Below, piece by piece: positions 1 through 64,000 of a stretch of 64,000 nt of DNA (positions are counted from its first letter, which is position 1; each line of letters opens with the position of its first letter). The notes under the pieces are model-generated. The model searched no databases. It saw only the letters and a program-made list of their open reading frames with translations, and was not told the DNA's origin. The position numbers were made by a program, and so were the translations under genes. Source of the stretch: Candidatus Hebobacterum abditum (GTDB taxonomy: Bacteria > Armatimonadota > Hebobacteria > Hebobacterales > Hebobacteraceae); the NCBI GenBank assembly GCA_029821875.1, contig JALGXW010000013.1, positions 1 to 64,000 of the forward strand, given 5' to 3'.

Positions 1-1932
1 GAAGGCGTGAGCGTCGCGCTGGTCGAGATGAACTCACGCCTGGGTGGCACCGGGACCCTGGGGGGAATCAAGGCACACTGGATGTCCACGCCCAACGCCT
101 TCAACGATGAGATCGACCGACGGGTGCAAGAGTGGGAGAGGCGAGTGGGATGCCCCCACGGCCGGTGGGATTGGAGGCGCACTGACTCCCAGGGCAACGA
201 GTACCTGTGGGGCGAGGACGGCTCTTGGAGCATCGAGCTGAAAGAGCAGGTCCTGGAGGAGATGTGTCAGGAGGCAGGCGTCTCGCTCTACTTCGACAGC
301 CTTCTCATCGGCACGCTGCTTGACGAAGCCAACGTCCTTGGCGCTGTCGTCGCCACCCCGTACGGCCCCCGGGCCGTGCTCAGCGAGGTGACGGTTGACG
401 GCACGGGCGATGGGGATGTGGCCGCCTTCGCCGGCGCCGAACACACCTACGGGAATGAGCGCGATCGGCAGACGATGTTCACCTCCCTTGCTCTCTACCG
501 CGAGCCAGGCGGCCTGGGCAACAACTTCACTACCGCGGCAGACATGGAGGACATCCTCGATTACACGCGCTTCATCCTGACGAGTCGTCGACGCGGCGGA
601 CGGCTTCACAGGGGCCTTCACGACTGCGGAACGTACGTTGCCCCTCGCGAGAGCCGGCATATTCACGGGGAGATGAGCGTTACCCTCGAAGACCAACTGA
701 TGCTGAGGAGGTACCCGGACACAGTTGCTGTGCTCTTCAGCAACTGGGACATGAAAGGGCAGTGGTTCGCCGACATCATCGACTTCGGCATCAACCCCCC
801 GCACGAGGACATCGAGGTCCCCCTTCGCGCCCTGGTCCCGCGCCGCCTGGAGCGGTTGATCATCGCCGGGAAGGCCCTTTCGCTGACACATGATGCCTGC
901 GCCGCGCCTCGTATGCAGAGGGACCTGATCCTGCTTGGGGGAGCTGTGGGGCTCGCGGCGGCGTTCGCGGTTCAGGATGGCGTCAGCCCGAGAAGGATCG
1001 ACATCGGGAAGCTCCAGCGCCGACTCGTGGAGACCGGGAATCTGCCCGCGCGAGTGCTGGAATACGCGCCACCCGGCCCGCCCGACCTGCGCGCGCTGGT
1101 GGAGGGACTGACCGGAGATGAGCCGCTCGAATGGCAAGAGATGCTCGCCACGGAGAAGGCGACCTCAGTCTCTCCCGTCGTCCAACTCTGTATGGCACCA
1201 TCGGATGAGGTTGTGCCGCTCCTTCGCGAAGCCTTCACGCAGTCTGACGGGAGGCGGCGTCTTCTGCTGGCTCGTCTGCTCCTGTGGCATCGTTGTGCGG
1301 AGGGGGCCGACATCGTGCTGGGGGAGGTCGAGCGGCAGTTCGCCGCCTGCGACGGACTGCCGAGGCGGGCAGGCGATATCGACTGGTCCACGGGCTCGCC
1401 CGAGCAGGCCATCCAACCGGAGGTCATCTTCCTCATCAACAACCTCGTGCGGGTCGCCGACCGGCGGATTCTCGGCAGCATGCGGGCCGTCGTCGAGCGT
1501 CTCGAGCAGGCCGATCGCGACTACCGGGACATCCGCGCCGGCATCTACGACTACGTTCGGACTGTCGCCGTGGCGGCTGAACGTCTCACCTGGCCCGAAT
1601 TCGTCCCGCTGCTGAGGAGGCTCTCAGAACTTCCCGAGGTGCGCGAATCGGTCTTCCCGCGCGGCTTCGAACTGGATTACTTCAGGGAGAGGAGAGCTTC
1701 TCTTGTGCTCTACCTTGCCCGTGCTCTGGCCCGTTGTGGCCGGAAGGAGGGGCTGGTCCGGATGGCTGATCTCCTGGGCGACGCCAGGGCCTTGATATGC
1801 AGGAGCGCCCATCACGAACTCCGAAACATTACGTCGCTTGAGCTACCGTTGAGCAGGGGGCAGTGGCGCGAAGCGCTAGAGACGTGGCCGGACACCTTCG
1901 CCCCCATGCCTTGGGATGAGGAGCTGGCCTGA
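1..1932 (+). CDS. FAD-dependent oxidoreductase family protein (5' truncated by window edge)
   Basis: Open frame from base 1; VALVEMNSRLGGTGTLGG resembles the region just after the dinucleotide-binding motif of FAD-dependent oxidoreductases; GLAAAFAV near the end of the FAD domain; extra helical C-terminal region. Confidence 0.8.
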   Translation, partial: EGVSVALVEMNSRLGGTGTLGGIKAHWMSTPNAFNDEIDRRVQEWERRVGCPHGRWDWRRTDSQGNEYLWGEDGSWSIELKEQVLEEMCQEAGVSLYFDSLLIGTLLDEANVLGAVVATPYGPRAVLSEVTVDGTGDGDVAAFAGAEHTYGNERDRQTMFTSLALYREPGGLGNNFTTAADMEDILDYTRFILTSRRRGGRLHRGLHDCGTYVAPRESRHIHGEMSVTLEDQLMLRRYPDTVAVLFSNWDMKGQWFADIIDFGINPPHEDIEVPLRALVPRRLERLIIAGKALSLTHDACAAPRMQRDLILLGGAVGLAAAFAVQDGVSPRRIDIGKLQRRLVETGNLPARVLEYAPPGPPDLRALVEGLTGDEPLEWQEMLATEKATSVSPVVQLCMAPSDEVVPLLREAFTQSDGRRRLLLARLLLWHRCAEGADIVLGEVERQFAACDGLPRRAGDIDWSTGSPEQAIQPEVIFLINNLVRVADRRILGSMRAVVERLEQADRDYRDIRAGIYDYVRTVAVAAERLTWPEFVPLLRRLSELPEVRESVFPRGFELDYFRERRASLVLYLARALARCGRKEGLVRMADLLGDARALICRSAHHELRNITSLELPLSRGQWREALETWPDTFAPMPWDEELA

Positions 1933-2063
1933 TCGCTCGCAGCAGTCGGCCTTCCGGCGCAGGTCCCGCCAGTGCTCGCCGCTGGGTTCCTGATAACACC
2001 CGTGCCGGCGCCAGCGAGGGCTTGACCTCTGTGGACGCGGAGTCAACAGGAAAGGGATGAGCG

Positions 2064-3398
2064 ATGAAGGAGAAGTTCGTGCTGGTGGGCGCAGGCAGTG
2101 CCATGTTCACGGGGGCACTTCTGACGGATATCGTGAGGCGTGGCTGGGAGTGCGAGCTGGGGCTCGTGGACACCGACCCGGACGCGCTCGCGATTGCTGA
2201 GGGCCTCTCGGAGAAGGTCGTCGCGACCAGAGACGCGCCGGTGACGGTCAATGCCTCGACGGATCGCCGGGAGGTGCTGCCGGGCGCGACGGTCGTCATC
2301 ACCACCATCGCCGTGGGGGGCCGGCGGGCGTGGGAGCAAGACGTCAAGATCCCGCGCAAGTACGGCATCTACCAGCCGGTGGGGGACTCAGTCATGCCGG
2401 GAGGCACTTCCCGCTGTCTGCGGATCATCCCGCCCATGGTCGAGATCGCGCAGGATGTCCTCGACCTGGCGCCGGAGGCCCTCTTCTTCAACTACGCGAA
2501 CCCCATGACGGCTATCTGTCGGGCAGTGCGCAAGGAGACCGGAGCGCCCATCGTCGGGTTGTGCAGCGGCGTCAATTCCATCGGCCGCGACCTGGCAAGG
2601 CAGCTTGAGGTCGATCCGTCTGACTTCGAGTACACGGCCGTGGGACTGAACCACCTGACCTGGTTCACAGAGCTGCGGGAGAGGGGGCAAGACGTGATGC
2701 CTCGCCTTAAGGAGATCGCCGCGCGGGAGCTCACCAGGCGCGCGGCCGAGCCCGAGGCCTACGACCTTCCAGGCGGGCTCTGCTGGCAGTTGCTGCAGAC
2801 CTTTGGGGCCTTCCCCGCGGTGGGCGACGGCCACGTGCTGGAGTTCTTCCCGAGCCTCTTCCCCACAGGCGAGTTCGGCGGCAAGAAGATCGGAGTGGCG
2901 TGGCACCCCTTCGAGAGGATCATCACCTGGGGGGATGGGATCTACGATGAGATGAGGGAGAAGGCCTTCTCCAAGAAGCCGCTGGAGGACGACTACTTCG
3001 AGAAGATCGCCGGCGAAGGCGAACAGGAGCAGTGCATCGACATCATCGAGAGCATCCGACTGGACAAAGGCGAGATCTTCTCGGCGAATCTGCCAAACTC
3101 CGGCCAGGCGCCGAACCTGCCGCCGGAGGCGGTGCTGGAAGCGCCCACCATGGCCACAGCGGCCGGCATGAAGCCCATCGCGCAACGGCCGCTACCACCG
3201 GGTATCACAGGCACACTCGCCACGCGCCTGCAATGGGTGGAGACCGTGATAGAGGCGGCATTGGAGGGCAGCAGACAGAAGTTCATCCAGGCGCTCGTCC
3301 TCGACGGATGGGTGAAGAGCGTGGACATGGCAGCCCAACTCGCCGACGAACTGCTGGCGGCTCAGGCCGCACACTTGCCGCAGTTCGCAGGCGAGTGA
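2064..3398 (+). CDS. Glycoside hydrolase family 4 protein (alpha-galactosidase/6-phospho-glucosidase-like)
   Basis: N-terminal NAD-binding VLVGAGSAMFTGALLTDI; GLCSGVNS and GLNHLTW motifs (GH4 Cys/His metal ligands). Confidence 0.9.
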   Translation: MKEKFVLVGAGSAMFTGALLTDIVRRGWECELGLVDTDPDALAIAEGLSEKVVATRDAPVTVNASTDRREVLPGATVVITTIAVGGRRAWEQDVKIPRKYGIYQPVGDSVMPGGTSRCLRIIPPMVEIAQDVLDLAPEALFFNYANPMTAICRAVRKETGAPIVGLCSGVNSIGRDLARQLEVDPSDFEYTAVGLNHLTWFTELRERGQDVMPRLKEIAARELTRRAAEPEAYDLPGGLCWQLLQTFGAFPAVGDGHVLEFFPSLFPTGEFGGKKIGVAWHPFERIITWGDGIYDEMREKAFSKKPLEDDYFEKIAGEGEQEQCIDIIESIRLDKGEIFSANLPNSGQAPNLPPEAVLEAPTMATAAGMKPIAQRPLPPGITGTLATRLQWVETVIEAALEGSRQKFIQALVLDGWVKSVDMAAQLADELLAAQAAHLPQFAGE

Positions 3399-3443
3399 AG
3401 CAGTGATGCGGGAGCCTGGAAGCTGCGAGCCGAGCCGACGACC

Positions 3444-4859
3444 GTGCCAGTGAGTCTCTACGGAACGCTTAGCCGGGCCGAGGTCGAGGAGATCCATGGA
3501 TCGGCACTGCGCGTCCTCGCCGAAGTAGGTGTGAAGGTGGAGTCGCGCGAGCTGCTCTCACTTCTGGCCGACTACGGCGCCCACGTCGACTACGAGGCCT
3601 GCCGGGCGCGATTCTCCCCCGCCTGGGCGGAGCAGTTCATTGCCGACTCCGACACGTACGACTGGGATAGCCATCGCCCGAGCTTCAGCTGCTTCGCGGG
3701 AATCTACGCCTGCCTCTACCTCAATCCCGAGACCGACGAATTGGAGCCCTTCACTGAGCAGACCCTCCGCGACTACATCCGGCTCGGCAGTGCTCTCCCC
3801 GAGGTCAGGTCTGTCGATCTGCTTGGGATGCCCTTCACTCCGGAGGGCATGGCTCCGGAGTACGCGCCACTCGCCGAGAAGCTGTACGGTTGGAAGTACG
3901 GCGCGTCACCGTCCGGCACAGTACAGTTCACCGGACTCTGTCCCTATCTAGAGGAGATGTACGCTCGGAGGGCCGAGGAGATCGACGAGCCGCTGGAGCG
4001 CGTCTTCGGCGCCGTCGGGTACCTAGTCAGCCCCCTACGTCTGGCGCGAGGAGAGTGCGAGCAGCTGCTGTACTTCCGGTCGCGCGGCCTCCACATGCAC
4101 ATCGGGCACATGCTCTCCATGGGCGCATCCGCGCCAGCCACGGTGGCAGGAGCCGCCGTGCTCAAGCTAGCCGAGTCGCTCTTCCTGGCCATTCTCCGCC
4201 GGGCGCTCTGGGGCGACCGCTCGCTTCGAGTGGGCGGCTTCGGCGTCGTCATGGATATGCGGAGCGCACACAGCATGGGCGGCCGGCCGGAGCAGGCCGC
4301 CATCAGCGCCGTTCTGGGCCAGCTCGCCCGCTTCTACGGCGTCGGATCGGGCACAGGCGGAGGCCTCACCGACGCGAAGGTGCCATCTGTGCAGGCCGGA
4401 ATGCAGAAGGCGATGACCTCAATGGCCGGCGTGTGCTCGTGCGGAAGCGCTGCCATGGATGCGGGCCTGCTCTCCCTCGACGAGATCTGCTCGCCAGAAC
4501 AGATGATCTACGACGCCGAACTGGCAAGCGCGATGCAGCACATGCTCCGGCCCATAGTCGTCAGCCCGGAAGCATGTGCGGTGGATGACATCAAGTCCGT
4601 CGGGCCGGGCGGCAACTTCGTGGGGTCTGACCTGACAGCGAAGCGCTTCCGCCAGGAGTTCTGGGAGCCCCGCGTGTGGGACCGGCAATCGCTTCAGGAC
4701 TGGCGAGCTGCAGGCGCCGTCGGCGAGCGCCAGAGGGCCAGGGAGCGCGTCCGATCGATCCTAGCAGCCGCGGCGCCCGAGCCGGGGTTGAGCGAGGAGT
4801 GCGAGCGCGACCTGCGGGCGACCATCGCCCGGGCCGTCGCGGCAGAGGCCGCTAGATAG
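3444..4859 (+). CDS. Trimethylamine methyltransferase (MttB) superfamily-like protein, no in-frame TAG/pyrrolysine
   Basis: Overall MttB-like pattern (EVEEIHGSALRVLAEVGVKVE..., C-terminal SLDEICSPEQMIYDAELASAMQHML). Confidence 0.8.
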   Translation: MPVSLYGTLSRAEVEEIHGSALRVLAEVGVKVESRELLSLLADYGAHVDYEACRARFSPAWAEQFIADSDTYDWDSHRPSFSCFAGIYACLYLNPETDELEPFTEQTLRDYIRLGSALPEVRSVDLLGMPFTPEGMAPEYAPLAEKLYGWKYGASPSGTVQFTGLCPYLEEMYARRAEEIDEPLERVFGAVGYLVSPLRLARGECEQLLYFRSRGLHMHIGHMLSMGASAPATVAGAAVLKLAESLFLAILRRALWGDRSLRVGGFGVVMDMRSAHSMGGRPEQAAISAVLGQLARFYGVGSGTGGGLTDAKVPSVQAGMQKAMTSMAGVCSCGSAAMDAGLLSLDEICSPEQMIYDAELASAMQHMLRPIVVSPEACAVDDIKSVGPGGNFVGSDLTAKRFRQEFWEPRVWDRQSLQDWRAAGAVGERQRARERVRSILAAAAPEPGLSEECERDLRATIARAVAAEAAR

Positions 4860-4915
4860 CGGAGAAGCGCGACCGCGCGCTGGCGCGCTGCACAGCCCGT
4901 CTGTCGCCCTCGCGG

Positions 4916-5488
4916 ATGACAGAGGAGGTGGCCGTGAGTACGACGATCGAGCTTGCCCCGATCGACATGACGCCGAGCGTGATGCAGGATCTGGAGGAGC
5001 GCGGACTGATCATCAGACTCGCCCCCCGTCGCCACGAACTTCCTGCTGCCCCCGGCGAGACCCTGTGGGAGCCTATCTATGACTCCGCGGAGGCACTGGG
5101 GCCGCACCGACTCATCACCGTCAGCGTGAACAAGACGACGCTGGACGAGTTCGGCACCCATGTGGACAATGAGGAGTTCCTGCTGATCGGGGACGCCAGC
5201 ATGAAGCCGCTCTACCTTGTTGTGGCCCTCTGCCAGAAGGAAGATCTCGTCGGCAAGATAGCTCGCAAGGCCATTTCAGCAGACGACTTCGTCTGTCTGC
5301 GCGTCAGGTACAACGACCCCGAGGTAAGCTTCTTCACTATGCTGGCCGAGGTTCCTCACGGCGAGGCCGTCGGGGAGGCCGATGGGCGCCCTGCAACCTT
5401 CTATGTGACCGAGCCCCGCGACTTGGATACGGAGATCGCCGACTTCGGCCCCTACGATCTTCGCATCCGCGTTGATGCGGCCTCCTGA
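4916..5488 (+). CDS. Conserved hypothetical protein (ureidoglycolate-lyase/cupin-like fold suspected)
   Basis: Intact ORF directly downstream of the MttB-like gene, same strand; alternative start at 4934 possible. Confidence 0.6.
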   Translation: MTEEVAVSTTIELAPIDMTPSVMQDLEERGLIIRLAPRRHELPAAPGETLWEPIYDSAEALGPHRLITVSVNKTTLDEFGTHVDNEEFLLIGDASMKPLYLVVALCQKEDLVGKIARKAISADDFVCLRVRYNDPEVSFFTMLAEVPHGEAVGEADGRPATFYVTEPRDLDTEIADFGPYDLRIRVDAAS

Positions 5489-5584
5489 GGTAGCGTGTCG
5501 GCCGGCACTCATCTGCATGCCGCCACACGCCTTCCGCCCCAAGCGCCGCCAGCCCACCGCGAGCCCGACGCGCCGGCAGAGGCG

Positions 5585-7216
5585 TCAGACCGCCTGCTGC
5601 TTCTCCGCACGGGGCCGAGGAGTCGGCGCCTTGGCTGGGAGGGAAAATGAGAAACAAGCCCCCCGCCCAACTTCGCTGTCCACCCAGATGCTGCCCCCAT
5701 GCGCCTCCACAGCCAGCTTGCAGAAGGCCAGTCCGAGTCCAACCGACAACTTCTCGCGCGATCGCTGCCTCTTCTCCGCCTGGAAGAACTTGTCGAAGAG
5801 GCGGCTCTGGTAGTCGCTCGGGATGCCTGGGCCCTGGTCGGTGACGCTCACTACGACGGCGTCGGACTTCTCCGTCGCTGTACCCGAAACGATGAGCGTG
5901 CTTCCGGGAGGCGATAGAGCCACGGAGTTGCCCGCCAGGTTTACGATGATCCTGCGGAAGAGCTCGCGATCCGCCCAAACGGGAGGTAGGTCGTCGCGGA
6001 GTTCCGTGACGAGATGGATGTCCTTCTCCTTCATCTGGTAGCTGATCAGGGACAGGGCCTGACGGACCTCATCCCTCACCGCGAGTGGCCCTCCGCTCAG
6101 TCTGAGCTCTCCGGCCTCCAGCTTGGCGGAGTCGAGGATGCCACTGATGAGTACTGTCAGCCACTTGCTCGACGCCAGGGCCTCCTGCACATACTCTCGT
6201 TGGTCGTCCTTGAGGCTCTCCCGCGCAAGAAGTTCGAGGAAGCCGACGATGCCGGTAAGCGGGCCCTTCAGGTCGTGCGTGATCATCGCCGAGACGTCCT
6301 GCAGCAAATGGTACCGCCGCTCGGCCTCACACAGCTCACAGCCAATGATCGCTGTCGCCGCGCGATTCGCGAACACGGAAAGCCGCTCGAGGTCGCGTTC
6401 TGTGAAACTCGCCGGCCGACCCCGACTCTCGACCTCGATCAGTCCGATGGTGTCGTCCCCGGTCCACAGCGGCGCGCACAAGCTGGACTGCAGATGCGCG
6501 GCTGCAACGCTCTCGGAGTCCCGAAACTCGACGGGGGCATTCCTGAACAGCATCGACTTGCCCTCGTGGATCACGCGGTTGACGATGGACATGCTCACCG
6601 TGAGTTCGCCTTCGACTCGCCCCTCCGCCCCTCGCGCTCGGGCAACTTGGCGCTTCACCCGGGAGGTCTGTTTGTCGACCAACAGCAGGAGCACATGTGT
6701 CGCCGCGGGAAAGGCCCGCAGCATCGCCTCGAGCACTGCATCCAGCATCGCCTCTGGCTCAAAGGCAGCACCGATGTCCTGCTCCAACTGGTAGGCGATC
6801 GAGAGATCGTCGTAGCTTCCGACCAGCTGTTGCCTGGCGGACTGGAGCTCCTGGATGGTACGCGAGGCAAACGGCGTCAGGTCGAGGCCGGCGCGCTCTT
6901 CCGCATCCGAGACAGAGAAGCTCAGAACGGACTGCCCCACGAGGATCAGATCGCCCGGCTGCAACTCGCTGTTGGCATCTGCCGTGTCCAACGCGATGCG
7001 TTGCCCCGATCTGTCTATCACGGAGCCATTGCGGCTCCCCAGGTCGCGGTAGATCCAGCGGCCAGACTCCAATGTGAGCCGACCGTGATGGCGGGATGCG
7101 AAGGGGTCGGAGAGCTTGACTTCGTTGTCAGGTGCAGTGCCTATCCCCGCCGAGGTCTGCCTGCTCACATAGACCTGTCCCTGGTCCATGCCCTGCAGCA
7201 CAGATAAGCGCAGCAT
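5585..7216 (-). CDS. FHA-GAF-histidine kinase hybrid sensor
   Basis: N-terminal FHA (SDPFASRHHGRL...DLGSRNGSVI), GAF (SSLCAPLWTGDDTIGLIEVE), H-box ITHDLKGPLTGIVGF, N/G boxes DQGPGIPSDYQSRLFDKFFQ, GLGLAFCK. Confidence 0.95.
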   Translation of the reverse strand: MLRLSVLQGMDQGQVYVSRQTSAGIGTAPDNEVKLSDPFASRHHGRLTLESGRWIYRDLGSRNGSVIDRSGQRIALDTADANSELQPGDLILVGQSVLSFSVSDAEERAGLDLTPFASRTIQELQSARQQLVGSYDDLSIAYQLEQDIGAAFEPEAMLDAVLEAMLRAFPAATHVLLLLVDKQTSRVKRQVARARGAEGRVEGELTVSMSIVNRVIHEGKSMLFRNAPVEFRDSESVAAAHLQSSLCAPLWTGDDTIGLIEVESRGRPASFTERDLERLSVFANRAATAIIGCELCEAERRYHLLQDVSAMITHDLKGPLTGIVGFLELLARESLKDDQREYVQEALASSKWLTVLISGILDSAKLEAGELRLSGGPLAVRDEVRQALSLISYQMKEKDIHLVTELRDDLPPVWADRELFRRIIVNLAGNSVALSPPGSTLIVSGTATEKSDAVVVSVTDQGPGIPSDYQSRLFDKFFQAEKRQRSREKLSVGLGLAFCKLAVEAHGGSIWVDSEVGRGACFSFSLPAKAPTPRPRAEKQQAV

Positions 7217-7515
7217 CCTATCGCCTCAGCCTCTGCTCTTGGCTACTACCAGATTACGCCCCAAGAGGCAGTTGTGTCAATCTTACGGGGTGCCGAACCG
7301 AACACATCCCAGCGCCCCTGGCGCCGCAGGAGCGGTGCTCGTGGTTCCTGGGCGCCCAATACCGAAATCGCGGGCGCTTCTGTGGTTGCTGGGCGCGTCC
7401 GAGAGCGGTCTCGTGAGCTACAGGTCGTGTGCCACTCCGGTGACCGACCCGACGGCCTCACGGGCGCTCGGCACCGGCATGGGGGGACGAATGTGTCTGG
7501 TCCGCCGGCCGATCT

Positions 7516-7932
7516 CTAAGGGCTTGGCTCGTCGGTCGACGCGTCGTCCGAGCTGTTCGTGTCAGTCGCCTCGAGAGCGCGCCGGACCACCAAGAGTAAC
7601 TCGTCCAACTCGAACGGCTTCGTCAGATAGAAATCCACCCCAGTCGTCCACCCACGCACAATGTCGGCGTCGTCGTCGCGAGCGGTAAGCATGATGACGG
7701 GCAGGTGCTTTGTCGCCGCGTTCTCCCGGAGCACGCGAAGGGCCTGGAATCCATCCATCACCGGCATGGCGACGTCGAGAATGACCAAATCCGGGGACTC
7801 CGTTGCCACGGCCTGCAGGCACTCCGCGCCGTCGGCCGCCGTGCACACCTCAATGCCCTCGCTCTGCAGCGCGAGCTCGACTGCCGTCACCGTCGGTGGT
7901 TCATCGTCGACGACGAGCACCTTCTTGGCCAT
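7516..7932 (-). CDS. CheY-like response regulator
   Basis: MAKKVLVVDDEPPT, phosphoacceptor VILDVAMPVMDG, MLTARDD, LTKPF; start reassigned from 8217 to 7932. Confidence 0.93.
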   Translation of the reverse strand: MAKKVLVVDDEPPTVTAVELALQSEGIEVCTAADGAECLQAVATESPDLVILDVAMPVMDGFQALRVLRENAATKHLPVIMLTARDDDADIVRGWTTGVDFYLTKPFELDELLLVVRRALEATDTNSSDDASTDEPSP

Positions 7933-8034
7933 GGCCACACCCTCCAACTCCCCCCGCAGCCCCTCCCGCCGCCACTCAGCGTCGCGGACGCCCTGCCCGC
8001 TCGCCGCCCATTGTACCACACCATTGCCTACAAG

Positions 8035-8282
8035 GGACGGCTCTGCCCCCCGGACACTGCTCCACCTGGAATGAGAGGAAGCAAGCGAAGGAGAACTCAT
8101 TTCGGGAGGACGGAGCATGAAGCGGAAGCGGTACAGGGGACCCCAGATTGTGTTTGCGTTGCAGCAGGCGTTCGTGCGGCAGGCCTCTGCCCTAGGCTCT
8201 TGTCTCGACTTACCCACGCAGGAACTGGTCGCGGTAGGCTGAAAAGTCTCATTCCAGGTGGTACAGAAACGGGGAGCGCCCC
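8035..8282. mobile_element. IS3-family-derived non-autonomous (MITE-like) remnant with terminal inverted repeats
   Basis: Left end ..ggctctgccccccggacactgctccacctggaatgagag (8038-8077) is inverted-repeated at 8245-8282 (..tctcattccaggtggtacagaaacggggagcgcc). It encloses the start of an OrfA-like ORF, MKRKRYRGPQIVFALQQA. Confidence 0.6.
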
Positions 8283-8347
8283 AGAGAGCACCCCCCCCCT
8301 AGCATTGCGAGTGGCAGCGTTGAGGGGGGCAGGTCAGGGATGGCGGG

Positions 8348-10936
8348 ATGATCGGCCAGACAATCTCCCATTATCGCGTCACTGATGAACTCGGCGGCGG
8401 AGGCATGGGCGTCGTCTACAAGGCCGAGGACACCCGGTTGGGGCGGCCCGTGGCGCTGAAGTTCCTGCCCGAGGAGTATTTTGACGATGCCCATGCACGG
8501 GAGCGGCTCCAGCGGGAGGCTCGTGCGGCCTCCGCACTGGATCATCCCAACATCTGTGCCATCTACGACATCGGCGAACATGAGGGCCAGCCCTTCATAG
8601 TGATGCAGTATCTGGAGGGCAGAACCCTGAAGCAGCACCTGAGGGGAAGACCTCTGGAGACGGGTCAGACTCTTGACATCGGCAGCCAGGTGGCCGACGC
8701 ACTTGGCGCAGCTCACAAGACCAGCATCATCCATCGAGACATCAAGCCTGGCAATATCTTCATCACCGAGAGAGGTGATGCCAAGATCCTCGATTTCGGA
8801 CTCGCCAAGCTGACGCCTGATCAGGTGAAGACTGACTCACAGGCACCCACACCGGCTCTTGAAGATCAACTGACCACCGCCGGCACGGCCGTGGGAACCG
8901 TTGCCTACATGTCGCCGGAACAGGCCCGTGGCGAGGAACTGGACACGAGAACAGACCTATTCTCACTGGGTGTTGTGCTGTACGAAATGGCGACGGGTTC
9001 ACAGCCGTTTAAGGGAACCACGACGGCCGTGATCTTCGATGAGATCCTGAACAAGGCGCCCACTTCGCCGGTTCGCATCAACCCTGAGCTGCCCGATGAG
9101 TTGGCGCACATCATCGACAAGGCGCTGGAGAAGGACCGAAACCTCCGTTACCACTCGGCTGACGAGCTGCTCACCGACCTACGGCGACTGGAGCGGGACA
9201 CCGATCCGGGAAGGCCGGCGGCGGCCGCTGCGATTGGGAGAGAACGGCGAGGCCGTCCTTGGCTGAAGATAGCAGCCGGCGCGGCCTCGCTCGTGCTGAT
9301 CCTATTGGTGCTGTGGGCTGCGGGTGCGCTTCGTCCTAGAGGACGCGAATCGGCCGGACCTCTAGTGGCCCGGGACCGGGAGCTGGAGCGCTCCATTGCT
9401 GTTCTTCCCTTCGACAACCTCAGCGGCGATCCCGAGCAGACGTACTTCAGTGACGGGTTGACCATTGAGATGATCGCCCAGCTCTCGAAGATCGCCAGCC
9501 TGGAGAGGGTGATCGCCTTTGCTTCCTCTCGACGCTACCGGGACAGCGACAAGGGCCTCTCCGAGATCGGCCGGGAGTTGGGCGTGGCCTTGCTTCTGAG
9601 CGGAACGGTTCGACAGCAGGCCGAACAGGTGCGAGTGACCGTCCAGCTGATTGATGCCGCCGCGCGGGAGCAGCTGTGGGCGGAGACCTACGACGGAGAG
9701 CTGAGTGACATCTTCGCCGTCCAAAGCCAGATCGCCGGGAAGATCGCCTCTGCCCTGCGGGTAGAGCTGTCGCCCGAACAGAAGGCCCAGATCGAGCGGA
9801 GACCCACCGAGAATCTCACTGCTTACAGGTTCTATCTGAAAGGCCAGGACTTCCGCCGCCGCTACAACAAAGAGGCGAACGAGAATGCGATTGACTCCTT
9901 CCAGACGGCTTTGGAATTGGATCCTGAGTTTGCTCTGGCTCGAGCAGGGCTGGCCTACGCCTGCGCCCTCCAAGGTCACCTCTACGGAGGGCAGTCGAGT
10001 TGGGTGGATACCGCCATCGAGGAGGCACAGAAGGCACTCGCCATTGACCCCGATCTGGCCGACGCACACGTTGCGCTGGCTGCTGCGTACGAAATCAAGG
10101 GCTGGCATCTGAAAGCCGTGGAGGAGTCGAAGACGGCCATCGAGCTGCGTCCGAACAGTGACAGGGGCTACAGCGAACTCGGGTGGGTCTACGTTTCCAC
10201 GGGGAGATTAGAGGAGGCCTACCGCCAATTCAGGAGGGCCCTTACTCTCAACCCCCGGCATGCCGGCAACTACTGGGTCATGGGTTTCCTCTATCTCATA
10301 TTGGCCGACCATCAGAAGGCCGAGCAGTGGGCCGCCAGCGCGCTCGAACTCCAGCCAGATGACACCATGGCCCATTTCATGCTATTGGTAGCCTTCTCGG
10401 CGCAAGGTCGAGTCCAGGAGGCCGCCGAGACCAGCCAGAAGATGCTCGCTTTGAGCCCTGAAGACGGAAAGAGCCACTTCGCGGCCGGGATTGCTGCTGG
10501 GCTTGGGGGCGATGCCCGCGCGGCCAAGGAGCACTTCCAGAGAGCCCATGAGCTCGCGTCCTTGACACTGTTCGGCGATCTGCGAATCGCCACTTGCCTG
10601 GCTCAGCTCCAGTGGGAGATGGGAGAGCGCGCCGAAGCGGAGGAGTTGTTCGCACAGAGCCTGGCCGCGAATGCGGCCGAGTTGGGTGCCGGGGATGAGT
10701 CCACTCGCCCACTGACCGACACCGCCTTCATCTATGCCGTTCAAGGGGACAAGGAAGAGGCCCTACGTTGGCTGCGAAAGGCGGTTGATGTAGGGTACCT
10801 CGGGATGAACAACCCGATGTGGACCTACCTCCATGCCGAGCCTGAATTCCAGCGGATGAAGGCCGAAGTCGAAGCCAGAGTGGCCGAAATGCGTCGCCGG
10901 ATCGAAGCGCTGGAGCAGGAGCGCGGCTGGGAGTAG
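8348..10936 (+). CDS. Ser/Thr protein kinase with TM segment, TolB-like/CadC-associated domain and TPR repeats
   Basis: Kinase motifs [73 protein letters not shown]; tandem TPRs. Confidence 0.95.
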
Positions 10937-11115
10937 GCCCTGACGCCCGCGAGGCGCACGAGAGCCCGGCCCGCACGGACTCTCTGCTCGTGTTTCCCGA
11001 CAGCGATGCCACCGAAGCGAGAGGGGGAGCATTCGCGCTGGCGAAGGGTCAGCGGGAAGTTCTGGCGCTCGTTGACGCGCGGCGAGCGCCAAATCGATGG
11101 GTGAGGTGATGACTC

Positions 11116-11688
11116 ATGAAGGTAGTGTGTCTACAGGGAAGTCACAAGAGGAACGGCAATACCAGTACCATCCTCGGCTGGGTGGAGCAGGCCCTTCAGG
11201 AGGCCGGGCACGAGGTGGCGCATGTCCACATGGCTGAGAAGACCATCGGCGGCTGCATCGGCTGCTACCGATGTCAGCAGGACCCCGACGAACTCATCTG
11301 CTCAGTCCAAGATGACGGCAACGCTCTGCTCGAGACCATCGCCGGAGCCGACGCCCTCATCTACGCGACTCCTCTCTACTGCTGGGACTTCAGCGGGCAG
11401 ATGAAGCCCCTGCTCGACCGCCATCTCAGCTTCGTCACCGGCTTCACGGATCCGGCCTCGCACAAGTCACACCTAGAGGGCAAGACCGCGGGCCTGCTCG
11501 TGACCTGCGGCGGCCCCGAAGGCGAGGGCAACACAGACTGCATCTCCACCATCTGGGAGCGAATGGCGTCCTTCGCCAAACTCGACCCGGTCCACCAGCT
11601 CATCGTCCCGAACTGCATGGATCCGAAGAACCTGGGCGAAGAGCAGCAGGAGATGGCCAAGCAGTTCGCCGCCAAGATCGCGGGCTGA
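11116..11688 (+). CDS. NADPH-dependent FMN reductase / iron-sulfur flavoprotein family
   Basis: CLQGSHKRNGNTSTILGWV flavodoxin-like P-loop, CIGCYRCQQ motif, ATPLYCWDFSGQMKPLLDR. Confidence 0.9.
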   Translation: MKVVCLQGSHKRNGNTSTILGWVEQALQEAGHEVAHVHMAEKTIGGCIGCYRCQQDPDELICSVQDDGNALLETIAGADALIYATPLYCWDFSGQMKPLLDRHLSFVTGFTDPASHKSHLEGKTAGLLVTCGGPEGEGNTDCISTIWERMASFAKLDPVHQLIVPNCMDPKNLGEEQQEMAKQFAAKIAG

Positions 11689-11706
11689 CTTCAGGGGCAA
11701 CCCACC

Positions 11707-11778
11707 GAAGCTGTCAGCACCCATGACGAAGGGGCCGGGCGCTCGCGTACGCGCGAGAGCTTGCCGGCCCTCCCCGCA
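11707..11778 (+). terminator. Probable hairpin terminator downstream of the flavoprotein gene
   Basis: ggccgg...gcgctcgcg tac gcgcgagagc...ccggcc stem; poor T-tract. Confidence 0.35.
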
Positions 11779-11824
11779 TCTCTGACCGTGGGGGGATCGA
11801 CGGCGGGCGTGAAGGAGAGCAAGC

Positions 11825-12205
11825 GTGAGCACATTGACTCCGAGGAAGTGGACTGTCCTCCTGCTGCACGCATTCGTGGGGTGGGCTCTCTGCGGAGCCA
11901 TCATGGGAGTCGGCCTGGCCGTCACCTCGGAGCGAGCCACGCTCATAGTGCACGCAATCGGCGCCCCCGTGATATTCGCGCTCGTGGCCTGGAGCTACTT
12001 CAGTCGGTTTGGCTACACGACGCCGCTGCAAACTGCGATGGTCTTCCTTGTGTTCGCGCTCGTCATGGATGTCTTCGTTGCCGGCCTCCTTATTCAGAGG
12101 AGCCTCGACATGTTCAGAAGTGTGCTGGGGACATGGATTCCCCTCGGACTGAGCTTCGCGTCTACCTATGCCGTCGGCATATGCGTAAGGCGCCAGCAGC
12201 TCTGA
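11825..12205 (+). CDS. Small integral membrane protein (3-4 TM), hypothetical
   Basis: Hydrophobic ORF LLHAFVGWALCGAIMGVGLAV ... VFALVMDVFVAGLLI. Confidence 0.6.
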   Translation: MSTLTPRKWTVLLLHAFVGWALCGAIMGVGLAVTSERATLIVHAIGAPVIFALVAWSYFSRFGYTTPLQTAMVFLVFALVMDVFVAGLLIQRSLDMFRSVLGTWIPLGLSFASTYAVGICVRRQQL

Positions 12206-12289
12206 AGATATCTAGGTTGCTGGTCGGCGCGCGGCGAGAACGTAGCGCTTGGTAACGTCGATGGAGTAGCTAGGGAGAGCGGGAGAAAC

Positions 12290-13759
12290 ATGAGACCTTG
12301 TCCAGAGTGCCAACGCGATGTTCCGGAGCAAGCCACGACCTGTTCCCACTGCGGGGCGCGGGTCCCCGCCAAGGGGAAATCCGACGGATGGGGGTATGAG
12401 TACAAGTCCAAGGCGACGCTGTTCGGGCTGCCCTGGCTCCACATCTCCTTCAAGTGGCGGGGCTGGCGGCCGGTTCCGGCCAAGGGGATCATCGCCATCG
12501 GTCAGTTCGCCATCGGCCTTGTCACTCTGGCGCAGTTCGGACTCGGTCTCTTCAGTGTCAGCCAGGTAACGATTGCGGGCTACGCACTGGCGCAGGTTGC
12601 CGTCGCCTATTCTATGACCGCTCAGGTCGGCATCTCTGTTCACGAAGGGCCAAGCGTAGCAGACCTGCTCCAACGCGGCCCTTCGACTCAGGAGCTCGAA
12701 ACTGTAGAATACACACCGCTGCCCGGGGATGACTGGAAGGTCTCGACACCGGCAGAGCAGGGGCTCGATCCGAGGCTGGTGGCGGAGCTCTACTACGACG
12801 CGGCCGAACTGGAGACCCTCTATGGGCTGCTCGTCATCAAGAACGGCCATCTGATCGCGGAGGGGTACTTCAATGAAGGGTCGGTGGGGCAGCTCTCCAA
12901 CCGGCAGTCGATGACGAAGAGCGTTACCTCGGCCTTGGTCGGGATCGCGCTGGAGCAGGGCCATCTGTCGAGCGTCGATCAGAAGATGATGGACTTCTTC
13001 CCGGAGTTCGCCGGACAGATCGATGATCCGAGGAAGGAGCAGATCACGATCCGGGACATGCTGCAGATGCGCGCCGGATATCCCAACGAGGAGCGCACGC
13101 CTCCTTATCTTGACCTCCTCTTCTTCAGCGACAACTGGCACCATGTGCCCCACCTGGTTGACTTCCCACTCCTCAGCGGTCCGGGCACCGAGTACAGCTA
13201 CAGCAATCTGACCTCCCATCTCCTGGGGGCCATTGTGGCGCGGGCGAGTGGCACAGATCTCAGGTCATATGCGCAGGAGCATCTCTTCACACCCATCGGC
13301 GCGGAGGTAGGCGATTGGTATGCCGACGCGGATGGCTACAACCTCGGCTGCATAGGAATCTTCCTTACGGCCCGCGACATGGCCAAGTTCGGCGCGCTCT
13401 ATTTCCACGACGGTGCATGGGAGGGCAAGCAGGTCGTTTCGGCCGACTGGGTCAGCGAATCGCTGCAAAGGTACTCGGAGAAGACCCATTACAGTGGATG
13501 GTTCTCCAGCAAGAAGGGGCGCTACATCCGCGACGTCGGGTACGGCTATCAGTGGTGGTCCGCCAGGGCGGGCGACCATCGCTTCGACTACGCGGCCGGT
13601 CATGGCGGGAACCTGATCATCCTGCTGGACGATCTCGACATGATCATCGTCACCACCGCCGATCCGTTGCACGAGCTGCCGGGCGAGAAGGGCTGGAAGT
13701 ACGAAGGCGCCATCATCGACGTGGTGGGCAAGTTCATCAAGTCGTTGCCGAGTGAGTGA
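12290..13759 (+). CDS. Zinc-ribbon + membrane segment + beta-lactamase-type serine hydrolase
   Basis: CPECQRDVPEQATTCSHCG zinc ribbon; Gly-rich hydrophobic repeats; SMTK (SxxK), YSN, GHGGN motifs. Confidence 0.9.
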   Translation: MRPCPECQRDVPEQATTCSHCGARVPAKGKSDGWGYEYKSKATLFGLPWLHISFKWRGWRPVPAKGIIAIGQFAIGLVTLAQFGLGLFSVSQVTIAGYALAQVAVAYSMTAQVGISVHEGPSVADLLQRGPSTQELETVEYTPLPGDDWKVSTPAEQGLDPRLVAELYYDAAELETLYGLLVIKNGHLIAEGYFNEGSVGQLSNRQSMTKSVTSALVGIALEQGHLSSVDQKMMDFFPEFAGQIDDPRKEQITIRDMLQMRAGYPNEERTPPYLDLLFFSDNWHHVPHLVDFPLLSGPGTEYSYSNLTSHLLGAIVARASGTDLRSYAQEHLFTPIGAEVGDWYADADGYNLGCIGIFLTARDMAKFGALYFHDGAWEGKQVVSADWVSESLQRYSEKTHYSGWFSSKKGRYIRDVGYGYQWWSARAGDHRFDYAAGHGGNLIILLDDLDMIIVTTADPLHELPGEKGWKYEGAIIDVVGKFIKSLPSE

Positions 13760-13861
13760 TGAGCATGCCAGTGACCTGCCCCTCCTGAACGTCACCACGC
13801 GCCCTGTTAGTGCGGCCGCATCCGGTTGCGGATGCTACAACTAGCCAAGAGCCTGTCCGTT

Positions 13862-14012
13862 CAATGACGGCTCTGCCCCCCGATTCGTGGTCCACCTGGA
13901 ATGAGAGAAGGCAAGCGACGGAGAACTCATTTCAGGAGGAGGCCGGTATGAAGCGCAGGCGGTATGCAGAGCCCCAGGTCGGTCTGGGCCCACTTCGGGA
14001 AGCGCTGAGATG
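13862..14012 (+). mobile_element. IS3-family left-end remnant (second copy), truncated at the start of the next gene
   Basis: tgacggctctgccccccgattcgtggtccacctggaatgagag..ggagaactcatttcaggagga + ATGAAGCGCAGGCGGTATGCAGAG, near-identical to the 8035-8140 segment. Confidence 0.55.
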
Positions 14013-15572
14013 CTGCGGCTGCTCGTAGTAGAAGGCGCAGACAGAGGGCAGACCTTCGTCCTCGGTAAGCCGTCCGTGTCCCTCGGCACATCCCCAGACA
14101 ATGATATATGTCTTAGCGATCCCTACATCTCCCGTCACCACGGGAGGATAGCCGTATCACAGAACCAGTGGGTGTATCAGGATCTGGGGAGCACAAACGG
14201 CTCGGTAGTAGACTACAGCGGGAAGCAGCTTCGTCTCGATCTCACGAATCCCACAGCGGTTCTCGATACTGGCTGTCTGATTCGTCTCGGGCAGACCGTA
14301 CTACGGCCGAAGATGGAGATGGCCGCGCGAACGCAGACAGCACAGCAGCACACCGTAATCGCTCAACGCAGCCTAGCTGAGCTGTCTGAGGCGCAACAAG
14401 GACAGGCCCCGACGCTCAATGACCTCCTTGCGATGCAGGAACTGGAGAAGCGGCTGGCTGAGGCGTCTAGCCCGGAAGCGATGTTGGACATGGTCTTGGA
14501 GGCGCTGCTGGACGCTTTCCCGGAAGCGACACACGCGATCATTGTCTTGATTGACAAGAAGATAGGCAAGCCTAGGCGAACAGCGGCGAGAATACGCGGC
14601 GAGGCAGGCAGAGCGAGAGAGGATGTGCCTATCAGCATGTCCATAGCCGATCGCGTTCTTGGGAAGGGCGAGTCTCTGCTATTCAGCGATGTGGCAACTG
14701 AGTTCCAGCAGTCGAGGAGTGTTGTGTCGGCTGGCATCAGATCAAGCCTCTGCGCTCCTCTGTGGACGGGGGATGAAACGGTGGGACTGGTTCAGGTGGA
14801 GAGGAGGAGCGGAAGAGCAAGTTTCTCTGAGGAGGATCTCGGCAGACTAGGGCTCTTTGCCAGCAAGGCAGCGCTGGGGATCGTGGCTTCAGAGCTTCGT
14901 TCTGCGGAAAGCACGAGTAGACGACTTGAGGGCCTCTCCGCCCGGTTGATCCCCTCTTTCATCGGGGAGCCTGGAACGGCGGAATCCGGGGATGTCCGTG
15001 CGATGGACGCATCGGTCCTTTTCTCTGACATTCGCGGATACACGCGAACGGCAGAGAGGCTATCGGTTACTGACACTCTGGCCATGCTCAGTACATACCA
15101 CGCCAGCGTCGAGGACATTGTGGCGAGGCACGGCGGGAGAATCGTAAAGACGCCTGGAGATGCGGTGCTGGCGGCATTCTGGAAGGAGACGAGAGGGCGC
15201 AGCCACGCGATGTGCGCCTTGAAGTGCGGAGAGGAGATACTTGATGACCTGCCCAGAGCGGCAAGGGCCTGGGAGGGAATGGGAGCACGGCTTGAGATCG
15301 GAATCGGGATCAACGCCGGACAGGTAGCTGCAGGCCTGATCGGCAAGCACCACCTTGAACCTACAATCATCGGTGATCCGGTCAACGTAGCACAACGGCT
15401 AGAGAGCGCCACGAAGAGCCTGCAGTGCCCTCTCATCTTCAGTGAGAGCGTACGCGAACGTCTTCCCGGAGACGTTGAGGCAGTGTTCCTTGACCAGGTT
15501 ACGGTGAGCGGACGCGAAGCGCCGCTTAGAATCTACAGTCTGGCCCGGTTCGTCGCTGCCGAGGACCCATGA
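14010..15572 (+). CDS. FHA-GAF-class III adenylate/guanylate cyclase
   Basis: FHA (SDPYISRHHGRI...DLGSTNGSVVDYSG), GAF (SSLCAPLWTGDETVGLVQVE), cyclase VLFSDIRGYTRTAERLS, GRIVKTPGDAVLAAF, IGDPVNVAQRLES. Confidence 0.95.
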   Translation: MLRLLVVEGADRGQTFVLGKPSVSLGTSPDNDICLSDPYISRHHGRIAVSQNQWVYQDLGSTNGSVVDYSGKQLRLDLTNPTAVLDTGCLIRLGQTVLRPKMEMAARTQTAQQHTVIAQRSLAELSEAQQGQAPTLNDLLAMQELEKRLAEASSPEAMLDMVLEALLDAFPEATHAIIVLIDKKIGKPRRTAARIRGEAGRAREDVPISMSIADRVLGKGESLLFSDVATEFQQSRSVVSAGIRSSLCAPLWTGDETVGLVQVERRSGRASFSEEDLGRLGLFASKAALGIVASELRSAESTSRRLEGLSARLIPSFIGEPGTAESGDVRAMDASVLFSDIRGYTRTAERLSVTDTLAMLSTYHASVEDIVARHGGRIVKTPGDAVLAAFWKETRGRSHAMCALKCGEEILDDLPRAARAWEGMGARLEIGIGINAGQVAAGLIGKHHLEPTIIGDPVNVAQRLESATKSLQCPLIFSESVRERLPGDVEAVFLDQVTVSGREAPLRIYSLARFVAAEDP

Positions 15573-15799
15573 CGCCAGGCTGGCCGTAGTATGCAGGACT
15601 GATCTGCATACCCAGTCGCGGCTGGGCAGTTTCCCGGCGTGATCCCCCCTCTGCTGCAGGGCTGAGACGATCTGAGGCTCAGTGTACTGCGCCAACTCGA
15701 CCACCTCGGCTGGATCGGCAGGAGCCACCGACGGCCGACGGGAACGAGTGCATACTCGTGTGCCGGACCCGGGAGTGACTCCCACCGGCGGAGGGTGCC

Positions 15800-17737
15800 A
15801 TGCGCCAGACTATCAAGAATGCCGTCGCCGCGCTCTTGGTTCTCGCCGTGTTTGCCCCCTGCATTGCCGCGCACCAATGGGACTGTCCCGTTGGTCCGAA
15901 CCTGGTGCGGAACCCCGGCTTCGAGGAAGTCGAGGACGGCAGGCCATCGGATTGGTGGGCGCCCGAGGGGTATGGCTCTGACGAAGATGTGGTAAGAGGC
16001 GGGAACCGTTCACTGGAGTTCGTGAACCGCGACCCCGAGCGTTACCTGCTCTGCAGCCAGGGAATTGACCTCGAGCCCGGCGGCATGTACGAGGTGAGGG
16101 CATACGTGAAGACGGCAGGCATCGCGGGAGATGACTCCGGTGCCACGGTGTGTGTGGAATGGCAGGGCGCCGGCGGGAAGTGGATGGGTGGACACTACCC
16201 GGAGGGCCGGAGGGATGACGCGGTGGGCTGGCACGAGGTGAGAGGTGTATTCCAGGTGCCAGACAATGCCGCTGGCGCCGCGATCTCCTGCTACCTCCGT
16301 AAGGGAATGACCGGAACGGCCTGGTGGGACGATGTCTCGGTTCGGCGGTGGCGACAGCGACCGATGGATGTCCTGCTGATCTCGCCCAACTACCGGGGCT
16401 GGATCGTCGAGGATAGCCAAGACAGCGTGGCAGCCCGCGTCGATGTCGCTCAGATGGAGATCGATGAGGGCACGGCCCACCTGGTGATGCGACTGGTGTC
16501 GGCCAGCGACGAAGCGACCGTTGCCGAGCGGGTGGTGGGAGCGCCGACCGACAGCACGACGGACGTTCGTCTCCCGGTGCCGGACCTCGACCTGGGCCCA
16601 TACTGGCTGAAGACAAGGCTTGTGAGCACGGCGACAGGCGAGACCATGGACGAAACAGTCCATCGCCTCGAGCGGAAAGCTGGGCCGCGGCCGGCCTGCT
16701 ACATCGATGAGCACAACCGGGTCGTTGTGGATGGCGAGCCCTTCTTCCCGCTGGGAATGTACTGGGCCGGCGTCGACGAGGAGCAACTACGCGTCTATAC
16801 GGAAGGTCCCTTCAACTGCCTCATGCCGTACGGGTCACCCGATCGCGAGCAGATGGACCTCATCGAGGAGGCGGGGCTCAAGGTCATCCACTCGATCAAG
16901 GACTTCTACTATGGGACGCGCTGGTGCCCCGACTTCATCCGAGCCGAGGCCGACGAGGAGGGCGCGGTGCGCCGTCGGGTCCGGGAATTCCGCGACCACC
17001 CGGCCCTGCTCGCCTGGTACCTCAACGACGAGCGGCCCCTGTCGATGCTGCCGCGCTTGGAGGTTCACCAGCGCTGGGTCGAGGAGGAAGATCCAAACCA
17101 CCCGACGTGGATCGTCCTCTACCAGGTGGGCGATGTGCGACGCTATGCGCGTACCTTCGACGTCATCGGCACCGACCCATATCCTATCCCCGACCACCCT
17201 CCTGCCATGGCCGGGCAGTGGGCGAGCATGACCCGCGAGGCCGTTGCCGACGCGAGGGCGATCTGGATGGTGCCTCAAGTCTTCAGGTGGCCCGAGAAGG
17301 AACGGCCGCCCACGCTCGACGAGATGCGGTCAATGGCCTGGCAGTGCATCGCCGAAGGCGCCGACGGGCTGATCTTCTACTCATGGTTCGACCTGCGCGG
17401 GGACAAGCGCTTTCCATTCGACCGCCGGTGGGAGGAAGTGAAGCAGGTCGCCCGAGAGATCCACGACATGATCCCCGTGCTTCTGGCCGTAGACCCCCTG
17501 CCCGAGATGGCGGTGAGCGCGCCCGAAGCCGTGCACTGGACCGCCCGCTCTCACGAGGGGAGCGTCTATCTACTCCTTGTCAATGACAGCCGCGAGCCAG
17601 TGAGTGTTGGTGTGCGCTTCCCGGGCCGGCTCCGGCGCGTGAGACTCGATGGTGCAAACGTCGCGCTCGGAGGCGATGGTGTCCTGACCATCGAGCTCGA
17701 ACCGCTTGGGGTGAAGATCTGTCGGGTAGAGACATAG
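15800..17737 (+). CDS. Secreted carbohydrate-binding / glycoside-hydrolase-like (TIM barrel) protein
   Basis: Signal peptide; NLVRNPGFEEVEDGRPSDWWA carbohydrate-binding start; barrel-like VDGEPFFPLGMYWAG ... IGTDPYP. Confidence 0.75.
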   Translation: MRQTIKNAVAALLVLAVFAPCIAAHQWDCPVGPNLVRNPGFEEVEDGRPSDWWAPEGYGSDEDVVRGGNRSLEFVNRDPERYLLCSQGIDLEPGGMYEVRAYVKTAGIAGDDSGATVCVEWQGAGGKWMGGHYPEGRRDDAVGWHEVRGVFQVPDNAAGAAISCYLRKGMTGTAWWDDVSVRRWRQRPMDVLLISPNYRGWIVEDSQDSVAARVDVAQMEIDEGTAHLVMRLVSASDEATVAERVVGAPTDSTTDVRLPVPDLDLGPYWLKTRLVSTATGETMDETVHRLERKAGPRPACYIDEHNRVVVDGEPFFPLGMYWAGVDEEQLRVYTEGPFNCLMPYGSPDREQMDLIEEAGLKVIHSIKDFYYGTRWCPDFIRAEADEEGAVRRRVREFRDHPALLAWYLNDERPLSMLPRLEVHQRWVEEEDPNHPTWIVLYQVGDVRRYARTFDVIGTDPYPIPDHPPAMAGQWASMTREAVADARAIWMVPQVFRWPEKERPPTLDEMRSMAWQCIAEGADGLIFYSWFDLRGDKRFPFDRRWEEVKQVAREIHDMIPVLLAVDPLPEMAVSAPEAVHWTARSHEGSVYLLLVNDSREPVSVGVRFPGRLRRVRLDGANVALGGDGVLTIELEPLGVKICRVET

Positions 17738-18269
17738 GGTCGGGACGGCTCACAATGGGCGGAGCCATCGTGCGGGCGCATCTGCAGGCCGGCACATCCA
17801 AGACCGCACAGTGCGGCCGTTAAGCAGCGATGGGGCGCCTGTGACAGCCCGGTGGGTCTGTGTGTGAATCGTGCGCACTTCACCATATGGGACCCCTGGG
17901 CGTCGTTTCTTCCTGCTGAGGCACTGCTCGGATCAGGGGCGCGCAGCAAACAGTGGCTCCGGACCCACAATGCCAAGTACGGCCCTAGCCCCGGAATGCA
18001 CTGAGGCCGCTCCCACGAGTGTCAGCACCCACAAGGAGATCCGCGAGGAGTAGAACCCGCGTCGCGACACCGAGTGCCTCCCGGAACAGGGGTGTCCGCG
18101 AGAGCACAGAATACCACGACACGGACGATACGGAGCTCTGAGAGGCAGAGGAGTCCTTGGACAGCGGGGCAGCCGAATCGGGTCTGCACAGCCAGTCAGC
18201 ACGGCCGGTGATCCGTCACACACTGCCTGACCCGCGGAGGTGGTCGGCCCTGTCTGCAAAGGAGTTGGC

Positions 18270-18998
18270 ATGGAGATAGATCGTGACGAATGCGTCGGCT
18301 GCGGCCGGTGCATTCCCTATTGTCCGGTAGGGGCAATCACCATGGAGGGCGACGTCTCGCGGGTCGACCTTGACGAGTGCGTCGAGTGCGGGAACTGCCG
18401 TCGCAGCGCGGACTGCCCCACCGATGCGATCTACCAGCAAGAGCTTGTCTACCCGCGCACGGTTCGGAGCCTGATGAGCGATGTCCTGACCATCGCTGAG
18501 GAGTCGCAGATCTCGGGCCGGGGCACGGAGGAGATGAAGACCAACGAGGTGACCGGCCGGTTTCGTCTGGGCGAGGCCGGAGTCGCCATCGAAGTGGGCC
18601 GTCCTTGCCTGGGAGCTCGCCTCTATGACGTAGAGAAGATCGCGCAGGCCGTCGCCAAGATCGGAGTCACCTTCGAGCCGCAGAACCCGGTGACCAGCAT
18701 GATGGCCGACACCTCAACCGGCAAGTTCAAGGAAGACCTCCTCAATGAGAAGGTCCTTTCGGCCATTATCGAGTTCAGCGTGAAGCTTGAGCAGCTTCCC
18801 AGAGTCTTCGAGCTCCTGAGGGATGTTGCCGGGAAGATCGAGACCGTCTTCAGCCTCGACCTGGCCACCAAGATCGCGCCAGACGGCTCCGTGCCGACCG
18901 ACCCCTATGTGGCGCAGGCGGGCCTCCGGGTCGCCCCCAACGGGAAGACCAACGTCGGCCTTGGGCGCCCCCTGTTCGAAGGGAGAAGCGGCAGATGA
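18270..18998 (+). CDS. Ferredoxin-like 2x[4Fe-4S] protein with uncharacterised C-terminal domain
   Basis: CVGCGRCIPYCPVGAI and CVECGNCRRSADCPTDAI; start reassigned to 18270. Confidence 0.85.
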   Translation: MEIDRDECVGCGRCIPYCPVGAITMEGDVSRVDLDECVECGNCRRSADCPTDAIYQQELVYPRTVRSLMSDVLTIAEESQISGRGTEEMKTNEVTGRFRLGEAGVAIEVGRPCLGARLYDVEKIAQAVAKIGVTFEPQNPVTSMMADTSTGKFKEDLLNEKVLSAIIEFSVKLEQLPRVFELLRDVAGKIETVFSLDLATKIAPDGSVPTDPYVAQAGLRVAPNGKTNVGLGRPLFEGRSGR

Positions 18999-19639
18999 CA
19001 CACACCTTGCATCGTATGGGTTCGGCGCAGTCGCTCTCGGAGGACCTCGTGCTGCTTATAATGCCTTCGAAGGACATAAACCACGAAGGGTCGGCGCCCA
19101 AGCTGCGCAGGTTCTTCGAGCTGGCCCTCGAGAACGGCGCCATCAAGATCGGAGACTGCCGCTCCGGGAACGAGTACTATCAAGGCGGCGTGACTGAGAT
19201 GATGTCGAACGTGCAGGATCGCGCCGTCATCCACGCCGTCTTCAAAGACGAGACAGCCCTGGTCTCTATGCTCAGGGCGCTGAAGCAAGAGGATCTGGGA
19301 CTCTCGGTTGTGGTCTCAGGGCTGTTCGATAGCGTGGGGAAGTGCTGTCGGGAGGCCGGTCTCGAGAAGCACACCGTCAATCAATCTCTGGGCCGCTGGG
19401 GCCGTGTCGATGGACTCCCGCGTGGACCAGTGCTTGAGATCAACACCATGTGCGGCCATGGGATGGTCACGGTGGGCCGAATCAACCAGATCACCGATGA
19501 GATCAAGACAGGACGCATGACGGCCGAAGAAGGCGCGGAGGAGCTCTTCAAGCCTTGCATGTGCGGCATCTTCAACCCGCACAGAGCGGCCAAGCTGCTG
19601 AGGGTCTTGACCGGCCAGGCGCCACCCGCTGGAACGTGA
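18995..19639 (+). CDS. Conserved hypothetical with C-terminal Cys motif (MCGHGM ... CMCGIFNPHRA)
   Basis: Start overlaps preceding stop (ATGA); possible metal-binding motif. Confidence 0.8.
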   Translation: MTHTLHRMGSAQSLSEDLVLLIMPSKDINHEGSAPKLRRFFELALENGAIKIGDCRSGNEYYQGGVTEMMSNVQDRAVIHAVFKDETALVSMLRALKQEDLGLSVVVSGLFDSVGKCCREAGLEKHTVNQSLGRWGRVDGLPRGPVLEINTMCGHGMVTVGRINQITDEIKTGRMTAEEGAEELFKPCMCGIFNPHRAAKLLRVLTGQAPPAGT

Positions 19640-19660
19640 GATCGATAGGCGAGGAGAAAC

Positions 19661-20320
19661 ATGGCGATCATAGATCTCAGCATGACCGTACAGCCCACCT
19701 GGCGGTGGCCCGTCGAGATAGCTACCGACCTGGATTTCGACCGGGGCGATCCCTATCGGTCCACCTCCGCCCGGATGTCCATGCACGCGTTCACCCATGT
19801 GGACGCCCCCTTGCACGCTGAGCCCGGCCGTGAGAGCATCGATCGAGTGCCGGTGGACAGCCTCTGCGGTCCAGCGGCCGTGGTCGACCTGAGGCCGGTA
19901 ACGCCCAATCAGAAGATCGCGGTCGACCTACTGGAAGCACGCAGCGGCCATCTGCAGAAGGGCGACATTCTGATACTGAAGACATGCTGGGATCGGCAGA
20001 GAGAGCCCACCAGCAGGGAATTCTGGCTGGAGGCGCCATACCTACACGAGGAAGCTGCAGCTTGGCTGGCGGAACAGCCGGTCAAAGCGGTTGGATACGA
20101 CTTCCCCCAGGACTATGCGATCAGGGAGATCCCAGACAGGCATCCGCAGGTCCATGAGTTGTCAACACATGACCTGGTTCTGCGCAAGGGCATCTACATG
20201 ATCGAGTACCTCTGCAACCTCGATCGCGTCGAACAGGACCGAGCGACCATATACGCTCTTCCGCTGAAGGTCCTGGGGAGTGAGGGGGCCTGCGCGAGAG
20301 TGGTCGCGGTAACGGATTGA
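19661..20320 (+). CDS. Cyclase family protein (kynurenine-formamidase-like hydrolase)
   Basis: HAFTHVDAPLHA (HxxTHxDxPxH-type motif), VVDLRP, LLKTCW-like segment. Confidence 0.85.
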   Translation: MAIIDLSMTVQPTWRWPVEIATDLDFDRGDPYRSTSARMSMHAFTHVDAPLHAEPGRESIDRVPVDSLCGPAAVVDLRPVTPNQKIAVDLLEARSGHLQKGDILILKTCWDRQREPTSREFWLEAPYLHEEAAAWLAEQPVKAVGYDFPQDYAIREIPDRHPQVHELSTHDLVLRKGIYMIEYLCNLDRVEQDRATIYALPLKVLGSEGACARVVAVTD

Positions 20321-20467
20321 TTGAGCACTCTGAGTGCTCGGCATCCGGGAGCGGCGGCGCAGAGGTTTCGGCGCCTGGACCGATGATCCCGACCTGGCCT
20401 GGCTGAACGACTTCACAGACTGAGGTCTCAGAGCGGTGGTGCTACACCACAGAGGGAGCAGACTCCC

Positions 20468-21400
20468 ATGGCGATTCTGGTAACAGGAGGGCTGGGGCAC
20501 ATCGGCTCCTGGGTGTCCCATGAGATAGCTCGAGAAGGCATGACCGTTCTTGTCGCCGGCCGCGCCAAGCGGCGCCTCAGCTACTTGGACGGATTTGCGG
20601 ATCAGATCGAGTTCGTGTCCGCCGATGTGCTGGACTACGCCTCAGTCTGTCGCGTCTTCACGGAGCACGAAGGACGGATAGAAGGGATCATCCATGTTGC
20701 CGGCTTGATGGGCGGGCCGCATTTCGCAACAAGGCCTCAGCACCATATCCGGATCAACACGATGGGAACCGTCGATATGCTCGAGGCGGCTCGCACCTTC
20801 GGTGTTCAGCGATTCGTCTATGTAAGCTCTGGCGCCGTGTACGGGCCCAGAGATGATTCTCCTTCGGAAAGCGATCCCATGACACCCGGCGATCTGTACG
20901 GGGCCGCCAAGGCGAGCGCGGAGTTCTTCGGGCTTCAGTACGCGAATGAATTCGGCCTCGATTTTCGGGCGGTGCGAGTCTACTTCGCCTATGGGCCGGG
21001 GAGACTGCCGTCTGAACTCTATCCTCTGTACAACGCGATATTCGGATGCCTGGAGGGAAAGACGCGGGTGGAGCTGCCGGCCGGCTCCGGCCAAGCCGTG
21101 GACTTCACCTACGTGCGGGACATCGCCCGGGCAATTCTGATGGTGTATGCTGCGCCCACGTTGACGCACCGTCAATACAACGCAGCCAGCGGCGTGTGCT
21201 ACGGCCTGCCGGAGCTGATACAGGCGGTGGGTCGCATCGCCGGGAAGCGGGTCGAGGTGAGTATCGGTCCTGGCAAGATCATGCCCCGAGGTCCGAGCCT
21301 GGATAGCACGAGGTTGCGTGAAGAGCTCGGATTCGCACCTGACTACGACCTCGAAAGAGGGGTGCGTGAATACGTGGCGTGGATTGGAGAGGCGGGATGA
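20468..21400 (+). CDS. NAD-dependent epimerase/dehydratase (extended SDR)
   Basis: ILVTGGLGHIGSWV, YVSSGAVYG, YGAAKASAE. Confidence 0.92.
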   Translation: MAILVTGGLGHIGSWVSHEIAREGMTVLVAGRAKRRLSYLDGFADQIEFVSADVLDYASVCRVFTEHEGRIEGIIHVAGLMGGPHFATRPQHHIRINTMGTVDMLEAARTFGVQRFVYVSSGAVYGPRDDSPSESDPMTPGDLYGAAKASAEFFGLQYANEFGLDFRAVRVYFAYGPGRLPSELYPLYNAIFGCLEGKTRVELPAGSGQAVDFTYVRDIARAILMVYAAPTLTHRQYNAASGVCYGLPELIQAVGRIAGKRVEVSIGPGKIMPRGPSLDSTRLREELGFAPDYDLERGVREYVAWIGEAG

Positions 21401-22287
21401 AGAAGAGGATAGGCATCATAGGCCTGGGGCGATGCGGGATGCCTGCGGCCCAGAAGTACCTTCAGAGCGGGTACGACGTTCTCGGATGCGATCGGCGTGC
21501 CGAGGCGATCGCGGAGCTCAAGGACAAGGGCGGGACGCCGGTGGAGAATCCTGCCCAGGCAGCGGCCGAAGCGGACACTGTCCTCGTCCTGGTGCTCAAC
21601 GACGAGCAGGTCATAGACGTAGTAACCGGCCCGGACGGGGTCCTGGCGGGGGCCACCATCGAGTCCACTGTGATCTGCATGAGCACAATCAACCGCGATA
21701 CCGTTCAATCTGTGGCCGACAGGTGCGCGGCGCGTCAGATCAGGTTTGTAGATAGCCCATTCACCGGCGGTCCCGCCCGTATTGCGGCCGGGACTCTGAC
21801 ACTTATGGCCGCGGCCTCGCCAGACGCGTTGGAGAGCGTCCGGCCGATTCTGGAGGTCATAGGCACGATCACAGTCGCGGGCGACACGCCGGGCATGGGC
21901 CAGGCCGTCAAGCACTGCAACCAACTCCTGGTGACGGCCATCCATGCGGCCACCATCGAGCTGATGACCCTGGCCGAGAGAAGCGGGGTAGATCCCCAAC
22001 TGGCTTGCGACGTCGCGGGAAGCGGCATTGGTGGCAACGACTACTTCCGCCTTCTCTCGAGGGCAATACTGGAGGAGACGACCTCGCCCGGGGGCATGGC
22101 TCAGCTCTGGAAGGATGTGAACATCGTGGTCAACTCGGGACGCCGATACAACTTGCCGCTTCTGGTCGCCACGGCAGCCTCTCACTACTTCAACATGGCG
22201 ATCTCTCAGGGCTTGGCCGAGGAAGACTCGGCACGCTTGATCGACGTCATGCGCAGGATGTCAGGACAGCAGGTGCTCGGAAGCTGA
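21397..22287 (+). CDS. NAD(P)-dependent 3-hydroxyisobutyrate dehydrogenase family oxidoreductase
   Basis: IGIIGLGRCGMPAAQKYL, FVDSPFTGGPARIAAGTLT, GMGQAVKHCNQLL; ATGA overlap with upstream gene. Confidence 0.92.
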   Translation: MKKRIGIIGLGRCGMPAAQKYLQSGYDVLGCDRRAEAIAELKDKGGTPVENPAQAAAEADTVLVLVLNDEQVIDVVTGPDGVLAGATIESTVICMSTINRDTVQSVADRCAARQIRFVDSPFTGGPARIAAGTLTLMAAASPDALESVRPILEVIGTITVAGDTPGMGQAVKHCNQLLVTAIHAATIELMTLAERSGVDPQLACDVAGSGIGGNDYFRLLSRAILEETTSPGGMAQLWKDVNIVVNSGRRYNLPLLVATAASHYFNMAISQGLAEEDSARLIDVMRRMSGQQVLGS

Positions 22288-22343
22288 CGCAGCCCGGTTG
22301 CCACCTCGGGCCCCGGTCCGGGCCTCGTGGGTCCGCTGGTCGT

Positions 22344-22408
22344 TGTCGAGCGCCCATGAGACCGCTTTGAGGGCACTTTGGGGCACGGATGAGTTTCTGG
22401 ACAGCACG
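22344..22408 (+). repeat. ~65-bp intergenic direct repeat, copy 1
   Basis: tgtcgagcgcccatgagaccgctttgagggcactttggggcacggatgagtttctggacagcacg. Confidence 0.85.
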
Positions 22409-22494
22409 CCATCAGCGATGAGTTCCCCTCGGCAGAACTCGAGGCGCCCGAGGTGTTTGGTCGTCGGCCTTGCCGCTCAACAACTGGCCTTCCC

Positions 22495-23412
22495 CTAGAG
22501 CGTGCCGCCATGCTCTCGCAGTAGTTCTTTCACCTGCTCTGTCTTTGCGACTTGGAGCGGTGTCATCTTCTCGTAGTGTGTCCTGGCGTTAACGTTAGCA
22601 CCGGCCGCCAACAGCAGTTCGACCACCCTAGCGTGGCCTCCAGCTGCAGCCCCGTGTAGAGTTGTCAAGCCGAGCCTGTCGCGGGACCCAACATATGCGC
22701 CATGGGTTAGCAGTATCCTCGCAACGTCCACATGGCCTCGACTCGCAGCTACGCGCAGTGCCGTAACGTCATCGCGGGCCCGCACCGCGTTGACATTCGC
22801 CCCATTGGCAAGGAGGAGCTTAACCATCTCCACATTGCCCGTCGCAGAGGCCCCCTGCAACGGTGGACATTGGTGGGTGAAGTCCTCCCCGACGTTGACC
22901 TCTGCTCCGTGAGCCAGCAGCACCCTCGCCGTTTGGACATCACCTCTGCGGGCCGCAAGTATCAGCGGTGCGTTCCCGTCCGCCGGAGTCGCGTTTGCGT
23001 CCGCACCCTTCGCGATAAGTGCCGCGACCTCATTGGCGCGGCCATTCTCGACCGCGTAATGCAAGGGTGCCCAATCACGCTTCTCGGCAGCATCCAGACG
23101 CCGGACCTGCACTACACCGGCTGTCACGAGCAGCGCCAGTCCCGTCCATATCGCCAATCGCTTGGCCATGTCATATCCTCCCATGCGATGCCGGTAGTTC
23201 GCCTTCGCAAGGTCTCGTGCTATCTCGTCCGGATCGCCGAGACTCTGCACCGCCAATGCCATGGCCCCCTCGCGACCGAGTCCAGTCTGCTGCATTCGTT
23301 CAACGTCGGCTTCGAGGTGGCTGCGCAGCTCTGTACAGATGTCCTCCGCCCGGCTCGGGTCAACATGCAGGGCGGCTCGTATCCTGGCAAGATGCTCCTC
23401 AAACTCAGGCAC
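22495..23412 (-). CDS. HAAS-like N-terminal domain + TM + ankyrin-repeat protein
   Basis: MPEFEEHLARIRAALHVDPSRAEDICTELRSHLEADVE.. prefix; TM LAIWTGLALLVTAGVV; repeated G..PLh.AA..Gh....LL..GA. Confidence 0.9.
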   Translation of the reverse strand: MPEFEEHLARIRAALHVDPSRAEDICTELRSHLEADVERMQQTGLGREGAMALAVQSLGDPDEIARDLAKANYRHRMGGYDMAKRLAIWTGLALLVTAGVVQVRRLDAAEKRDWAPLHYAVENGRANEVAALIAKGADANATPADGNAPLILAARRGDVQTARVLLAHGAEVNVGEDFTHQCPPLQGASATGNVEMVKLLLANGANVNAVRARDDVTALRVAASRGHVDVARILLTHGAYVGSRDRLGLTTLHGAAAGGHARVVELLLAAGANVNARTHYEKMTPLQVAKTEQVKELLREHGGTL

Positions 23413-23743
23413 GGCTGGCCTCCAGGATCAGATCGAGCGCCCGCGCAAATCCCTTCCACTCGTCTCTCCGGCGGGCCAACTCCTGCTCCCCCTTGGCCTC
23501 GAGGGAGTAATACTTCCGACTCTGCGGCCGTTCCTCAACCGCCACCCACCGGCTTGCGAGAAAACCAGATGCCTCCAGTTCGTGCAGGAGCGGATACAGG
23601 GCCCCTTCGCCCAACTGGAAGTAGCCCTCGCTTCGGTCTCGCAGGTGCTGGATCATCTGGTAGCCGTACATCGGCTCGCTTTCCAGCAATCGCAGGATCA
23701 TGAGCCGGACGGTCCCTTTGACCAACTGAGCATCATGTGCCAT
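23405..23743 (-). CDS. PadR family transcriptional regulator
   Basis: LVKGTVRLMILRLLESEPMYGYQMIQHLRDRSEGYFQLGEGALYPLLHELEASGFL; start reassigned to 23743; overlaps next gene start by 8 bp. Confidence 0.93.
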   Translation of the reverse strand: MAHDAQLVKGTVRLMILRLLESEPMYGYQMIQHLRDRSEGYFQLGEGALYPLLHELEASGFLASRWVAVEERPQSRKYYSLEAKGEQELARRRDEWKGFARALDLILEASRA

Positions 23744-23847
23744 TCTGGCCTGCCTCGGTATGCGGTATGCCTCAGTGTCTAAGGTATTATTCCACAAATC
23801 CTGGCGGTTTCGTGTCGGTGCTGAATAGCGATGGGACACGGTGCGCA

Positions 23848-23912
23848 TGTCGAGCGCCCGTGAGACCGCTTTGAGGGCACTTCGGGGCACGGATGAGTTT
23901 CTGGACAGCACG
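23848..23912 (+). repeat. ~65-bp intergenic direct repeat, copy 2
   Basis: tgtcgagcgcccgtgagaccgctttgagggcacttcggggcacggatgagtttctggacagcacg; two mismatches by eye versus copy 1. Confidence 0.85.
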
Positions 23913-23946
23913 GCGCCTAATCGTTGCCTACCGCAACTCCTTCGGC

Positions 23947-24381
23947 TCACAGAGCAGTTGACAGGTAGTGCCCTGCGCTCACCAACAAGAAGAGCAGTAT
24001 CATCACGCCGCAGAGCGGAGTGATGATCTCAGAGGACTGGTGGAACGGCAGTTTGAGCGTCCGGTCCAGTCGCCAGGCCGCCAGCAGCCCGGCCGGCACA
24101 CCCCAGGCCACGACTCTGAGCACCACATTGAAGCCGGCCGCGAAGACGCCGCCGCCGAAGCTGAAGCCGAGCAGCGCGATGACGACCCACCACACGAGCC
24201 CCGCCACCGCTCCGATCTCGAGAGCCGCTCGGATCACCTGCGCGGAAGACGCGCGAATCCGCTGTTGGGACAGCATCCAGAACGCGCTCCCAAACCCAAT
24301 GCCCACGTAGACGACGAGAAGCCACAGTTCGGCCGACCGTCCATAGGCCATGGCTGCCCCTGTCCCCTCTGGAAACGACAC
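23947..24381 (-). CDS. Small membrane protein, hypothetical
   Basis: Multiple hydrophobic segments (LWLLVVYVGIGFGSAFWML, GLVWWVVIALLGFSFGGGVF). Confidence 0.65.
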   Translation of the reverse strand: MSFPEGTGAAMAYGRSAELWLLVVYVGIGFGSAFWMLSQQRIRASSAQVIRAALEIGAVAGLVWWVVIALLGFSFGGGVFAAGFNVVLRVVAWGVPAGLLAAWRLDRTLKLPFHQSSEIITPLCGVMILLFLLVSAGHYLSTAL

Positions 24382-24474
24382 CCAGATACTCCTGGGCGAT
24401 TTGCCTCAGCTCTGAGTGCCCCATGCGTGGATACGTGCCGACCTGTCTGAAGCTACGGGGGTCGGTGGGGGCCG

Positions 24475-27369
24475 TCAGAGCCCCAGCCCAAACGCCCTCG
24501 CCACGTACACCGCCATCTGGTCGCGGGTGACGACGATCTCGGGGTGGTAATAGCCGTCGAGGTAGCCGGCGACAACTCCGTTCTCGACACAGTACTCGAC
24601 GTGCCTATATGACCAGAAGTCGGAGGCCACGTCGGCGAAGTTGCGCGGGTCCGCCGGGACATAGCCAGCCAGGCCATCTTCGCCGGTCCCGTCGCAGATG
24701 GCACGGGCCACATACACGGCCATCTGGTCTCGGGTCACCAGGTGCTCCGGATGGTAGGTCCCGTCATCGTAGCCGGCGACCACGTTCTGAGACACCGCGT
24801 ACTCGACGTAGTCCAGCGCCCAGTGCTCGGAGCCGATGTCGGGGAACGTTGGCGTATCGGTGAAGCCGGGCACGTAGTCATCGCCGCCAGCCAGCGCACG
24901 AGAGATGTAGACGGCCATCTGGTCTCGCGCCACGGGCAGCTCGGGGTGATACAGCCCGTCGCCGTAGCCCGCGACGATGCCGGCGTCCGCGCAGGCTTCC
25001 ACCTCATCATAGGCCCAGTGGTCCGGCAGCACATCGGAGAAGACCGTCGCCCGCCACACCGTGAGCGGCACCTCCGCGCTTCCGCTTGCCCACGGGTGAT
25101 ACCACTTACAAGTTGCGGAGGCGGTGAGCGTGACGGTCCTGTCGCTGCCCGAGCTGTTGGTCGGCGCCACATAGGTCGGATTGGCCACCGTGTTACTGGG
25201 CGAGAAGGTGCCGCCGGCATCGTTGTCGCTCCAAGACCAGGCAAGGCCGCCGTGGTCTTGATTATCGACGGCGGAGGCGGAGAGAGTGGTCGAGCCCCCC
25301 GACGGAATGATGCCGGGAGACGCGCTGGCCGTAACGGTGACGGTATGAGACGGGGGGAGGACGGAGAGAGAGACAAAGGCACGGCCGGACGCGGAAGGAA
25401 CGCCGTCGCAGGTAGCGGTGACCATCAAGATGACTGTCTTGGCCTGGGAGGTGGAGTTCTGCGGCGCGGTGTAGGCCGGATTCGGTATGCTCGCCGAGGG
25501 CGAAAACGATCCCCCTGCCCCTCCGTCGCTCCACGACCAGGCGACGATAGAGTGTCCGAAGGTGTCGGTCGCCGTTGCGTCGAGATTCGTTGTCTCTCCC
25601 GAAGCGAGAGAGGTCGAGTCGGCAGAAGCAGCCACGACTACCGTCGGCGGAACGGCGAGTTCATCCAACTTATAGCCGAGCTGCAGCCGCGCCGCCTCCA
25701 GAGCGACAGGGTCCCGCGTCCAGTCGCTCCAGTTCGGGCCTATGGCCCGGGCAATGCTCAGCGCCCAGTCTGCATATCCCTGCTCCTTGAGGAGCTGGAT
25801 GTAGTCGTAATCATCCACCCCATCCCGCAAGTATTTGAGGCGCATGGAAGGGGCGACGCCGACAAGCCCGGCCTCGGTGCCAGGGTAGACGAACAGAGCT
25901 TCGCCGGGATAGGTGATGTCATAGCCACCGTAGGGATGGTTCCAGGTATCAGCCGTCCACTCGTCTACGCCCCAACAGAGCAGTCCGGTCAAGTCCAAGC
26001 TTTGGTTGATGAAGCCAGGCTGGATGCGGAAGTTGATCGGCGCGAAGTCCATTTGCCATTTCGGAGAGTAGTCATCCTGCACCAATGTGTTATAGGACCA
26101 GCATTTGTCCCCCTTCGCCAGCACATCCCAGACGTTGTAGTAGAAGACGTCGTATTCCTTGGGCAGCATCGCCCAGATATCCACGGCCGAGCGACCGGTT
26201 CCGCTTCCATCATCCTGGAGTGCCGGCACCGGAGGCACGGCCACCAGGCTATCGACGCCGGCCTCGTGCATCGTCCGGCCCCACTCCTTGATGAGATCGA
26301 AGAACATGGTGCTGCCGGTGATGTAGACTTCGTCGGCGCTGTAGTTGTACAGGTAGAGATCCGGCTCGTGCCGGGCGATCTCTTCCTCTACTTCCGCGAC
26401 CGGAGGCGGCGGGTCCATGTGCTCGTCGAGGACGCTGGAGTGGCTGAAGAACCCCAGGTTGCTGCAGTTCAGGCCGTAGTCGTCGATCAGGCTGCGCTCC
26501 AGGTTCCGGTCGACCCAGGAAGGCATGATGCGATTGCGAAGCAGCTCCAGATTCGCCTGAGTCCTGGTCTCGAAGTCATGATAGACGAGGAAACAGGACT
26601 TCATCGCCGGCGCCAACGGCAGGGCGAAGTGCCAGACCCGGAGATTGACGGTCACGCTGGTGTTCCCCTCGTCACTGGTGACGGTGAAGGGGCAGACGTA
26701 GTTTCCGGCCGGCAGGTCGGGCGGCACATAGAGATCCACCCAGATCGGCTGGTTCTCTTCCTCGGCCAGATCGAATGGCGCCGCTGTGAGCACGCCTCCA
26801 ACCGGGGGCTGTCCGGTGGCCGGATCGATGAAGGGAATCAGACCATCGGGATACCAGCCAGGGCCTTCGGGCCGATTCCGGTTGGTGTACCAGTCAGTGG
26901 TGCCGGGGGTGATGTAGACATAATGCTCGCGATACAGCGTCGCCTCCGGGCCGCCCGAATACTCGGCCGCAACCGTGACGTTACTGAGGCCGCCCGGAGG
27001 CGCCTGAACGATGATCTGGAAGGACTCGGTCTCTCTCCTGGCCGCGTGAAGCTCAAGCTGAGTCGTGGCGCCGGCCGGATCGGAGGGCCGCACGCGCACC
27101 AGGCTGGGCGCTAGCCAGACCTTGGGCGCGGCCGACGCAGTGAGAGCGATGCCGAGCAGCGCCCAGGAGACCAGCAAGACGAGTTGGGGCCGCAAGCGGC
27201 TCTGACCGGCGCTTGCGCGCGGAGAGCCTAGTGCGGGTGACCTGCCGCCAGGAGCCACGCCATCTCTCAAGTTGGCCGGGGCGTATGTAGACCACACTTT
27301 GTCACTTTTCGCCGCGCTCCTTCCTTTCCCTTGACAACGCTCTCTTTCTTTGCGCGCTTCAGGCAACAT
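24475..27369 (-). CDS. Surface glycosidase-like (DUF4091-type) protein with two Ig/PKD-like repeats and three C-terminal SLH domains
   Basis: PSMRLKYLRDGVDDYDYIQLL DUF4091-like; AWSWSD.GAGG.FSPS repeats; SLH modules DVLPDHWAYDEVEACADAGIVAGYGDGLYHPE..VARDQMAVYISRAL. Confidence 0.88.
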   Translation of the reverse strand: MLPEARKERERCQGKGRSAAKSDKVWSTYAPANLRDGVAPGGRSPALGSPRASAGQSRLRPQLVLLVSWALLGIALTASAAPKVWLAPSLVRVRPSDPAGATTQLELHAARRETESFQIIVQAPPGGLSNVTVAAEYSGGPEATLYREHYVYITPGTTDWYTNRNRPEGPGWYPDGLIPFIDPATGQPPVGGVLTAAPFDLAEEENQPIWVDLYVPPDLPAGNYVCPFTVTSDEGNTSVTVNLRVWHFALPLAPAMKSCFLVYHDFETRTQANLELLRNRIMPSWVDRNLERSLIDDYGLNCSNLGFFSHSSVLDEHMDPPPPVAEVEEEIARHEPDLYLYNYSADEVYITGSTMFFDLIKEWGRTMHEAGVDSLVAVPPVPALQDDGSGTGRSAVDIWAMLPKEYDVFYYNVWDVLAKGDKCWSYNTLVQDDYSPKWQMDFAPINFRIQPGFINQSLDLTGLLCWGVDEWTADTWNHPYGGYDITYPGEALFVYPGTEAGLVGVAPSMRLKYLRDGVDDYDYIQLLKEQGYADWALSIARAIGPNWSDWTRDPVALEAARLQLGYKLDELAVPPTVVVAASADSTSLASGETTNLDATATDTFGHSIVAWSWSDGGAGGSFSPSASIPNPAYTAPQNSTSQAKTVILMVTATCDGVPSASGRAFVSLSVLPPSHTVTVTASASPGIIPSGGSTTLSASAVDNQDHGGLAWSWSDNDAGGTFSPSNTVANPTYVAPTNSSGSDRTVTLTASATCKWYHPWASGSAEVPLTVWRATVFSDVLPDHWAYDEVEACADAGIVAGYGDGLYHPELPVARDQMAVYISRALAGGDDYVPGFTDTPTFPDIGSEHWALDYVEYAVSQNVVAGYDDGTYHPEHLVTRDQMAVYVARAICDGTGEDGLAGYVPADPRNFADVASDFWSYRHVEYCVENGVVAGYLDGYYHPEIVVTRDQMAVYVARAFGLGL

Positions 27370-27419
27370 GGGACTCGGATGGAGCCTTCCTGGACGGGTG
27401 GCGATTTCAAGCTTGCAGG

Positions 27420-29210
27420 TCAGGTGGCGATTTCGAACTTGTGGACGATGAACCCGGCTCTGCAGTTGGGCGCGATCTCTAGAAGGAGGCGAATCTCTCG
27501 CGTTCCCTCAACTTCACTGGCGCCTTCGGGAAGGAAATGCCCTGACTGCCTATCGGGCACCAGTACGTAGGTCTGCGGCCCCCTCGGAGGCCGCTGCGCT
27601 CCTTGCACCTGCCAACGCCATTTGAAACGGCAGCGTTCGCCGGTGCCGTCGTAGCCGGCGATGCTTACCGCTTGGATATTGCCCGGTTCCAGAAAGCTCA
27701 CCTTCAGGCGTAGCGCCCTGGGAGCGATTGCACGGAAGCTGATGCCGCCAGATCGCCCGGCGGAAGCGTCTGAACTGCTTACGATTTCGCAGCTCAACCC
27801 GTCATCGACGCGGGAAGCCCTAATGCTGCGCGAAGCGGACTGCCGCAGGCAAAGGCTATGATCCGTGAGCTGAACCGGAGAGAACTGATACCCGGCCGCC
27901 TCCTGCCGGCGGGCGGCCTGGGTCTCCTCCGCCAGAAGGTCAGCGGAGTTCGGAGTCTCAGGCGCTTCGGCCTTCCAGAGACCGGCGAGAATGCCCTTCG
28001 CCGTTTCCCGTGCGGACAGATAGGCGTTACTCTGTCGCCAGGGCCGGGGCCACACCTCAGAGGTCGAGAAGACGAAATCCGCGAGCAGGCCCGCGACCAG
28101 AATGAACAGCAGTGGGTCAACAAGTTCGCGAAAGCGGACCTCAGCGTAGGTGAACGACAGACCTCCTAGATAGGCCAGTGTGGGAAGGAGGATGAGGACA
28201 TAGTTGCGCCACCGCAGGCAGGATAGGACTAAGGCCAGCAGGGCCAAGGGCGCGAGCACCATTCTCAGCTTCTTGAGCACCTCGGCGTTGCGATGCTCCA
28301 CGCGCGCGGCGCGGTCAAGCAGCGCCGGCGGAGCCGAGCGCGCTCCCTCCCAGCTGTACAGGAAGCTGGCCGTGAAGGCGCGGTCATTCTCGCGCGTGGG
28401 CACGAGGTACTTCGCCGCCCAGGTGTCAGGTTCGATGCCCAGAAGGCGGCCGGCGCGAATGCCGCTGAGAGCAAGGTAGCGCCCCGGGTGCGAGCGAATC
28501 CAGGCCAGGGCCGCCTTCCGGAACTGGCCGTCCTGCACCTTCTCCGGGAGATTGCGTCGCTCTATGACTCCCTCCTGGAACCCTCCGAGGCGAGCGCGGT
28601 CGTTGTTCCCCATCAGTAGGTTCTCGCCCCCTGCGGTGGAGAGGGTGGCCGGTCCCAGGCCCGCCAAGTGATTGCGGATGAGCCAGGGCGACAGGGCGAG
28701 CAACGTTGCCCCCAGAAACACCAGGCCTGGACGCGCGCGCCACGTTCGCCGCCCCCTGCTGTAGATGGCCAACACCAGAAGCGCCGGAAGAAAGAAGACT
28801 CCCGCCGGCCTGACAAGCAGCAGCAGACCCAGAAGAGCGCCCGAGACCGCGCTCAGCAGGTATCGCGCTCCTCCTACGCGCTCCTGGGCAACGGCGAGGC
28901 CGAGCAGGCCGGAAACCAAGAGGAAGACCGCCAGCGTTTCGCTCGCCAGCACCGGCACGTAGGCCAGCGCCGTGGGGGAGACCGCATGCAGGACTCCGGC
29001 AATAACGCAGCCGCGTCGCGAGAGTACCTTGGCGGCGAGCAATACCAACAGACCTGACGTCACCGCTCCGAGCACCGCCTGCACGAATCCGGCCGCCCTC
29101 CAACTATGGCCGGCGATGGAATAAATGGCGGCCAGGAACCCTGGATAGCCGGGCGTGCGATAGGCCAGGGAGCCGAGGCTGGAGAAGTGGCCGCGCTGGA
29201 GCCAGCTCAT
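27420..29210 (-). CDS. GT39-type (PMT/ArnT-like) glycosyltransferase membrane protein; true 5' end uncertain (coding-like sequence extends to ~29426)
   Basis: Multi-TM protein; upstream in-frame segment LAALVFLLSLAIRITWVAFAWVTPISDFRGYDELA fits the GT39 N-terminus but has no ATG/GTG/TTG start. Confidence 0.8.
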   Translation of the reverse strand: MSWLQRGHFSSLGSLAYRTPGYPGFLAAIYSIAGHSWRAAGFVQAVLGAVTSGLLVLLAAKVLSRRGCVIAGVLHAVSPTALAYVPVLASETLAVFLLVSGLLGLAVAQERVGGARYLLSAVSGALLGLLLLVRPAGVFFLPALLVLAIYSRGRRTWRARPGLVFLGATLLALSPWLIRNHLAGLGPATLSTAGGENLLMGNNDRARLGGFQEGVIERRNLPEKVQDGQFRKAALAWIRSHPGRYLALSGIRAGRLLGIEPDTWAAKYLVPTRENDRAFTASFLYSWEGARSAPPALLDRAARVEHRNAEVLKKLRMVLAPLALLALVLSCLRWRNYVLILLPTLAYLGGLSFTYAEVRFRELVDPLLFILVAGLLADFVFSTSEVWPRPWRQSNAYLSARETAKGILAGLWKAEAPETPNSADLLAEETQAARRQEAAGYQFSPVQLTDHSLCLRQSASRSIRASRVDDGLSCEIVSSSDASAGRSGGISFRAIAPRALRLKVSFLEPGNIQAVSIAGYDGTGERCRFKWRWQVQGAQRPPRGPQTYVLVPDRQSGHFLPEGASEVEGTREIRLLLEIAPNCRAGFIVHKFEIAT

Positions 29211-29557
29211 CGCCAGCTCGTCGTAGCCGCGGAAATCGGAGATGGGGGTGACCCAGGCGAAGGCGACCCAGGTAATCCGAATGGCCAGAGAGAGCAGGAA
29301 GACGAGGGCGGCCAGCCTGAGCAGCCGCCTGTCGTCCCTGCCCTGGTCCTCTACCGGCGCCTGACCTTCAGTTGCTACCTGTGAGTCTGAAACGGGATCC
29401 TCCCGCGATGCCCCTATGAGGCTTGCTCAAGTCTCTGCCCTACAGTTCAAGGATTCCGCAGGCTTGTGGTCGTCTCCGTGCCGCGCAATCCAGCTACCAG
29501 CAAGGCCTGTCCACGATCACTGCGGGAGCCAATAGGAAGCTGCGCCCAAGGCCAAGA

Positions 29558-29580
29558 GGGCCGGCGGCCACCGCCGGCCC
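29558..29580 (-). terminator. Intrinsic terminator-like hairpin
   Basis: gggccggcgg cca ccgccggccc, perfect 10-bp stem downstream of the 29604-30542 gene; weak T-tract. Confidence 0.6.
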
Positions 29581-29603
29581 TTTGAGGCCCCGCCACCGGG
29601 ACG

Positions 29604-30542
29604 CTACCTCAGTGGGATGTGCCGGAAGAGGGTGAGACTCGCATCCCGCGAATCGGCGAAGAAGCCGATGCCGGTCCTGCCCGTCTTCAGCTCGTGGTAG
29701 ATTCCGCCGGCGAGGCCCTTCTGTGCCGGGAAGTAGGCGGTGGCCCCTGCCACTGCGGGGGCGTAGTCGCCGGGAACGTCTAGGTAGAACAGCACCGCGG
29801 AAGTAGGGCGTGTAGTGCCAAAGAGAGGGCCGAGCTCGGTGAGAGCGACTCCCACGACCCAGGCGCGCACGTCGTCGAAGTGCGCCGATTCCCCGTAGAG
29901 CTTCATACCGCGCGAGAGCCCGAGCTCTGCGTCCCCGCTGAGGCCGGTCTCGCCCAGGATGCGGAGCCCGTTCACCCCCACCTTGAGCGGCAACGGGCGG
30001 GAGGACGAGGAGAGGTCAAACTGAACGCGGGCGGCCGTCATCTCCTCCTCCGATTGCACGGTCCCGGGTGGGTAAATGGGGCTGGGAGTCCATCGGGGGC
30101 CTCCCCCCGTCACCGGTGTGAACTGCGTCGTCCCCGTGACGAGCTGAAAGGTGGCCCGAGGAAGCTGCAAACTGGCCTCGCCGCCGAGAATGCCGGGGGA
30201 TACGAGCAAGCCTCCGGCTGGCCCGAAGGCAACGAACTTCTGGCCGACGGCCAGGTAGAACTTCTCTTGCTTGAAGTCAAGATAAGCGTCGGCAAGGAAG
30301 GTCTTGGTATCGCCAGAGCCGGCGACCAGCCACCCACCGATCTTGTAGCCGACCGCCTCCGTGAGGCCACCCGATAGGGAGGCGCTCGTCTGGAAGCGGC
30401 CTACCTCATCGGTAGTCACACCGAAGGTGATGTCCAGTGCCTGTGGGGGCCCCTGCGCTCCCGCGATCCCGAGGAAGCTCATTGCCATAGTGAGTGCCAG
30501 AACAACTACGAAGATCAGCTTCACTGCTCTCCTCCCTGTCAT
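29604..30542 (-). CDS. Secreted/outer-membrane-associated hypothetical protein
   Basis: Signal peptide VKLIFVVVLALTMAMSFLGIAGAQG; beta-rich sequence. Confidence 0.65.
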   Translation of the reverse strand: MTGRRAVKLIFVVVLALTMAMSFLGIAGAQGPPQALDITFGVTTDEVGRFQTSASLSGGLTEAVGYKIGGWLVAGSGDTKTFLADAYLDFKQEKFYLAVGQKFVAFGPAGGLLVSPGILGGEASLQLPRATFQLVTGTTQFTPVTGGGPRWTPSPIYPPGTVQSEEEMTAARVQFDLSSSSRPLPLKVGVNGLRILGETGLSGDAELGLSRGMKLYGESAHFDDVRAWVVGVALTELGPLFGTTRPTSAVLFYLDVPGDYAPAVAGATAYFPAQKGLAGGIYHELKTGRTGIGFFADSRDASLTLFRHIPLR

Positions 30543-31062
30543 TGGCTTCGCGCCGTTCTTCAGTCAATATCTACCATCCCTTGGCTTCCGGGTCCACCTG
30601 TCGCCGTCGAGCGCCCATGCGACGGTCCTTCAGCGGATCCTGATCGCGCCTGACTCGGGGCAGTTCATTCCGCCAGATGGGACCTCCTGGGTGCGGTGTC
30701 TGTGGGCGTCGTCTTCTCTTCAGACGGGTACCTGGGCAGAACGCATCCGAGCCGTTGATGCGCTGATGGTCGGGGCCACCTCCGAGCGCGAGGGCGGCGC
30801 CCATGGCATGAATCCTCGACTGGAGTCCGTGCCTGGAGCAGTGCCGCGCAGACGATGCCCGAGACCCCTCGGGTCGGCCTCACGGGCAGTTGGCACCAAC
30901 ACCTGGTTTCCGACGCGGCCGGCGAGCCATCCGCGTTCCTCTGACTGAACCCCTTCCCACAACTTGCCGTTAGCCCATTCCTGGAACGTGTGGAATACCT
31001 TGTCTGGCTCCCCGGAGGGGGGCCCACCAGCCGCGGGAGGGCATCACTTCTTGTTCGCGCGT

Positions 31063-32313
31063 ATGAGCATGGTCCTGATGATGGCGGTGGCCGCGCCGTT
31101 GTGTTTCCCAACACAGGCCCAGGCTGCAGGCCAGCAGACGATTCGGGCGGGGCTGTACTATGGCTCGACCGCGCCGCGGTCGCTTACCGTCCGCGGCGTC
31201 GGGGTTGGACAGGCCGAACGCACCAAGGGCCGCTTCGACGGCGACGTCCGCGTGACGGCCGGCTCGGGCGGCCTCGTCCTCGAACACAAGGGGACGCGTG
31301 CCTCACTCGGCCGCTGGGTGGAGTTCTCCCCGACGGGCACAGAGCCATGGCTGGAGCTGAACAACGCCACCTATCGCGGCAAGCTGAGAATCGAGCCGGC
31401 AGGCCGGGGCCGCCTCAAGGCAGTGAACATCGTGTCGCTCGAGGACTACGTGCGCGGCGTGGTGGCCAACGAGATGTTCGCTGACGGCGGGGCCTACGAG
31501 GTGCAGGCGGTGATCTCTCGCACCTTCGCCACCTACGTGCGCGACATCGAGAGGAAGCACAGGCGAGACGGCTTCGACATCTGCACGACCGGCCATTGCC
31601 AGGTCTATGGCGGGCTGGACTCAGAGCGGCCGCTGGTGGATGAGGTCGTCGACGCGACCCGCGGGGAGATACTCACCTACCGAGGACGCCCGATCTTCGC
31701 CGCCTACGATGCCAACGCCGGCGGGATCACCCAGCCCGTTGATGAGGCCTGGCCGGGGAGCATCAGGAGGAACTTCCCCTATCTTCGCTCGGTGGAATCG
31801 CCCTATGACGCGGCGGCCGCAGACCTGCGCGGCTACGATTGGTGCTACCACTGGCGGCGCGACATCAAGGCCACGGAGATTCAGGACAAGCTCCGCGCCT
31901 CGGGCACCGACATCGGCGATGTCCGAAACCTAGTTGTGAAGAAGACGACCAGCACGGGACGAGTCCGGGAGCTCGAGGTCATAGGCACCAGGGGACACAC
32001 GAGGCTTCGAAGGTCGTCTGAGGTGCGCGCTCTGCTCAATGCGCCCAGCCCGCGCTTGGAGATCCGCAAAGGCGGCTCAACCTTCGAGGTGATCGGCTGG
32101 GGCCGGGGGCACGGCGTCGGCCTCTCCCAGCATGGGGCGCTGGGGATGTCGAAGGCAGGCTATACCTACGAGCAGATCCTGGGCCACTTCTACCGCGGCG
32201 TGGCCCTGACCTCGGATTACGGACGCGGCAGATCGCGATCGCTGACACCGCCAGAGCTTCGAATGGGGAGCACAGAGACGACACCTGTCTTGGTTCCGGC
32301 GGGAGTGAGCTAG
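31063..32313 (+). CDS. SpoIID/LytB domain protein
   Basis: SLEDYVRGVVANEMFADGGAYEVQAVISRTFATYV, GWGRGHGVGLSQHGALGMSKAGYTYEQILGHFYRG. Confidence 0.93.
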   Translation: MSMVLMMAVAAPLCFPTQAQAAGQQTIRAGLYYGSTAPRSLTVRGVGVGQAERTKGRFDGDVRVTAGSGGLVLEHKGTRASLGRWVEFSPTGTEPWLELNNATYRGKLRIEPAGRGRLKAVNIVSLEDYVRGVVANEMFADGGAYEVQAVISRTFATYVRDIERKHRRDGFDICTTGHCQVYGGLDSERPLVDEVVDATRGEILTYRGRPIFAAYDANAGGITQPVDEAWPGSIRRNFPYLRSVESPYDAAAADLRGYDWCYHWRRDIKATEIQDKLRASGTDIGDVRNLVVKKTTSTGRVRELEVIGTRGHTRLRRSSEVRALLNAPSPRLEIRKGGSTFEVIGWGRGHGVGLSQHGALGMSKAGYTYEQILGHFYRGVALTSDYGRGRSRSLTPPELRMGSTETTPVLVPAGVS

Positions 32314-32430
32314 CCCGCGTCACGCCGCACGGCCACCAGTTCCGCAGCGACGCTAACGGCGATTGCCTCGACTGTCTCCGCGCCTACGCCCAGGCCGATG
32401 GGAGAGTGGATGCGGTCGAGGTCATTCCTC
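32310..32430 (-). pseudogene. XdhC/CoxI-family C-terminal relic
   Basis: Minus strand reads NDLDRIHSPIGLGVGAETVEAIAVSVAAELVAVRRDAG*; no start or upstream domain. Confidence 0.6.
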
Positions 32431-32483
32431 CCGGGGTGACTCGGGGACTGCAGCCGCTCTGCACTGAGTCCCTGAGCACCACT

Positions 32484-32960
32484 TCACTCCGGCAATACGT
32501 CGATCCACTCACTTACACTCTCGGCCCAATCCCCCAGAAGCAGGCGGCTCATAGCGATGTCTCCGTCTTGGTAGAAGACGACTAGGGGCCGGCCCGACAT
32601 ATCCGAAGCAATTAGTATCTCTCTCACAATCGGTTCGCCGTCACCTTCTGGCTGGCCAACAAGCTTGACCTCTCCGATGGGATGCCCACTCCGTTCGCAG
32701 GCATAACGCAGATCGTCAATCGCGACCTCGAGTTCGCGCGACTCCGCGATTGCCATCGGATATCTTGAGTTGTCTCGGCGGAAGATCTCAAGCCTGAAGC
32801 TCACACCCAGGACGCAGGCATGGAGGGTCCGCCATCGGTCCGCAACCGGGTGCCAAGCCACACCCCAGGTCCACAAGGCGAGCATGCTGAGAGCGATGAT
32901 GGGGGTTAGCACCCAGGGCCAGGGAAACCGTCTACTCGTCACATGCACGGGTCGCCCCAA
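32484..32960 (-). CDS. Hypothetical protein with N-terminal TM
   Basis: PWVLTPIIALSMLALWTWGV TM then soluble domain. Confidence 0.5.
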   Translation of the reverse strand: MGRPVHVTSRRFPWPWVLTPIIALSMLALWTWGVAWHPVADRWRTLHACVLGVSFRLEIFRRDNSRYPMAIAESRELEVAIDDLRYACERSGHPIGEVKLVGQPEGDGEPIVREILIASDMSGRPLVVFYQDGDIAMSRLLLGDWAESVSEWIDVLPE

Positions 32961-33340
32961 GGACGACCGACGCGAGTGCTTGGCGCCGGCGTGAAGTCTT
33001 TGACCTTAGCGGCCTCGAGGGCCCTCCAGTAGGCCGCCCAGATTTCATCCTCGTCCCCCCAATGTTCGGGATTGTCTGCCCGCCGTGCTAACGCCCATGC
33101 ATACCACATCCCGCCTGATTTCTGATCCCTGACATGCCGCCCCGCGTGCACGAGACTGCTAACCAAAGCTGCTTGCGCTTGCTCAGGGTGGGTATAGGGG
33201 TTGAGCCCCACTCCGTAACGGTTGGCAAACAGGCTATTCGGCCTCCGCCACAACTCAGTGAATCCCCCCCAGCCAGGCAGCTCCAGCGCGGGATTCCACG
33301 CGATGGGCGAGTTGCTGAGGGCATCATACTCCTCCTTCAT
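32939..33340 (-). CDS. Hypothetical protein immediately after an RHS core relic
   Basis: Overlaps the RHS relic stop and the downstream ORF start; Trp/Tyr-rich globular sequence. Confidence 0.5.
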   Translation of the reverse strand: MKEEYDALSNSPIAWNPALELPGWGGFTELWRRPNSLFANRYGVGLNPYTHPEQAQAALVSSLVHAGRHVRDQKSGGMWYAWALARRADNPEHWGDEDEIWAAYWRALEAAKVKDFTPAPSTRVGRPWGDPCM

Positions 33341-33600
33341 GCCCCAGAGCCTTCATGCTCTCAAGCGCATGGTTGATCCTCAGCTGCGGATTCGGATCAA
33401 CCCATCTACTATCTAGTAGATCGGGATTGAGCACGATGTATATACATTGTTTCCCGCTTGGAACCGCGGAGATCACGGGGTTGCTCCCCACATACGCATA
33501 CCAGTTGACCCCATCCGCGATGGGGTCCTGCTGGATGAAGCGGCCGATCTCGGGCCAGCGGCTGGGCCCTCCGGGCCGCCGCCCCGGCCTTGAGGCCTAG
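33324..33600 (-). pseudogene. RHS-repeat core C-terminal relic
   Basis: Minus strand reads SRWPEIGRFIQQDPIADGVNWYAYVGSNPVISAVPSGKQ...; in-frame stop just upstream near 33598. Confidence 0.7.
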
Positions 33601-33835
33601 GGATAGAACCTCGCCCCCAATCGCTAGGTCGCCGGGGCCGACCGCCATCCCGGCTCCACCGTCGAGACCCGGTTCATGGAATAGGCCTTCTAAGGCCGGC
33701 AGCGTTCTCCGTCGGCCCACAGGGGACGAAGCCCACGGGATGCTGCGATGATCTGGACACCGCTGCCATCCAACGGCCAGGTGACACACAAGGCGCGTAC
33801 GACGCGCGGCCGGTGGGCGACGCCCGGCAGAGGAG

Positions 33836-34906
33836 GTGGAGATGGGGCATGCACACAAGCCTCGAAGTCCACTGGTGTTCCTGCCGATTCTTGTACTGCT
33901 CTGTTCGGGGACAGTGTTGTTCAGCGCGGGAGACGTCGTGAGGATCTCCTTGCCGGCTCACAGCGCGGAGGTGAGCGGAACCATCGAGGTCAGGGCCGAG
34001 GTAGACACCTCGTCGCCGGTGGCCTTTGTGCTGCTGGTCGTGGACGGCACCCGACCAGCCTCTACGAACTACTTGCCGGCGACATTCCAGTTGGACACGC
34101 GTGAGCTGTCAGACGGGCCTCACGCGGTGTCCGCAGAAGTGTATGCCGATTTCCAGATGATCGCCGCCTCCAAGGCGATCACCATCCATGTGAACAACTG
34201 GAAAGCGCCGCAGGCCGTGACGAAGCAGCGGAGCACACCGAAGACCACCACCGCCGCCAGCGCGCTCGAGGCGTCCACGACCGTGGAGGATGCACCTCCT
34301 GTGAGGACACACAGGATCACGGAGATGATGGGGGCAAAGCGTGGGCCTGTCCGCGAGCCCTCCCCGACTGAGTCTTTGGCGCGTAAGGCTTCTCAGGACA
34401 GTGACATAGCCGAGGCCGCAGATGGCCTCTCTTCCCCTCGCATGCCCACGGTGGTGCTGAACGGCAGCCCGCTTGTTGCAGACGTGGCCCCAAGGCTCGT
34501 CAAGGGGCGGATGCGCGCTGGCTTCCGCGCGCTGTTCACTGCTACCGGGGCGCGTATCGACTGGCTCCCTGAGCAGCGCATTGCGCGCTGTGTTACAGAC
34601 TCTCTCGTTGTCGAGGTGCCGATCGGTTCCCGCATCGCGACGGTGAACGGGCGGCACGTGGACATGGGTGCAGCTGCGACCATCAGGAACGGCCGCACAA
34701 TAGTGCCCCTGCGGTTCTTCGCGCAGGTGACCGGATCGAGCGTGTCCTGGGACGCGCGGACCCGGGTCGCCAGCGTCCAGACGTCCAGTCGCGCCATCGC
34801 CAGCGCGCAGGCGTCACTGACTTCAGCGGCGAGCATGCAGATATCGGTCAGCGACCGAGTGAGCACGCGGACGCCAATCTACGAAGTGGCGGATCTGGGA
34901 CCTTAG
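33836..34906 (+). CDS. Secreted protein with Ig-like domain and copper-amine-oxidase-N-like (stalk) domain
   Basis: Signal peptide; ...VVLNGSPLVADVAPRLVKGRMRAGFRALFTATGARIDW...NGRTIVPLRFFAQVTGSSVSWDARTRVASV. Confidence 0.85.
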   Translation: MEMGHAHKPRSPLVFLPILVLLCSGTVLFSAGDVVRISLPAHSAEVSGTIEVRAEVDTSSPVAFVLLVVDGTRPASTNYLPATFQLDTRELSDGPHAVSAEVYADFQMIAASKAITIHVNNWKAPQAVTKQRSTPKTTTAASALEASTTVEDAPPVRTHRITEMMGAKRGPVREPSPTESLARKASQDSDIAEAADGLSSPRMPTVVLNGSPLVADVAPRLVKGRMRAGFRALFTATGARIDWLPEQRIARCVTDSLVVEVPIGSRIATVNGRHVDMGAAATIRNGRTIVPLRFFAQVTGSSVSWDARTRVASVQTSSRAIASAQASLTSAASMQISVSDRVSTRTPIYEVADLGP

Positions 34907-34930
34907 CCCCTTCGGAGATCCTCTCTTGTA

Positions 34931-34967
34931 CAGAGGGTGCGCTGACGAGCGCACCCTCTGTTCTTTT
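34931..34967 (+). terminator. Rho-independent terminator
   Basis: cagagggtgcgct gacg agcgcaccctctg + ttctttt; perfect 13-bp stem. Confidence 0.9.
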
Positions 34968-35558
34968 GGGGCGTCAATCGGCACCAACTGCGCATGTCGA
35001 ATGGCGATGAGACACCGCTGACAGCCCTGGGGGCTCGTGGACCTCAGCCGTTCGACCGTAGGGACCATTCGGCGGCGCCGCCGGGGACCGTTCCTTCGTG
35101 CGCGGGTACTGCCCCGATCAGGGGCGCCTGGCGAGCATCCGAGTGGCCCCAGAACACCGGTTACAGACCTATCCCTGGAACGCTCTCAGAATGGTCCTAC
35201 TGGCGCCCGACATGCGGAGCCTGAGCCGCACCTGGGCGATCAGCTGTCAGAGCTTACAGCAGACAGCGGCATGCCCCGCCGGCCGGGTCAGTATTCCATG
35301 CTGGCTGACGCCGGGATCGCCCCTCACTCCGAAGTGTGAGAGGGACCTTCAGTGTCGAATGGGAGGGACGCCCTACCGACCCGGCGAATGGCCTTGCAGA
35401 TTCGCACTCCAGTCGCCGTGCAGGAGCACCACCGGAGGCCGGTGCTGGGGCGGTGGAACGCAGAGGCAGGGACACCTCACGGATGTCCTAGTTCGCCCGC
35501 CGGTCTGATGTCCCGCGAGCGCTGAGGCCGGACGCAAACGGAATGGAGCTACACTTCC

Positions 35559-37286
35559 ATGGGCTCGTCGCACACCGAAGAAGAGCATGTTGAGGAAGAC
35601 AGGCTTGGCCGCCAGCCAACGCCGATGAACTTCATCCGCCGATCCGTTATCGAGGATCTGCGTGCCGGGCGATTCACCGGCGTCCACACGCGCTTCCCTC
35701 CGGAGCCCAACGCCTACCTTCATATCGGACACGCGAAGGCTGTCTGGATAAACTACGGCATCGCCCAGGAATTCGGCGGCCTCTTCAACTTGAGGTTCGA
35801 TGACACCAACCCCGCCACGGAGGAGAAGGAGTTCGTCGAGGCGATCATCGATGATGTCCGCTGGCTGGGGGTCGACTGGGAGGACCGGCTGTTCTTCGGC
35901 TCCGACTACTTCGAACAGCAGTACGAGTGGGCCCTGCAACTCATCAGACAGGGCGATGCCTATGTCTGCGACCTCTCGCCCGATGAGCTCATCGAGACGC
36001 GCGGCACGCTGACCAAGCCGGGGGTGGAGAGCCCTTATCGCAGCCGCAGCGTGGAGGAGAATCTGGACCTGTTTCAGCGGATGCGTGCTGGCGAGTTCCC
36101 GGACGGGGAGCGTACACTCCGCGCGAAGATCGACATGGCCGCGCCCAACTTGCTCCTGCGCGATCCCGTCATGTACCGCATCCGCCATGCCGAGCACCAC
36201 CGCCAGGGCTCCAAGTGGTGTATCTACCCGATGTACGACTGGGCGCACGGTTTGCAGGATTCGATCGAGGGAATCACCCATTCGCTCTGTTCGCTGGAAT
36301 ATGAGAACCATCGCCCGCTGTACGACTGGTTCCTGGATCGGCTCGGCATCTATCATCCGCGCCAGATCGAGTTCGCCCGGATGAACATGACACACACAGT
36401 CATGAGCAAGCGCCGGTTCATCGAGCTTGTCGAGGGCGGTCATGTCCGGGGGTATGACGATCCGCGGCTGCCAACGCTGGCGGGCCTGCGCCGACGTGGG
36501 TACACACCGGAATCGATCCGCGAATTCTGCCGGAGGGCCGGAATTGCGAAGATCGACAACATCGTGGATGTCGCGGTGTTGGAGGACTGCATCCGTGACG
36601 ATCTGAATCGGCGAGCACCGCGCGTGATGGCCGTGCTGAGACCGGTGAAGGTCGTCCTGACCAACTACCCCGAGGGTCAGGTGGAAGAACTGGACGTCAT
36701 CAACAACCCGGAGGATCCGGGCGCCGGAACACGCAAGGTGCCGTTCAGCAAAGAGCTGTACATAGAGCGTGACGACTTCCGCGAGGATCCGCCGCCAAGG
36801 TACTACCGCCTGACTCCGGGCCGGGAGGTCCGACTGCGGAACGCCTACTTCGTCAGATGCACAGAGATTGTCAAGAACGCAGACGGCGAGATCACCGAGA
36901 TTCACTGCACCTACGACCCGGAGACCCGCGGTGGGGACGCGCCCGATGGTCGAAGACCGAAGGCGACACTGCACTGGGTATCGGTAGCACGCGCAATCCA
37001 GGCCGAGGCCCGCTTGTACGACCATCTCTTCCTGAAGCCGAACCCGGATGACGTGGATGAGGGGCAGGACTTCATCTCGAATCTGAACCCGAACTCGCTG
37101 GAAGTGGTCCCCTGCTACATGGAGCCGAGCGTCATCGGGGCTCAAGTCGGCGCCTTCTACCAGTTTGAGCGGCTGGGCTACTTCTGCGTGGACCGTGACT
37201 CCACTTCGGAGCGACTATGCTTCAACCGAACGGCGACTCTTCGCGACTCGTGGGCCAAGATCGAGAAAGCAACGAAGAAGGACTAG
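35559..37286 (+). CDS. glnS: Glutamine--tRNA ligase
   Basis: [84 protein letters not shown]. Confidence 0.97.
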
Positions 37287-37363
37287 GCTTTGTCCGCTCT
37301 CGGCGCCCCGCGCCCCGCGCGATGTTGACTCTGCGTTCGGGGGATGGTAGTCTTCCAGTAGGT

Positions 37364-37439
37364 TGCCGGATAGCTCAGTTGGAAGAGCGCCTGACTCTGG
37401 ATCAGGAGGTCCTAGGTTCGAGCCCTAGTCCGGCAGCCA
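37364..37439 (+). tRNA. tRNA-Gln (anticodon CTG), 3' CCA encoded
   Basis: Cloverleaf by eye: TGCCGGA/TCCGGCA acceptor, GCTC/GAGC D-stem, CCTGA-CTCTGGA-TCAGG anticodon arm, CTAGG-TTCGAGC-CCTAG T-arm, G73, CCA. Confidence 0.95.
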
Positions 37440-37836
37440 GCTCGAGACAGATACCGCTCGCACGGCCCCCAAGCTGGTGTCCTCTGTACCGGTCACGTTG
37501 CCCTGGAACCGCCTGTAGTGGTCAAATGGGCATAGAGCCGCTTTGAGAGCCATTCCTGCTCTGCTAGCAGTGCTTGCAGACCAGACGGGATCGACCGAGG
37601 ATCGAACCAGCGGTAACGGTCTCTGGTGCGAAGGGGGCGTCTCGCCTACGCGCTGTCCGGCCGCGACCTCGAGTCGGCCCTCAGCACAAGTGGAACGGTT
37701 CCGCCACTGACAGACCCCGTATGCTCCGCCAGCTAGGCTGACCGCCGAGAGCGGCTTTGGGGCGGTTCTACGCCTATCTGACGACCACTGCATATGGGCC
37801 TTCAACACCCACAGGGCGTCCCACGAGCGCATCTCA

Positions 37837-40638
37837 TCAGCGCCGAGTCAGTGCCAGCAGCTCCACGATGCGTCTCGCGGCGCCTGCGCGCATCTCGTCG
37901 AGGTCCAGCCACTCGGGGTGGCGCCGTTCGTTGAGCCGGATGCGATTGGCTACACTCGTTAGGAAGGCCTGTGCCTCAGCGGCCGCTTGCCTCGCCTCGG
38001 GCGAGTTCGATGCTGCGGCATCATCCGCGATGTTCTCGAGTGTCTGGAGGTACCGGAAGTCGTTCATCCCCTCCGCGCACTGCTCCAGCAGCAGACTCGG
38101 CCGCAGCCCGTCGGACGCAAAGTAGATCATCCTCGGGTCGGGCTCGCGCCCGTCGAGGTCGAAGTAGTCATAGCCGTGCCGGATGAAGGCGATCCACTCG
38201 TAGCGGCCGCTCACGCCCTTCGCCCTCTCGCTCCACTGGTACGCTCCGAAGGCGTACCTGCTGCGGCCCTGGTTGTAGATGTAGACGTCCTTCCCGAGCG
38301 CCCGCGCCTTCGCCATGACCAACTCGTCGTGGCTGTTCAGCATCGACACGTCGAGCACGCGGAAGAACTCTTGCAGCTCAAGTTCCAGCGGATCCTCTGT
38401 CGGTTCGAACGACACGCTGTAGCCGCCCGTCGTGCGAAGGTCCGGCGCCACGCCATTGAGCAGCCGCATGAACTCAAGCTGGTCTCGCGCCAGGTCGGCC
38501 ACCCGCGGCTCATCGCATAGCGAGTAGCTGAACGGAAGCCAGTCGTGCTCATGCGCGTGGGACAGGACGGTGGACCAGACGCGGCCGGCGATCTCCTCGA
38601 ACGCCAGCCCGTAGCTCTCCTCGAGTGCGCTGCCGGTCTCCCCCTTCGTGTAGCTGTAGATGTCGTACAGCCCGGTGATCACCAGGCCACCGTAGTTGTT
38701 GATCTCCCAGTCGAAGCCGGCCGCCCGGGCCTGCGACATGAACCGGTCGGCCGCGGAGAAGTCGATCAGGGGAGCGCCCTGGGAGTCGAGGCCGTGGAAG
38801 TCGATAGGCGGCCCGCCGCTGAACGTGTTGAAGCCGCGCTCGCGGAATGCCTGGAAGACGCGGTACTGCATCTCGTGGCGTGCCGGGCCTTCGAGGGGGA
38901 GGTCGTGCTCGATATGAAAGAAGCCAGACAAGAAGTCGGCCTCATCCAGCCCGAACGGCAGCACCTCCAGGCTCAGAGGCATCTCGATCGGCTCTCTGCC
39001 CTCTGCCCGAAGCAGCAGCCGCCCGCGGTAGGGGCCCGCCGCCGCGTCCGCCGGCACGCGCATGGAGAGCCAGACTTGCCGCGTCAGGCCGGCAGGAAGC
39101 GACACTTCCTGCGCGGGTTGGAGGTACCGAGGGGTGATGCGGTACATCAGCGATCCCAGTCCCCGCGTCGGCAGATGTCGCACCACGGAGACGGTGACGC
39201 AGTCGGCGGGGAGCACTGCACCATCGCCCTCGAGGTCGGAAACGGACAGCACAATGCGGCCCAGGTCGACGAGCGGCCGGATCGCCAGCGTCAGCGAACG
39301 CACCTCGCCTCGGCTGGCGAATGCTTCCAAGTGGAGGCGGCGCTGTGCCGGCGTCGGCATCGAGGAGAAGCAGACGGTGTCCTCAATGCGGGGGACGAAC
39401 AGCACATACCCGTTCTCCTGGTCCTCAGCAGTGATCGGCGCTGCCCCCACTGTCTCGGGGAGGGGCCGCTCCACCGCGCGCGAGCGGAACTCTTCTCTCT
39501 GCCTGGAGAGCGTGCCGGCCGCCCACGCCTCCGCCTGCGCGTCACCGTCCGGATGGATAACCAGACCGGCCAGGCGGCGCGCGTGGGGACCATCGGCGGC
39601 CACGTGCAGCTCGAAGGGGCCCTCCTGAATTGACACGGTGGCGGTCAGGGGGCGGAAAAGGTACGCCAGGTAGGTGTCCCACAGATCGTCACCCGGCAGG
39701 GGCTCAGTGTCCTGGAAGTGATAGACCGCATCCAACTGTCCCCATTTGTCACGAGTGTCGGCCAGGCGCCACCCGCGCCCGAACATCTCTCGGCGGGTGA
39801 AGCGGGCCTGCTCCCCCGACCAGTACCCTAGCCCCTCGAAGAACGCCACCACGCGGTAGCGGCCCGGCGGGAGCTTCACCAGGAAGGCCGCCTCCTGCAC
39901 GTCCACACTGTCTTGCAGGAGTCTGCTGGGGAAGGTCACATCCCAGGCACGGCCCGGCCGCGAGTCCGGGGCCCAGCCCCAACCGGTGCGCTCGAAGTAG
40001 GTATCGTCGGGGGACACCGGCGTGAACCCGGGGGATACCGACTGCGCCGGCGGACCGAAGTCGAAGGCGCGCACGCTGGCGGGAGCGCCGGTACGCGTGA
40101 GACGCATGTTGTCGAGGTACACGAAGCCTACTGTCTGCGCGGCGGGCGTGAAGCCCAAGTCCACACGGACGATGCGGGAGGCATCGATGGGCGTCTTCAG
40201 ATCGTTGAAGCGCGACCCGACCTCCCCTCGGTAGAGTCCGCCAATGGGAATCGCGAGCGTGTTGGCGCCGGGGCGGAGCGCGAAGCTCGCGTTGTACCGG
40301 TTCCAGTAGGTGGAGCGCTGCCGCCAGGCCTCGTCCCCGATGAGCACGTAGACCGAGACCGGCCGATCGAGGTCAACGTGGATGTCCACCTCGAGGGCGT
40401 CGAAGCCGCTCCAGTCTCCCCGAAGCTGGAAGAACCTCAGGTAGTCGTCCGCGGGCAGACGCAGCGAATGTGCTCCCTCCGTGACGTGCGCCGCATCGAG
40501 CACAATCGCGCTGGAGTCGCACTCCACCGAGGCCACATCGGCATCGCTCTCGAATCCCAACAGCAGCCTCGTCTCTGCTGCTGCCCGCGCCGGTGCGACG
40601 CACAGCACCACCGCCATCAGCACCAGTCCCACTCTCAT
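37837..40638 (-). CDS. Secreted glycosidase-like (DUF4091/GH123-like) protein
   Basis: Signal peptide MRVGLVLMAVVLCVAPARAAAE; C-terminal DGLRPSLLLEQCAEGMNDFRYLQTLENI; start may be 40638 or 40689. Confidence 0.8.
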   Translation of the reverse strand: MRVGLVLMAVVLCVAPARAAAETRLLLGFESDADVASVECDSSAIVLDAAHVTEGAHSLRLPADDYLRFFQLRGDWSGFDALEVDIHVDLDRPVSVYVLIGDEAWRQRSTYWNRYNASFALRPGANTLAIPIGGLYRGEVGSRFNDLKTPIDASRIVRVDLGFTPAAQTVGFVYLDNMRLTRTGAPASVRAFDFGPPAQSVSPGFTPVSPDDTYFERTGWGWAPDSRPGRAWDVTFPSRLLQDSVDVQEAAFLVKLPPGRYRVVAFFEGLGYWSGEQARFTRREMFGRGWRLADTRDKWGQLDAVYHFQDTEPLPGDDLWDTYLAYLFRPLTATVSIQEGPFELHVAADGPHARRLAGLVIHPDGDAQAEAWAAGTLSRQREEFRSRAVERPLPETVGAAPITAEDQENGYVLFVPRIEDTVCFSSMPTPAQRRLHLEAFASRGEVRSLTLAIRPLVDLGRIVLSVSDLEGDGAVLPADCVTVSVVRHLPTRGLGSLMYRITPRYLQPAQEVSLPAGLTRQVWLSMRVPADAAAGPYRGRLLLRAEGREPIEMPLSLEVLPFGLDEADFLSGFFHIEHDLPLEGPARHEMQYRVFQAFRERGFNTFSGGPPIDFHGLDSQGAPLIDFSAADRFMSQARAAGFDWEINNYGGLVITGLYDIYSYTKGETGSALEESYGLAFEEIAGRVWSTVLSHAHEHDWLPFSYSLCDEPRVADLARDQLEFMRLLNGVAPDLRTTGGYSVSFEPTEDPLELELQEFFRVLDVSMLNSHDELVMAKARALGKDVYIYNQGRSRYAFGAYQWSERAKGVSGRYEWIAFIRHGYDYFDLDGREPDPRMIYFASDGLRPSLLLEQCAEGMNDFRYLQTLENIADDAAASNSPEARQAAAEAQAFLTSVANRIRLNERRHPEWLDLDEMRAGAARRIVELLALTRR

Positions 40639-40793
40639 GTCTGCACTCCCACCATCCTCTTCCTCCGCGAAGCCATTCGGACATCGCAAGAGATCTGACG
40701 CGTGTCACACCCCGAGGCGACACGCCTTGGGTCCTATGTGGAGGGACGGATCAACATCCCCCACAGTGCACAACGGCCCGAACGAGCATTGTC

Positions 40794-40817
40794 GCTGGTG
40801 CTCAGCTGAGCACCAGC
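40794..40817. repeat. 24-bp perfect palindrome at the 3' end of the heparinase-like gene
   Basis: gctggtgctcagctgagcaccagc. Confidence 0.8.
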
Positions 40818-42940
40818 AGCGCAGCTTCGCGACGGTTCCCATCGTGCAGCTGACGGCCCTCCCACTCGAGGTAGCTCCCGTCGAGCATGAAGCACTTGGC
40901 AGGCGTGCCGCTCGCGTCCGCGCGCAGCCAGACGAAGGGGGCATCGCTGACGATAGGGCTGCCGTATTCAGCCGGCGAGGACAGGTCCTTCGTCCAAGCT
41001 ATGAGGTCGCTGCCACCATTGGGCAGGCCCAGCTCGAGGTAGCGCAGGTGTCCCCTGCCAGCCAGAGAGCTCCCCTTGACCGCGTACCGAGGCGGCGCGT
41101 CTCCGGAGAATGGCGCGAGAAGAACGGCCGAGGGACTGCCGCGATAGAGACGGGCAGGGAATCGGAACTCTACCAGCGGTGCGGGGATGGCGTCGTTCCC
41201 GTGCAGGCCGACCCAGCCGCGGATCGGGTCGCGACTGCCCTCGAAGCACTCCATCTCGGCGCTTCCCCTGAAGGGAATGCACCTGACCAGGAGGTTGATG
41301 TCCGAGTTGGCCGACCACCAGCTCAGCGCCTCCTCGTCCGTGCGCCACGACTCCATTGGGCCCATCTGCCAGCAGTTGTGGACGGTGGCGTGGTCCTCCC
41401 CCTCCATGGTATCGAGAGCCAACAGGTATTCGCCCTTGACCCAGAACAGCACGCGCTCGTGGATGCCGAACAGGCCTCTGCCCCGGCCCTCGTCGAAGCT
41501 CCAGCCGTATTCGCCCTCCCAGTAGCCAGCGCTGTACTTCGCGTGGATGAGAGCCGTGTCGTCGGTGAACTCCGCTCGCAGCAGATCGGCATCCGCCTCG
41601 CACTGGTTCCACCCGTTGAGGCTGAGCGTCGAGTGGGCGCGGGTCGATTTGCCGTAGGGGCCGAGGGGGTCGCTCATCTCGTAGTTGAGGATGCCGGGGT
41701 CGGCGACGAGCTCGCGGCCGCCGGATCGAAACACGAAGGAGAGGCGGCTCAGATGGCAGTGCCCGCCACCCCAGGTTCCCGCGTCGAAGGCGACGTAATC
41801 CGCGCCGGACTGCCAACTGGAGCGAATGAAGACGTGACCCGCGCGCGGGAAGACCTGCTCAAGCGGCGGGTCGGCGCGGAACTCGCCGGCCGGGAACAGC
41901 TCGCCAAGCACGGCCTGTCTTTCCCGTGGATGGCGCAAGATCTCGGGGTCTCGGTGAGGGGCGCGGGAATCGTTCACTCCGAAGAGCTCGTTGTGCGCGG
42001 CGTAGTCGAAGGCGCGGATGATCGTGTCGCCATCGACCCTGGCATCCGCCTCCGGGAAGCGCCGCGCAAGCTCGTAGTAGCTAGCCAGCACCCGGGCCAT
42101 CCACTCGTGGTATCCAGGGCTCCGCTCGATGTGGACGCCGTCGGAGAGGAACTGCGTAGCCAGCGCGCTCCGCATTCCCCTGATTCCGCGAGCGAGGAGT
42201 CCGGGGGCACTCGCGAGGAAGGGGAACCGGAGCGCGGTGAACACGAGGGCATCGAGCTCGGCGATGCGCCAGTTGCCCCAGGGGGTGAGATGGTCGGCAA
42301 GGAAGACCGCCTGCACTGAGACTGAGTCCACAAGCGTCTGTAGGAAGGTGTCATCGAAGGCCGGGCTGGCGAGGAAGGCGGGCAAGCTGCCGCCCCACCC
42401 TGAAGTATGGCTGGTGCCCAGGCGGGCACTCATATTCAGCCCACTGTCTCCGGGCATGAACCGCTGGGCTGTCTCGTAGCCGGGATGGCTGCGAATCCAA
42501 TCTTCGATGTAAGACCGAGCGGCCTCCGCAAAGCGCTCATCCCCTGTCTCCCGGTAGGCGGCGGCCAAAGGTGGCAGGTGGTAGAAGCGGTTGAGCTGCG
42601 CGGGCCATTCCTGGTGATCGATGTGCGACCCGGTCCAGTCTATGTTCTGCAGGCCGATCTCTACCGCCGTACGGCCGTAGAAGAAAGCGGTCCCGGCCGC
42701 GATCTTCTCGGCACGAGTGAGAAGCTCTGGAGTGGCCCTCGGAAGGGCCTGGCCGGGAAAGCCGTGCAGGGCCTCAGCACGGTCGGCGATGGCTTCTCGT
42801 ATGTCCATTGTGAGTCCCTCCATGGGTTCGGAGACAGATGGTGATTCGGCGGCCAGCGCCCGCACCCCAAGGTGTCCCGTTGTGGTGGCGATCACCCCCA
42901 TGCCACTCAGCCTTAGGAACGCTCGGCGGTCGATTCTCAT
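40802..42940 (-). CDS. Heparinase II/III-like polysaccharide lyase with Tat signal
   Basis: MRIDRRAFLRLSGMGVIATTTGHLGVRALA Tat-like leader; RAHSTLSLNGWNQCE, SSWQSGADYVAFDAGTWGGGHCHLSRLSFVF. Confidence 0.88.
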   Translation of the reverse strand: MRIDRRAFLRLSGMGVIATTTGHLGVRALAAESPSVSEPMEGLTMDIREAIADRAEALHGFPGQALPRATPELLTRAEKIAAGTAFFYGRTAVEIGLQNIDWTGSHIDHQEWPAQLNRFYHLPPLAAAYRETGDERFAEAARSYIEDWIRSHPGYETAQRFMPGDSGLNMSARLGTSHTSGWGGSLPAFLASPAFDDTFLQTLVDSVSVQAVFLADHLTPWGNWRIAELDALVFTALRFPFLASAPGLLARGIRGMRSALATQFLSDGVHIERSPGYHEWMARVLASYYELARRFPEADARVDGDTIIRAFDYAAHNELFGVNDSRAPHRDPEILRHPRERQAVLGELFPAGEFRADPPLEQVFPRAGHVFIRSSWQSGADYVAFDAGTWGGGHCHLSRLSFVFRSGGRELVADPGILNYEMSDPLGPYGKSTRAHSTLSLNGWNQCEADADLLRAEFTDDTALIHAKYSAGYWEGEYGWSFDEGRGRGLFGIHERVLFWVKGEYLLALDTMEGEDHATVHNCWQMGPMESWRTDEEALSWWSANSDINLLVRCIPFRGSAEMECFEGSRDPIRGWVGLHGNDAIPAPLVEFRFPARLYRGSPSAVLLAPFSGDAPPRYAVKGSSLAGRGHLRYLELGLPNGGSDLIAWTKDLSSPAEYGSPIVSDAPFVWLRADASGTPAKCFMLDGSYLEWEGRQLHDGNRREAALLVLS

Positions 42941-43563
42941 GGACTTCCTGGACCCCCGTGAATGGCGTCACGTCAGCTGCACAGCGCTGCACCCCGGGAG
43001 GTTTACGGGAAGACGCGGTCTAATCCTCTGGGGCAGGTCCAACGGGGCGACTGCCCGACCAGACCGTCGCGGGCCACTCATCCCAGGCTCTTGGGCCCAC
43101 TGCGGGCCGACGTGAGACGGGAGTCAGGCACGTCCGTCCCGGCCCCAGCACGAGGGGCGGACATCCGTTTTGGGCCCATGATACCAATAGAGGCCATCGA
43201 CCCAGCCCCAGAATGCGCTCAAACCGGTCCTACGGCGCCCGACACAGACTCAGATGGCACCCCTCTGTGGTCCACCATCCCATCGGCGAACCGGCGCGCG
43301 CCCTTCCGGGCAGCGCCGATGAGTTATTGGACAGCACGGGCACCGATGAGTATTTGCGGACTACAGACATGCACAACTTCACCGACGGAGCGGCAGCCCG
43401 GCAGGAGCTTCTGCCCGCATGCGGAACCGGGCACTGGTCGCGGTTTCCCCGTGTCGCTGGGGTCCAGACCGCAGGAAGGAGGTGAGTTGGGCGGCAGAGC
43501 CGGCGGGATCTGCCGGCGTCAGATGTGCTGTGGTCTTGTCACACGAAGGAGGTCTGAGTGGAG

Positions 43564-44718
43564 ATGAGAGTCACGCGGAAGAAGGGCTTCACCCTGATAG
43601 AGCTGCTGGTGGTGATTGCGATCATCGGAATCCTGGCAGCGATGGTGTTTCCGGTCTTTGCGAGGGCGCGCGAGTCCGCGCGCAAGGCGGTGTGCCTGTC
43701 GAATGTAAAGAACATCGCCCTGGCCATTCAGATGTACCTGGCGGACAACAACGACTGCCTGTTCCCCAACGAGCACCGGCAAGACGTCTACGACTACATG
43801 TTCGCGGGGCCCGGGGGCGGACCTCCCGTCGACAACTGCGAGCAGTGGCCCAAGTTCGCGAAGTGGGCCAATCCCTATCTCAGAGAAGTGGTGATACTGG
43901 ACGAGTATGTCAAGAACCGCGATGTCTGGCGGTGCCCGAGCGCAAAGGTGGAGGGAGGCGCCAACTTCATCATGCGTGGGCCCGACTGGCTTGGGTACCT
44001 GCGTGCAACCGAGGGAGAGTGGGGGATCGACGCAGACAACATGGGTCCGTGGTGCATCACCGGCTGGCCGCCCGGATGGGGCGGAGAGGTCACCGACTCC
44101 ATCTTCCAGCAGAGGCTGGCCGGGACCGCGACGGGCGCGCGATGGCCGCCCACGTCAGGCGCCTCCGCTCATAAGGCGTTTGCCATGAGCATCGGAGTGC
44201 AGAACGCGTACCACGGCGAGGCCGACTACGCAGGCGGTGGAGCGGTAAACGACGCGCTGAAGCTTGTTGAGGTGGACGATCCGGTAAACTTCGTCATCGT
44301 CGCCGAAGCCGGGGTGTCCTCCTTCGAGCCCAACGCTTTCCATCTGGCAGCCTATCCGGATCTATGCTGCACCGCCTGCGCCGGGATCATCCCCTGGGGC
44401 TGGGGGTGGCCCACGCTCGACAACGGGCAGACGGTCTGCCCGAATGGCGACTACTGCCCAGAGTGCTGGGCACTGCACGCCAACTATGAGTGGGCGAAAG
44501 ATCCGAGAGCGCGGAGCGCCAGCGCGCGGCACCTGGGAGGCGACAACTTGGGCTTCCTGGACGGCCATGCGGCTTGGCTGTCGGCCGAAAGGATCCTGAC
44601 CATGGGCCGCGACGGCGACCTCAGCGGCCTGACGATGTGGTGCAACGCAGCCAGCACCCACGAGGTATACCTCCGGGACTGCGGTGATCCCCCGCCCGGG
44701 ATGGTCTTCCTCTGGTAG
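43564..44718 (+). CDS. Type II prepilin-like N-terminal cleavage/methylation protein (DUF1559-like)
   Basis: KKGFTLIELLVVIAIIGILAAMVFPVFARARESARKAVCLSNVKNIALAIQMYLADNND; C-terminal ARHLGGDNLGFLDGHAAWL. Confidence 0.92.
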   Translation: MRVTRKKGFTLIELLVVIAIIGILAAMVFPVFARARESARKAVCLSNVKNIALAIQMYLADNNDCLFPNEHRQDVYDYMFAGPGGGPPVDNCEQWPKFAKWANPYLREVVILDEYVKNRDVWRCPSAKVEGGANFIMRGPDWLGYLRATEGEWGIDADNMGPWCITGWPPGWGGEVTDSIFQQRLAGTATGARWPPTSGASAHKAFAMSIGVQNAYHGEADYAGGGAVNDALKLVEVDDPVNFVIVAEAGVSSFEPNAFHLAAYPDLCCTACAGIIPWGWGWPTLDNGQTVCPNGDYCPECWALHANYEWAKDPRARSASARHLGGDNLGFLDGHAAWLSAERILTMGRDGDLSGLTMWCNAASTHEVYLRDCGDPPPGMVFLW

Positions 44719-44765
44719 GGAGGCGACCCGGTCTCGGCTGTGCCGAGCATGTATGCTCAACACGT

Positions 44766-44797
44766 GGCGGGGCGCCCTCCGGCGCCCCGCCCTCTCT
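44766..44797 (+). terminator. Intrinsic terminator-like hairpin
   Basis: ggcggggcgcc ctcc ggcgccccgcc + ctctct; perfect 11-bp stem. Confidence 0.7.
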
Positions 44798-44811
44798 AGG
44801 GGCTCTCGGCG

Positions 44812-46782
44812 ATGAACCGCGCCACCCGAATCACTGCTCGCGCCATCGTGCTGGGTGCTCTGGTGAGCGGGCTGCTGGCGCTCGCCAACCCGCACACGCA
44901 TTACGTGGCGGCCACGTGGAGCATTGGCTGGGGGTCGCTGCCCATGGGCGTGGTGTTCGCGCTCTTCCTGCTCGTGGCCGCCAACGGGCTGCTCGCGCGA
45001 CTGCCAGGCAAGACGGCCTTCACCCGGGGCGAGCTGCTGGCAGTCTACGGCGCCGCCATCATCTCCTATCCGTTGATCAGGATGTACCTGCCCTACCTGG
45101 CGGGCATGCTCTCCTATGCCTTCTACCGCGCCAGCCCGGAGAATGAGTGGGAGAATCTGATATGGCCTCACATCCCCTCCTGGTCCCGCCTGTCGAGCCC
45201 CGATGCCGTCAACTGGTTCTGGCAGGGCCTGTCGAGAGGTCAGACCGTGCCGTGGAGCGACTGGGCTGGGCCCATGCTGGCCTGGGGGCTGTTCACGGCC
45301 GCCGCGATGGCGGCCATGTTCTGTCTGGCCGCGCTGATGAGCAGGGATTGGATCGACAGGCAGCGGCTGACGTTCCCACTGGTTGAGGTGCCGCTCGCCC
45401 TCGTGGGCGACGGGCCCACCCCGACACCGGGGCGGAGCATCTTGCGCAACCGCGTCTTCTGGATCGGCTTTGCCGTGCCGTCCCTCATCTCGCTCTTGCA
45501 CTGGCTGAGCAGGATCTTCCCCGCGGTCCCTGACCCCACGCTAGAGTATCTCGTAGGACGCCACCTGGCGGGCATGGGCCTGCCCTGGAGTGTCCTCGGC
45601 GAGATGCGGATCCGCCTCTACTTCGCCGTCATCGGGATCGCCTGCCTAATCCCCGGCGAGGTGTCGCTCAGCATCTGGCTCTTCTACGTGCTCTACTGCG
45701 CGGCGCTGGTTGTGCTGGCCGGCTTCGGCATCACTGAATCAGCGAGTTCCGTCGCGGGCTTCAATCCTCGATCCGTCGTCGGCTTCGCCGAGGCCGGGGG
45801 CTTCGCGGTTCTGGCTGCGACGGCGCTGTGGCAGTCGCGAGGCAGGCTCAAGAGTGCCGTCAACGGCCTCCTTGGAGGGCGGGCCGCGGGACCCGACCCC
45901 TCCGCGCCTCTCAGCGGCCGCGCGGCCTTGCTTGGATTTCTTGCGGCCAATGCGTTCATGCTTTGGTGGGCGTTGCGAGCGGGTATGTCGTGGTGGAGCT
46001 TCGCCATGTGGGCGGTGCTGTTCTATGTGGTCCTCATCGGTTGCTCCCGACTGGTGGCGGCCGCGGGCGTGATGCGAGCGGATGCGGCCGCAGCCGTCTA
46101 CCCGTTCCCACGGGAGGTCATCCTCCGCACGGTCGGGGCGTTGCCAATCGGACCGCCGTCGCTCACCATCATGACCTATCTCTCGTTCGCCTACACGGGC
46201 AATGTGGAGAACTCGGCCATGCCCCAGATGATGAACAGCTTCAAGCTGGTCCGCTCTGAACGCCTGGCCGGCACCGCGTTCACCAGGGCCGCCGTCGTCG
46301 TGTCTCTCGTCGTCTTGGTCGTGGGGAGTGTCGGGCTGCTCCAGGTGGCCTACAGGCACGGCGCAAGCTCTCTGCAGTGCTGGCCGCTGACCGGCGCTGC
46401 CACTTGCACCTTCCGCCAACTCGATTCCAGCCTCCATTCTCCCGAGCTGCCCAGCAACTGGCTCCGCGGCGCCATCGCGGGCGGCGCCGGTTTCATGCTT
46501 CTGCTCGTGTGGCTCAGCAGCCGGTTCGTCTGGTGGCCAGTGAGTCCTGTCGGGTTCGTCATAGCCAGCGCCTTCTTCACCAATTACGGCCTCTGGTTCA
46601 ACACCTTCATCGGATGGCTGCTAGTCACGTTGGTCCGCCGCTACGGCGGCCTCACTGTCTACCGGGCATTGCGCCCCGCGTTCCTGGGGCTGGTACTGGG
46701 GGAGTTCCTAACGCGGAGCGCGCTGGCCGTGTTCTCTCTCCTCATCGGGCTCGAAGTGCCTGACCCGTTCGCGCTCGCCTAG
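44812..46782 (+). CDS. Large polytopic membrane protein, DUF6785/DUF6784-like, copy 1
   Basis: Many TM segments; motifs shared with 52288 and 54428 genes (RQRLTFPLVEVPLALVGD, MMNSFKLVRSERL, SSRFVWWPVSPVGFVIA). Confidence 0.85.
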   Translation: MNRATRITARAIVLGALVSGLLALANPHTHYVAATWSIGWGSLPMGVVFALFLLVAANGLLARLPGKTAFTRGELLAVYGAAIISYPLIRMYLPYLAGMLSYAFYRASPENEWENLIWPHIPSWSRLSSPDAVNWFWQGLSRGQTVPWSDWAGPMLAWGLFTAAAMAAMFCLAALMSRDWIDRQRLTFPLVEVPLALVGDGPTPTPGRSILRNRVFWIGFAVPSLISLLHWLSRIFPAVPDPTLEYLVGRHLAGMGLPWSVLGEMRIRLYFAVIGIACLIPGEVSLSIWLFYVLYCAALVVLAGFGITESASSVAGFNPRSVVGFAEAGGFAVLAATALWQSRGRLKSAVNGLLGGRAAGPDPSAPLSGRAALLGFLAANAFMLWWALRAGMSWWSFAMWAVLFYVVLIGCSRLVAAAGVMRADAAAAVYPFPREVILRTVGALPIGPPSLTIMTYLSFAYTGNVENSAMPQMMNSFKLVRSERLAGTAFTRAAVVVSLVVLVVGSVGLLQVAYRHGASSLQCWPLTGAATCTFRQLDSSLHSPELPSNWLRGAIAGGAGFMLLLVWLSSRFVWWPVSPVGFVIASAFFTNYGLWFNTFIGWLLVTLVRRYGGLTVYRALRPAFLGLVLGEFLTRSALAVFSLLIGLEVPDPFALA

Positions 46783-46881
46783 GACCCGAGTATTGCCGCT
46801 CGTGTGCGGGCCTACATGAAACGAGACGCCACTAGCTCGGCCACTAGCTCGAGTCCACCCAGCGATGGTGCAGCGTTGGGG

Positions 46882-46960
46882 TAGGCGCGGAGCCAGGGCG
46901 GGCCCCCAATGATCTACATCATGCTCGCCACCGGCGGCGCCAACATCGGCTGGCTGTTTG
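46882..46960 (+). pseudogene. Relic of a fourth DUF6785-like paralogue
   Basis: ggcgcggagccagggcgggcccccaatgatctacatcatgctcgccaccggcggcgcc aligns in frame with 54717-54775 (LSQGELLTIYIMLAIGGVIVG). Confidence 0.65.
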
Positions 46961-47160
46961 CTCATCCGCGGCCGCAGTCCCTCGGAGGCGCGCTCACTCC
47001 TCCGTTCAGAGCGAACCAGGTGACTAGAGGTGTACGGCCTCTGTGGCCGGAACAGTGTCGGCTGGCGCAGTGTATGTGGCCGAGCAGGCCTTGCGAGGCG
47101 GTGCTTCACTGACAGTCTCGGGGGCCTCGCCGCGCCGGCAAGTGCGACGAGGAGCCAAGC

Positions 47161-48357
47161 GTGTCTTCTAGAGAGCGGGTGCTGGAAGCGATTGATGGGA
47201 CACCGGGTGCCCCGGTGCCGTGCTGCTTCATGATGTTCCGTGCGCTGAGCGACAGATGCCAGGATGAGTATGAATTCGCGACCCGGCAGATGGAGCTGGG
47301 GCTCGACACGCGGGTTCGCCTCGACGATCTGCCGGTCCGTTTCTCACCAGAGGTCAGCGTCCATGAGTCGGTCACCGCAGGTGACCCTCCCGTCGTCACT
47401 CGGGTGTACGAGACGCCGGCCGGCAGCCTGGCTGTCAGCGTCAAGCAGATCGAGGGGTGGCCCTTCGGGGATCATCTGCCGCTCTTCAGTGATTTCATCA
47501 TCCCGCGCGCCGTTCAGTTTCCTGTCTCCGCCCCGGAGCACTTGCCAGCCCTGCGCCATCTCTTGACCCCACCGGGGGACGACGATGTCCGCGCCTTCCT
47601 CGCGGAGGGCAACAGGCGCAAGCGCTTCGCGGACGACCGCCGCCTGCTGCTTGCCGGGGGCTGGCGAGGAGAGCGCTCCGTGCCGGGCGAGGACGAGAAC
47701 CTGGTGGGCACTAACTTCGGTACGGTATCGGTCGTTGACACCTTGATGTGGCTCTGCGGCGGGACTCAGCCACTGCTCTGGGCGTACGACGAGCCCGACT
47801 TCCTCAGGGAACTGATAGGCATCCTCGAGGAGTGGAATCGTAGTCGTCTCGAGGTCCACCTGGAGGCCGGGGTAGACATCGTGTTCCGCCGAGCGTGGTA
47901 TGAGGGCACTGACTTCTGGTCTCCGCCCTTGTACCGGGAGCTCATCCTTCCGACGGTGCGCCGAGACGTGGAGCTCGCGCACGAGGCGGGGGCTCGCTAT
48001 GCGTACATCATCACCACCGGCATGATGCCGGTGGCCGACCTGATTCTGGAAGCCGGCGTTGACGCTGTCGTCGGCATAGACCCAGGCCAGGGCAAGGGGA
48101 CAACTCTCCAGGATGTGCGCGACTCGCTGGGCGGGAAGGTCGGTCTCTGGGGGGGTGTCAGTGGGCCGCTCGCAGTAGAGGAGGGAACGGAGGGAGAGGT
48201 GAGAGCGGCCGTCGAGGAAGCAGTCTCAGTCCTGGGCGATACGGGGCGCTTCATACTCTCTCCTGTGGACAACGTTCGCGCCGACACGGAACGGTCGTGG
48301 CGCAACGTACGGGTGTTCGTTGATACGTGGCGGTCCCTCACCCGCGCCTCTTCATGA
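47161..48357 (+). CDS. Uroporphyrinogen decarboxylase family (UroD/MtaA-like methyltransferase) protein
   Basis: RERVLEAIDGTPGAPVPCCF start; GVDIVFRRAWYEG, LGGKVGLWGGVSGP, FILSPVDNVRADTERSWRNVRVFVD. Confidence 0.88.
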   Translation: MSSRERVLEAIDGTPGAPVPCCFMMFRALSDRCQDEYEFATRQMELGLDTRVRLDDLPVRFSPEVSVHESVTAGDPPVVTRVYETPAGSLAVSVKQIEGWPFGDHLPLFSDFIIPRAVQFPVSAPEHLPALRHLLTPPGDDDVRAFLAEGNRRKRFADDRRLLLAGGWRGERSVPGEDENLVGTNFGTVSVVDTLMWLCGGTQPLLWAYDEPDFLRELIGILEEWNRSRLEVHLEAGVDIVFRRAWYEGTDFWSPPLYRELILPTVRRDVELAHEAGARYAYIITTGMMPVADLILEAGVDAVVGIDPGQGKGTTLQDVRDSLGGKVGLWGGVSGPLAVEEGTEGEVRAAVEEAVSVLGDTGRFILSPVDNVRADTERSWRNVRVFVDTWRSLTRASS

Positions 48358-48369
48358 CTGGAGACCGGA

Positions 48370-49347
48370 ATGGCGGCTATGGCGCATGGGCGCGAGTCGG
48401 GCCTGCTGCTTGGACTTGACGGCGGCAGCACGAAGACGGCGGGAGTGATCATCACTCCAGACGGCCGCGTGCTTGGACAGGTACGCGGTCCCGCCTCCGC
48501 CATCGTCGGTCCCCCCAATGCGGAGGCATCCTCGGTTCTCGGTTCGATCGTAGACTCGCTCTGCTCTCAGGCGGATGCATCCCTGGATGACATCGAATCA
48601 TGTGGTGTCGGCCTCAGCGGCATTGACTTCGATGATGAGCTATCTCTGCAGCAGGAGGGGATCGCCGCCGCACTGGGCATCCCAAGAGAGCGCATCATCC
48701 TCGTCAACGATGCTATCGTCGCGCTGTGGGGCGCGACGGCGAAGCCGGCGGCGACCCTCTTCCAGCATGGCTCGGGCTTCACCGGAGCCTATCGGGCCCA
48801 GCATGGAGAGGAGGTCCTCTTCGACCATCTCGGGGTGGCCAGCACCTTCGACATGCGCCGCGCGCTGATCGCGCTCGTCGCCCGAATGATAAACGGCATG
48901 GCGGAGCCGACGCCACTCAAGGACAAGGCACTCGCCCACTTCGGCATAGCAGACGAGCAGGAATACTGCGAGGCCGTCTATCGCCAGTTCATCCCCTCTG
49001 AGCGCACGGTGAACACGCCTCCTCTCATATTCGCCGCCTGGCTCGAAGGAGACCCGGCCGCGACCGGCCTGGTCGAAGACGCAGTGCGCGATTATGCTCT
49101 TGCCGCGGGGGCAATGATCGAAGCGACAGGGCATCGAAGCCCTGATGTCACCCTAGGAGGAGGCGTCATCGCCCAAGCGCCTGAGCAGTTCTGGCGATCG
49201 CTCGCCGAGGCGATCCAGGAGTCGCACCCACTGGTCACTGTCAAACCGCCAGACCTGGCGCCGGAGTTCGGCGGCGCGGTCATGGCCGGATACCACATCG
49301 GCCTGGATCCCGCGCAGCTCTTCCAGCAGCTTCGAGTCAACACATAG
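48370..49347 (+). CDS. BadF/BadG/BcrA/BcrD ATPase-family (N-acetylglucosamine kinase-like) protein
   Basis: LLLGLDGGSTKTAGVIITPDGRVLGQVRGPASA; VNDAIVALWGAT; VTLGGGVIAQAPEQF. Confidence 0.9.
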   Translation: MAAMAHGRESGLLLGLDGGSTKTAGVIITPDGRVLGQVRGPASAIVGPPNAEASSVLGSIVDSLCSQADASLDDIESCGVGLSGIDFDDELSLQQEGIAAALGIPRERIILVNDAIVALWGATAKPAATLFQHGSGFTGAYRAQHGEEVLFDHLGVASTFDMRRALIALVARMINGMAEPTPLKDKALAHFGIADEQEYCEAVYRQFIPSERTVNTPPLIFAAWLEGDPAATGLVEDAVRDYALAAGAMIEATGHRSPDVTLGGGVIAQAPEQFWRSLAEAIQESHPLVTVKPPDLAPEFGGAVMAGYHIGLDPAQLFQQLRVNT

Positions 49348-49367
49348 AACGCGCGACAGGGGGACAC

Positions 49368-50639
49368 ATGAGCCGATCCCTATCAGTGTGTGTTGTTGGC
49401 GCAGGTAGCTCATACACTCCCGAGCTGGTCGAGGGGCTGCTCCAACAAGACCCGGCACTTCTGCCTGTCGGGGAGCTGCGCCTCACCGACATCGATGCCG
49501 AGCGCCTCTCCATCATGGCCGGCTTCAGCGAGCGCGCCGTTCGCCACGCTGGACGCGATGTGACTGTTGCCAGCGACAAGCGTCTCGCACCGATGATCGA
49601 AGGCGCCGACTTCGTCATCACACAGATCCGTGTGGGGGGGATGAAGGCCAGGCATCTGGATGAGAGCATTCCCCTGAAGTACGGGATCATCGGGCAGGAG
49701 ACGACCGGCCCCGGCGGGATGTTCAAGGCGCTACGGACGATCCCCCCAATGATCGAGATCGGGAACACAGTCGCCTCCGCTGCGCCCGATGCGTATATCC
49801 TGAACTATGCCAACCCCAGTGGCATCGTCTCCGAAGCAGTGTCGAAGCACACGAAGGCGAATATCATCGGCCTGTGCTCTGGCATCCCCGGGATGCAGGC
49901 AGAGATCGAAGGCTCATTCTCTCCTCGCTACCCCGATCTGCGCGTCTACACCGTGGGGCTCAATCACTTCGGTCACATTCATCGCGTACTCTCGGGAGAC
50001 AGGGATGTCACGGGGGAGGTGATGGAAGCACTCGCGAAGACGGAGGAGGAGAGGGGCAACCAGGGCGGGGAGCGCACTATCCGGCTGCTGCAAGCGTATC
50101 CCATAGGCTACGTTGACTACTTCTACCATCGCGCCCGCATGGTCCAAGCGTACCAGTCCCACTCGGGGACGCGAGCCGAGGAGATCGAGGCCATCGAGCG
50201 GGAGATTCTCGCTGAAGCAGCGAGGCCAGACGTTGTCGAGAAGCCGAAGGCGCTGAGTCGGCGTGGTGGCGGCGGCTATGCGAACATCACCTTCGCTGTC
50301 ATGAAGGCGATCGTGAATGACACGGGGGAGGAGCTGACGGCCAACGTCCCCAACAGGGGGAGCGTGGACGGGATCGAGGATGACGCAGTTGTGGAGGTCG
50401 TATGTCGCGTTGACCGAAATGGCGCTCACCCACTGCCCGTGGGTCAGATCCCGCTCGCGTTTCGCGGTGTGATGCAGGCGCTGAAGGCATACGAAACACT
50501 GACCGTAGAGGCGGCGGTGCAACGGAGCAGGCGGCTGGCGGTGCTCGCGCTGCTGAACCATCCCCTCATGGGGGACGTGGATGTGATAGAGCCGTTGCTG
50601 GATGAAATGCTCGCAGCGCACGGGCTCGACTTCACATAA
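49368..50639 (+). CDS. Glycoside hydrolase family 4 protein, second copy
   Basis: VCVVGAGSSYTPELVEGLL; GLCSGIPGMQ; VGLNHFGHIHRV. Confidence 0.93.
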   Translation: MSRSLSVCVVGAGSSYTPELVEGLLQQDPALLPVGELRLTDIDAERLSIMAGFSERAVRHAGRDVTVASDKRLAPMIEGADFVITQIRVGGMKARHLDESIPLKYGIIGQETTGPGGMFKALRTIPPMIEIGNTVASAAPDAYILNYANPSGIVSEAVSKHTKANIIGLCSGIPGMQAEIEGSFSPRYPDLRVYTVGLNHFGHIHRVLSGDRDVTGEVMEALAKTEEERGNQGGERTIRLLQAYPIGYVDYFYHRARMVQAYQSHSGTRAEEIEAIEREILAEAARPDVVEKPKALSRRGGGGYANITFAVMKAIVNDTGEELTANVPNRGSVDGIEDDAVVEVVCRVDRNGAHPLPVGQIPLAFRGVMQALKAYETLTVEAAVQRSRRLAVLALLNHPLMGDVDVIEPLLDEMLAAHGLDFT

Positions 50640-50642
50640 GGC

Positions 50643-52130
50643 ATGGGGCCACGCGGGCGCCCTGTTGGGGAGCAAGCCGGTATGGGAAAGGGAGGCAGCT
50701 TGCGTGCTCGTGCACTGAAGCTGACGCGTCAACCGCTGTTTCAGCCATCAGAGCTTGAGGCGATAGAGGAGGCCGCTCTACGTATCCTCGAAGAGGTGGG
50801 GGTCGAGGTCAGCCACCCGGAGCTTGCGGCGCGCGCCGCCAGCGAGGGCTTCGAGTTCTCGCAGACGCGCATCCGGCTGGCACGGCGCAAGGTGGCCGAG
50901 TTTCTGGCGGAAGCGCGAGGAGGCGCACGGGGGCAGCAAAGCAGCGCGACCTCCGATGACGGCTGCCGCGACCTCGTTGCATATATAAGCCCCTATCCAC
51001 AGAGCGTCCATGACCCGGAGACAGACGAGATCGTCCCGTTCACCGCCGCGCGGCTGGCCGAGGCGACGAAGCTGGTGGGAGCAGTGGCCGACCGTGGGAT
51101 CGTCCCCCAGGTGCCGGGCTGCCCGGTAGACGTACCGGCTCCGCTGCAAGTCATCCTCCAGTATCGAATCGCGGCCGAGAACCTGCCCGGAGGTGGTCCA
51201 CCCGTCGATCCCAAGGCCCTGGCCTCAATGCCCTACATCATGGAGATGGCCGAGGTCCTGGGCCGGCCCATTCGCAGCCTCCCTGTGTACGTCTTCAGCC
51301 CTCTCACACTGGCCGGCGAATCGCTGTCCGGAGTCATGGCGTACGAGTCAGGCCTGGATGCCGTCGGTGTCAGCTCGATGCCAGCGGCGGGAAGCACAGC
51401 CCCGGTGCGGCCGAGCGAAGCGCTCGCCCTCGCGGCCGCGGAGGTGATTGGCTCGGCCCTGATCCTGCGTGAGTGCATCGAGCCGCCGGTCCACTGGGGC
51501 ATCGGAGCGTACCCGTTCGACATGAGGGGTATGGCGATGAGCTTCGGCTCTCCGGAAGCCTTGCTCTTCGAGATGGCCTCGTGTGAAGTGGACGCCTACT
51601 TCCACGGCCATCCCTGGCACCCCGCTGTGGGGAACATCCATACCCTCGCCAAGCTGCCTGGCCCCCAGGCTGCGGCGGAGAAGGCCACTCTCATGACACT
51701 CGGCGCTCTGTGGGGAGCAACAGAGTTCCACTGCGCCGGGGTCCTCAGCCTCGACGAGATCTTCAGCCCGGTTCAGCTCCTGGCCGATCTCGAGGTCAAG
51801 GATCACGTGCAACGGCTGGTGCGGGGACTGGAGACCGGCTGCGATGCGGATGCCCTCGTCGCAGATGTGCGGGAGGGACTGGAGGGGGGGTTCATGGGGA
51901 TCGAGCGCACCCTGGACCGATATCGCGAACTGTACTGGCATCCACAGTTGTTCGAGCGCCGGTTCCTGGGACCATGGCGGAGCGCGTCGAGCCCGAGCTT
52001 TGGCCAGCTAGCACGTGAGATGTGTCGGGAGTTGCTGGGACGGTACTGCTACGAACCACCAGCGGGCATCAGGTCCGAGATCGAGCGTATCTACCGCCGC
52101 GCGGAGCGAGGACTCGCCGCCGCAACATGA
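50643..52130 (+). CDS. Trimethylamine methyltransferase (MttB) superfamily-like protein, second copy
   Basis: EAIEEAALRILEEVGVEVSHPELAARAASEGFEF; GVLSLDEIFSPVQLLADLEVKDHVQRLVRG; no in-frame TAG; start could be 50643 or 50682. Confidence 0.83.
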   Translation: MGPRGRPVGEQAGMGKGGSLRARALKLTRQPLFQPSELEAIEEAALRILEEVGVEVSHPELAARAASEGFEFSQTRIRLARRKVAEFLAEARGGARGQQSSATSDDGCRDLVAYISPYPQSVHDPETDEIVPFTAARLAEATKLVGAVADRGIVPQVPGCPVDVPAPLQVILQYRIAAENLPGGGPPVDPKALASMPYIMEMAEVLGRPIRSLPVYVFSPLTLAGESLSGVMAYESGLDAVGVSSMPAAGSTAPVRPSEALALAAAEVIGSALILRECIEPPVHWGIGAYPFDMRGMAMSFGSPEALLFEMASCEVDAYFHGHPWHPAVGNIHTLAKLPGPQAAAEKATLMTLGALWGATEFHCAGVLSLDEIFSPVQLLADLEVKDHVQRLVRGLETGCDADALVADVREGLEGGFMGIERTLDRYRELYWHPQLFERRFLGPWRSASSPSFGQLAREMCRELLGRYCYEPPAGIRSEIERIYRRAERGLAAAT

Positions 52131-52287
52131 AGATCGACACACAGCCGCCCAGGAGTTGTAGCACTCCGCTGCTGGCCGTCGGCCGAGGGAGCGACGGCGC
52201 AATCAGTCGGTACTTTTGCCCATCCTTCTCTTGGTCCTCCTGCGTGCCGAGGGGCAGAGGTGTAGTGCGGGCCCTGGGGTGTAGCTG

Positions 52288-54294
52288 ATGCTCGGCGGCT
52301 CGTCGCCAAGCCAGAAACGGGAGTCGCTAACGTCCGTGCCGACGCCCGGCAAGCCAACGTCGAACGACAGCAGGGCCGGGGAGCGCCGTTCCCGCGGCGC
52401 AACGTGGCGGGCCATCGCAATCGCTGTCCTTCTCATGCCCCTCCAATCGTGGTGGATCGTGCAGATGGAGGCCATCCGCTACAACACTTGGCCCACGATG
52501 TATTCTCTGCCGTTGCACACCGTCTTCATCGTACTCCTGCTGGTAGGCATCAATGCACTTGTCAGGCGCCGAGCACCTGGATGGGCCCTGGGCCCCGGTG
52601 AGTTGCTGACGATCTACATCATGCTCGCCATTTCTGGCGTGATCGCTGGGTATGGCCTTATTCAGGCTCTCGTAGGGTGGATTATCGCACCCATCGAACG
52701 AGTGACAGTCGGCTACGACCGGCAACTGCTCTTCAGGGACGTCCTTCCGGCCTGGCTGGTGGTCACGGACGAGCAGACCCTGACTCATTTCTACGATGGC
52801 GAAAGCACTCTCTTTGCTGCGAAGCACCTACTCGACTGGGGAAGGCCTGCCTTGGCATGGAGCGCCTTTATGTTGGCGTTCTTCGGGGCCATGCTGTCCC
52901 TGAACGCGCTGCTGCGCCGCCGCTGGATTGAGGAAGAGCGGCTCACCTTTCCCCTCGTGCAGGTCCCGGTGGCCATGGTGGAGCCATCTGGCGCACTGTT
53001 CCGCAGTCGGCTGGTCTGGGTCGGCTTCGCCATGGCTGTTGTCCTCGGCTCTGTGAACGGTCTTCATACGCTCTTCCCAGCTATACCCAGTCTCCAGCCC
53101 GACCTGAGCTCGCTCAACGAGGACCTGGGACGGCGCTGGGACTGCTTCCTCAAGTCCGAAGGCGCCTTCTGGCCGCCCTACCTATGGGCTGTCGGCGTCG
53201 GCTTTCTTATGCCGGTAGACATCGCATTCTCCTACTGGTTCTTCTTCTGGGCCGTGAAGCTGGAGGAATTGGTGACCGTGCTGTGGGGGTGGGATATTGC
53301 GCCCGACGCTCCGTTCACCCATCAGCAGTCTGCCAGCGCCCTGTTGGCCATTGGGCTCTTCGTCCTGTGGTCGGGAAGGCGTCACTTGGCCAGGGCGCTC
53401 CGGCTGGCGTTCCGTCCCAGCTTGGGCCCGCGCGACGGGGAGGAACCTCTGCGCTACAGGTGGGCTGTTGGTTTGCTCGCGTTGTCTGTTGCTGGCATGG
53501 CTGTGTTCGTAGGACTTGCGGGCGCTCCGGCATGGATCATCTTCGTGTACCTGGGTCTGTATCTAGTCGCCAGCCTCGCGCTGTCGCGGCTTAGGGCGGA
53601 GCTAGGCGCGCCGCAGACGGAGGTCTATGCGGCTGGCCCCCACACGCTTCTCACTCAGCTCGTCACGCCAGCATCGTTCCCATTCCGCGGGCTCGCGATA
53701 TTGACCCTGTTCGGATGGACGTCCAAGGCCTACGGGATGGATGCGACGCCGCTCCAGATGGAGGGCTTCAAGATGGCGCAGGCTGCGCGCGTACGCGTGC
53801 GCGGCCTGGTCGCTGCGATGTTCGTTGCAGTTGTCGCCGGCCTCGTCATCGCCTACGTTGCGCTGCTGACGCCGTTGTACAGCCTGGGGGCAGACAGCGC
53901 CAAGGTCGGCTTCGAGGGTCCCACCCAAGCCTATGCCTCGCTGATCACGTGGACCTCCGGCGTGGCGCCTGCTCCTCTCCAGCGAGGGTCCGCCATGGGC
54001 GTGGCCTTCGTCTTCACGTTCTTCCTGTATGCTATGCGCAGTCGCTTCTTTTGGTGGCCGTTTCATCCGATGGGATATGTCCTGGCGCCGATGTGGTTCA
54101 CACATCATCTCTGGATGTCAGTGTTCGTTGCCTGGACCATCAAAGCACTGATCCTACGGTACGGCGGCTTGCGTGCCTACACCAAGGCACTTCCCTTCTT
54201 CCTGGGCCTCATTCTTGGTGACTGCGTCATTGGCAGCTTGTGGGCGCTTGCCAACCTCATACTCAAGATTCCGACTTACAGCGTTTGGATATAG
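52288..54294 (+). CDS. Large polytopic membrane protein, DUF6785/DUF6784-like, copy 2
   Basis: GPGELLTIYIMLAISGVIAGYGLIQ; RRRWIEEERLTFPLVQVPVAMVEPSG; MRSRFFWWPFHPMGYVLAPMWFTHHLW. Confidence 0.88.
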   Translation: MLGGSSPSQKRESLTSVPTPGKPTSNDSRAGERRSRGATWRAIAIAVLLMPLQSWWIVQMEAIRYNTWPTMYSLPLHTVFIVLLLVGINALVRRRAPGWALGPGELLTIYIMLAISGVIAGYGLIQALVGWIIAPIERVTVGYDRQLLFRDVLPAWLVVTDEQTLTHFYDGESTLFAAKHLLDWGRPALAWSAFMLAFFGAMLSLNALLRRRWIEEERLTFPLVQVPVAMVEPSGALFRSRLVWVGFAMAVVLGSVNGLHTLFPAIPSLQPDLSSLNEDLGRRWDCFLKSEGAFWPPYLWAVGVGFLMPVDIAFSYWFFFWAVKLEELVTVLWGWDIAPDAPFTHQQSASALLAIGLFVLWSGRRHLARALRLAFRPSLGPRDGEEPLRYRWAVGLLALSVAGMAVFVGLAGAPAWIIFVYLGLYLVASLALSRLRAELGAPQTEVYAAGPHTLLTQLVTPASFPFRGLAILTLFGWTSKAYGMDATPLQMEGFKMAQAARVRVRGLVAAMFVAVVAGLVIAYVALLTPLYSLGADSAKVGFEGPTQAYASLITWTSGVAPAPLQRGSAMGVAFVFTFFLYAMRSRFFWWPFHPMGYVLAPMWFTHHLWMSVFVAWTIKALILRYGGLRAYTKALPFFLGLILGDCVIGSLWALANLILKIPTYSVWI

Positions 54295-54427
54295 CGACAC
54301 TCGACGAGCTCCTAGCGCGAAGCGGGCCGGCCGCTGTTTCCCTCACCGTTGGTCTGAGTGGAGGTGATCGCTTTACGCTCGCCTAAGAGAAGCATCTCCG
54401 TCTTTCGCCGGCCGCGCAGGGCGCCGC

Positions 54428-56428
54428 ATGGCACCAGACGACACTACGCCGACCGATCATAGCGAAGACATGACCTCGGGTGCACAGGGGGGCAGGGATC
54501 CATCAGCGGCCCGCGACCGCGGCCAGGTGGTCACCTGGCGGGCCATCGCGATCGCGCTGCTCATCATGCCGTTTCAGTCAACCTGGATCGTCCACATGGA
54601 GGCCATTCGCAACTACACCTGGCCGAGCATGCTGGCGCTGCCACTCGAGACGGTCTTTGTCCTGCTCCTCCTGACGGCCGCCAGCGCGGCGATCAAGCGC
54701 CGGCGGCCGCGGTGGGCGCTGAGCCAGGGCGAGCTGCTGACGATCTACATCATGCTCGCCATCGGTGGCGTCATCGTCGGCTTCGGGCTGCTCGAGCAGG
54801 TCATATCGTGGGCGATCGCGCCCGTGGGCCGAGCGACCAAGGAGAACCAGTGGGACCAGCTCTTCTGGCAGCACCTTCCGAGCTGGCTGGTGCTCACCAA
54901 TGTGGACAGCCTGGAGGCGCTCTTCCGCGGCGACACGACTCTGCTCACAAGACGGCACGTCGCGAGCTGGATGCCCGTTGTCCTCTCTTGGGGCGGGTTC
55001 TTCCTCGCTTTCTTCGCCGTCATGATGGCCATGAACACTCTTCTGCGGCGGCGCTGGATCGAAGAGGAACGCCTCACCTTCCCGCTGGTCCAGCTCCCGC
55101 TTGCCGTCACGGAGCCGACCGGGCGGATCTTCCGGAATTGGCTCCTCTGGGCCGGGTTCGGGCTGGCCTTTGTGCTTGGCACGCTGAACGGTCTTCACGC
55201 CCTCTTCCCCGCGATGCCGAGCTTTCAGCCCGACCTCGGCAGCCTGAACGCTCACCTCGGCCGGCGCTGGAGCTGCTTCGCAAAGCATGGGGGGCCGTTC
55301 TGGCCCCCCTATCCATGGGCGATCGGCGTGGCCGTGTTCATGCCCCTGGAGGTATCGTTCTCCTACTGGTTCTTCTTCTGGGTGGTCAAGCTCGAAGAGC
55401 TGGCGACCGTGCTCACCGGCTGGGACATCGCGCCCGACGCGCCATTCGTCTACCAGCAATCGGCGGCCGCACTGCTGGCCATCGGCGTCTATATTGTATG
55501 GGCGGCCCGCAAGCATTTTTGGTCGGTAGTCGCCGGCGCGATCCACCCCAGCCGGGACCTCGGCGATCGCCGCGAGCCTATCCCGTACCGCGCGGCCATC
55601 GCTCTGTTCGTCGCCGCGATTGGATTCCTCTGCATCTTCGTCTGGCGGGCGGGCATGCCGGTCTGGCTGGTCCCCATCTTCCTCTCGCTCTACCTGAGCG
55701 CGAGCCTCGCGCTGTCGAGGATCCCCGCCGAGCTGGGCGCGCCGGCTAACGAGATCCACGACGCCGGGCCCCACCAGATCCTCACCCAGATTGCGACGCC
55801 GGCTTCCTTCCCCGTCCGCGGGCTCGTGGCGCTGACACTGCTCGGCTGGACCTCGCGGAGCTATGGCGTCGATCCCACACCTCATCAGATGGGCGGCTTC
55901 AAGATGGCCGAGCGCACGGGCCTCCGCACGCGGGGGCTGGCCGGCGCGATGTTCGTCGCCGCCGTCGCCGGGCTTGTCTACGGCTACTTGGCTCTCCTCC
56001 TGCCGCTCTACCAGCTCGGCGCGGACAGCAGCAAGCTTCACTTCAACACCAGTGGCCAGTACGCGTTCGGCGAGTTGGAGACCTGGCTGACGGGAGTCGC
56101 GCCGGCCACCGGCTACCGGAGCACGGCGATGGGCTTCGGCTTCCTCTTCACCTTGTTCCTCTACGCGATGCGCAGCCGCTTTCTCTGGTGGCCATTCCAC
56201 CCGATGGGGTACCTGATGGCGCCAACCTGGTTCACCCATCACCTCTGGCTGCCGGTCTTCCTCGCCTGGCTCGCGAAGCTGCTGCTGCTGCGGTACGGGG
56301 GCCTGAGGACCTATGCGGCCGCGCTGCCGTTCTTCTTCGGGCTCATCATCGGCGATTGCGTGATCGGAAGTCTGTGGGCCCTGGCAAACCTGGTCTTCGG
56401 CGCACCCACCTTCGCTGTCTGGATGTGA
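54428..56428 (+). CDS. Large polytopic membrane protein, DUF6785/DUF6784-like, copy 3
   Basis: Close paralogue of the 52288 gene along its length (RRRWIEEERLTFPLVQLPLAVTEPTG; MRSRFLWWPFHPMGYLMAPTWFTHHLW). Confidence 0.88.
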   Translation: MAPDDTTPTDHSEDMTSGAQGGRDPSAARDRGQVVTWRAIAIALLIMPFQSTWIVHMEAIRNYTWPSMLALPLETVFVLLLLTAASAAIKRRRPRWALSQGELLTIYIMLAIGGVIVGFGLLEQVISWAIAPVGRATKENQWDQLFWQHLPSWLVLTNVDSLEALFRGDTTLLTRRHVASWMPVVLSWGGFFLAFFAVMMAMNTLLRRRWIEEERLTFPLVQLPLAVTEPTGRIFRNWLLWAGFGLAFVLGTLNGLHALFPAMPSFQPDLGSLNAHLGRRWSCFAKHGGPFWPPYPWAIGVAVFMPLEVSFSYWFFFWVVKLEELATVLTGWDIAPDAPFVYQQSAAALLAIGVYIVWAARKHFWSVVAGAIHPSRDLGDRREPIPYRAAIALFVAAIGFLCIFVWRAGMPVWLVPIFLSLYLSASLALSRIPAELGAPANEIHDAGPHQILTQIATPASFPVRGLVALTLLGWTSRSYGVDPTPHQMGGFKMAERTGLRTRGLAGAMFVAAVAGLVYGYLALLLPLYQLGADSSKLHFNTSGQYAFGELETWLTGVAPATGYRSTAMGFGFLFTLFLYAMRSRFLWWPFHPMGYLMAPTWFTHHLWLPVFLAWLAKLLLLRYGGLRTYAAALPFFFGLIIGDCVIGSLWALANLVFGAPTFAVWM

Positions 56429-56443
56429 CCATGAGAGGAGTTC

Positions 56444-56540
56444 GATCAAAGAAGACGTGGTTATCATCGGCGGCGGCAGCTTCCGGCGAACGGCCGCCGC
56501 AGGAGAGTGGCGTAGCACCTTCCGCGTCGCCGAGCGGCCG
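56444..56540 (+). pseudogene. Truncated FAD/NAD-binding oxidoreductase N-terminus
   Basis: In frame: SSIKEDVVIIGGGSFRRTAAAGEWRST..., Rossmann GxGxxG-type start directly after the third DUF6785-like gene. Confidence 0.5.
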
Positions 56541-56548
56541 CGTGCCGC

Positions 56549-59257
56549 CTAGACCCCTAGCCCAAACGCCCTCGCCACGTACACTGCCATCTGATCTCGG
56601 GTGACGACGATTTCGGGGTGGTAGAGGCCGTCGAGGTAGCCGGCCACCACTCCGTTCTCGACACAGTACTCGACGTGGGTGTAGGCCCAGTGATTGGTCG
56701 GCACGTCGGGGAAGTTGCGCGGGTCGGCCGGCACGTAGTCGGCGAGAGCCGCCTCTCCGGTGGGCGCCACCAGGGCGCGGGCGACGTAGACGGCCATCTG
56801 GTCCCGGGTCACTTCATACTCGGGGTGGTAGCTGCCATCGTCGTAGCCGGCGACGACGTTCTGAGACACCGCGTACTCGACGTAGTCGAGCGCCCAATGC
56901 TCGTCGCCAACATCTGGGAAGGTCGGCGTGTCGGTGAAGTCCGGCACGTACTCGTCTCCGCCGGCCAGGGCGCGGGAGATGTAGACGGCCATCTGGGCTC
57001 GATCGACCGGCGCGTCAGGCTGGTAGGAGCCATCCACATAGCCGCTCACGACGCCGGCCTCTACGCACGCTGATATCTCGTCGTATGCCCAATCGTCTGC
57101 TGCGACATCCAGGAAGAACTCGAGAATCAACACAGGCTTCGTCTCGCTGTCGGAGCCATAGGCGTTGCTGGCAGTCAGAGTCACATCGTAGCTACCGGCG
57201 CTCAGATACACATGGGATGCGTGCTGCTCGTCGCTGGTTCCCCCGTCGCCGAAGTCCCACAGCCAACTCGTCGGCTCACTCAGCGAGAGGTCAATGAAGT
57301 TGATCGGATATCCCACACGACCTATAGGAGGGGAGACGCTGAAGGATGCTGTGGGCGGCCTGGGCGGCCCCCCGACTACGACGAGGTGGACCACCTGGTC
57401 ATTGCCCGTGTCAGCCACCCAACAGGACCCATCTGCGGGGTTCACGGCCACGGCCTTGGGCTGATGGAACCCACCTCCCCGCCATAGCTCCGTCCCGTTC
57501 TCTGACAGGTGCACGACCTGGTTGTTGAGAGTATCAGCCACCCAGCAGGTGCCGTCCCCGGCGTCCGCCGATACGGAGTGCGGGAACTTGAATCCTCCTA
57601 CCCTCAAGAGGCCCGCGCCGTTCTCGGCCAGGTGCACCACCTCGTCGTTTAGGCTATCGGCCACCCAACACGAACCATCCGTCGAGTTCACGGACAGCGA
57701 GAGGGGATACGTGAGGCAGGCCTTGCGCCAGAGCTCCGTGCCGTCTGCCGCCAGGTGCACGACCTCGTTGCCTCCGGAGTCAACTACCCAGCAGGATCCA
57801 TCTTGGACGTTCACAGAGACGCACTCGGGCGTGCTGAAGTCCTGTACGAATGTCACCTTCCAGGCTTCCACAATGTGGTGATGATCCACGAGCCAATGAC
57901 GTTCCTCAATGCGCGCCACCCGGCCCCCATACGTGTCGGCAGCCCAGCAGTACCAGCGCACTAGCGTCCCCCCGTACTGGTAAGGGTCGTCCTCGTAGGT
58001 CGGGTTAGGGTCAGCGGAGACGGACCGGGGGTACACGAACTCGTCCGAACTCATGCTGCTGACGTTGGGGACGTCGAACAGCAGGTGCTCCACCTCGTTC
58101 ATCCCGCTGTTGGCAAACCAGCAAGAGCCGTCTGTGGGGTTCACCGAGACCGAGCGGATCTCGCTGCGGCTGTCAGTACGCCAGGCCTTAATCTCGCTGG
58201 TGCCGTCCTCCGCCACCCGCACGACGCGGCTATGCCCGGTGTCAGCAACCCAGCAGGAGCCGTCTTTGGGGTTCACCGAAAGGGCCTCAGGTTGGAGGAA
58301 GCCCCATGGCCTCTCATAGCCATCGACCAGTACAAGGACCGGTTGCTCGTACACCACCGTCTCCTCCAGATGGACGAGGTGGCTGTTACCGGTGTCAGCT
58401 ACCCACAAGGACCCGTCTGTCGGGTTGACCGAGACAGATGACAGCTCGCCGAAGCACCTGCGCAACGCGAGGATCTCCCAGTAGCAGTCTTGCCGGAGGA
58501 GCTGATTGCCCTGTGCATCCAGATGCACTAAGTGGTTGTTCTCCGTGTCAGCCACCCAGCACGAGCCGTCCGTTGGATCGACCGATATGGACTGGGGGCG
58601 GGAGAAGCACGGTCCACACCAGAGCACGCTGCCGTCTTCTGCCAGATGCACGAGGTAGTTGTTGCCGGTGTCGGCCACCCAGCAGGAGCCATCGAGGGGG
58701 TTCGCCGCCACTGATCCCGGTTCATTGAGGCACCTGTCGACCGGAGGTACCACAGCGGGATCGTCGTAGCAGCCGATCCGCAGGAGTTCGGTGCCGTCCG
58801 CCGCCAGGTGCACTACCTGGTCACTCCCGGTGTCAGCCACCCAGCAGGAGCCATCCGTCGGGTTCACGGCGACGGACCGGGGGCGGTCGAAGCCCTCCAG
58901 TCTCACGATTTCCACGCCGTCTGCACCAAGGTGTACTACCTGGTTGTTGCCGGTGTCAGCCACCCAGCAGGTGCCATCGACCGGGTTCGCGGTGACAGAC
59001 TGAGGGCTCCAGAATCCATCAGTCTGACTGAGCACACTGCCGTCCGCGTCCACGTGCATCACACTGGAGCCGGTCGCCGCCCAGCAGGAACCGTCTGAAG
59101 GGCTCGCTGAGACCGACCACGGCCGCCCGAAGGGACTGCGCCAGGCCTCCGCGACCACCTCGGCTCCGGCCAATGGCAGCCAGATAGCCGCCAGATACGC
59201 CAGCATGCTTGCCAGAGTCATCAATGCGCAGCGGTTCGACAGTCTCTTCCCGTTCAT
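56549..59257 (-). CDS. Secreted NHL-like beta-propeller + PKD + three SLH domains
   Basis: Over ten tandem (NPTDGSCWVADTGNNQVVHL...) repeats; PKD WLWDFGDGGTSDEQHASHVYLSAGSYDVTLTASN; SLH DVAADDWAYDEISACVEAGVVSGY...; start likely 59257. Confidence 0.9.
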   Translation of the reverse strand: MNGKRLSNRCALMTLASMLAYLAAIWLPLAGAEVVAEAWRSPFGRPWSVSASPSDGSCWAATGSSVMHVDADGSVLSQTDGFWSPQSVTANPVDGTCWVADTGNNQVVHLGADGVEIVRLEGFDRPRSVAVNPTDGSCWVADTGSDQVVHLAADGTELLRIGCYDDPAVVPPVDRCLNEPGSVAANPLDGSCWVADTGNNYLVHLAEDGSVLWCGPCFSRPQSISVDPTDGSCWVADTENNHLVHLDAQGNQLLRQDCYWEILALRRCFGELSSVSVNPTDGSLWVADTGNSHLVHLEETVVYEQPVLVLVDGYERPWGFLQPEALSVNPKDGSCWVADTGHSRVVRVAEDGTSEIKAWRTDSRSEIRSVSVNPTDGSCWFANSGMNEVEHLLFDVPNVSSMSSDEFVYPRSVSADPNPTYEDDPYQYGGTLVRWYCWAADTYGGRVARIEERHWLVDHHHIVEAWKVTFVQDFSTPECVSVNVQDGSCWVVDSGGNEVVHLAADGTELWRKACLTYPLSLSVNSTDGSCWVADSLNDEVVHLAENGAGLLRVGGFKFPHSVSADAGDGTCWVADTLNNQVVHLSENGTELWRGGGFHQPKAVAVNPADGSCWVADTGNDQVVHLVVVGGPPRPPTASFSVSPPIGRVGYPINFIDLSLSEPTSWLWDFGDGGTSDEQHASHVYLSAGSYDVTLTASNAYGSDSETKPVLILEFFLDVAADDWAYDEISACVEAGVVSGYVDGSYQPDAPVDRAQMAVYISRALAGGDEYVPDFTDTPTFPDVGDEHWALDYVEYAVSQNVVAGYDDGSYHPEYEVTRDQMAVYVARALVAPTGEAALADYVPADPRNFPDVPTNHWAYTHVEYCVENGVVAGYLDGLYHPEIVVTRDQMAVYVARAFGLGV

Positions 59258-59428
59258 CTCGCCCTGCCTCTCTCTACCCATGTGACGCCCGCCGACGGCC
59301 CCCTCACGAATACGCCACCGGCCGCCCGAGTTGGCATCGTGACACCCCCGCCCACGGCCCTGCGGGCGGACCGGGGACCACCTCGTGCAGCCACCTCGCA
59401 CACGGTATCCGCCAGCAGGTCAGATAGG

Positions 59429-60421
59429 CTACCGGTCACGGTAGTGATCGTAGACGTACCTGATGATCTCGACAGGTCTATCCAGCTTGTTATGTCGGGT
59501 CAACTCGACGAGATTCCCTTCGGAATCGTAGCGAAAGGTGGTCCTCATGGTCAGGTCGGCGGCGGGGTAGGCCTGGCGCATCTCCGTGATGCTCCCACGT
59601 TCATCGTAGGAGTATGACGAGAGAGAAACGACGCGGCCTTCCCCATTGAACGCAGCCACTTCGGTTGGATTCCCCGCGGCGTTGTAGGCGTAGGTCGTCC
59701 GCGCCAGCACGCGCCCCTCGGCATCAGCCGTGACCTGTTCCGTCGGCCTGCCGCTCGCATCATGGGCCGACACTGTGGTGGACAGAGTGCTCTCCCCGCC
59801 CGGGCCCTGGACGACGGTCCGACTGACGTTGCCATCGGGATCATACTCGAAGGTCACCCCGTTCAGCACATACCCCTCGAACGTCACGGTGCTCACTTTC
59901 ACCGGCCGGCCGCTCGCGTCGCATTCGTACTTGACCGTTGGGCCGCGGGTCCCGTCCTCCCGGTAAGTGATCGCCTCGAAGAGGCGGCCGTCGTCGTCAT
60001 AGTGGAAGGTCATCCTGGCGATGCCGGGCAGCTGCCTCCGGGAGTACACGGCTTCCGCGATGCGTCCGTTCGCGTCATATCTGTATTCCGAGGGGCCCGG
60101 GATCACCCCATCCTGTCCGAGCGCGGTGCGCAGGGTCGCGTTTCCCGTACGGTCGTACTCCATGAACAGGATCTCGGTCCCCTTCCCCTCAGTGCCGTCG
60201 GCGCCAACCGGATAGCGCCAGACAGCCACCGACTTGATGCCGGACTCCCGGATTTGATCTCGGGGCATCGGTGGGGCCAAATCGTGTCGCTGGCGCCCCT
60301 CGAGACCGAGCTGGCCAGGCAGCATCTGTGCCTCAGCAGGCCAAGCAAGGGCAAGTGCCGAGATGATCAGCCACATCCAGGGAACCAGTGTCATTGAACG
60401 CTTCGCTCTCGAAGGGCTCAT
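59429..60421 (-). CDS. Secreted YD-repeat protein
   Basis: Repeated EYRYDANGR / FHYDDDGR / FEYDPDGN / YAYNAAGNP / FRYDSEGN units; signal peptide MTLVPWMWLIISALALAWPAEAQ. Confidence 0.85.
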   Translation of the reverse strand: MSPSRAKRSMTLVPWMWLIISALALAWPAEAQMLPGQLGLEGRQRHDLAPPMPRDQIRESGIKSVAVWRYPVGADGTEGKGTEILFMEYDRTGNATLRTALGQDGVIPGPSEYRYDANGRIAEAVYSRRQLPGIARMTFHYDDDGRLFEAITYREDGTRGPTVKYECDASGRPVKVSTVTFEGYVLNGVTFEYDPDGNVSRTVVQGPGGESTLSTTVSAHDASGRPTEQVTADAEGRVLARTTYAYNAAGNPTEVAAFNGEGRVVSLSSYSYDERGSITEMRQAYPAADLTMRTTFRYDSEGNLVELTRHNKLDRPVEIIRYVYDHYRDR

Positions 60422-60518
60422 CCCAATCCTCCACTGGGCGCAGAAGAACGGCGGCGGACAAGGGGAACCGTCCGAGCCCTCCCGCAGTTGCTCCCGCCCT
60501 ACGCGGCTCTCGGGCGCT

Positions 60519-62147
60519 CTAACCTGCACCGGGCCCGCCTTCGGCCGCGCAGGCGGCCGTCTGTCGATGGGCGCTCTCCGACTGCGGGGCTTCGAGAACG
60601 GTCTGCCTCAGAGTCGCGATGTCCGCACGCAGCGCGTTCAGCTCCGCCAGCGATGCTCTCGCTGCTTCCCTGTTGTGCGCGACCTGGGCTCGCAGAGCGG
60701 TGAGCTCGTCCTCCTGCTTCTTCACCAGTGTGGCGACGTCTCCCGAGCCTAACCCGACGGCGACTCTCACATACTTCAGCCCTGCATCTGGAGAGGACTG
60801 CCAGGCGCGGCCGACGATCTTGGAGAATTCGTCGGCGGTCATCATCTCCGGCGACACCGCAACGCCGGTGCCGTCCTCCAACCCGGAGGGGATGATGTAG
60901 TCGCCCTCTCTGACCGGCCCGATGACCTTCACAGAGACCTGCCCGAGCAGAGACACCTTTTCGAAGAGGTGCTCCTTGCCTTCTGTGGGCATGTTCCCCA
61001 CTACGGCGGGCGCGGCGGAGACGACGAGGAACTGCCGCGCGCCAGCGGTCCTCTTCGTGATTCTGTCGCCGAAGACGCCGACGATGTCCCCGGGCGCTAC
61101 CTCTTCGCTCTCGCGCAGTCGCTCGAGGTACTCTGCGTAGTCGGCGCCCCCCGATTCATAGCTCACGCCGACGTTCACGAAGGCCTCCGTAGTCGTGGCC
61201 CCCTGGTAGACGACAGAAGCACCAAGGGAGATGAAGTCAGAGACATCTTTGTCGCTGCCAACTGCGCTCTCAATGATGGCCGCTGCGAGTGCCACGATTT
61301 GCGCGGCCCAGAAGATGTTCTCGACTATCATGTCATAGGAGAACAGCAACTCATCCCACGTCTGCCCTTCGATCCTTCCCACCGCATTGCCGCCGCGGTC
61401 GAAGAAGGTGACGAAGTTGTTGTCGCCGCTGGGAGTGGACCGGTCGACGCTGATCGCGATCCCTTGGTCCACCGCATCGACGACGAGAGCATGGCCGAGT
61501 GGGATCGCGCCGTCCCCTGCCCGGGTGCTGTGGATCATGACCTGACCGTCGCCGGAGACAAGGAAGTCACCGGTATCGCCTATCACCCGCAGCGAGTGTC
61601 CTGGCACCGGGGTGTCAATCAGGACTTGGCCGGTATTGGAGACACTGAGACTCCCTACGTCTCCGGCGGCCACGAGCGGGAATCCGAACACGGGGCTGTA
61701 GATCTCGACCTGGCCGTCGTTGGAGACAGTGAGACTCCCGACATCCGGTGTCACCCGGAACGGATAGGCGAGGGGGATCCAGGGCTCGCGTTGGTCTGCA
61801 CGCACCCAGAGATCCGTGTAGAGCTCGACCCTGCCGGTCGCCCGGCCGTCCGAGTTCCCCTGAGGATCGAGGGTGTTCCCAATGATCCGGAGACGCTCCT
61901 GGTTCGCAGTCCGGATCGCCAGGCTGGCGGCATCGGTGGTTCCCAGGAAGTCATGGGCCGGGTCCGTACGCCGGTTCCCAAACAGCGACCATGGCTGCGC
62001 GGGCACTCCCGGCCTGCTCCCCCTGTCGATTTGTGCCGCTGCAGGCGAGCCAGCGACAAGCCCCGCGATTACAGTCAACGCCAACAGCGGTGCTACGCTC
62101 TGCGCCCTCGACGCCAACACTGATACGACGCGCTGCACTGTCGACAT
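60519..62147 (-). CDS. Secreted adhesin/tail-fibre-like protein with Peptidase_G2-like C-terminal region
   Basis: Signal peptide; repeats GDVGSLSVSNTGQVLIDTP; YESGGADYAEYLERLRESEEVAPGDIVGVFGDRITK; C-terminal coiled coil. Confidence 0.65.
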   Translation of the reverse strand: MSTVQRVVSVLASRAQSVAPLLALTVIAGLVAGSPAAAQIDRGSRPGVPAQPWSLFGNRRTDPAHDFLGTTDAASLAIRTANQERLRIIGNTLDPQGNSDGRATGRVELYTDLWVRADQREPWIPLAYPFRVTPDVGSLTVSNDGQVEIYSPVFGFPLVAAGDVGSLSVSNTGQVLIDTPVPGHSLRVIGDTGDFLVSGDGQVMIHSTRAGDGAIPLGHALVVDAVDQGIAISVDRSTPSGDNNFVTFFDRGGNAVGRIEGQTWDELLFSYDMIVENIFWAAQIVALAAAIIESAVGSDKDVSDFISLGASVVYQGATTTEAFVNVGVSYESGGADYAEYLERLRESEEVAPGDIVGVFGDRITKRTAGARQFLVVSAAPAVVGNMPTEGKEHLFEKVSLLGQVSVKVIGPVREGDYIIPSGLEDGTGVAVSPEMMTADEFSKIVGRAWQSSPDAGLKYVRVAVGLGSGDVATLVKKQEDELTALRAQVAHNREAARASLAELNALRADIATLRQTVLEAPQSESAHRQTAACAAEGGPGAG

Positions 62148-62304
62148 AACCACGCTTCCTTTCCCGCCAGAGTGCCCGTCTCTCATCTAGTCGCCGAGCT
62201 GAGCCCGTCGGCTCGGGCCGGAGCATAGACCCGCGCGGAGGGCCAGGCCGAACTCGCCGTCATGTCGCCTGGGGGCTCGCAGGGATTACGTCACGAGCAG
62301 GATA

Positions 62305-62328
62305 CGGGTTCTCGGAGACGAGAACCCG
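62305..62328. other. Perfect 10-bp hairpin with GAGA (GNRA-type on + strand) tetraloop
   Basis: cgggttctcg gaga cgagaacccg. Confidence 0.8.
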
Positions 62329-63152
62329 ACACCGCGGATGTTCGGTAGGTTCAGCGAGAGCGAGGAGTGGTAGCGGTGCGGAACGGCGAGCGCGTCTGTT
62401 GCTGGGAAGGTGAACCGGTCCGTTCCCTACCTGAGCTGGTCCCTTGGCTGGCATTGTATTCTCCCACTGCCGGGCCGTCGAGTCTGCTCTTGAGTCCACG
62501 GAGCTTCTGCGCGCTGCGAGGAGATGTGCCGAATCGCGGCCAAAAGGTTCGAGGGCCACGGTCTGCGGTGGTAGAATAAGCGCACAAGATGCCATCGCTG
62601 GACGCTATGGACGAGCCCTGAGAAGACTGGGAAGTGCCTAGCAGAAGCGAGTGCCCGAGTTTCCTCGAAGACCCGTCTCAGTTCTGGTAGCGTAGGCCCG
62701 TTTCGTCGGAATGCATAACGCGCTGCCTGGTGTCCTCGTACGGCGTTGGGGCTTGCCGCGAGGCAAGGGAGGCGGGTAGCTCGTCGCACAGTGGGGGGCG
62801 CAGTACCCTCCACTCGGGCTCCAACTGTCCAACCGTCGTCGGGCGCAACGGTGTCCGCGGCGGCCACCCCTGAGGGGCGAGGGCGCCGTGTCCATCAGCA
62901 TGTACCGGCGGGCGATCCCTTCCAGAACGCCCAGGCAGAGAGCCTTTCTGAAATCCTGAAGCACGAGGATGGGAACCCGGCCCAGTGCCGGAGCTTTGGA
63001 GAGGGGGCAGGATCCCAAGCCCTAGAGACGACGCGCAGCCGCCGGTGGGTATGGCGACTGCCCGTTGAGGCCGTCGGAAGGGCACTAGACGCACTTTTGG
63101 GAAGAGGCGAAGCTCCGCTTGAGGCCCCTCGCGCGGTCCCGTAGACCCCGTT

Positions 63153-63227
63153 AGGTCGCAGGTTGGAAGCGGGGTCGTAGTGAGATAGTAAGCTCTCTGT
63201 TGCGACCCCGATACATACCTGCGACCT
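63153..63227. repeat. Two-tier inverted repeat / hairpin downstream of the PKD-SLH gene
   Basis: aggtcgcaggt (63153-63163)/acctgcgacct (63217-63227); inner cggggtcg (63170-63177)/cgaccccg (63203-63210); symmetric 6x6 internal loop. Confidence 0.85.
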
Positions 63228-63251
63228 CGTGCACTCCCATTCCCGACCTCC

Positions 63252-64000
63252 TCACAGCATCAGCCCAAAGCCCCTCGCGATGTAGACCGCCATCTGATCG
63301 CGGGTGACGACGATCTGGGGGCGGTAGTAGCCCTCGGGGTAGCCCGGGACGATGCCACGCGAAGCGGCGTACTCGATATGTCGGTACGCCCAGTGGTCGG
63401 CCGATACGTCCGCGAAGGTTGGCGGCGGCTCCGGGGATGGGATTCCCGCATCGCCTGGGGGTGCCGCCGTGGCGCGAGCGACGTAGACGGCCATCTGGCC
63501 CCGGTCCACAGTCGAGGCCGGCCGGTAGCTGCCATCGGGGTAGCCCTGCACGACTCCGTGAGAGGCAGCATACTCGATGTGCCGGTAGGCCCAGTGGTCG
63601 GCGGGCACATCAGTGAAGGTTGGTGGTCCCGGGTCTGGGATGGCGGCATCGCCAGAGGGCGTGACGAGGCCGCGTGCCACATAGACCGCCATCTGGGCTC
63701 GAGTCACTTGGATGTCGGGACGGTAGAGACCATCCGGATAGCCCGCCACGATGTTGTCGGTCGCGCAGGCGATGACCTCCAGAGCTGACCAGTGCTGTGG
63801 CGGCGGGAGCAGCGGCACGTCGGGGAAGGCGACCCAAATGTGACGCTCCTTCTCCCTGCTGCTAGAGCCTTCGGCGCCGCTCGCAGTCAACGACACCGTG
63901 TAGTAGCCTACCTCGGTATAGCCATGGCTGGGGTCTTGCTGGGAGGAGCCGCCGCCGTCGCCGAAGCTCCACAGCCAGGAGGTGGGCTGGGCCGCGGACA
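63252..64000 (-). CDS. PKD + three SLH domain surface protein (5' end beyond the window)
   Basis: Frame open to the window edge: SWLWSFGDGGGSSQQDPSHGYTEVGYYTVSLTASG then SLH x3 ending VTRDQMAVYIARGFGLML. Confidence 0.88.
   Translation of the reverse strand, partial: SAAQPTSWLWSFGDGGGSSQQDPSHGYTEVGYYTVSLTASGAEGSSSREKERHIWVAFPDVPLLPPPQHWSALEVIACATDNIVAGYPDGLYRPDIQVTRAQMAVYVARGLVTPSGDAAIPDPGPPTFTDVPADHWAYRHIEYAASHGVVQGYPDGSYRPASTVDRGQMAVYVARATAAPPGDAGIPSPEPPPTFADVSADHWAYRHIEYAASRGIVPGYPEGYYRPQIVVTRDQMAVYIARGFGLML

Follow-up and report, generated by a model that had tools for sequence, protein, structure and literature searches.

The window, by which we mean the whole 64,000-nucleotide stretch of DNA that was analysed, contains seven ORFs on the + strand between positions 44812 and 56428, all of which were assigned to families by Pfam matches above the gathering cut-offs. 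These encode a DUF6785/DUF6784 membrane protein (protein 1, 44812..46782), a UroD-superfamily protein (47161..48357; PF01208, 44.4 bits), a BadF/NagK-like ASKHA sugar kinase (48370..49347; PF01869, BcrAD_BadFG), an NAD/Mn-dependent GH4 glycosidase (49368..50639; PF02056 and PF11975, the N and C domains), a non-pyrrolysine MttB-superfamily methyltransferase-like protein (50643..52130; PF06253) and two further DUF6785/DUF6784 membrane proteins (protein 2, 52288..54294; protein 3, 54428..56428, a paralogue of protein 2 at 60%). Number, strand, coordinates and families all agree with an earlier sequence-only reading that had proposed these genes as a catabolic system, and the gaps which it gave at 48357/48370, 49347/49368 and 50639/50643 are exact. 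The UroD, BadF, GH4 and MttB genes form a tight operon core, whereas the DUF6785 genes are spaced by gaps of 133-378 bp. A gene for a pilin-like DUF1559/SBP_bac_10 protein with an N-terminal (type II pseudopilin-like) methylation motif (43558..44718, + strand; Pfam N_methyl and SBP_bac_10) also belongs to the locus, the start of which should be better placed at 43558; this gene is syntenic and 81% identical in a relative, L122. A promoter scan found nothing above shuffled sequences. Terminator-like sites did exceed shuffles but were set aside, because they were mostly inside genes.

The gene set was found to recur in four genomes of the family. In another genus (L122) the whole set of UroD-like, BadF-type kinase, GH4, MttB-like and DUF6785 genes is collinear, and two more genomes (L121 and L123) show the same gene order on fragmentary contigs. 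Orthologues in these three are approximately 80% identical in amino acids, including 82% for protein 1 in L122 and 86% and 84% for protein 2, which follows MttB in L121 and L122 respectively; the orthologue of protein 3 (83%) in genome G003 belongs to a second cluster of GH4, MttB and DUF6785 genes (L139). The sequence-only reading would have given up its candidate gene set had there been no recurrence in relatives, which is the opposite of what we observed. Across eight genomes of the family, a GH4 match lay within 2 kb of 13 of the 48 MttB matches (0.88 expected, nominal p 3e-12), and the GH4-linked MttB genes came from no fewer than four MttB clades. It could be argued that this is a chance neighbourhood of unrelated genes, the MAGs being fragmented and DUF6785, URO-D, GH4 and MTTB all multi-copy in this genome, but this is contradicted by the collinear orthologues in another genus and by the strong GH4-MttB linkage across clades, and we regard it as extremely improbable.

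The GH4 protein matched 5c3m, 1s6y and 1up7 (BglT) over its full length (phmmer, E 1e-81 to 1e-65), has both domains of the family and keeps the metal Cys and His motifs (GLCSGIP and GLNHFG). By sequence it is nearest to the 6-phospho-beta-glucosidases. These enzymes have a CN[VI]P motif, whereas the window enzyme has CSGI at the metal cysteine; they also differ in substrate supply, which here would be by the kinase, no phosphotransferase system being seen in the locus. The kinase scored 65.5 bits against PF01869 (cut-off 31.5) and 36.4 bits against the NagK equivalog (cut-off 370), and its closest PDB entry was the N-acetylmuramic acid/N-acetylglucosamine kinase 8zo3 (E 8e-15). Of the phylum's 292 genomes, 8 contained strong orthologues of this kinase, and most contigs showing the neighbourhood had a same-type GH4 gene close by. 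The kinase-GH4 pair is thus conserved in distant genomes, far outside the family, and in one of these (G291) a Glucosamine_iso gene lies between the two. This conserved pairing of GH4 with a NagK-like kinase makes a glycoside a sensible substrate class, as had been suggested. In the literature searched, nothing was found on the GH4 motifs or on GH4 together with corrinoid enzymes.

The MttB-like protein belongs to the MttB superfamily (PF06253, 131 bits, cut-off 25) and matched MttB 7xcl (E 1e-23) and MtgB 2qne/9yce (E 3e-19). It is not a pyrrolysine-containing trimethylamine methyltransferase proper, having no in-frame stop, a His at the Pyl334 column and only 123.8 bits against TIGR02369 (cut-off 525). 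The combination of His in both the Pyl334 and the Tyr364 column is conserved in the four orthologues only. Among the MttB paralogues the residues in both columns vary freely, so these proteins may not share a reaction, and no conserved catalytic signature was found in the MttB pocket outside the orthologue group. The superfamily members to which PMC12155760 assigns a substrate are corrinoid methyltransferases, acting on free quaternary amines, trimethylamine and phosphocholine. Our system resembles those of the non-pyrrolysine proteins MtgB, MtpB, MtcB, MtyB and MthB in combining an MttB-superfamily protein with a corrinoid protein, an activator and a C1 sink in the genome, and it further resembles phosphocholine demethylation by MthK/MthB in having a kinase with the MttB homologue (PMC12155760). 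It differs from all of these in that the corrinoid gene is outside the locus, that the partners are a glycosidase and OPT-fold transporters and that the pocket residues are divergent.

For the UroD-like family the best PDB match of the profile, and hence the closest solved relative, was the methylcobalamin:CoM methyltransferase 4ay7 (E 1.4e-7), and the likeness to MtaA, CmuA and CdmB is that of the URO-D family. Unlike MtaA and CmuA, the window protein does not have the His-x-Cys ... Cys zinc site, the positions of which read IITTG both in this protein and in its orthologues, and it scored 26.8 bits against the MtaA/CmuA model TIGR01463, far below the cut-off of 235.4. It has instead an invariant motif of its own around RxWYxxxDFWxP. 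The MtaA-type role proposed for this protein is therefore not supported, and the zinc-site argument for it failed. The sequence-only reading had counted missing zinc-site residues as grounds against methyl transfer at the locus. These residues are indeed missing from the UroD-like protein, but their loss alone is not fatal to the idea, since zinc-free corrinoid methyltransferases of the UroD fold, such as CdmB, are known (PMC13222342). Our candidate assignments for this protein are a zinc-free corrinoid methyltransferase or a repurposed TIM barrel.

No corrinoid gene was found in the window, the sole PF02607 gene of the genome being on another contig (G000:C57). This gene encodes a stand-alone corrinoid protein of the MtbC type (PF02607 and PF02310) and directly follows a gene for a RACo-type activator, so that the search elsewhere in the genome which had been recommended did return a corrinoid protein, and with it a reductive activator. 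The two are candidate partners of the MttB-like protein. Together with the Wood-Ljungdahl genes, comprising an AcsB/C/D/E/V cluster and a second methyl-THF:corrinoid methyltransferase, they indicate that a sink for methyl groups exists. A stand-alone homocysteine methyltransferase was also found (C64), and the corrinoid protein and activator could therefore be no more than parts of a split methionine synthase. Methyl groups released by MttB might then be scavenged for homocysteine rather than catabolised, and in Ruegeria pomeroyi MtgC is indeed common to glycine betaine demethylation and methionine synthesis (PMC12478193). However, the ten MttB-like genes, several of them beside glycosidases, exceed the needs of methionine synthesis and the acetyl-CoA synthase cluster is the larger sink, and we consider scavenging to be unlikely.

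It should be noted that this one PF02607 protein stands against 10 MttB-like genes and 29 URO-D matches in the genome, which counts against methyl transfer at the locus; in its favour, there is a described case in which one corrinoid protein, MtqC, serves three MttB homologues (PMC12155760). A ratio of nearly 40 such genes to one would suit sugar catabolism without methyl transfer, in which this lineage has turned the TIM barrels of the MttB-like and UroD-like proteins to another step (decarboxylation, isomerisation or C-O cleavage) on the sugar or aglycone of an ordinary glycoside. The unconserved active-site columns of the MttB paralogues, the absent zinc ligands and distinct invariant motif of the UroD-like protein and the glycan enzymes which neighbour the paralogues (other MttB genes of this genome lie near GH20-, GH106- and GH123-like, GFO/IDH and DegT genes) all point the same way. 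We nevertheless lean against this explanation while taking it seriously, given that the MttB-superfamily members assigned a substrate in PMC12155760 are corrinoid methyltransferases, that zinc-free UroD-fold corrinoid methyltransferases exist (PMC13222342) and that the genome encodes a corrinoid protein, an activator and a C1 sink.

None of the three membrane proteins matched PF03169 (OPT) at E 0.01, and a fold search was made because the DUF6785 profile gave nothing meaningful against PDB sequences. AlphaFold2 models of protein 1 (pLDDT 84.2, pTM 0.88) and protein 2 (pLDDT 86.8, pTM 0.90) each had barley Yellow Stripe 1 (YS1, 7wst) as their only significant PDB match in Foldseek (probability 1.0; E 1.3e-8, TM 0.66/0.71 and E 8e-9, TM 0.62/0.68, respectively). 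The OPT/YSL fold extends over nearly the whole chain, although the window proteins are only 12-13% identical to YS1. Some DUF6785 ORFs of this genome and its relatives reached 22-34 bits against PF03169 (cut-off 25.8), which lends weak sequence support. By modelled fold, DUF6785/6784 is a divergent OPT-superfamily transporter, so the "DUF6785-like" label can be made specific, and the family, of which no mention was found in the literature searched, gains a testable role. As YS1 is an Fe(III)-phytosiderophore transporter, these proteins might carry a metal chelate or peptide and the locus might open a glycosylated metallophore-like compound, in which case the idea of a methylated sugar would be wrong. 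An identity of 12-13% is uninformative on substrate, though, and the 44 DUF6785 matches in this genome have very diverse neighbours, sugar enzymes among them, which better fits a general class of importers; we think a metallophore distinctly unlikely.

The DUF6785 family occurs in MAGs of Armatimonadota, Poribacteria, Hydrogenedentes and Planctomycetota, and its best named matches were split among Armatimonadota, Poribacteria and unclassified MAGs, all at <40% identity. Within 79 named DUF6785 loci we found MttB in only 1, UroD in 2, GH4 in 0 and almost no BadF. The transporter family is therefore not specific to methyl transfer, and the notion that the whole gene set travels with DUF6785 was dropped. 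Of the 67 genes lying no more than 2 positions from DUF6785, 12 were of the DUF1559 type, against 1 of the 298 genes that lay 5 or more positions from it in these regions, making the DUF1559 protein a candidate surface partner of the transporter.

Our preferred reading, to which we give a probability of roughly 45%, is that this conserved locus serves the catabolism of a glycoside, probably a methylated one, with presumed corrinoid-dependent demethylation. The pilin-like DUF1559 protein and the OPT-fold transporters would import the compound, the kinase would phosphorylate its sugar, and GH4 would then cleave the phosphorylated glycoside by redox elimination with NAD and Mn. The MttB-like protein, perhaps along with the UroD-like protein, would transfer a methyl group from the substrate or aglycone onto the one stand-alone corrinoid protein, that of C57, which the RACo-like activator encoded next to it would keep active. 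The methyl group might finally be taken by the methyl-THF:corrinoid methyltransferase and acetyl-CoA synthase cluster, or by the split methionine synthase. More tentatively, this may exemplify a novel class of glycan-utilisation loci from an uncultured acetyl-CoA-pathway lineage, in which OPT-fold DUF6785 and DUF1559 proteins import methylated glycosides and several loci join GH4 with an MttB-type demethylase of their own while sharing one corrinoid protein. If the link between GH4 and MttB is catalytic, the MttB superfamily extends to glycosides and glycan catabolism would include corrinoid demethylation.

A second GH4-MttB pair lies inside the same window at 2064-4859, in a related cluster on the + strand. 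It consists of a GH4 gene with a CSGV motif (2064..3398) and an adjoining MttB-like gene (3444..4859), both identified by Pfam and both with 85% orthologues in L134, where the MttB gene is likewise beside GH4. The cluster also includes a gene for an FAD_oxidored protein (7..1932; Pfam), orthologues of which are found near MttB in L135 and L139.

The locus at 43558-56428 is a real, conserved, uncharacterised locus of catabolic type. ORF and family assignment bore out the seven same-strand genes of the sequence-only reading: DUF6785/6784 (44812-46782), URO-D (47161-48357), BcrAD_BadFG (48370-49347), GH4 (49368-50639), MTTB (50643-52130) and two further DUF6785/6784 genes (52288-54294 and 54428-56428), with the short gaps between genes exactly as it had described. 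We counted a DUF1559 protein with an N-terminal methylation motif (43558-44718), which lies 93 bp ahead of the first DUF6785 gene, as part of this block, given its synteny in a relative (L122, 81% identity). A second, related cluster, at 7-4859 of the window, contains an FAD oxidoreductase and a GH4-MttB pair. Two large minus-strand proteins of 950 aa are encoded at 56549-59401 and 37837-40689, the first with NHL, PKD and SLH domains.

The gene set was found to recur in related genomes. In L122 (G003, contig C296), from a different genus of the same family, the order is DUF1559, DUF6785, APH-type kinase, FAD_oxidored, UroD, BadF, GH4, MttB and DUF6785, with proteins 79-84% identical to those of the window. 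UroD, a BadF orthologue (92% identical to that of the window), GH4 and MttB are present on a short contig of the same genus (L123). L121 (G006) has two GH4 genes, one of them a fragment of the type found in the window, together with MttB and DUF6785. A second G003 locus (L139, contig C230) has the order GH4-MttB-DUF6785-GH4-MttB-DUF6785-FAD_oxidored, and several of its members are orthologues of window genes at 7-4859 and 54428-56428, those of the former cluster being interleaved with that of the third DUF6785 gene. Of the 48 MttB matches in eight genomes of this family, 13 had a GH4 match within 2 kb vs 0.88 expected (nominal binomial p = 3e-12, orthologues not being independent). The counts are approximate because short contigs carry several of the matches in fragmentary form. 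These pairs include at least four MttB clades (defined at 55% identity).

There are 44 DUF6785 matches in the genome, and no mention of DUF6785 or DUF6784 was found in the literature searched. We modelled two window DUF6785 proteins (27% mutual identity) using AlphaFold2, giving pLDDT of 86.8 and 84.2 and pTM of 0.90 and 0.88 from alignments with sequences in common, so that the models are not fully independent. For either model, the only PDB entries matched at E < 0.001 were two of the barley Yellow Stripe 1 transporter (7wst: E 8e-9 and 1.3e-8, TM 0.62-0.71). The Pfam OPT profile weakly matched ORFs of this genome and its relatives (better matches 22-34 bits), and six of these loci were confirmed to encode DUF6785 proteins. 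The predicted OPT fold is therefore well supported, and DUF6785 is very likely a divergent OPT-superfamily transporter; its transport role and direction are presumed. In the regions read, DUF1559-type genes accounted for 12 of the 67 genes lying at most two positions from a DUF6785 gene vs 1 of 298 at ≥ 5 positions (p = 7e-9). This p value is nominal, as DUF6785, MttB and UroD genes had served as anchors for picking the regions and adjacent paralogues are not independent. Other neighbours were diverse, including many sugar enzymes each met once. Among 79 named DUF6785 loci, a single MttB-DUF6785 pair was seen, divergently oriented, in a named Armatimonadetes MAG (L156, 3502-7107).

The solved structures nearest to the BadF protein and the GH4 protein are N-acetylmuramic acid/N-acetylglucosamine kinase and 6-phospho-beta-glucosidases, respectively. 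The GH4 metal-cysteine motif is CSGI, which differs from that of known 6-phospho-beta-glucosidases. Among 292 genomes from the phylum, 8 carry strong BadF orthologues, which lie near a same-type GH4 gene in most contigs showing the neighbourhood, including genomes of other families where no other partners were seen nearby; a Glucosamine_iso gene separates the two in G291. More distant BadF-GH4 pairs were found in this genome (contig C52), G012 and G057. As the pairing extends far outside the family, the old core of the locus is probably a kinase supplying a phospho-glycosidase. The locus likely phosphorylates a glycoside and cleaves it by GH4, with a weak hint that the substrate is an amino sugar.

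The MttB-like protein aligns with both MttB and MtgB across the barrel, with His at both the pyrrolysine and Tyr364 positions of MttB; both are kept in four orthologues and not in paralogues, and MtgB, too, has a His in the Tyr364 column or next to it. By profile, the UroD-like family is closest to methylcobalamin:CoM methyltransferase and lacks its zinc ligands, which counts against the proposed MtaA-like assignment. It may nevertheless be a methyltransferase, by analogy with CdmB, a documented methyltransferase which likewise has a UroD fold without a zinc site (PMC13222342). The URO-D family is strongly expanded in this genome (29 places), with some copies keeping an HSCG- or HTCG-like motif which the window copy does not have.

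A search beyond the window located one PF02607 protein, on contig C57, although a second corrinoid protein could be missing from the assembly (4.31 Mb, 103 contigs, 95% complete). It comes directly after a protein with all RACo domains (L078, 7929-10469: RACo-type activator, then the genome's only B12-binding_2 corrinoid protein), with no methyltransferase gene seen beside them in L078. We infer a link between this protein and the locus. In Eubacterium limosum, one corrinoid protein is common to several MttB homologues and, as in our locus, an MttB homologue is paired with a kinase (PMC12155760). The genome also encodes an acetyl-CoA synthase cluster (AcsE, AcsD, AcsV, AcsC and ACS/CODH alpha-beta (AcsB); L259, 7381-15817, contig C40), a second methyl-THF:corrinoid methyltransferase (contig C15) and a stand-alone homocysteine methyltransferase; Armatimonadota classes with the Wood-Ljungdahl pathway have been described (PMC10290634). 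Corrinoid-dependent demethylation is plausible but unproven, and the whole picture has a probability of roughly 0.45.

MttB-like, GH20-like and DUF6785 genes also adjoin a conserved hydrogenase-type gene run (Proton_antipo_M, HycI, 4Fe-4S, flavin reductase and molybdopterin oxidoreductase) in this genome (L075, contig C102, 29000-48999) and in genome G001 (L124).
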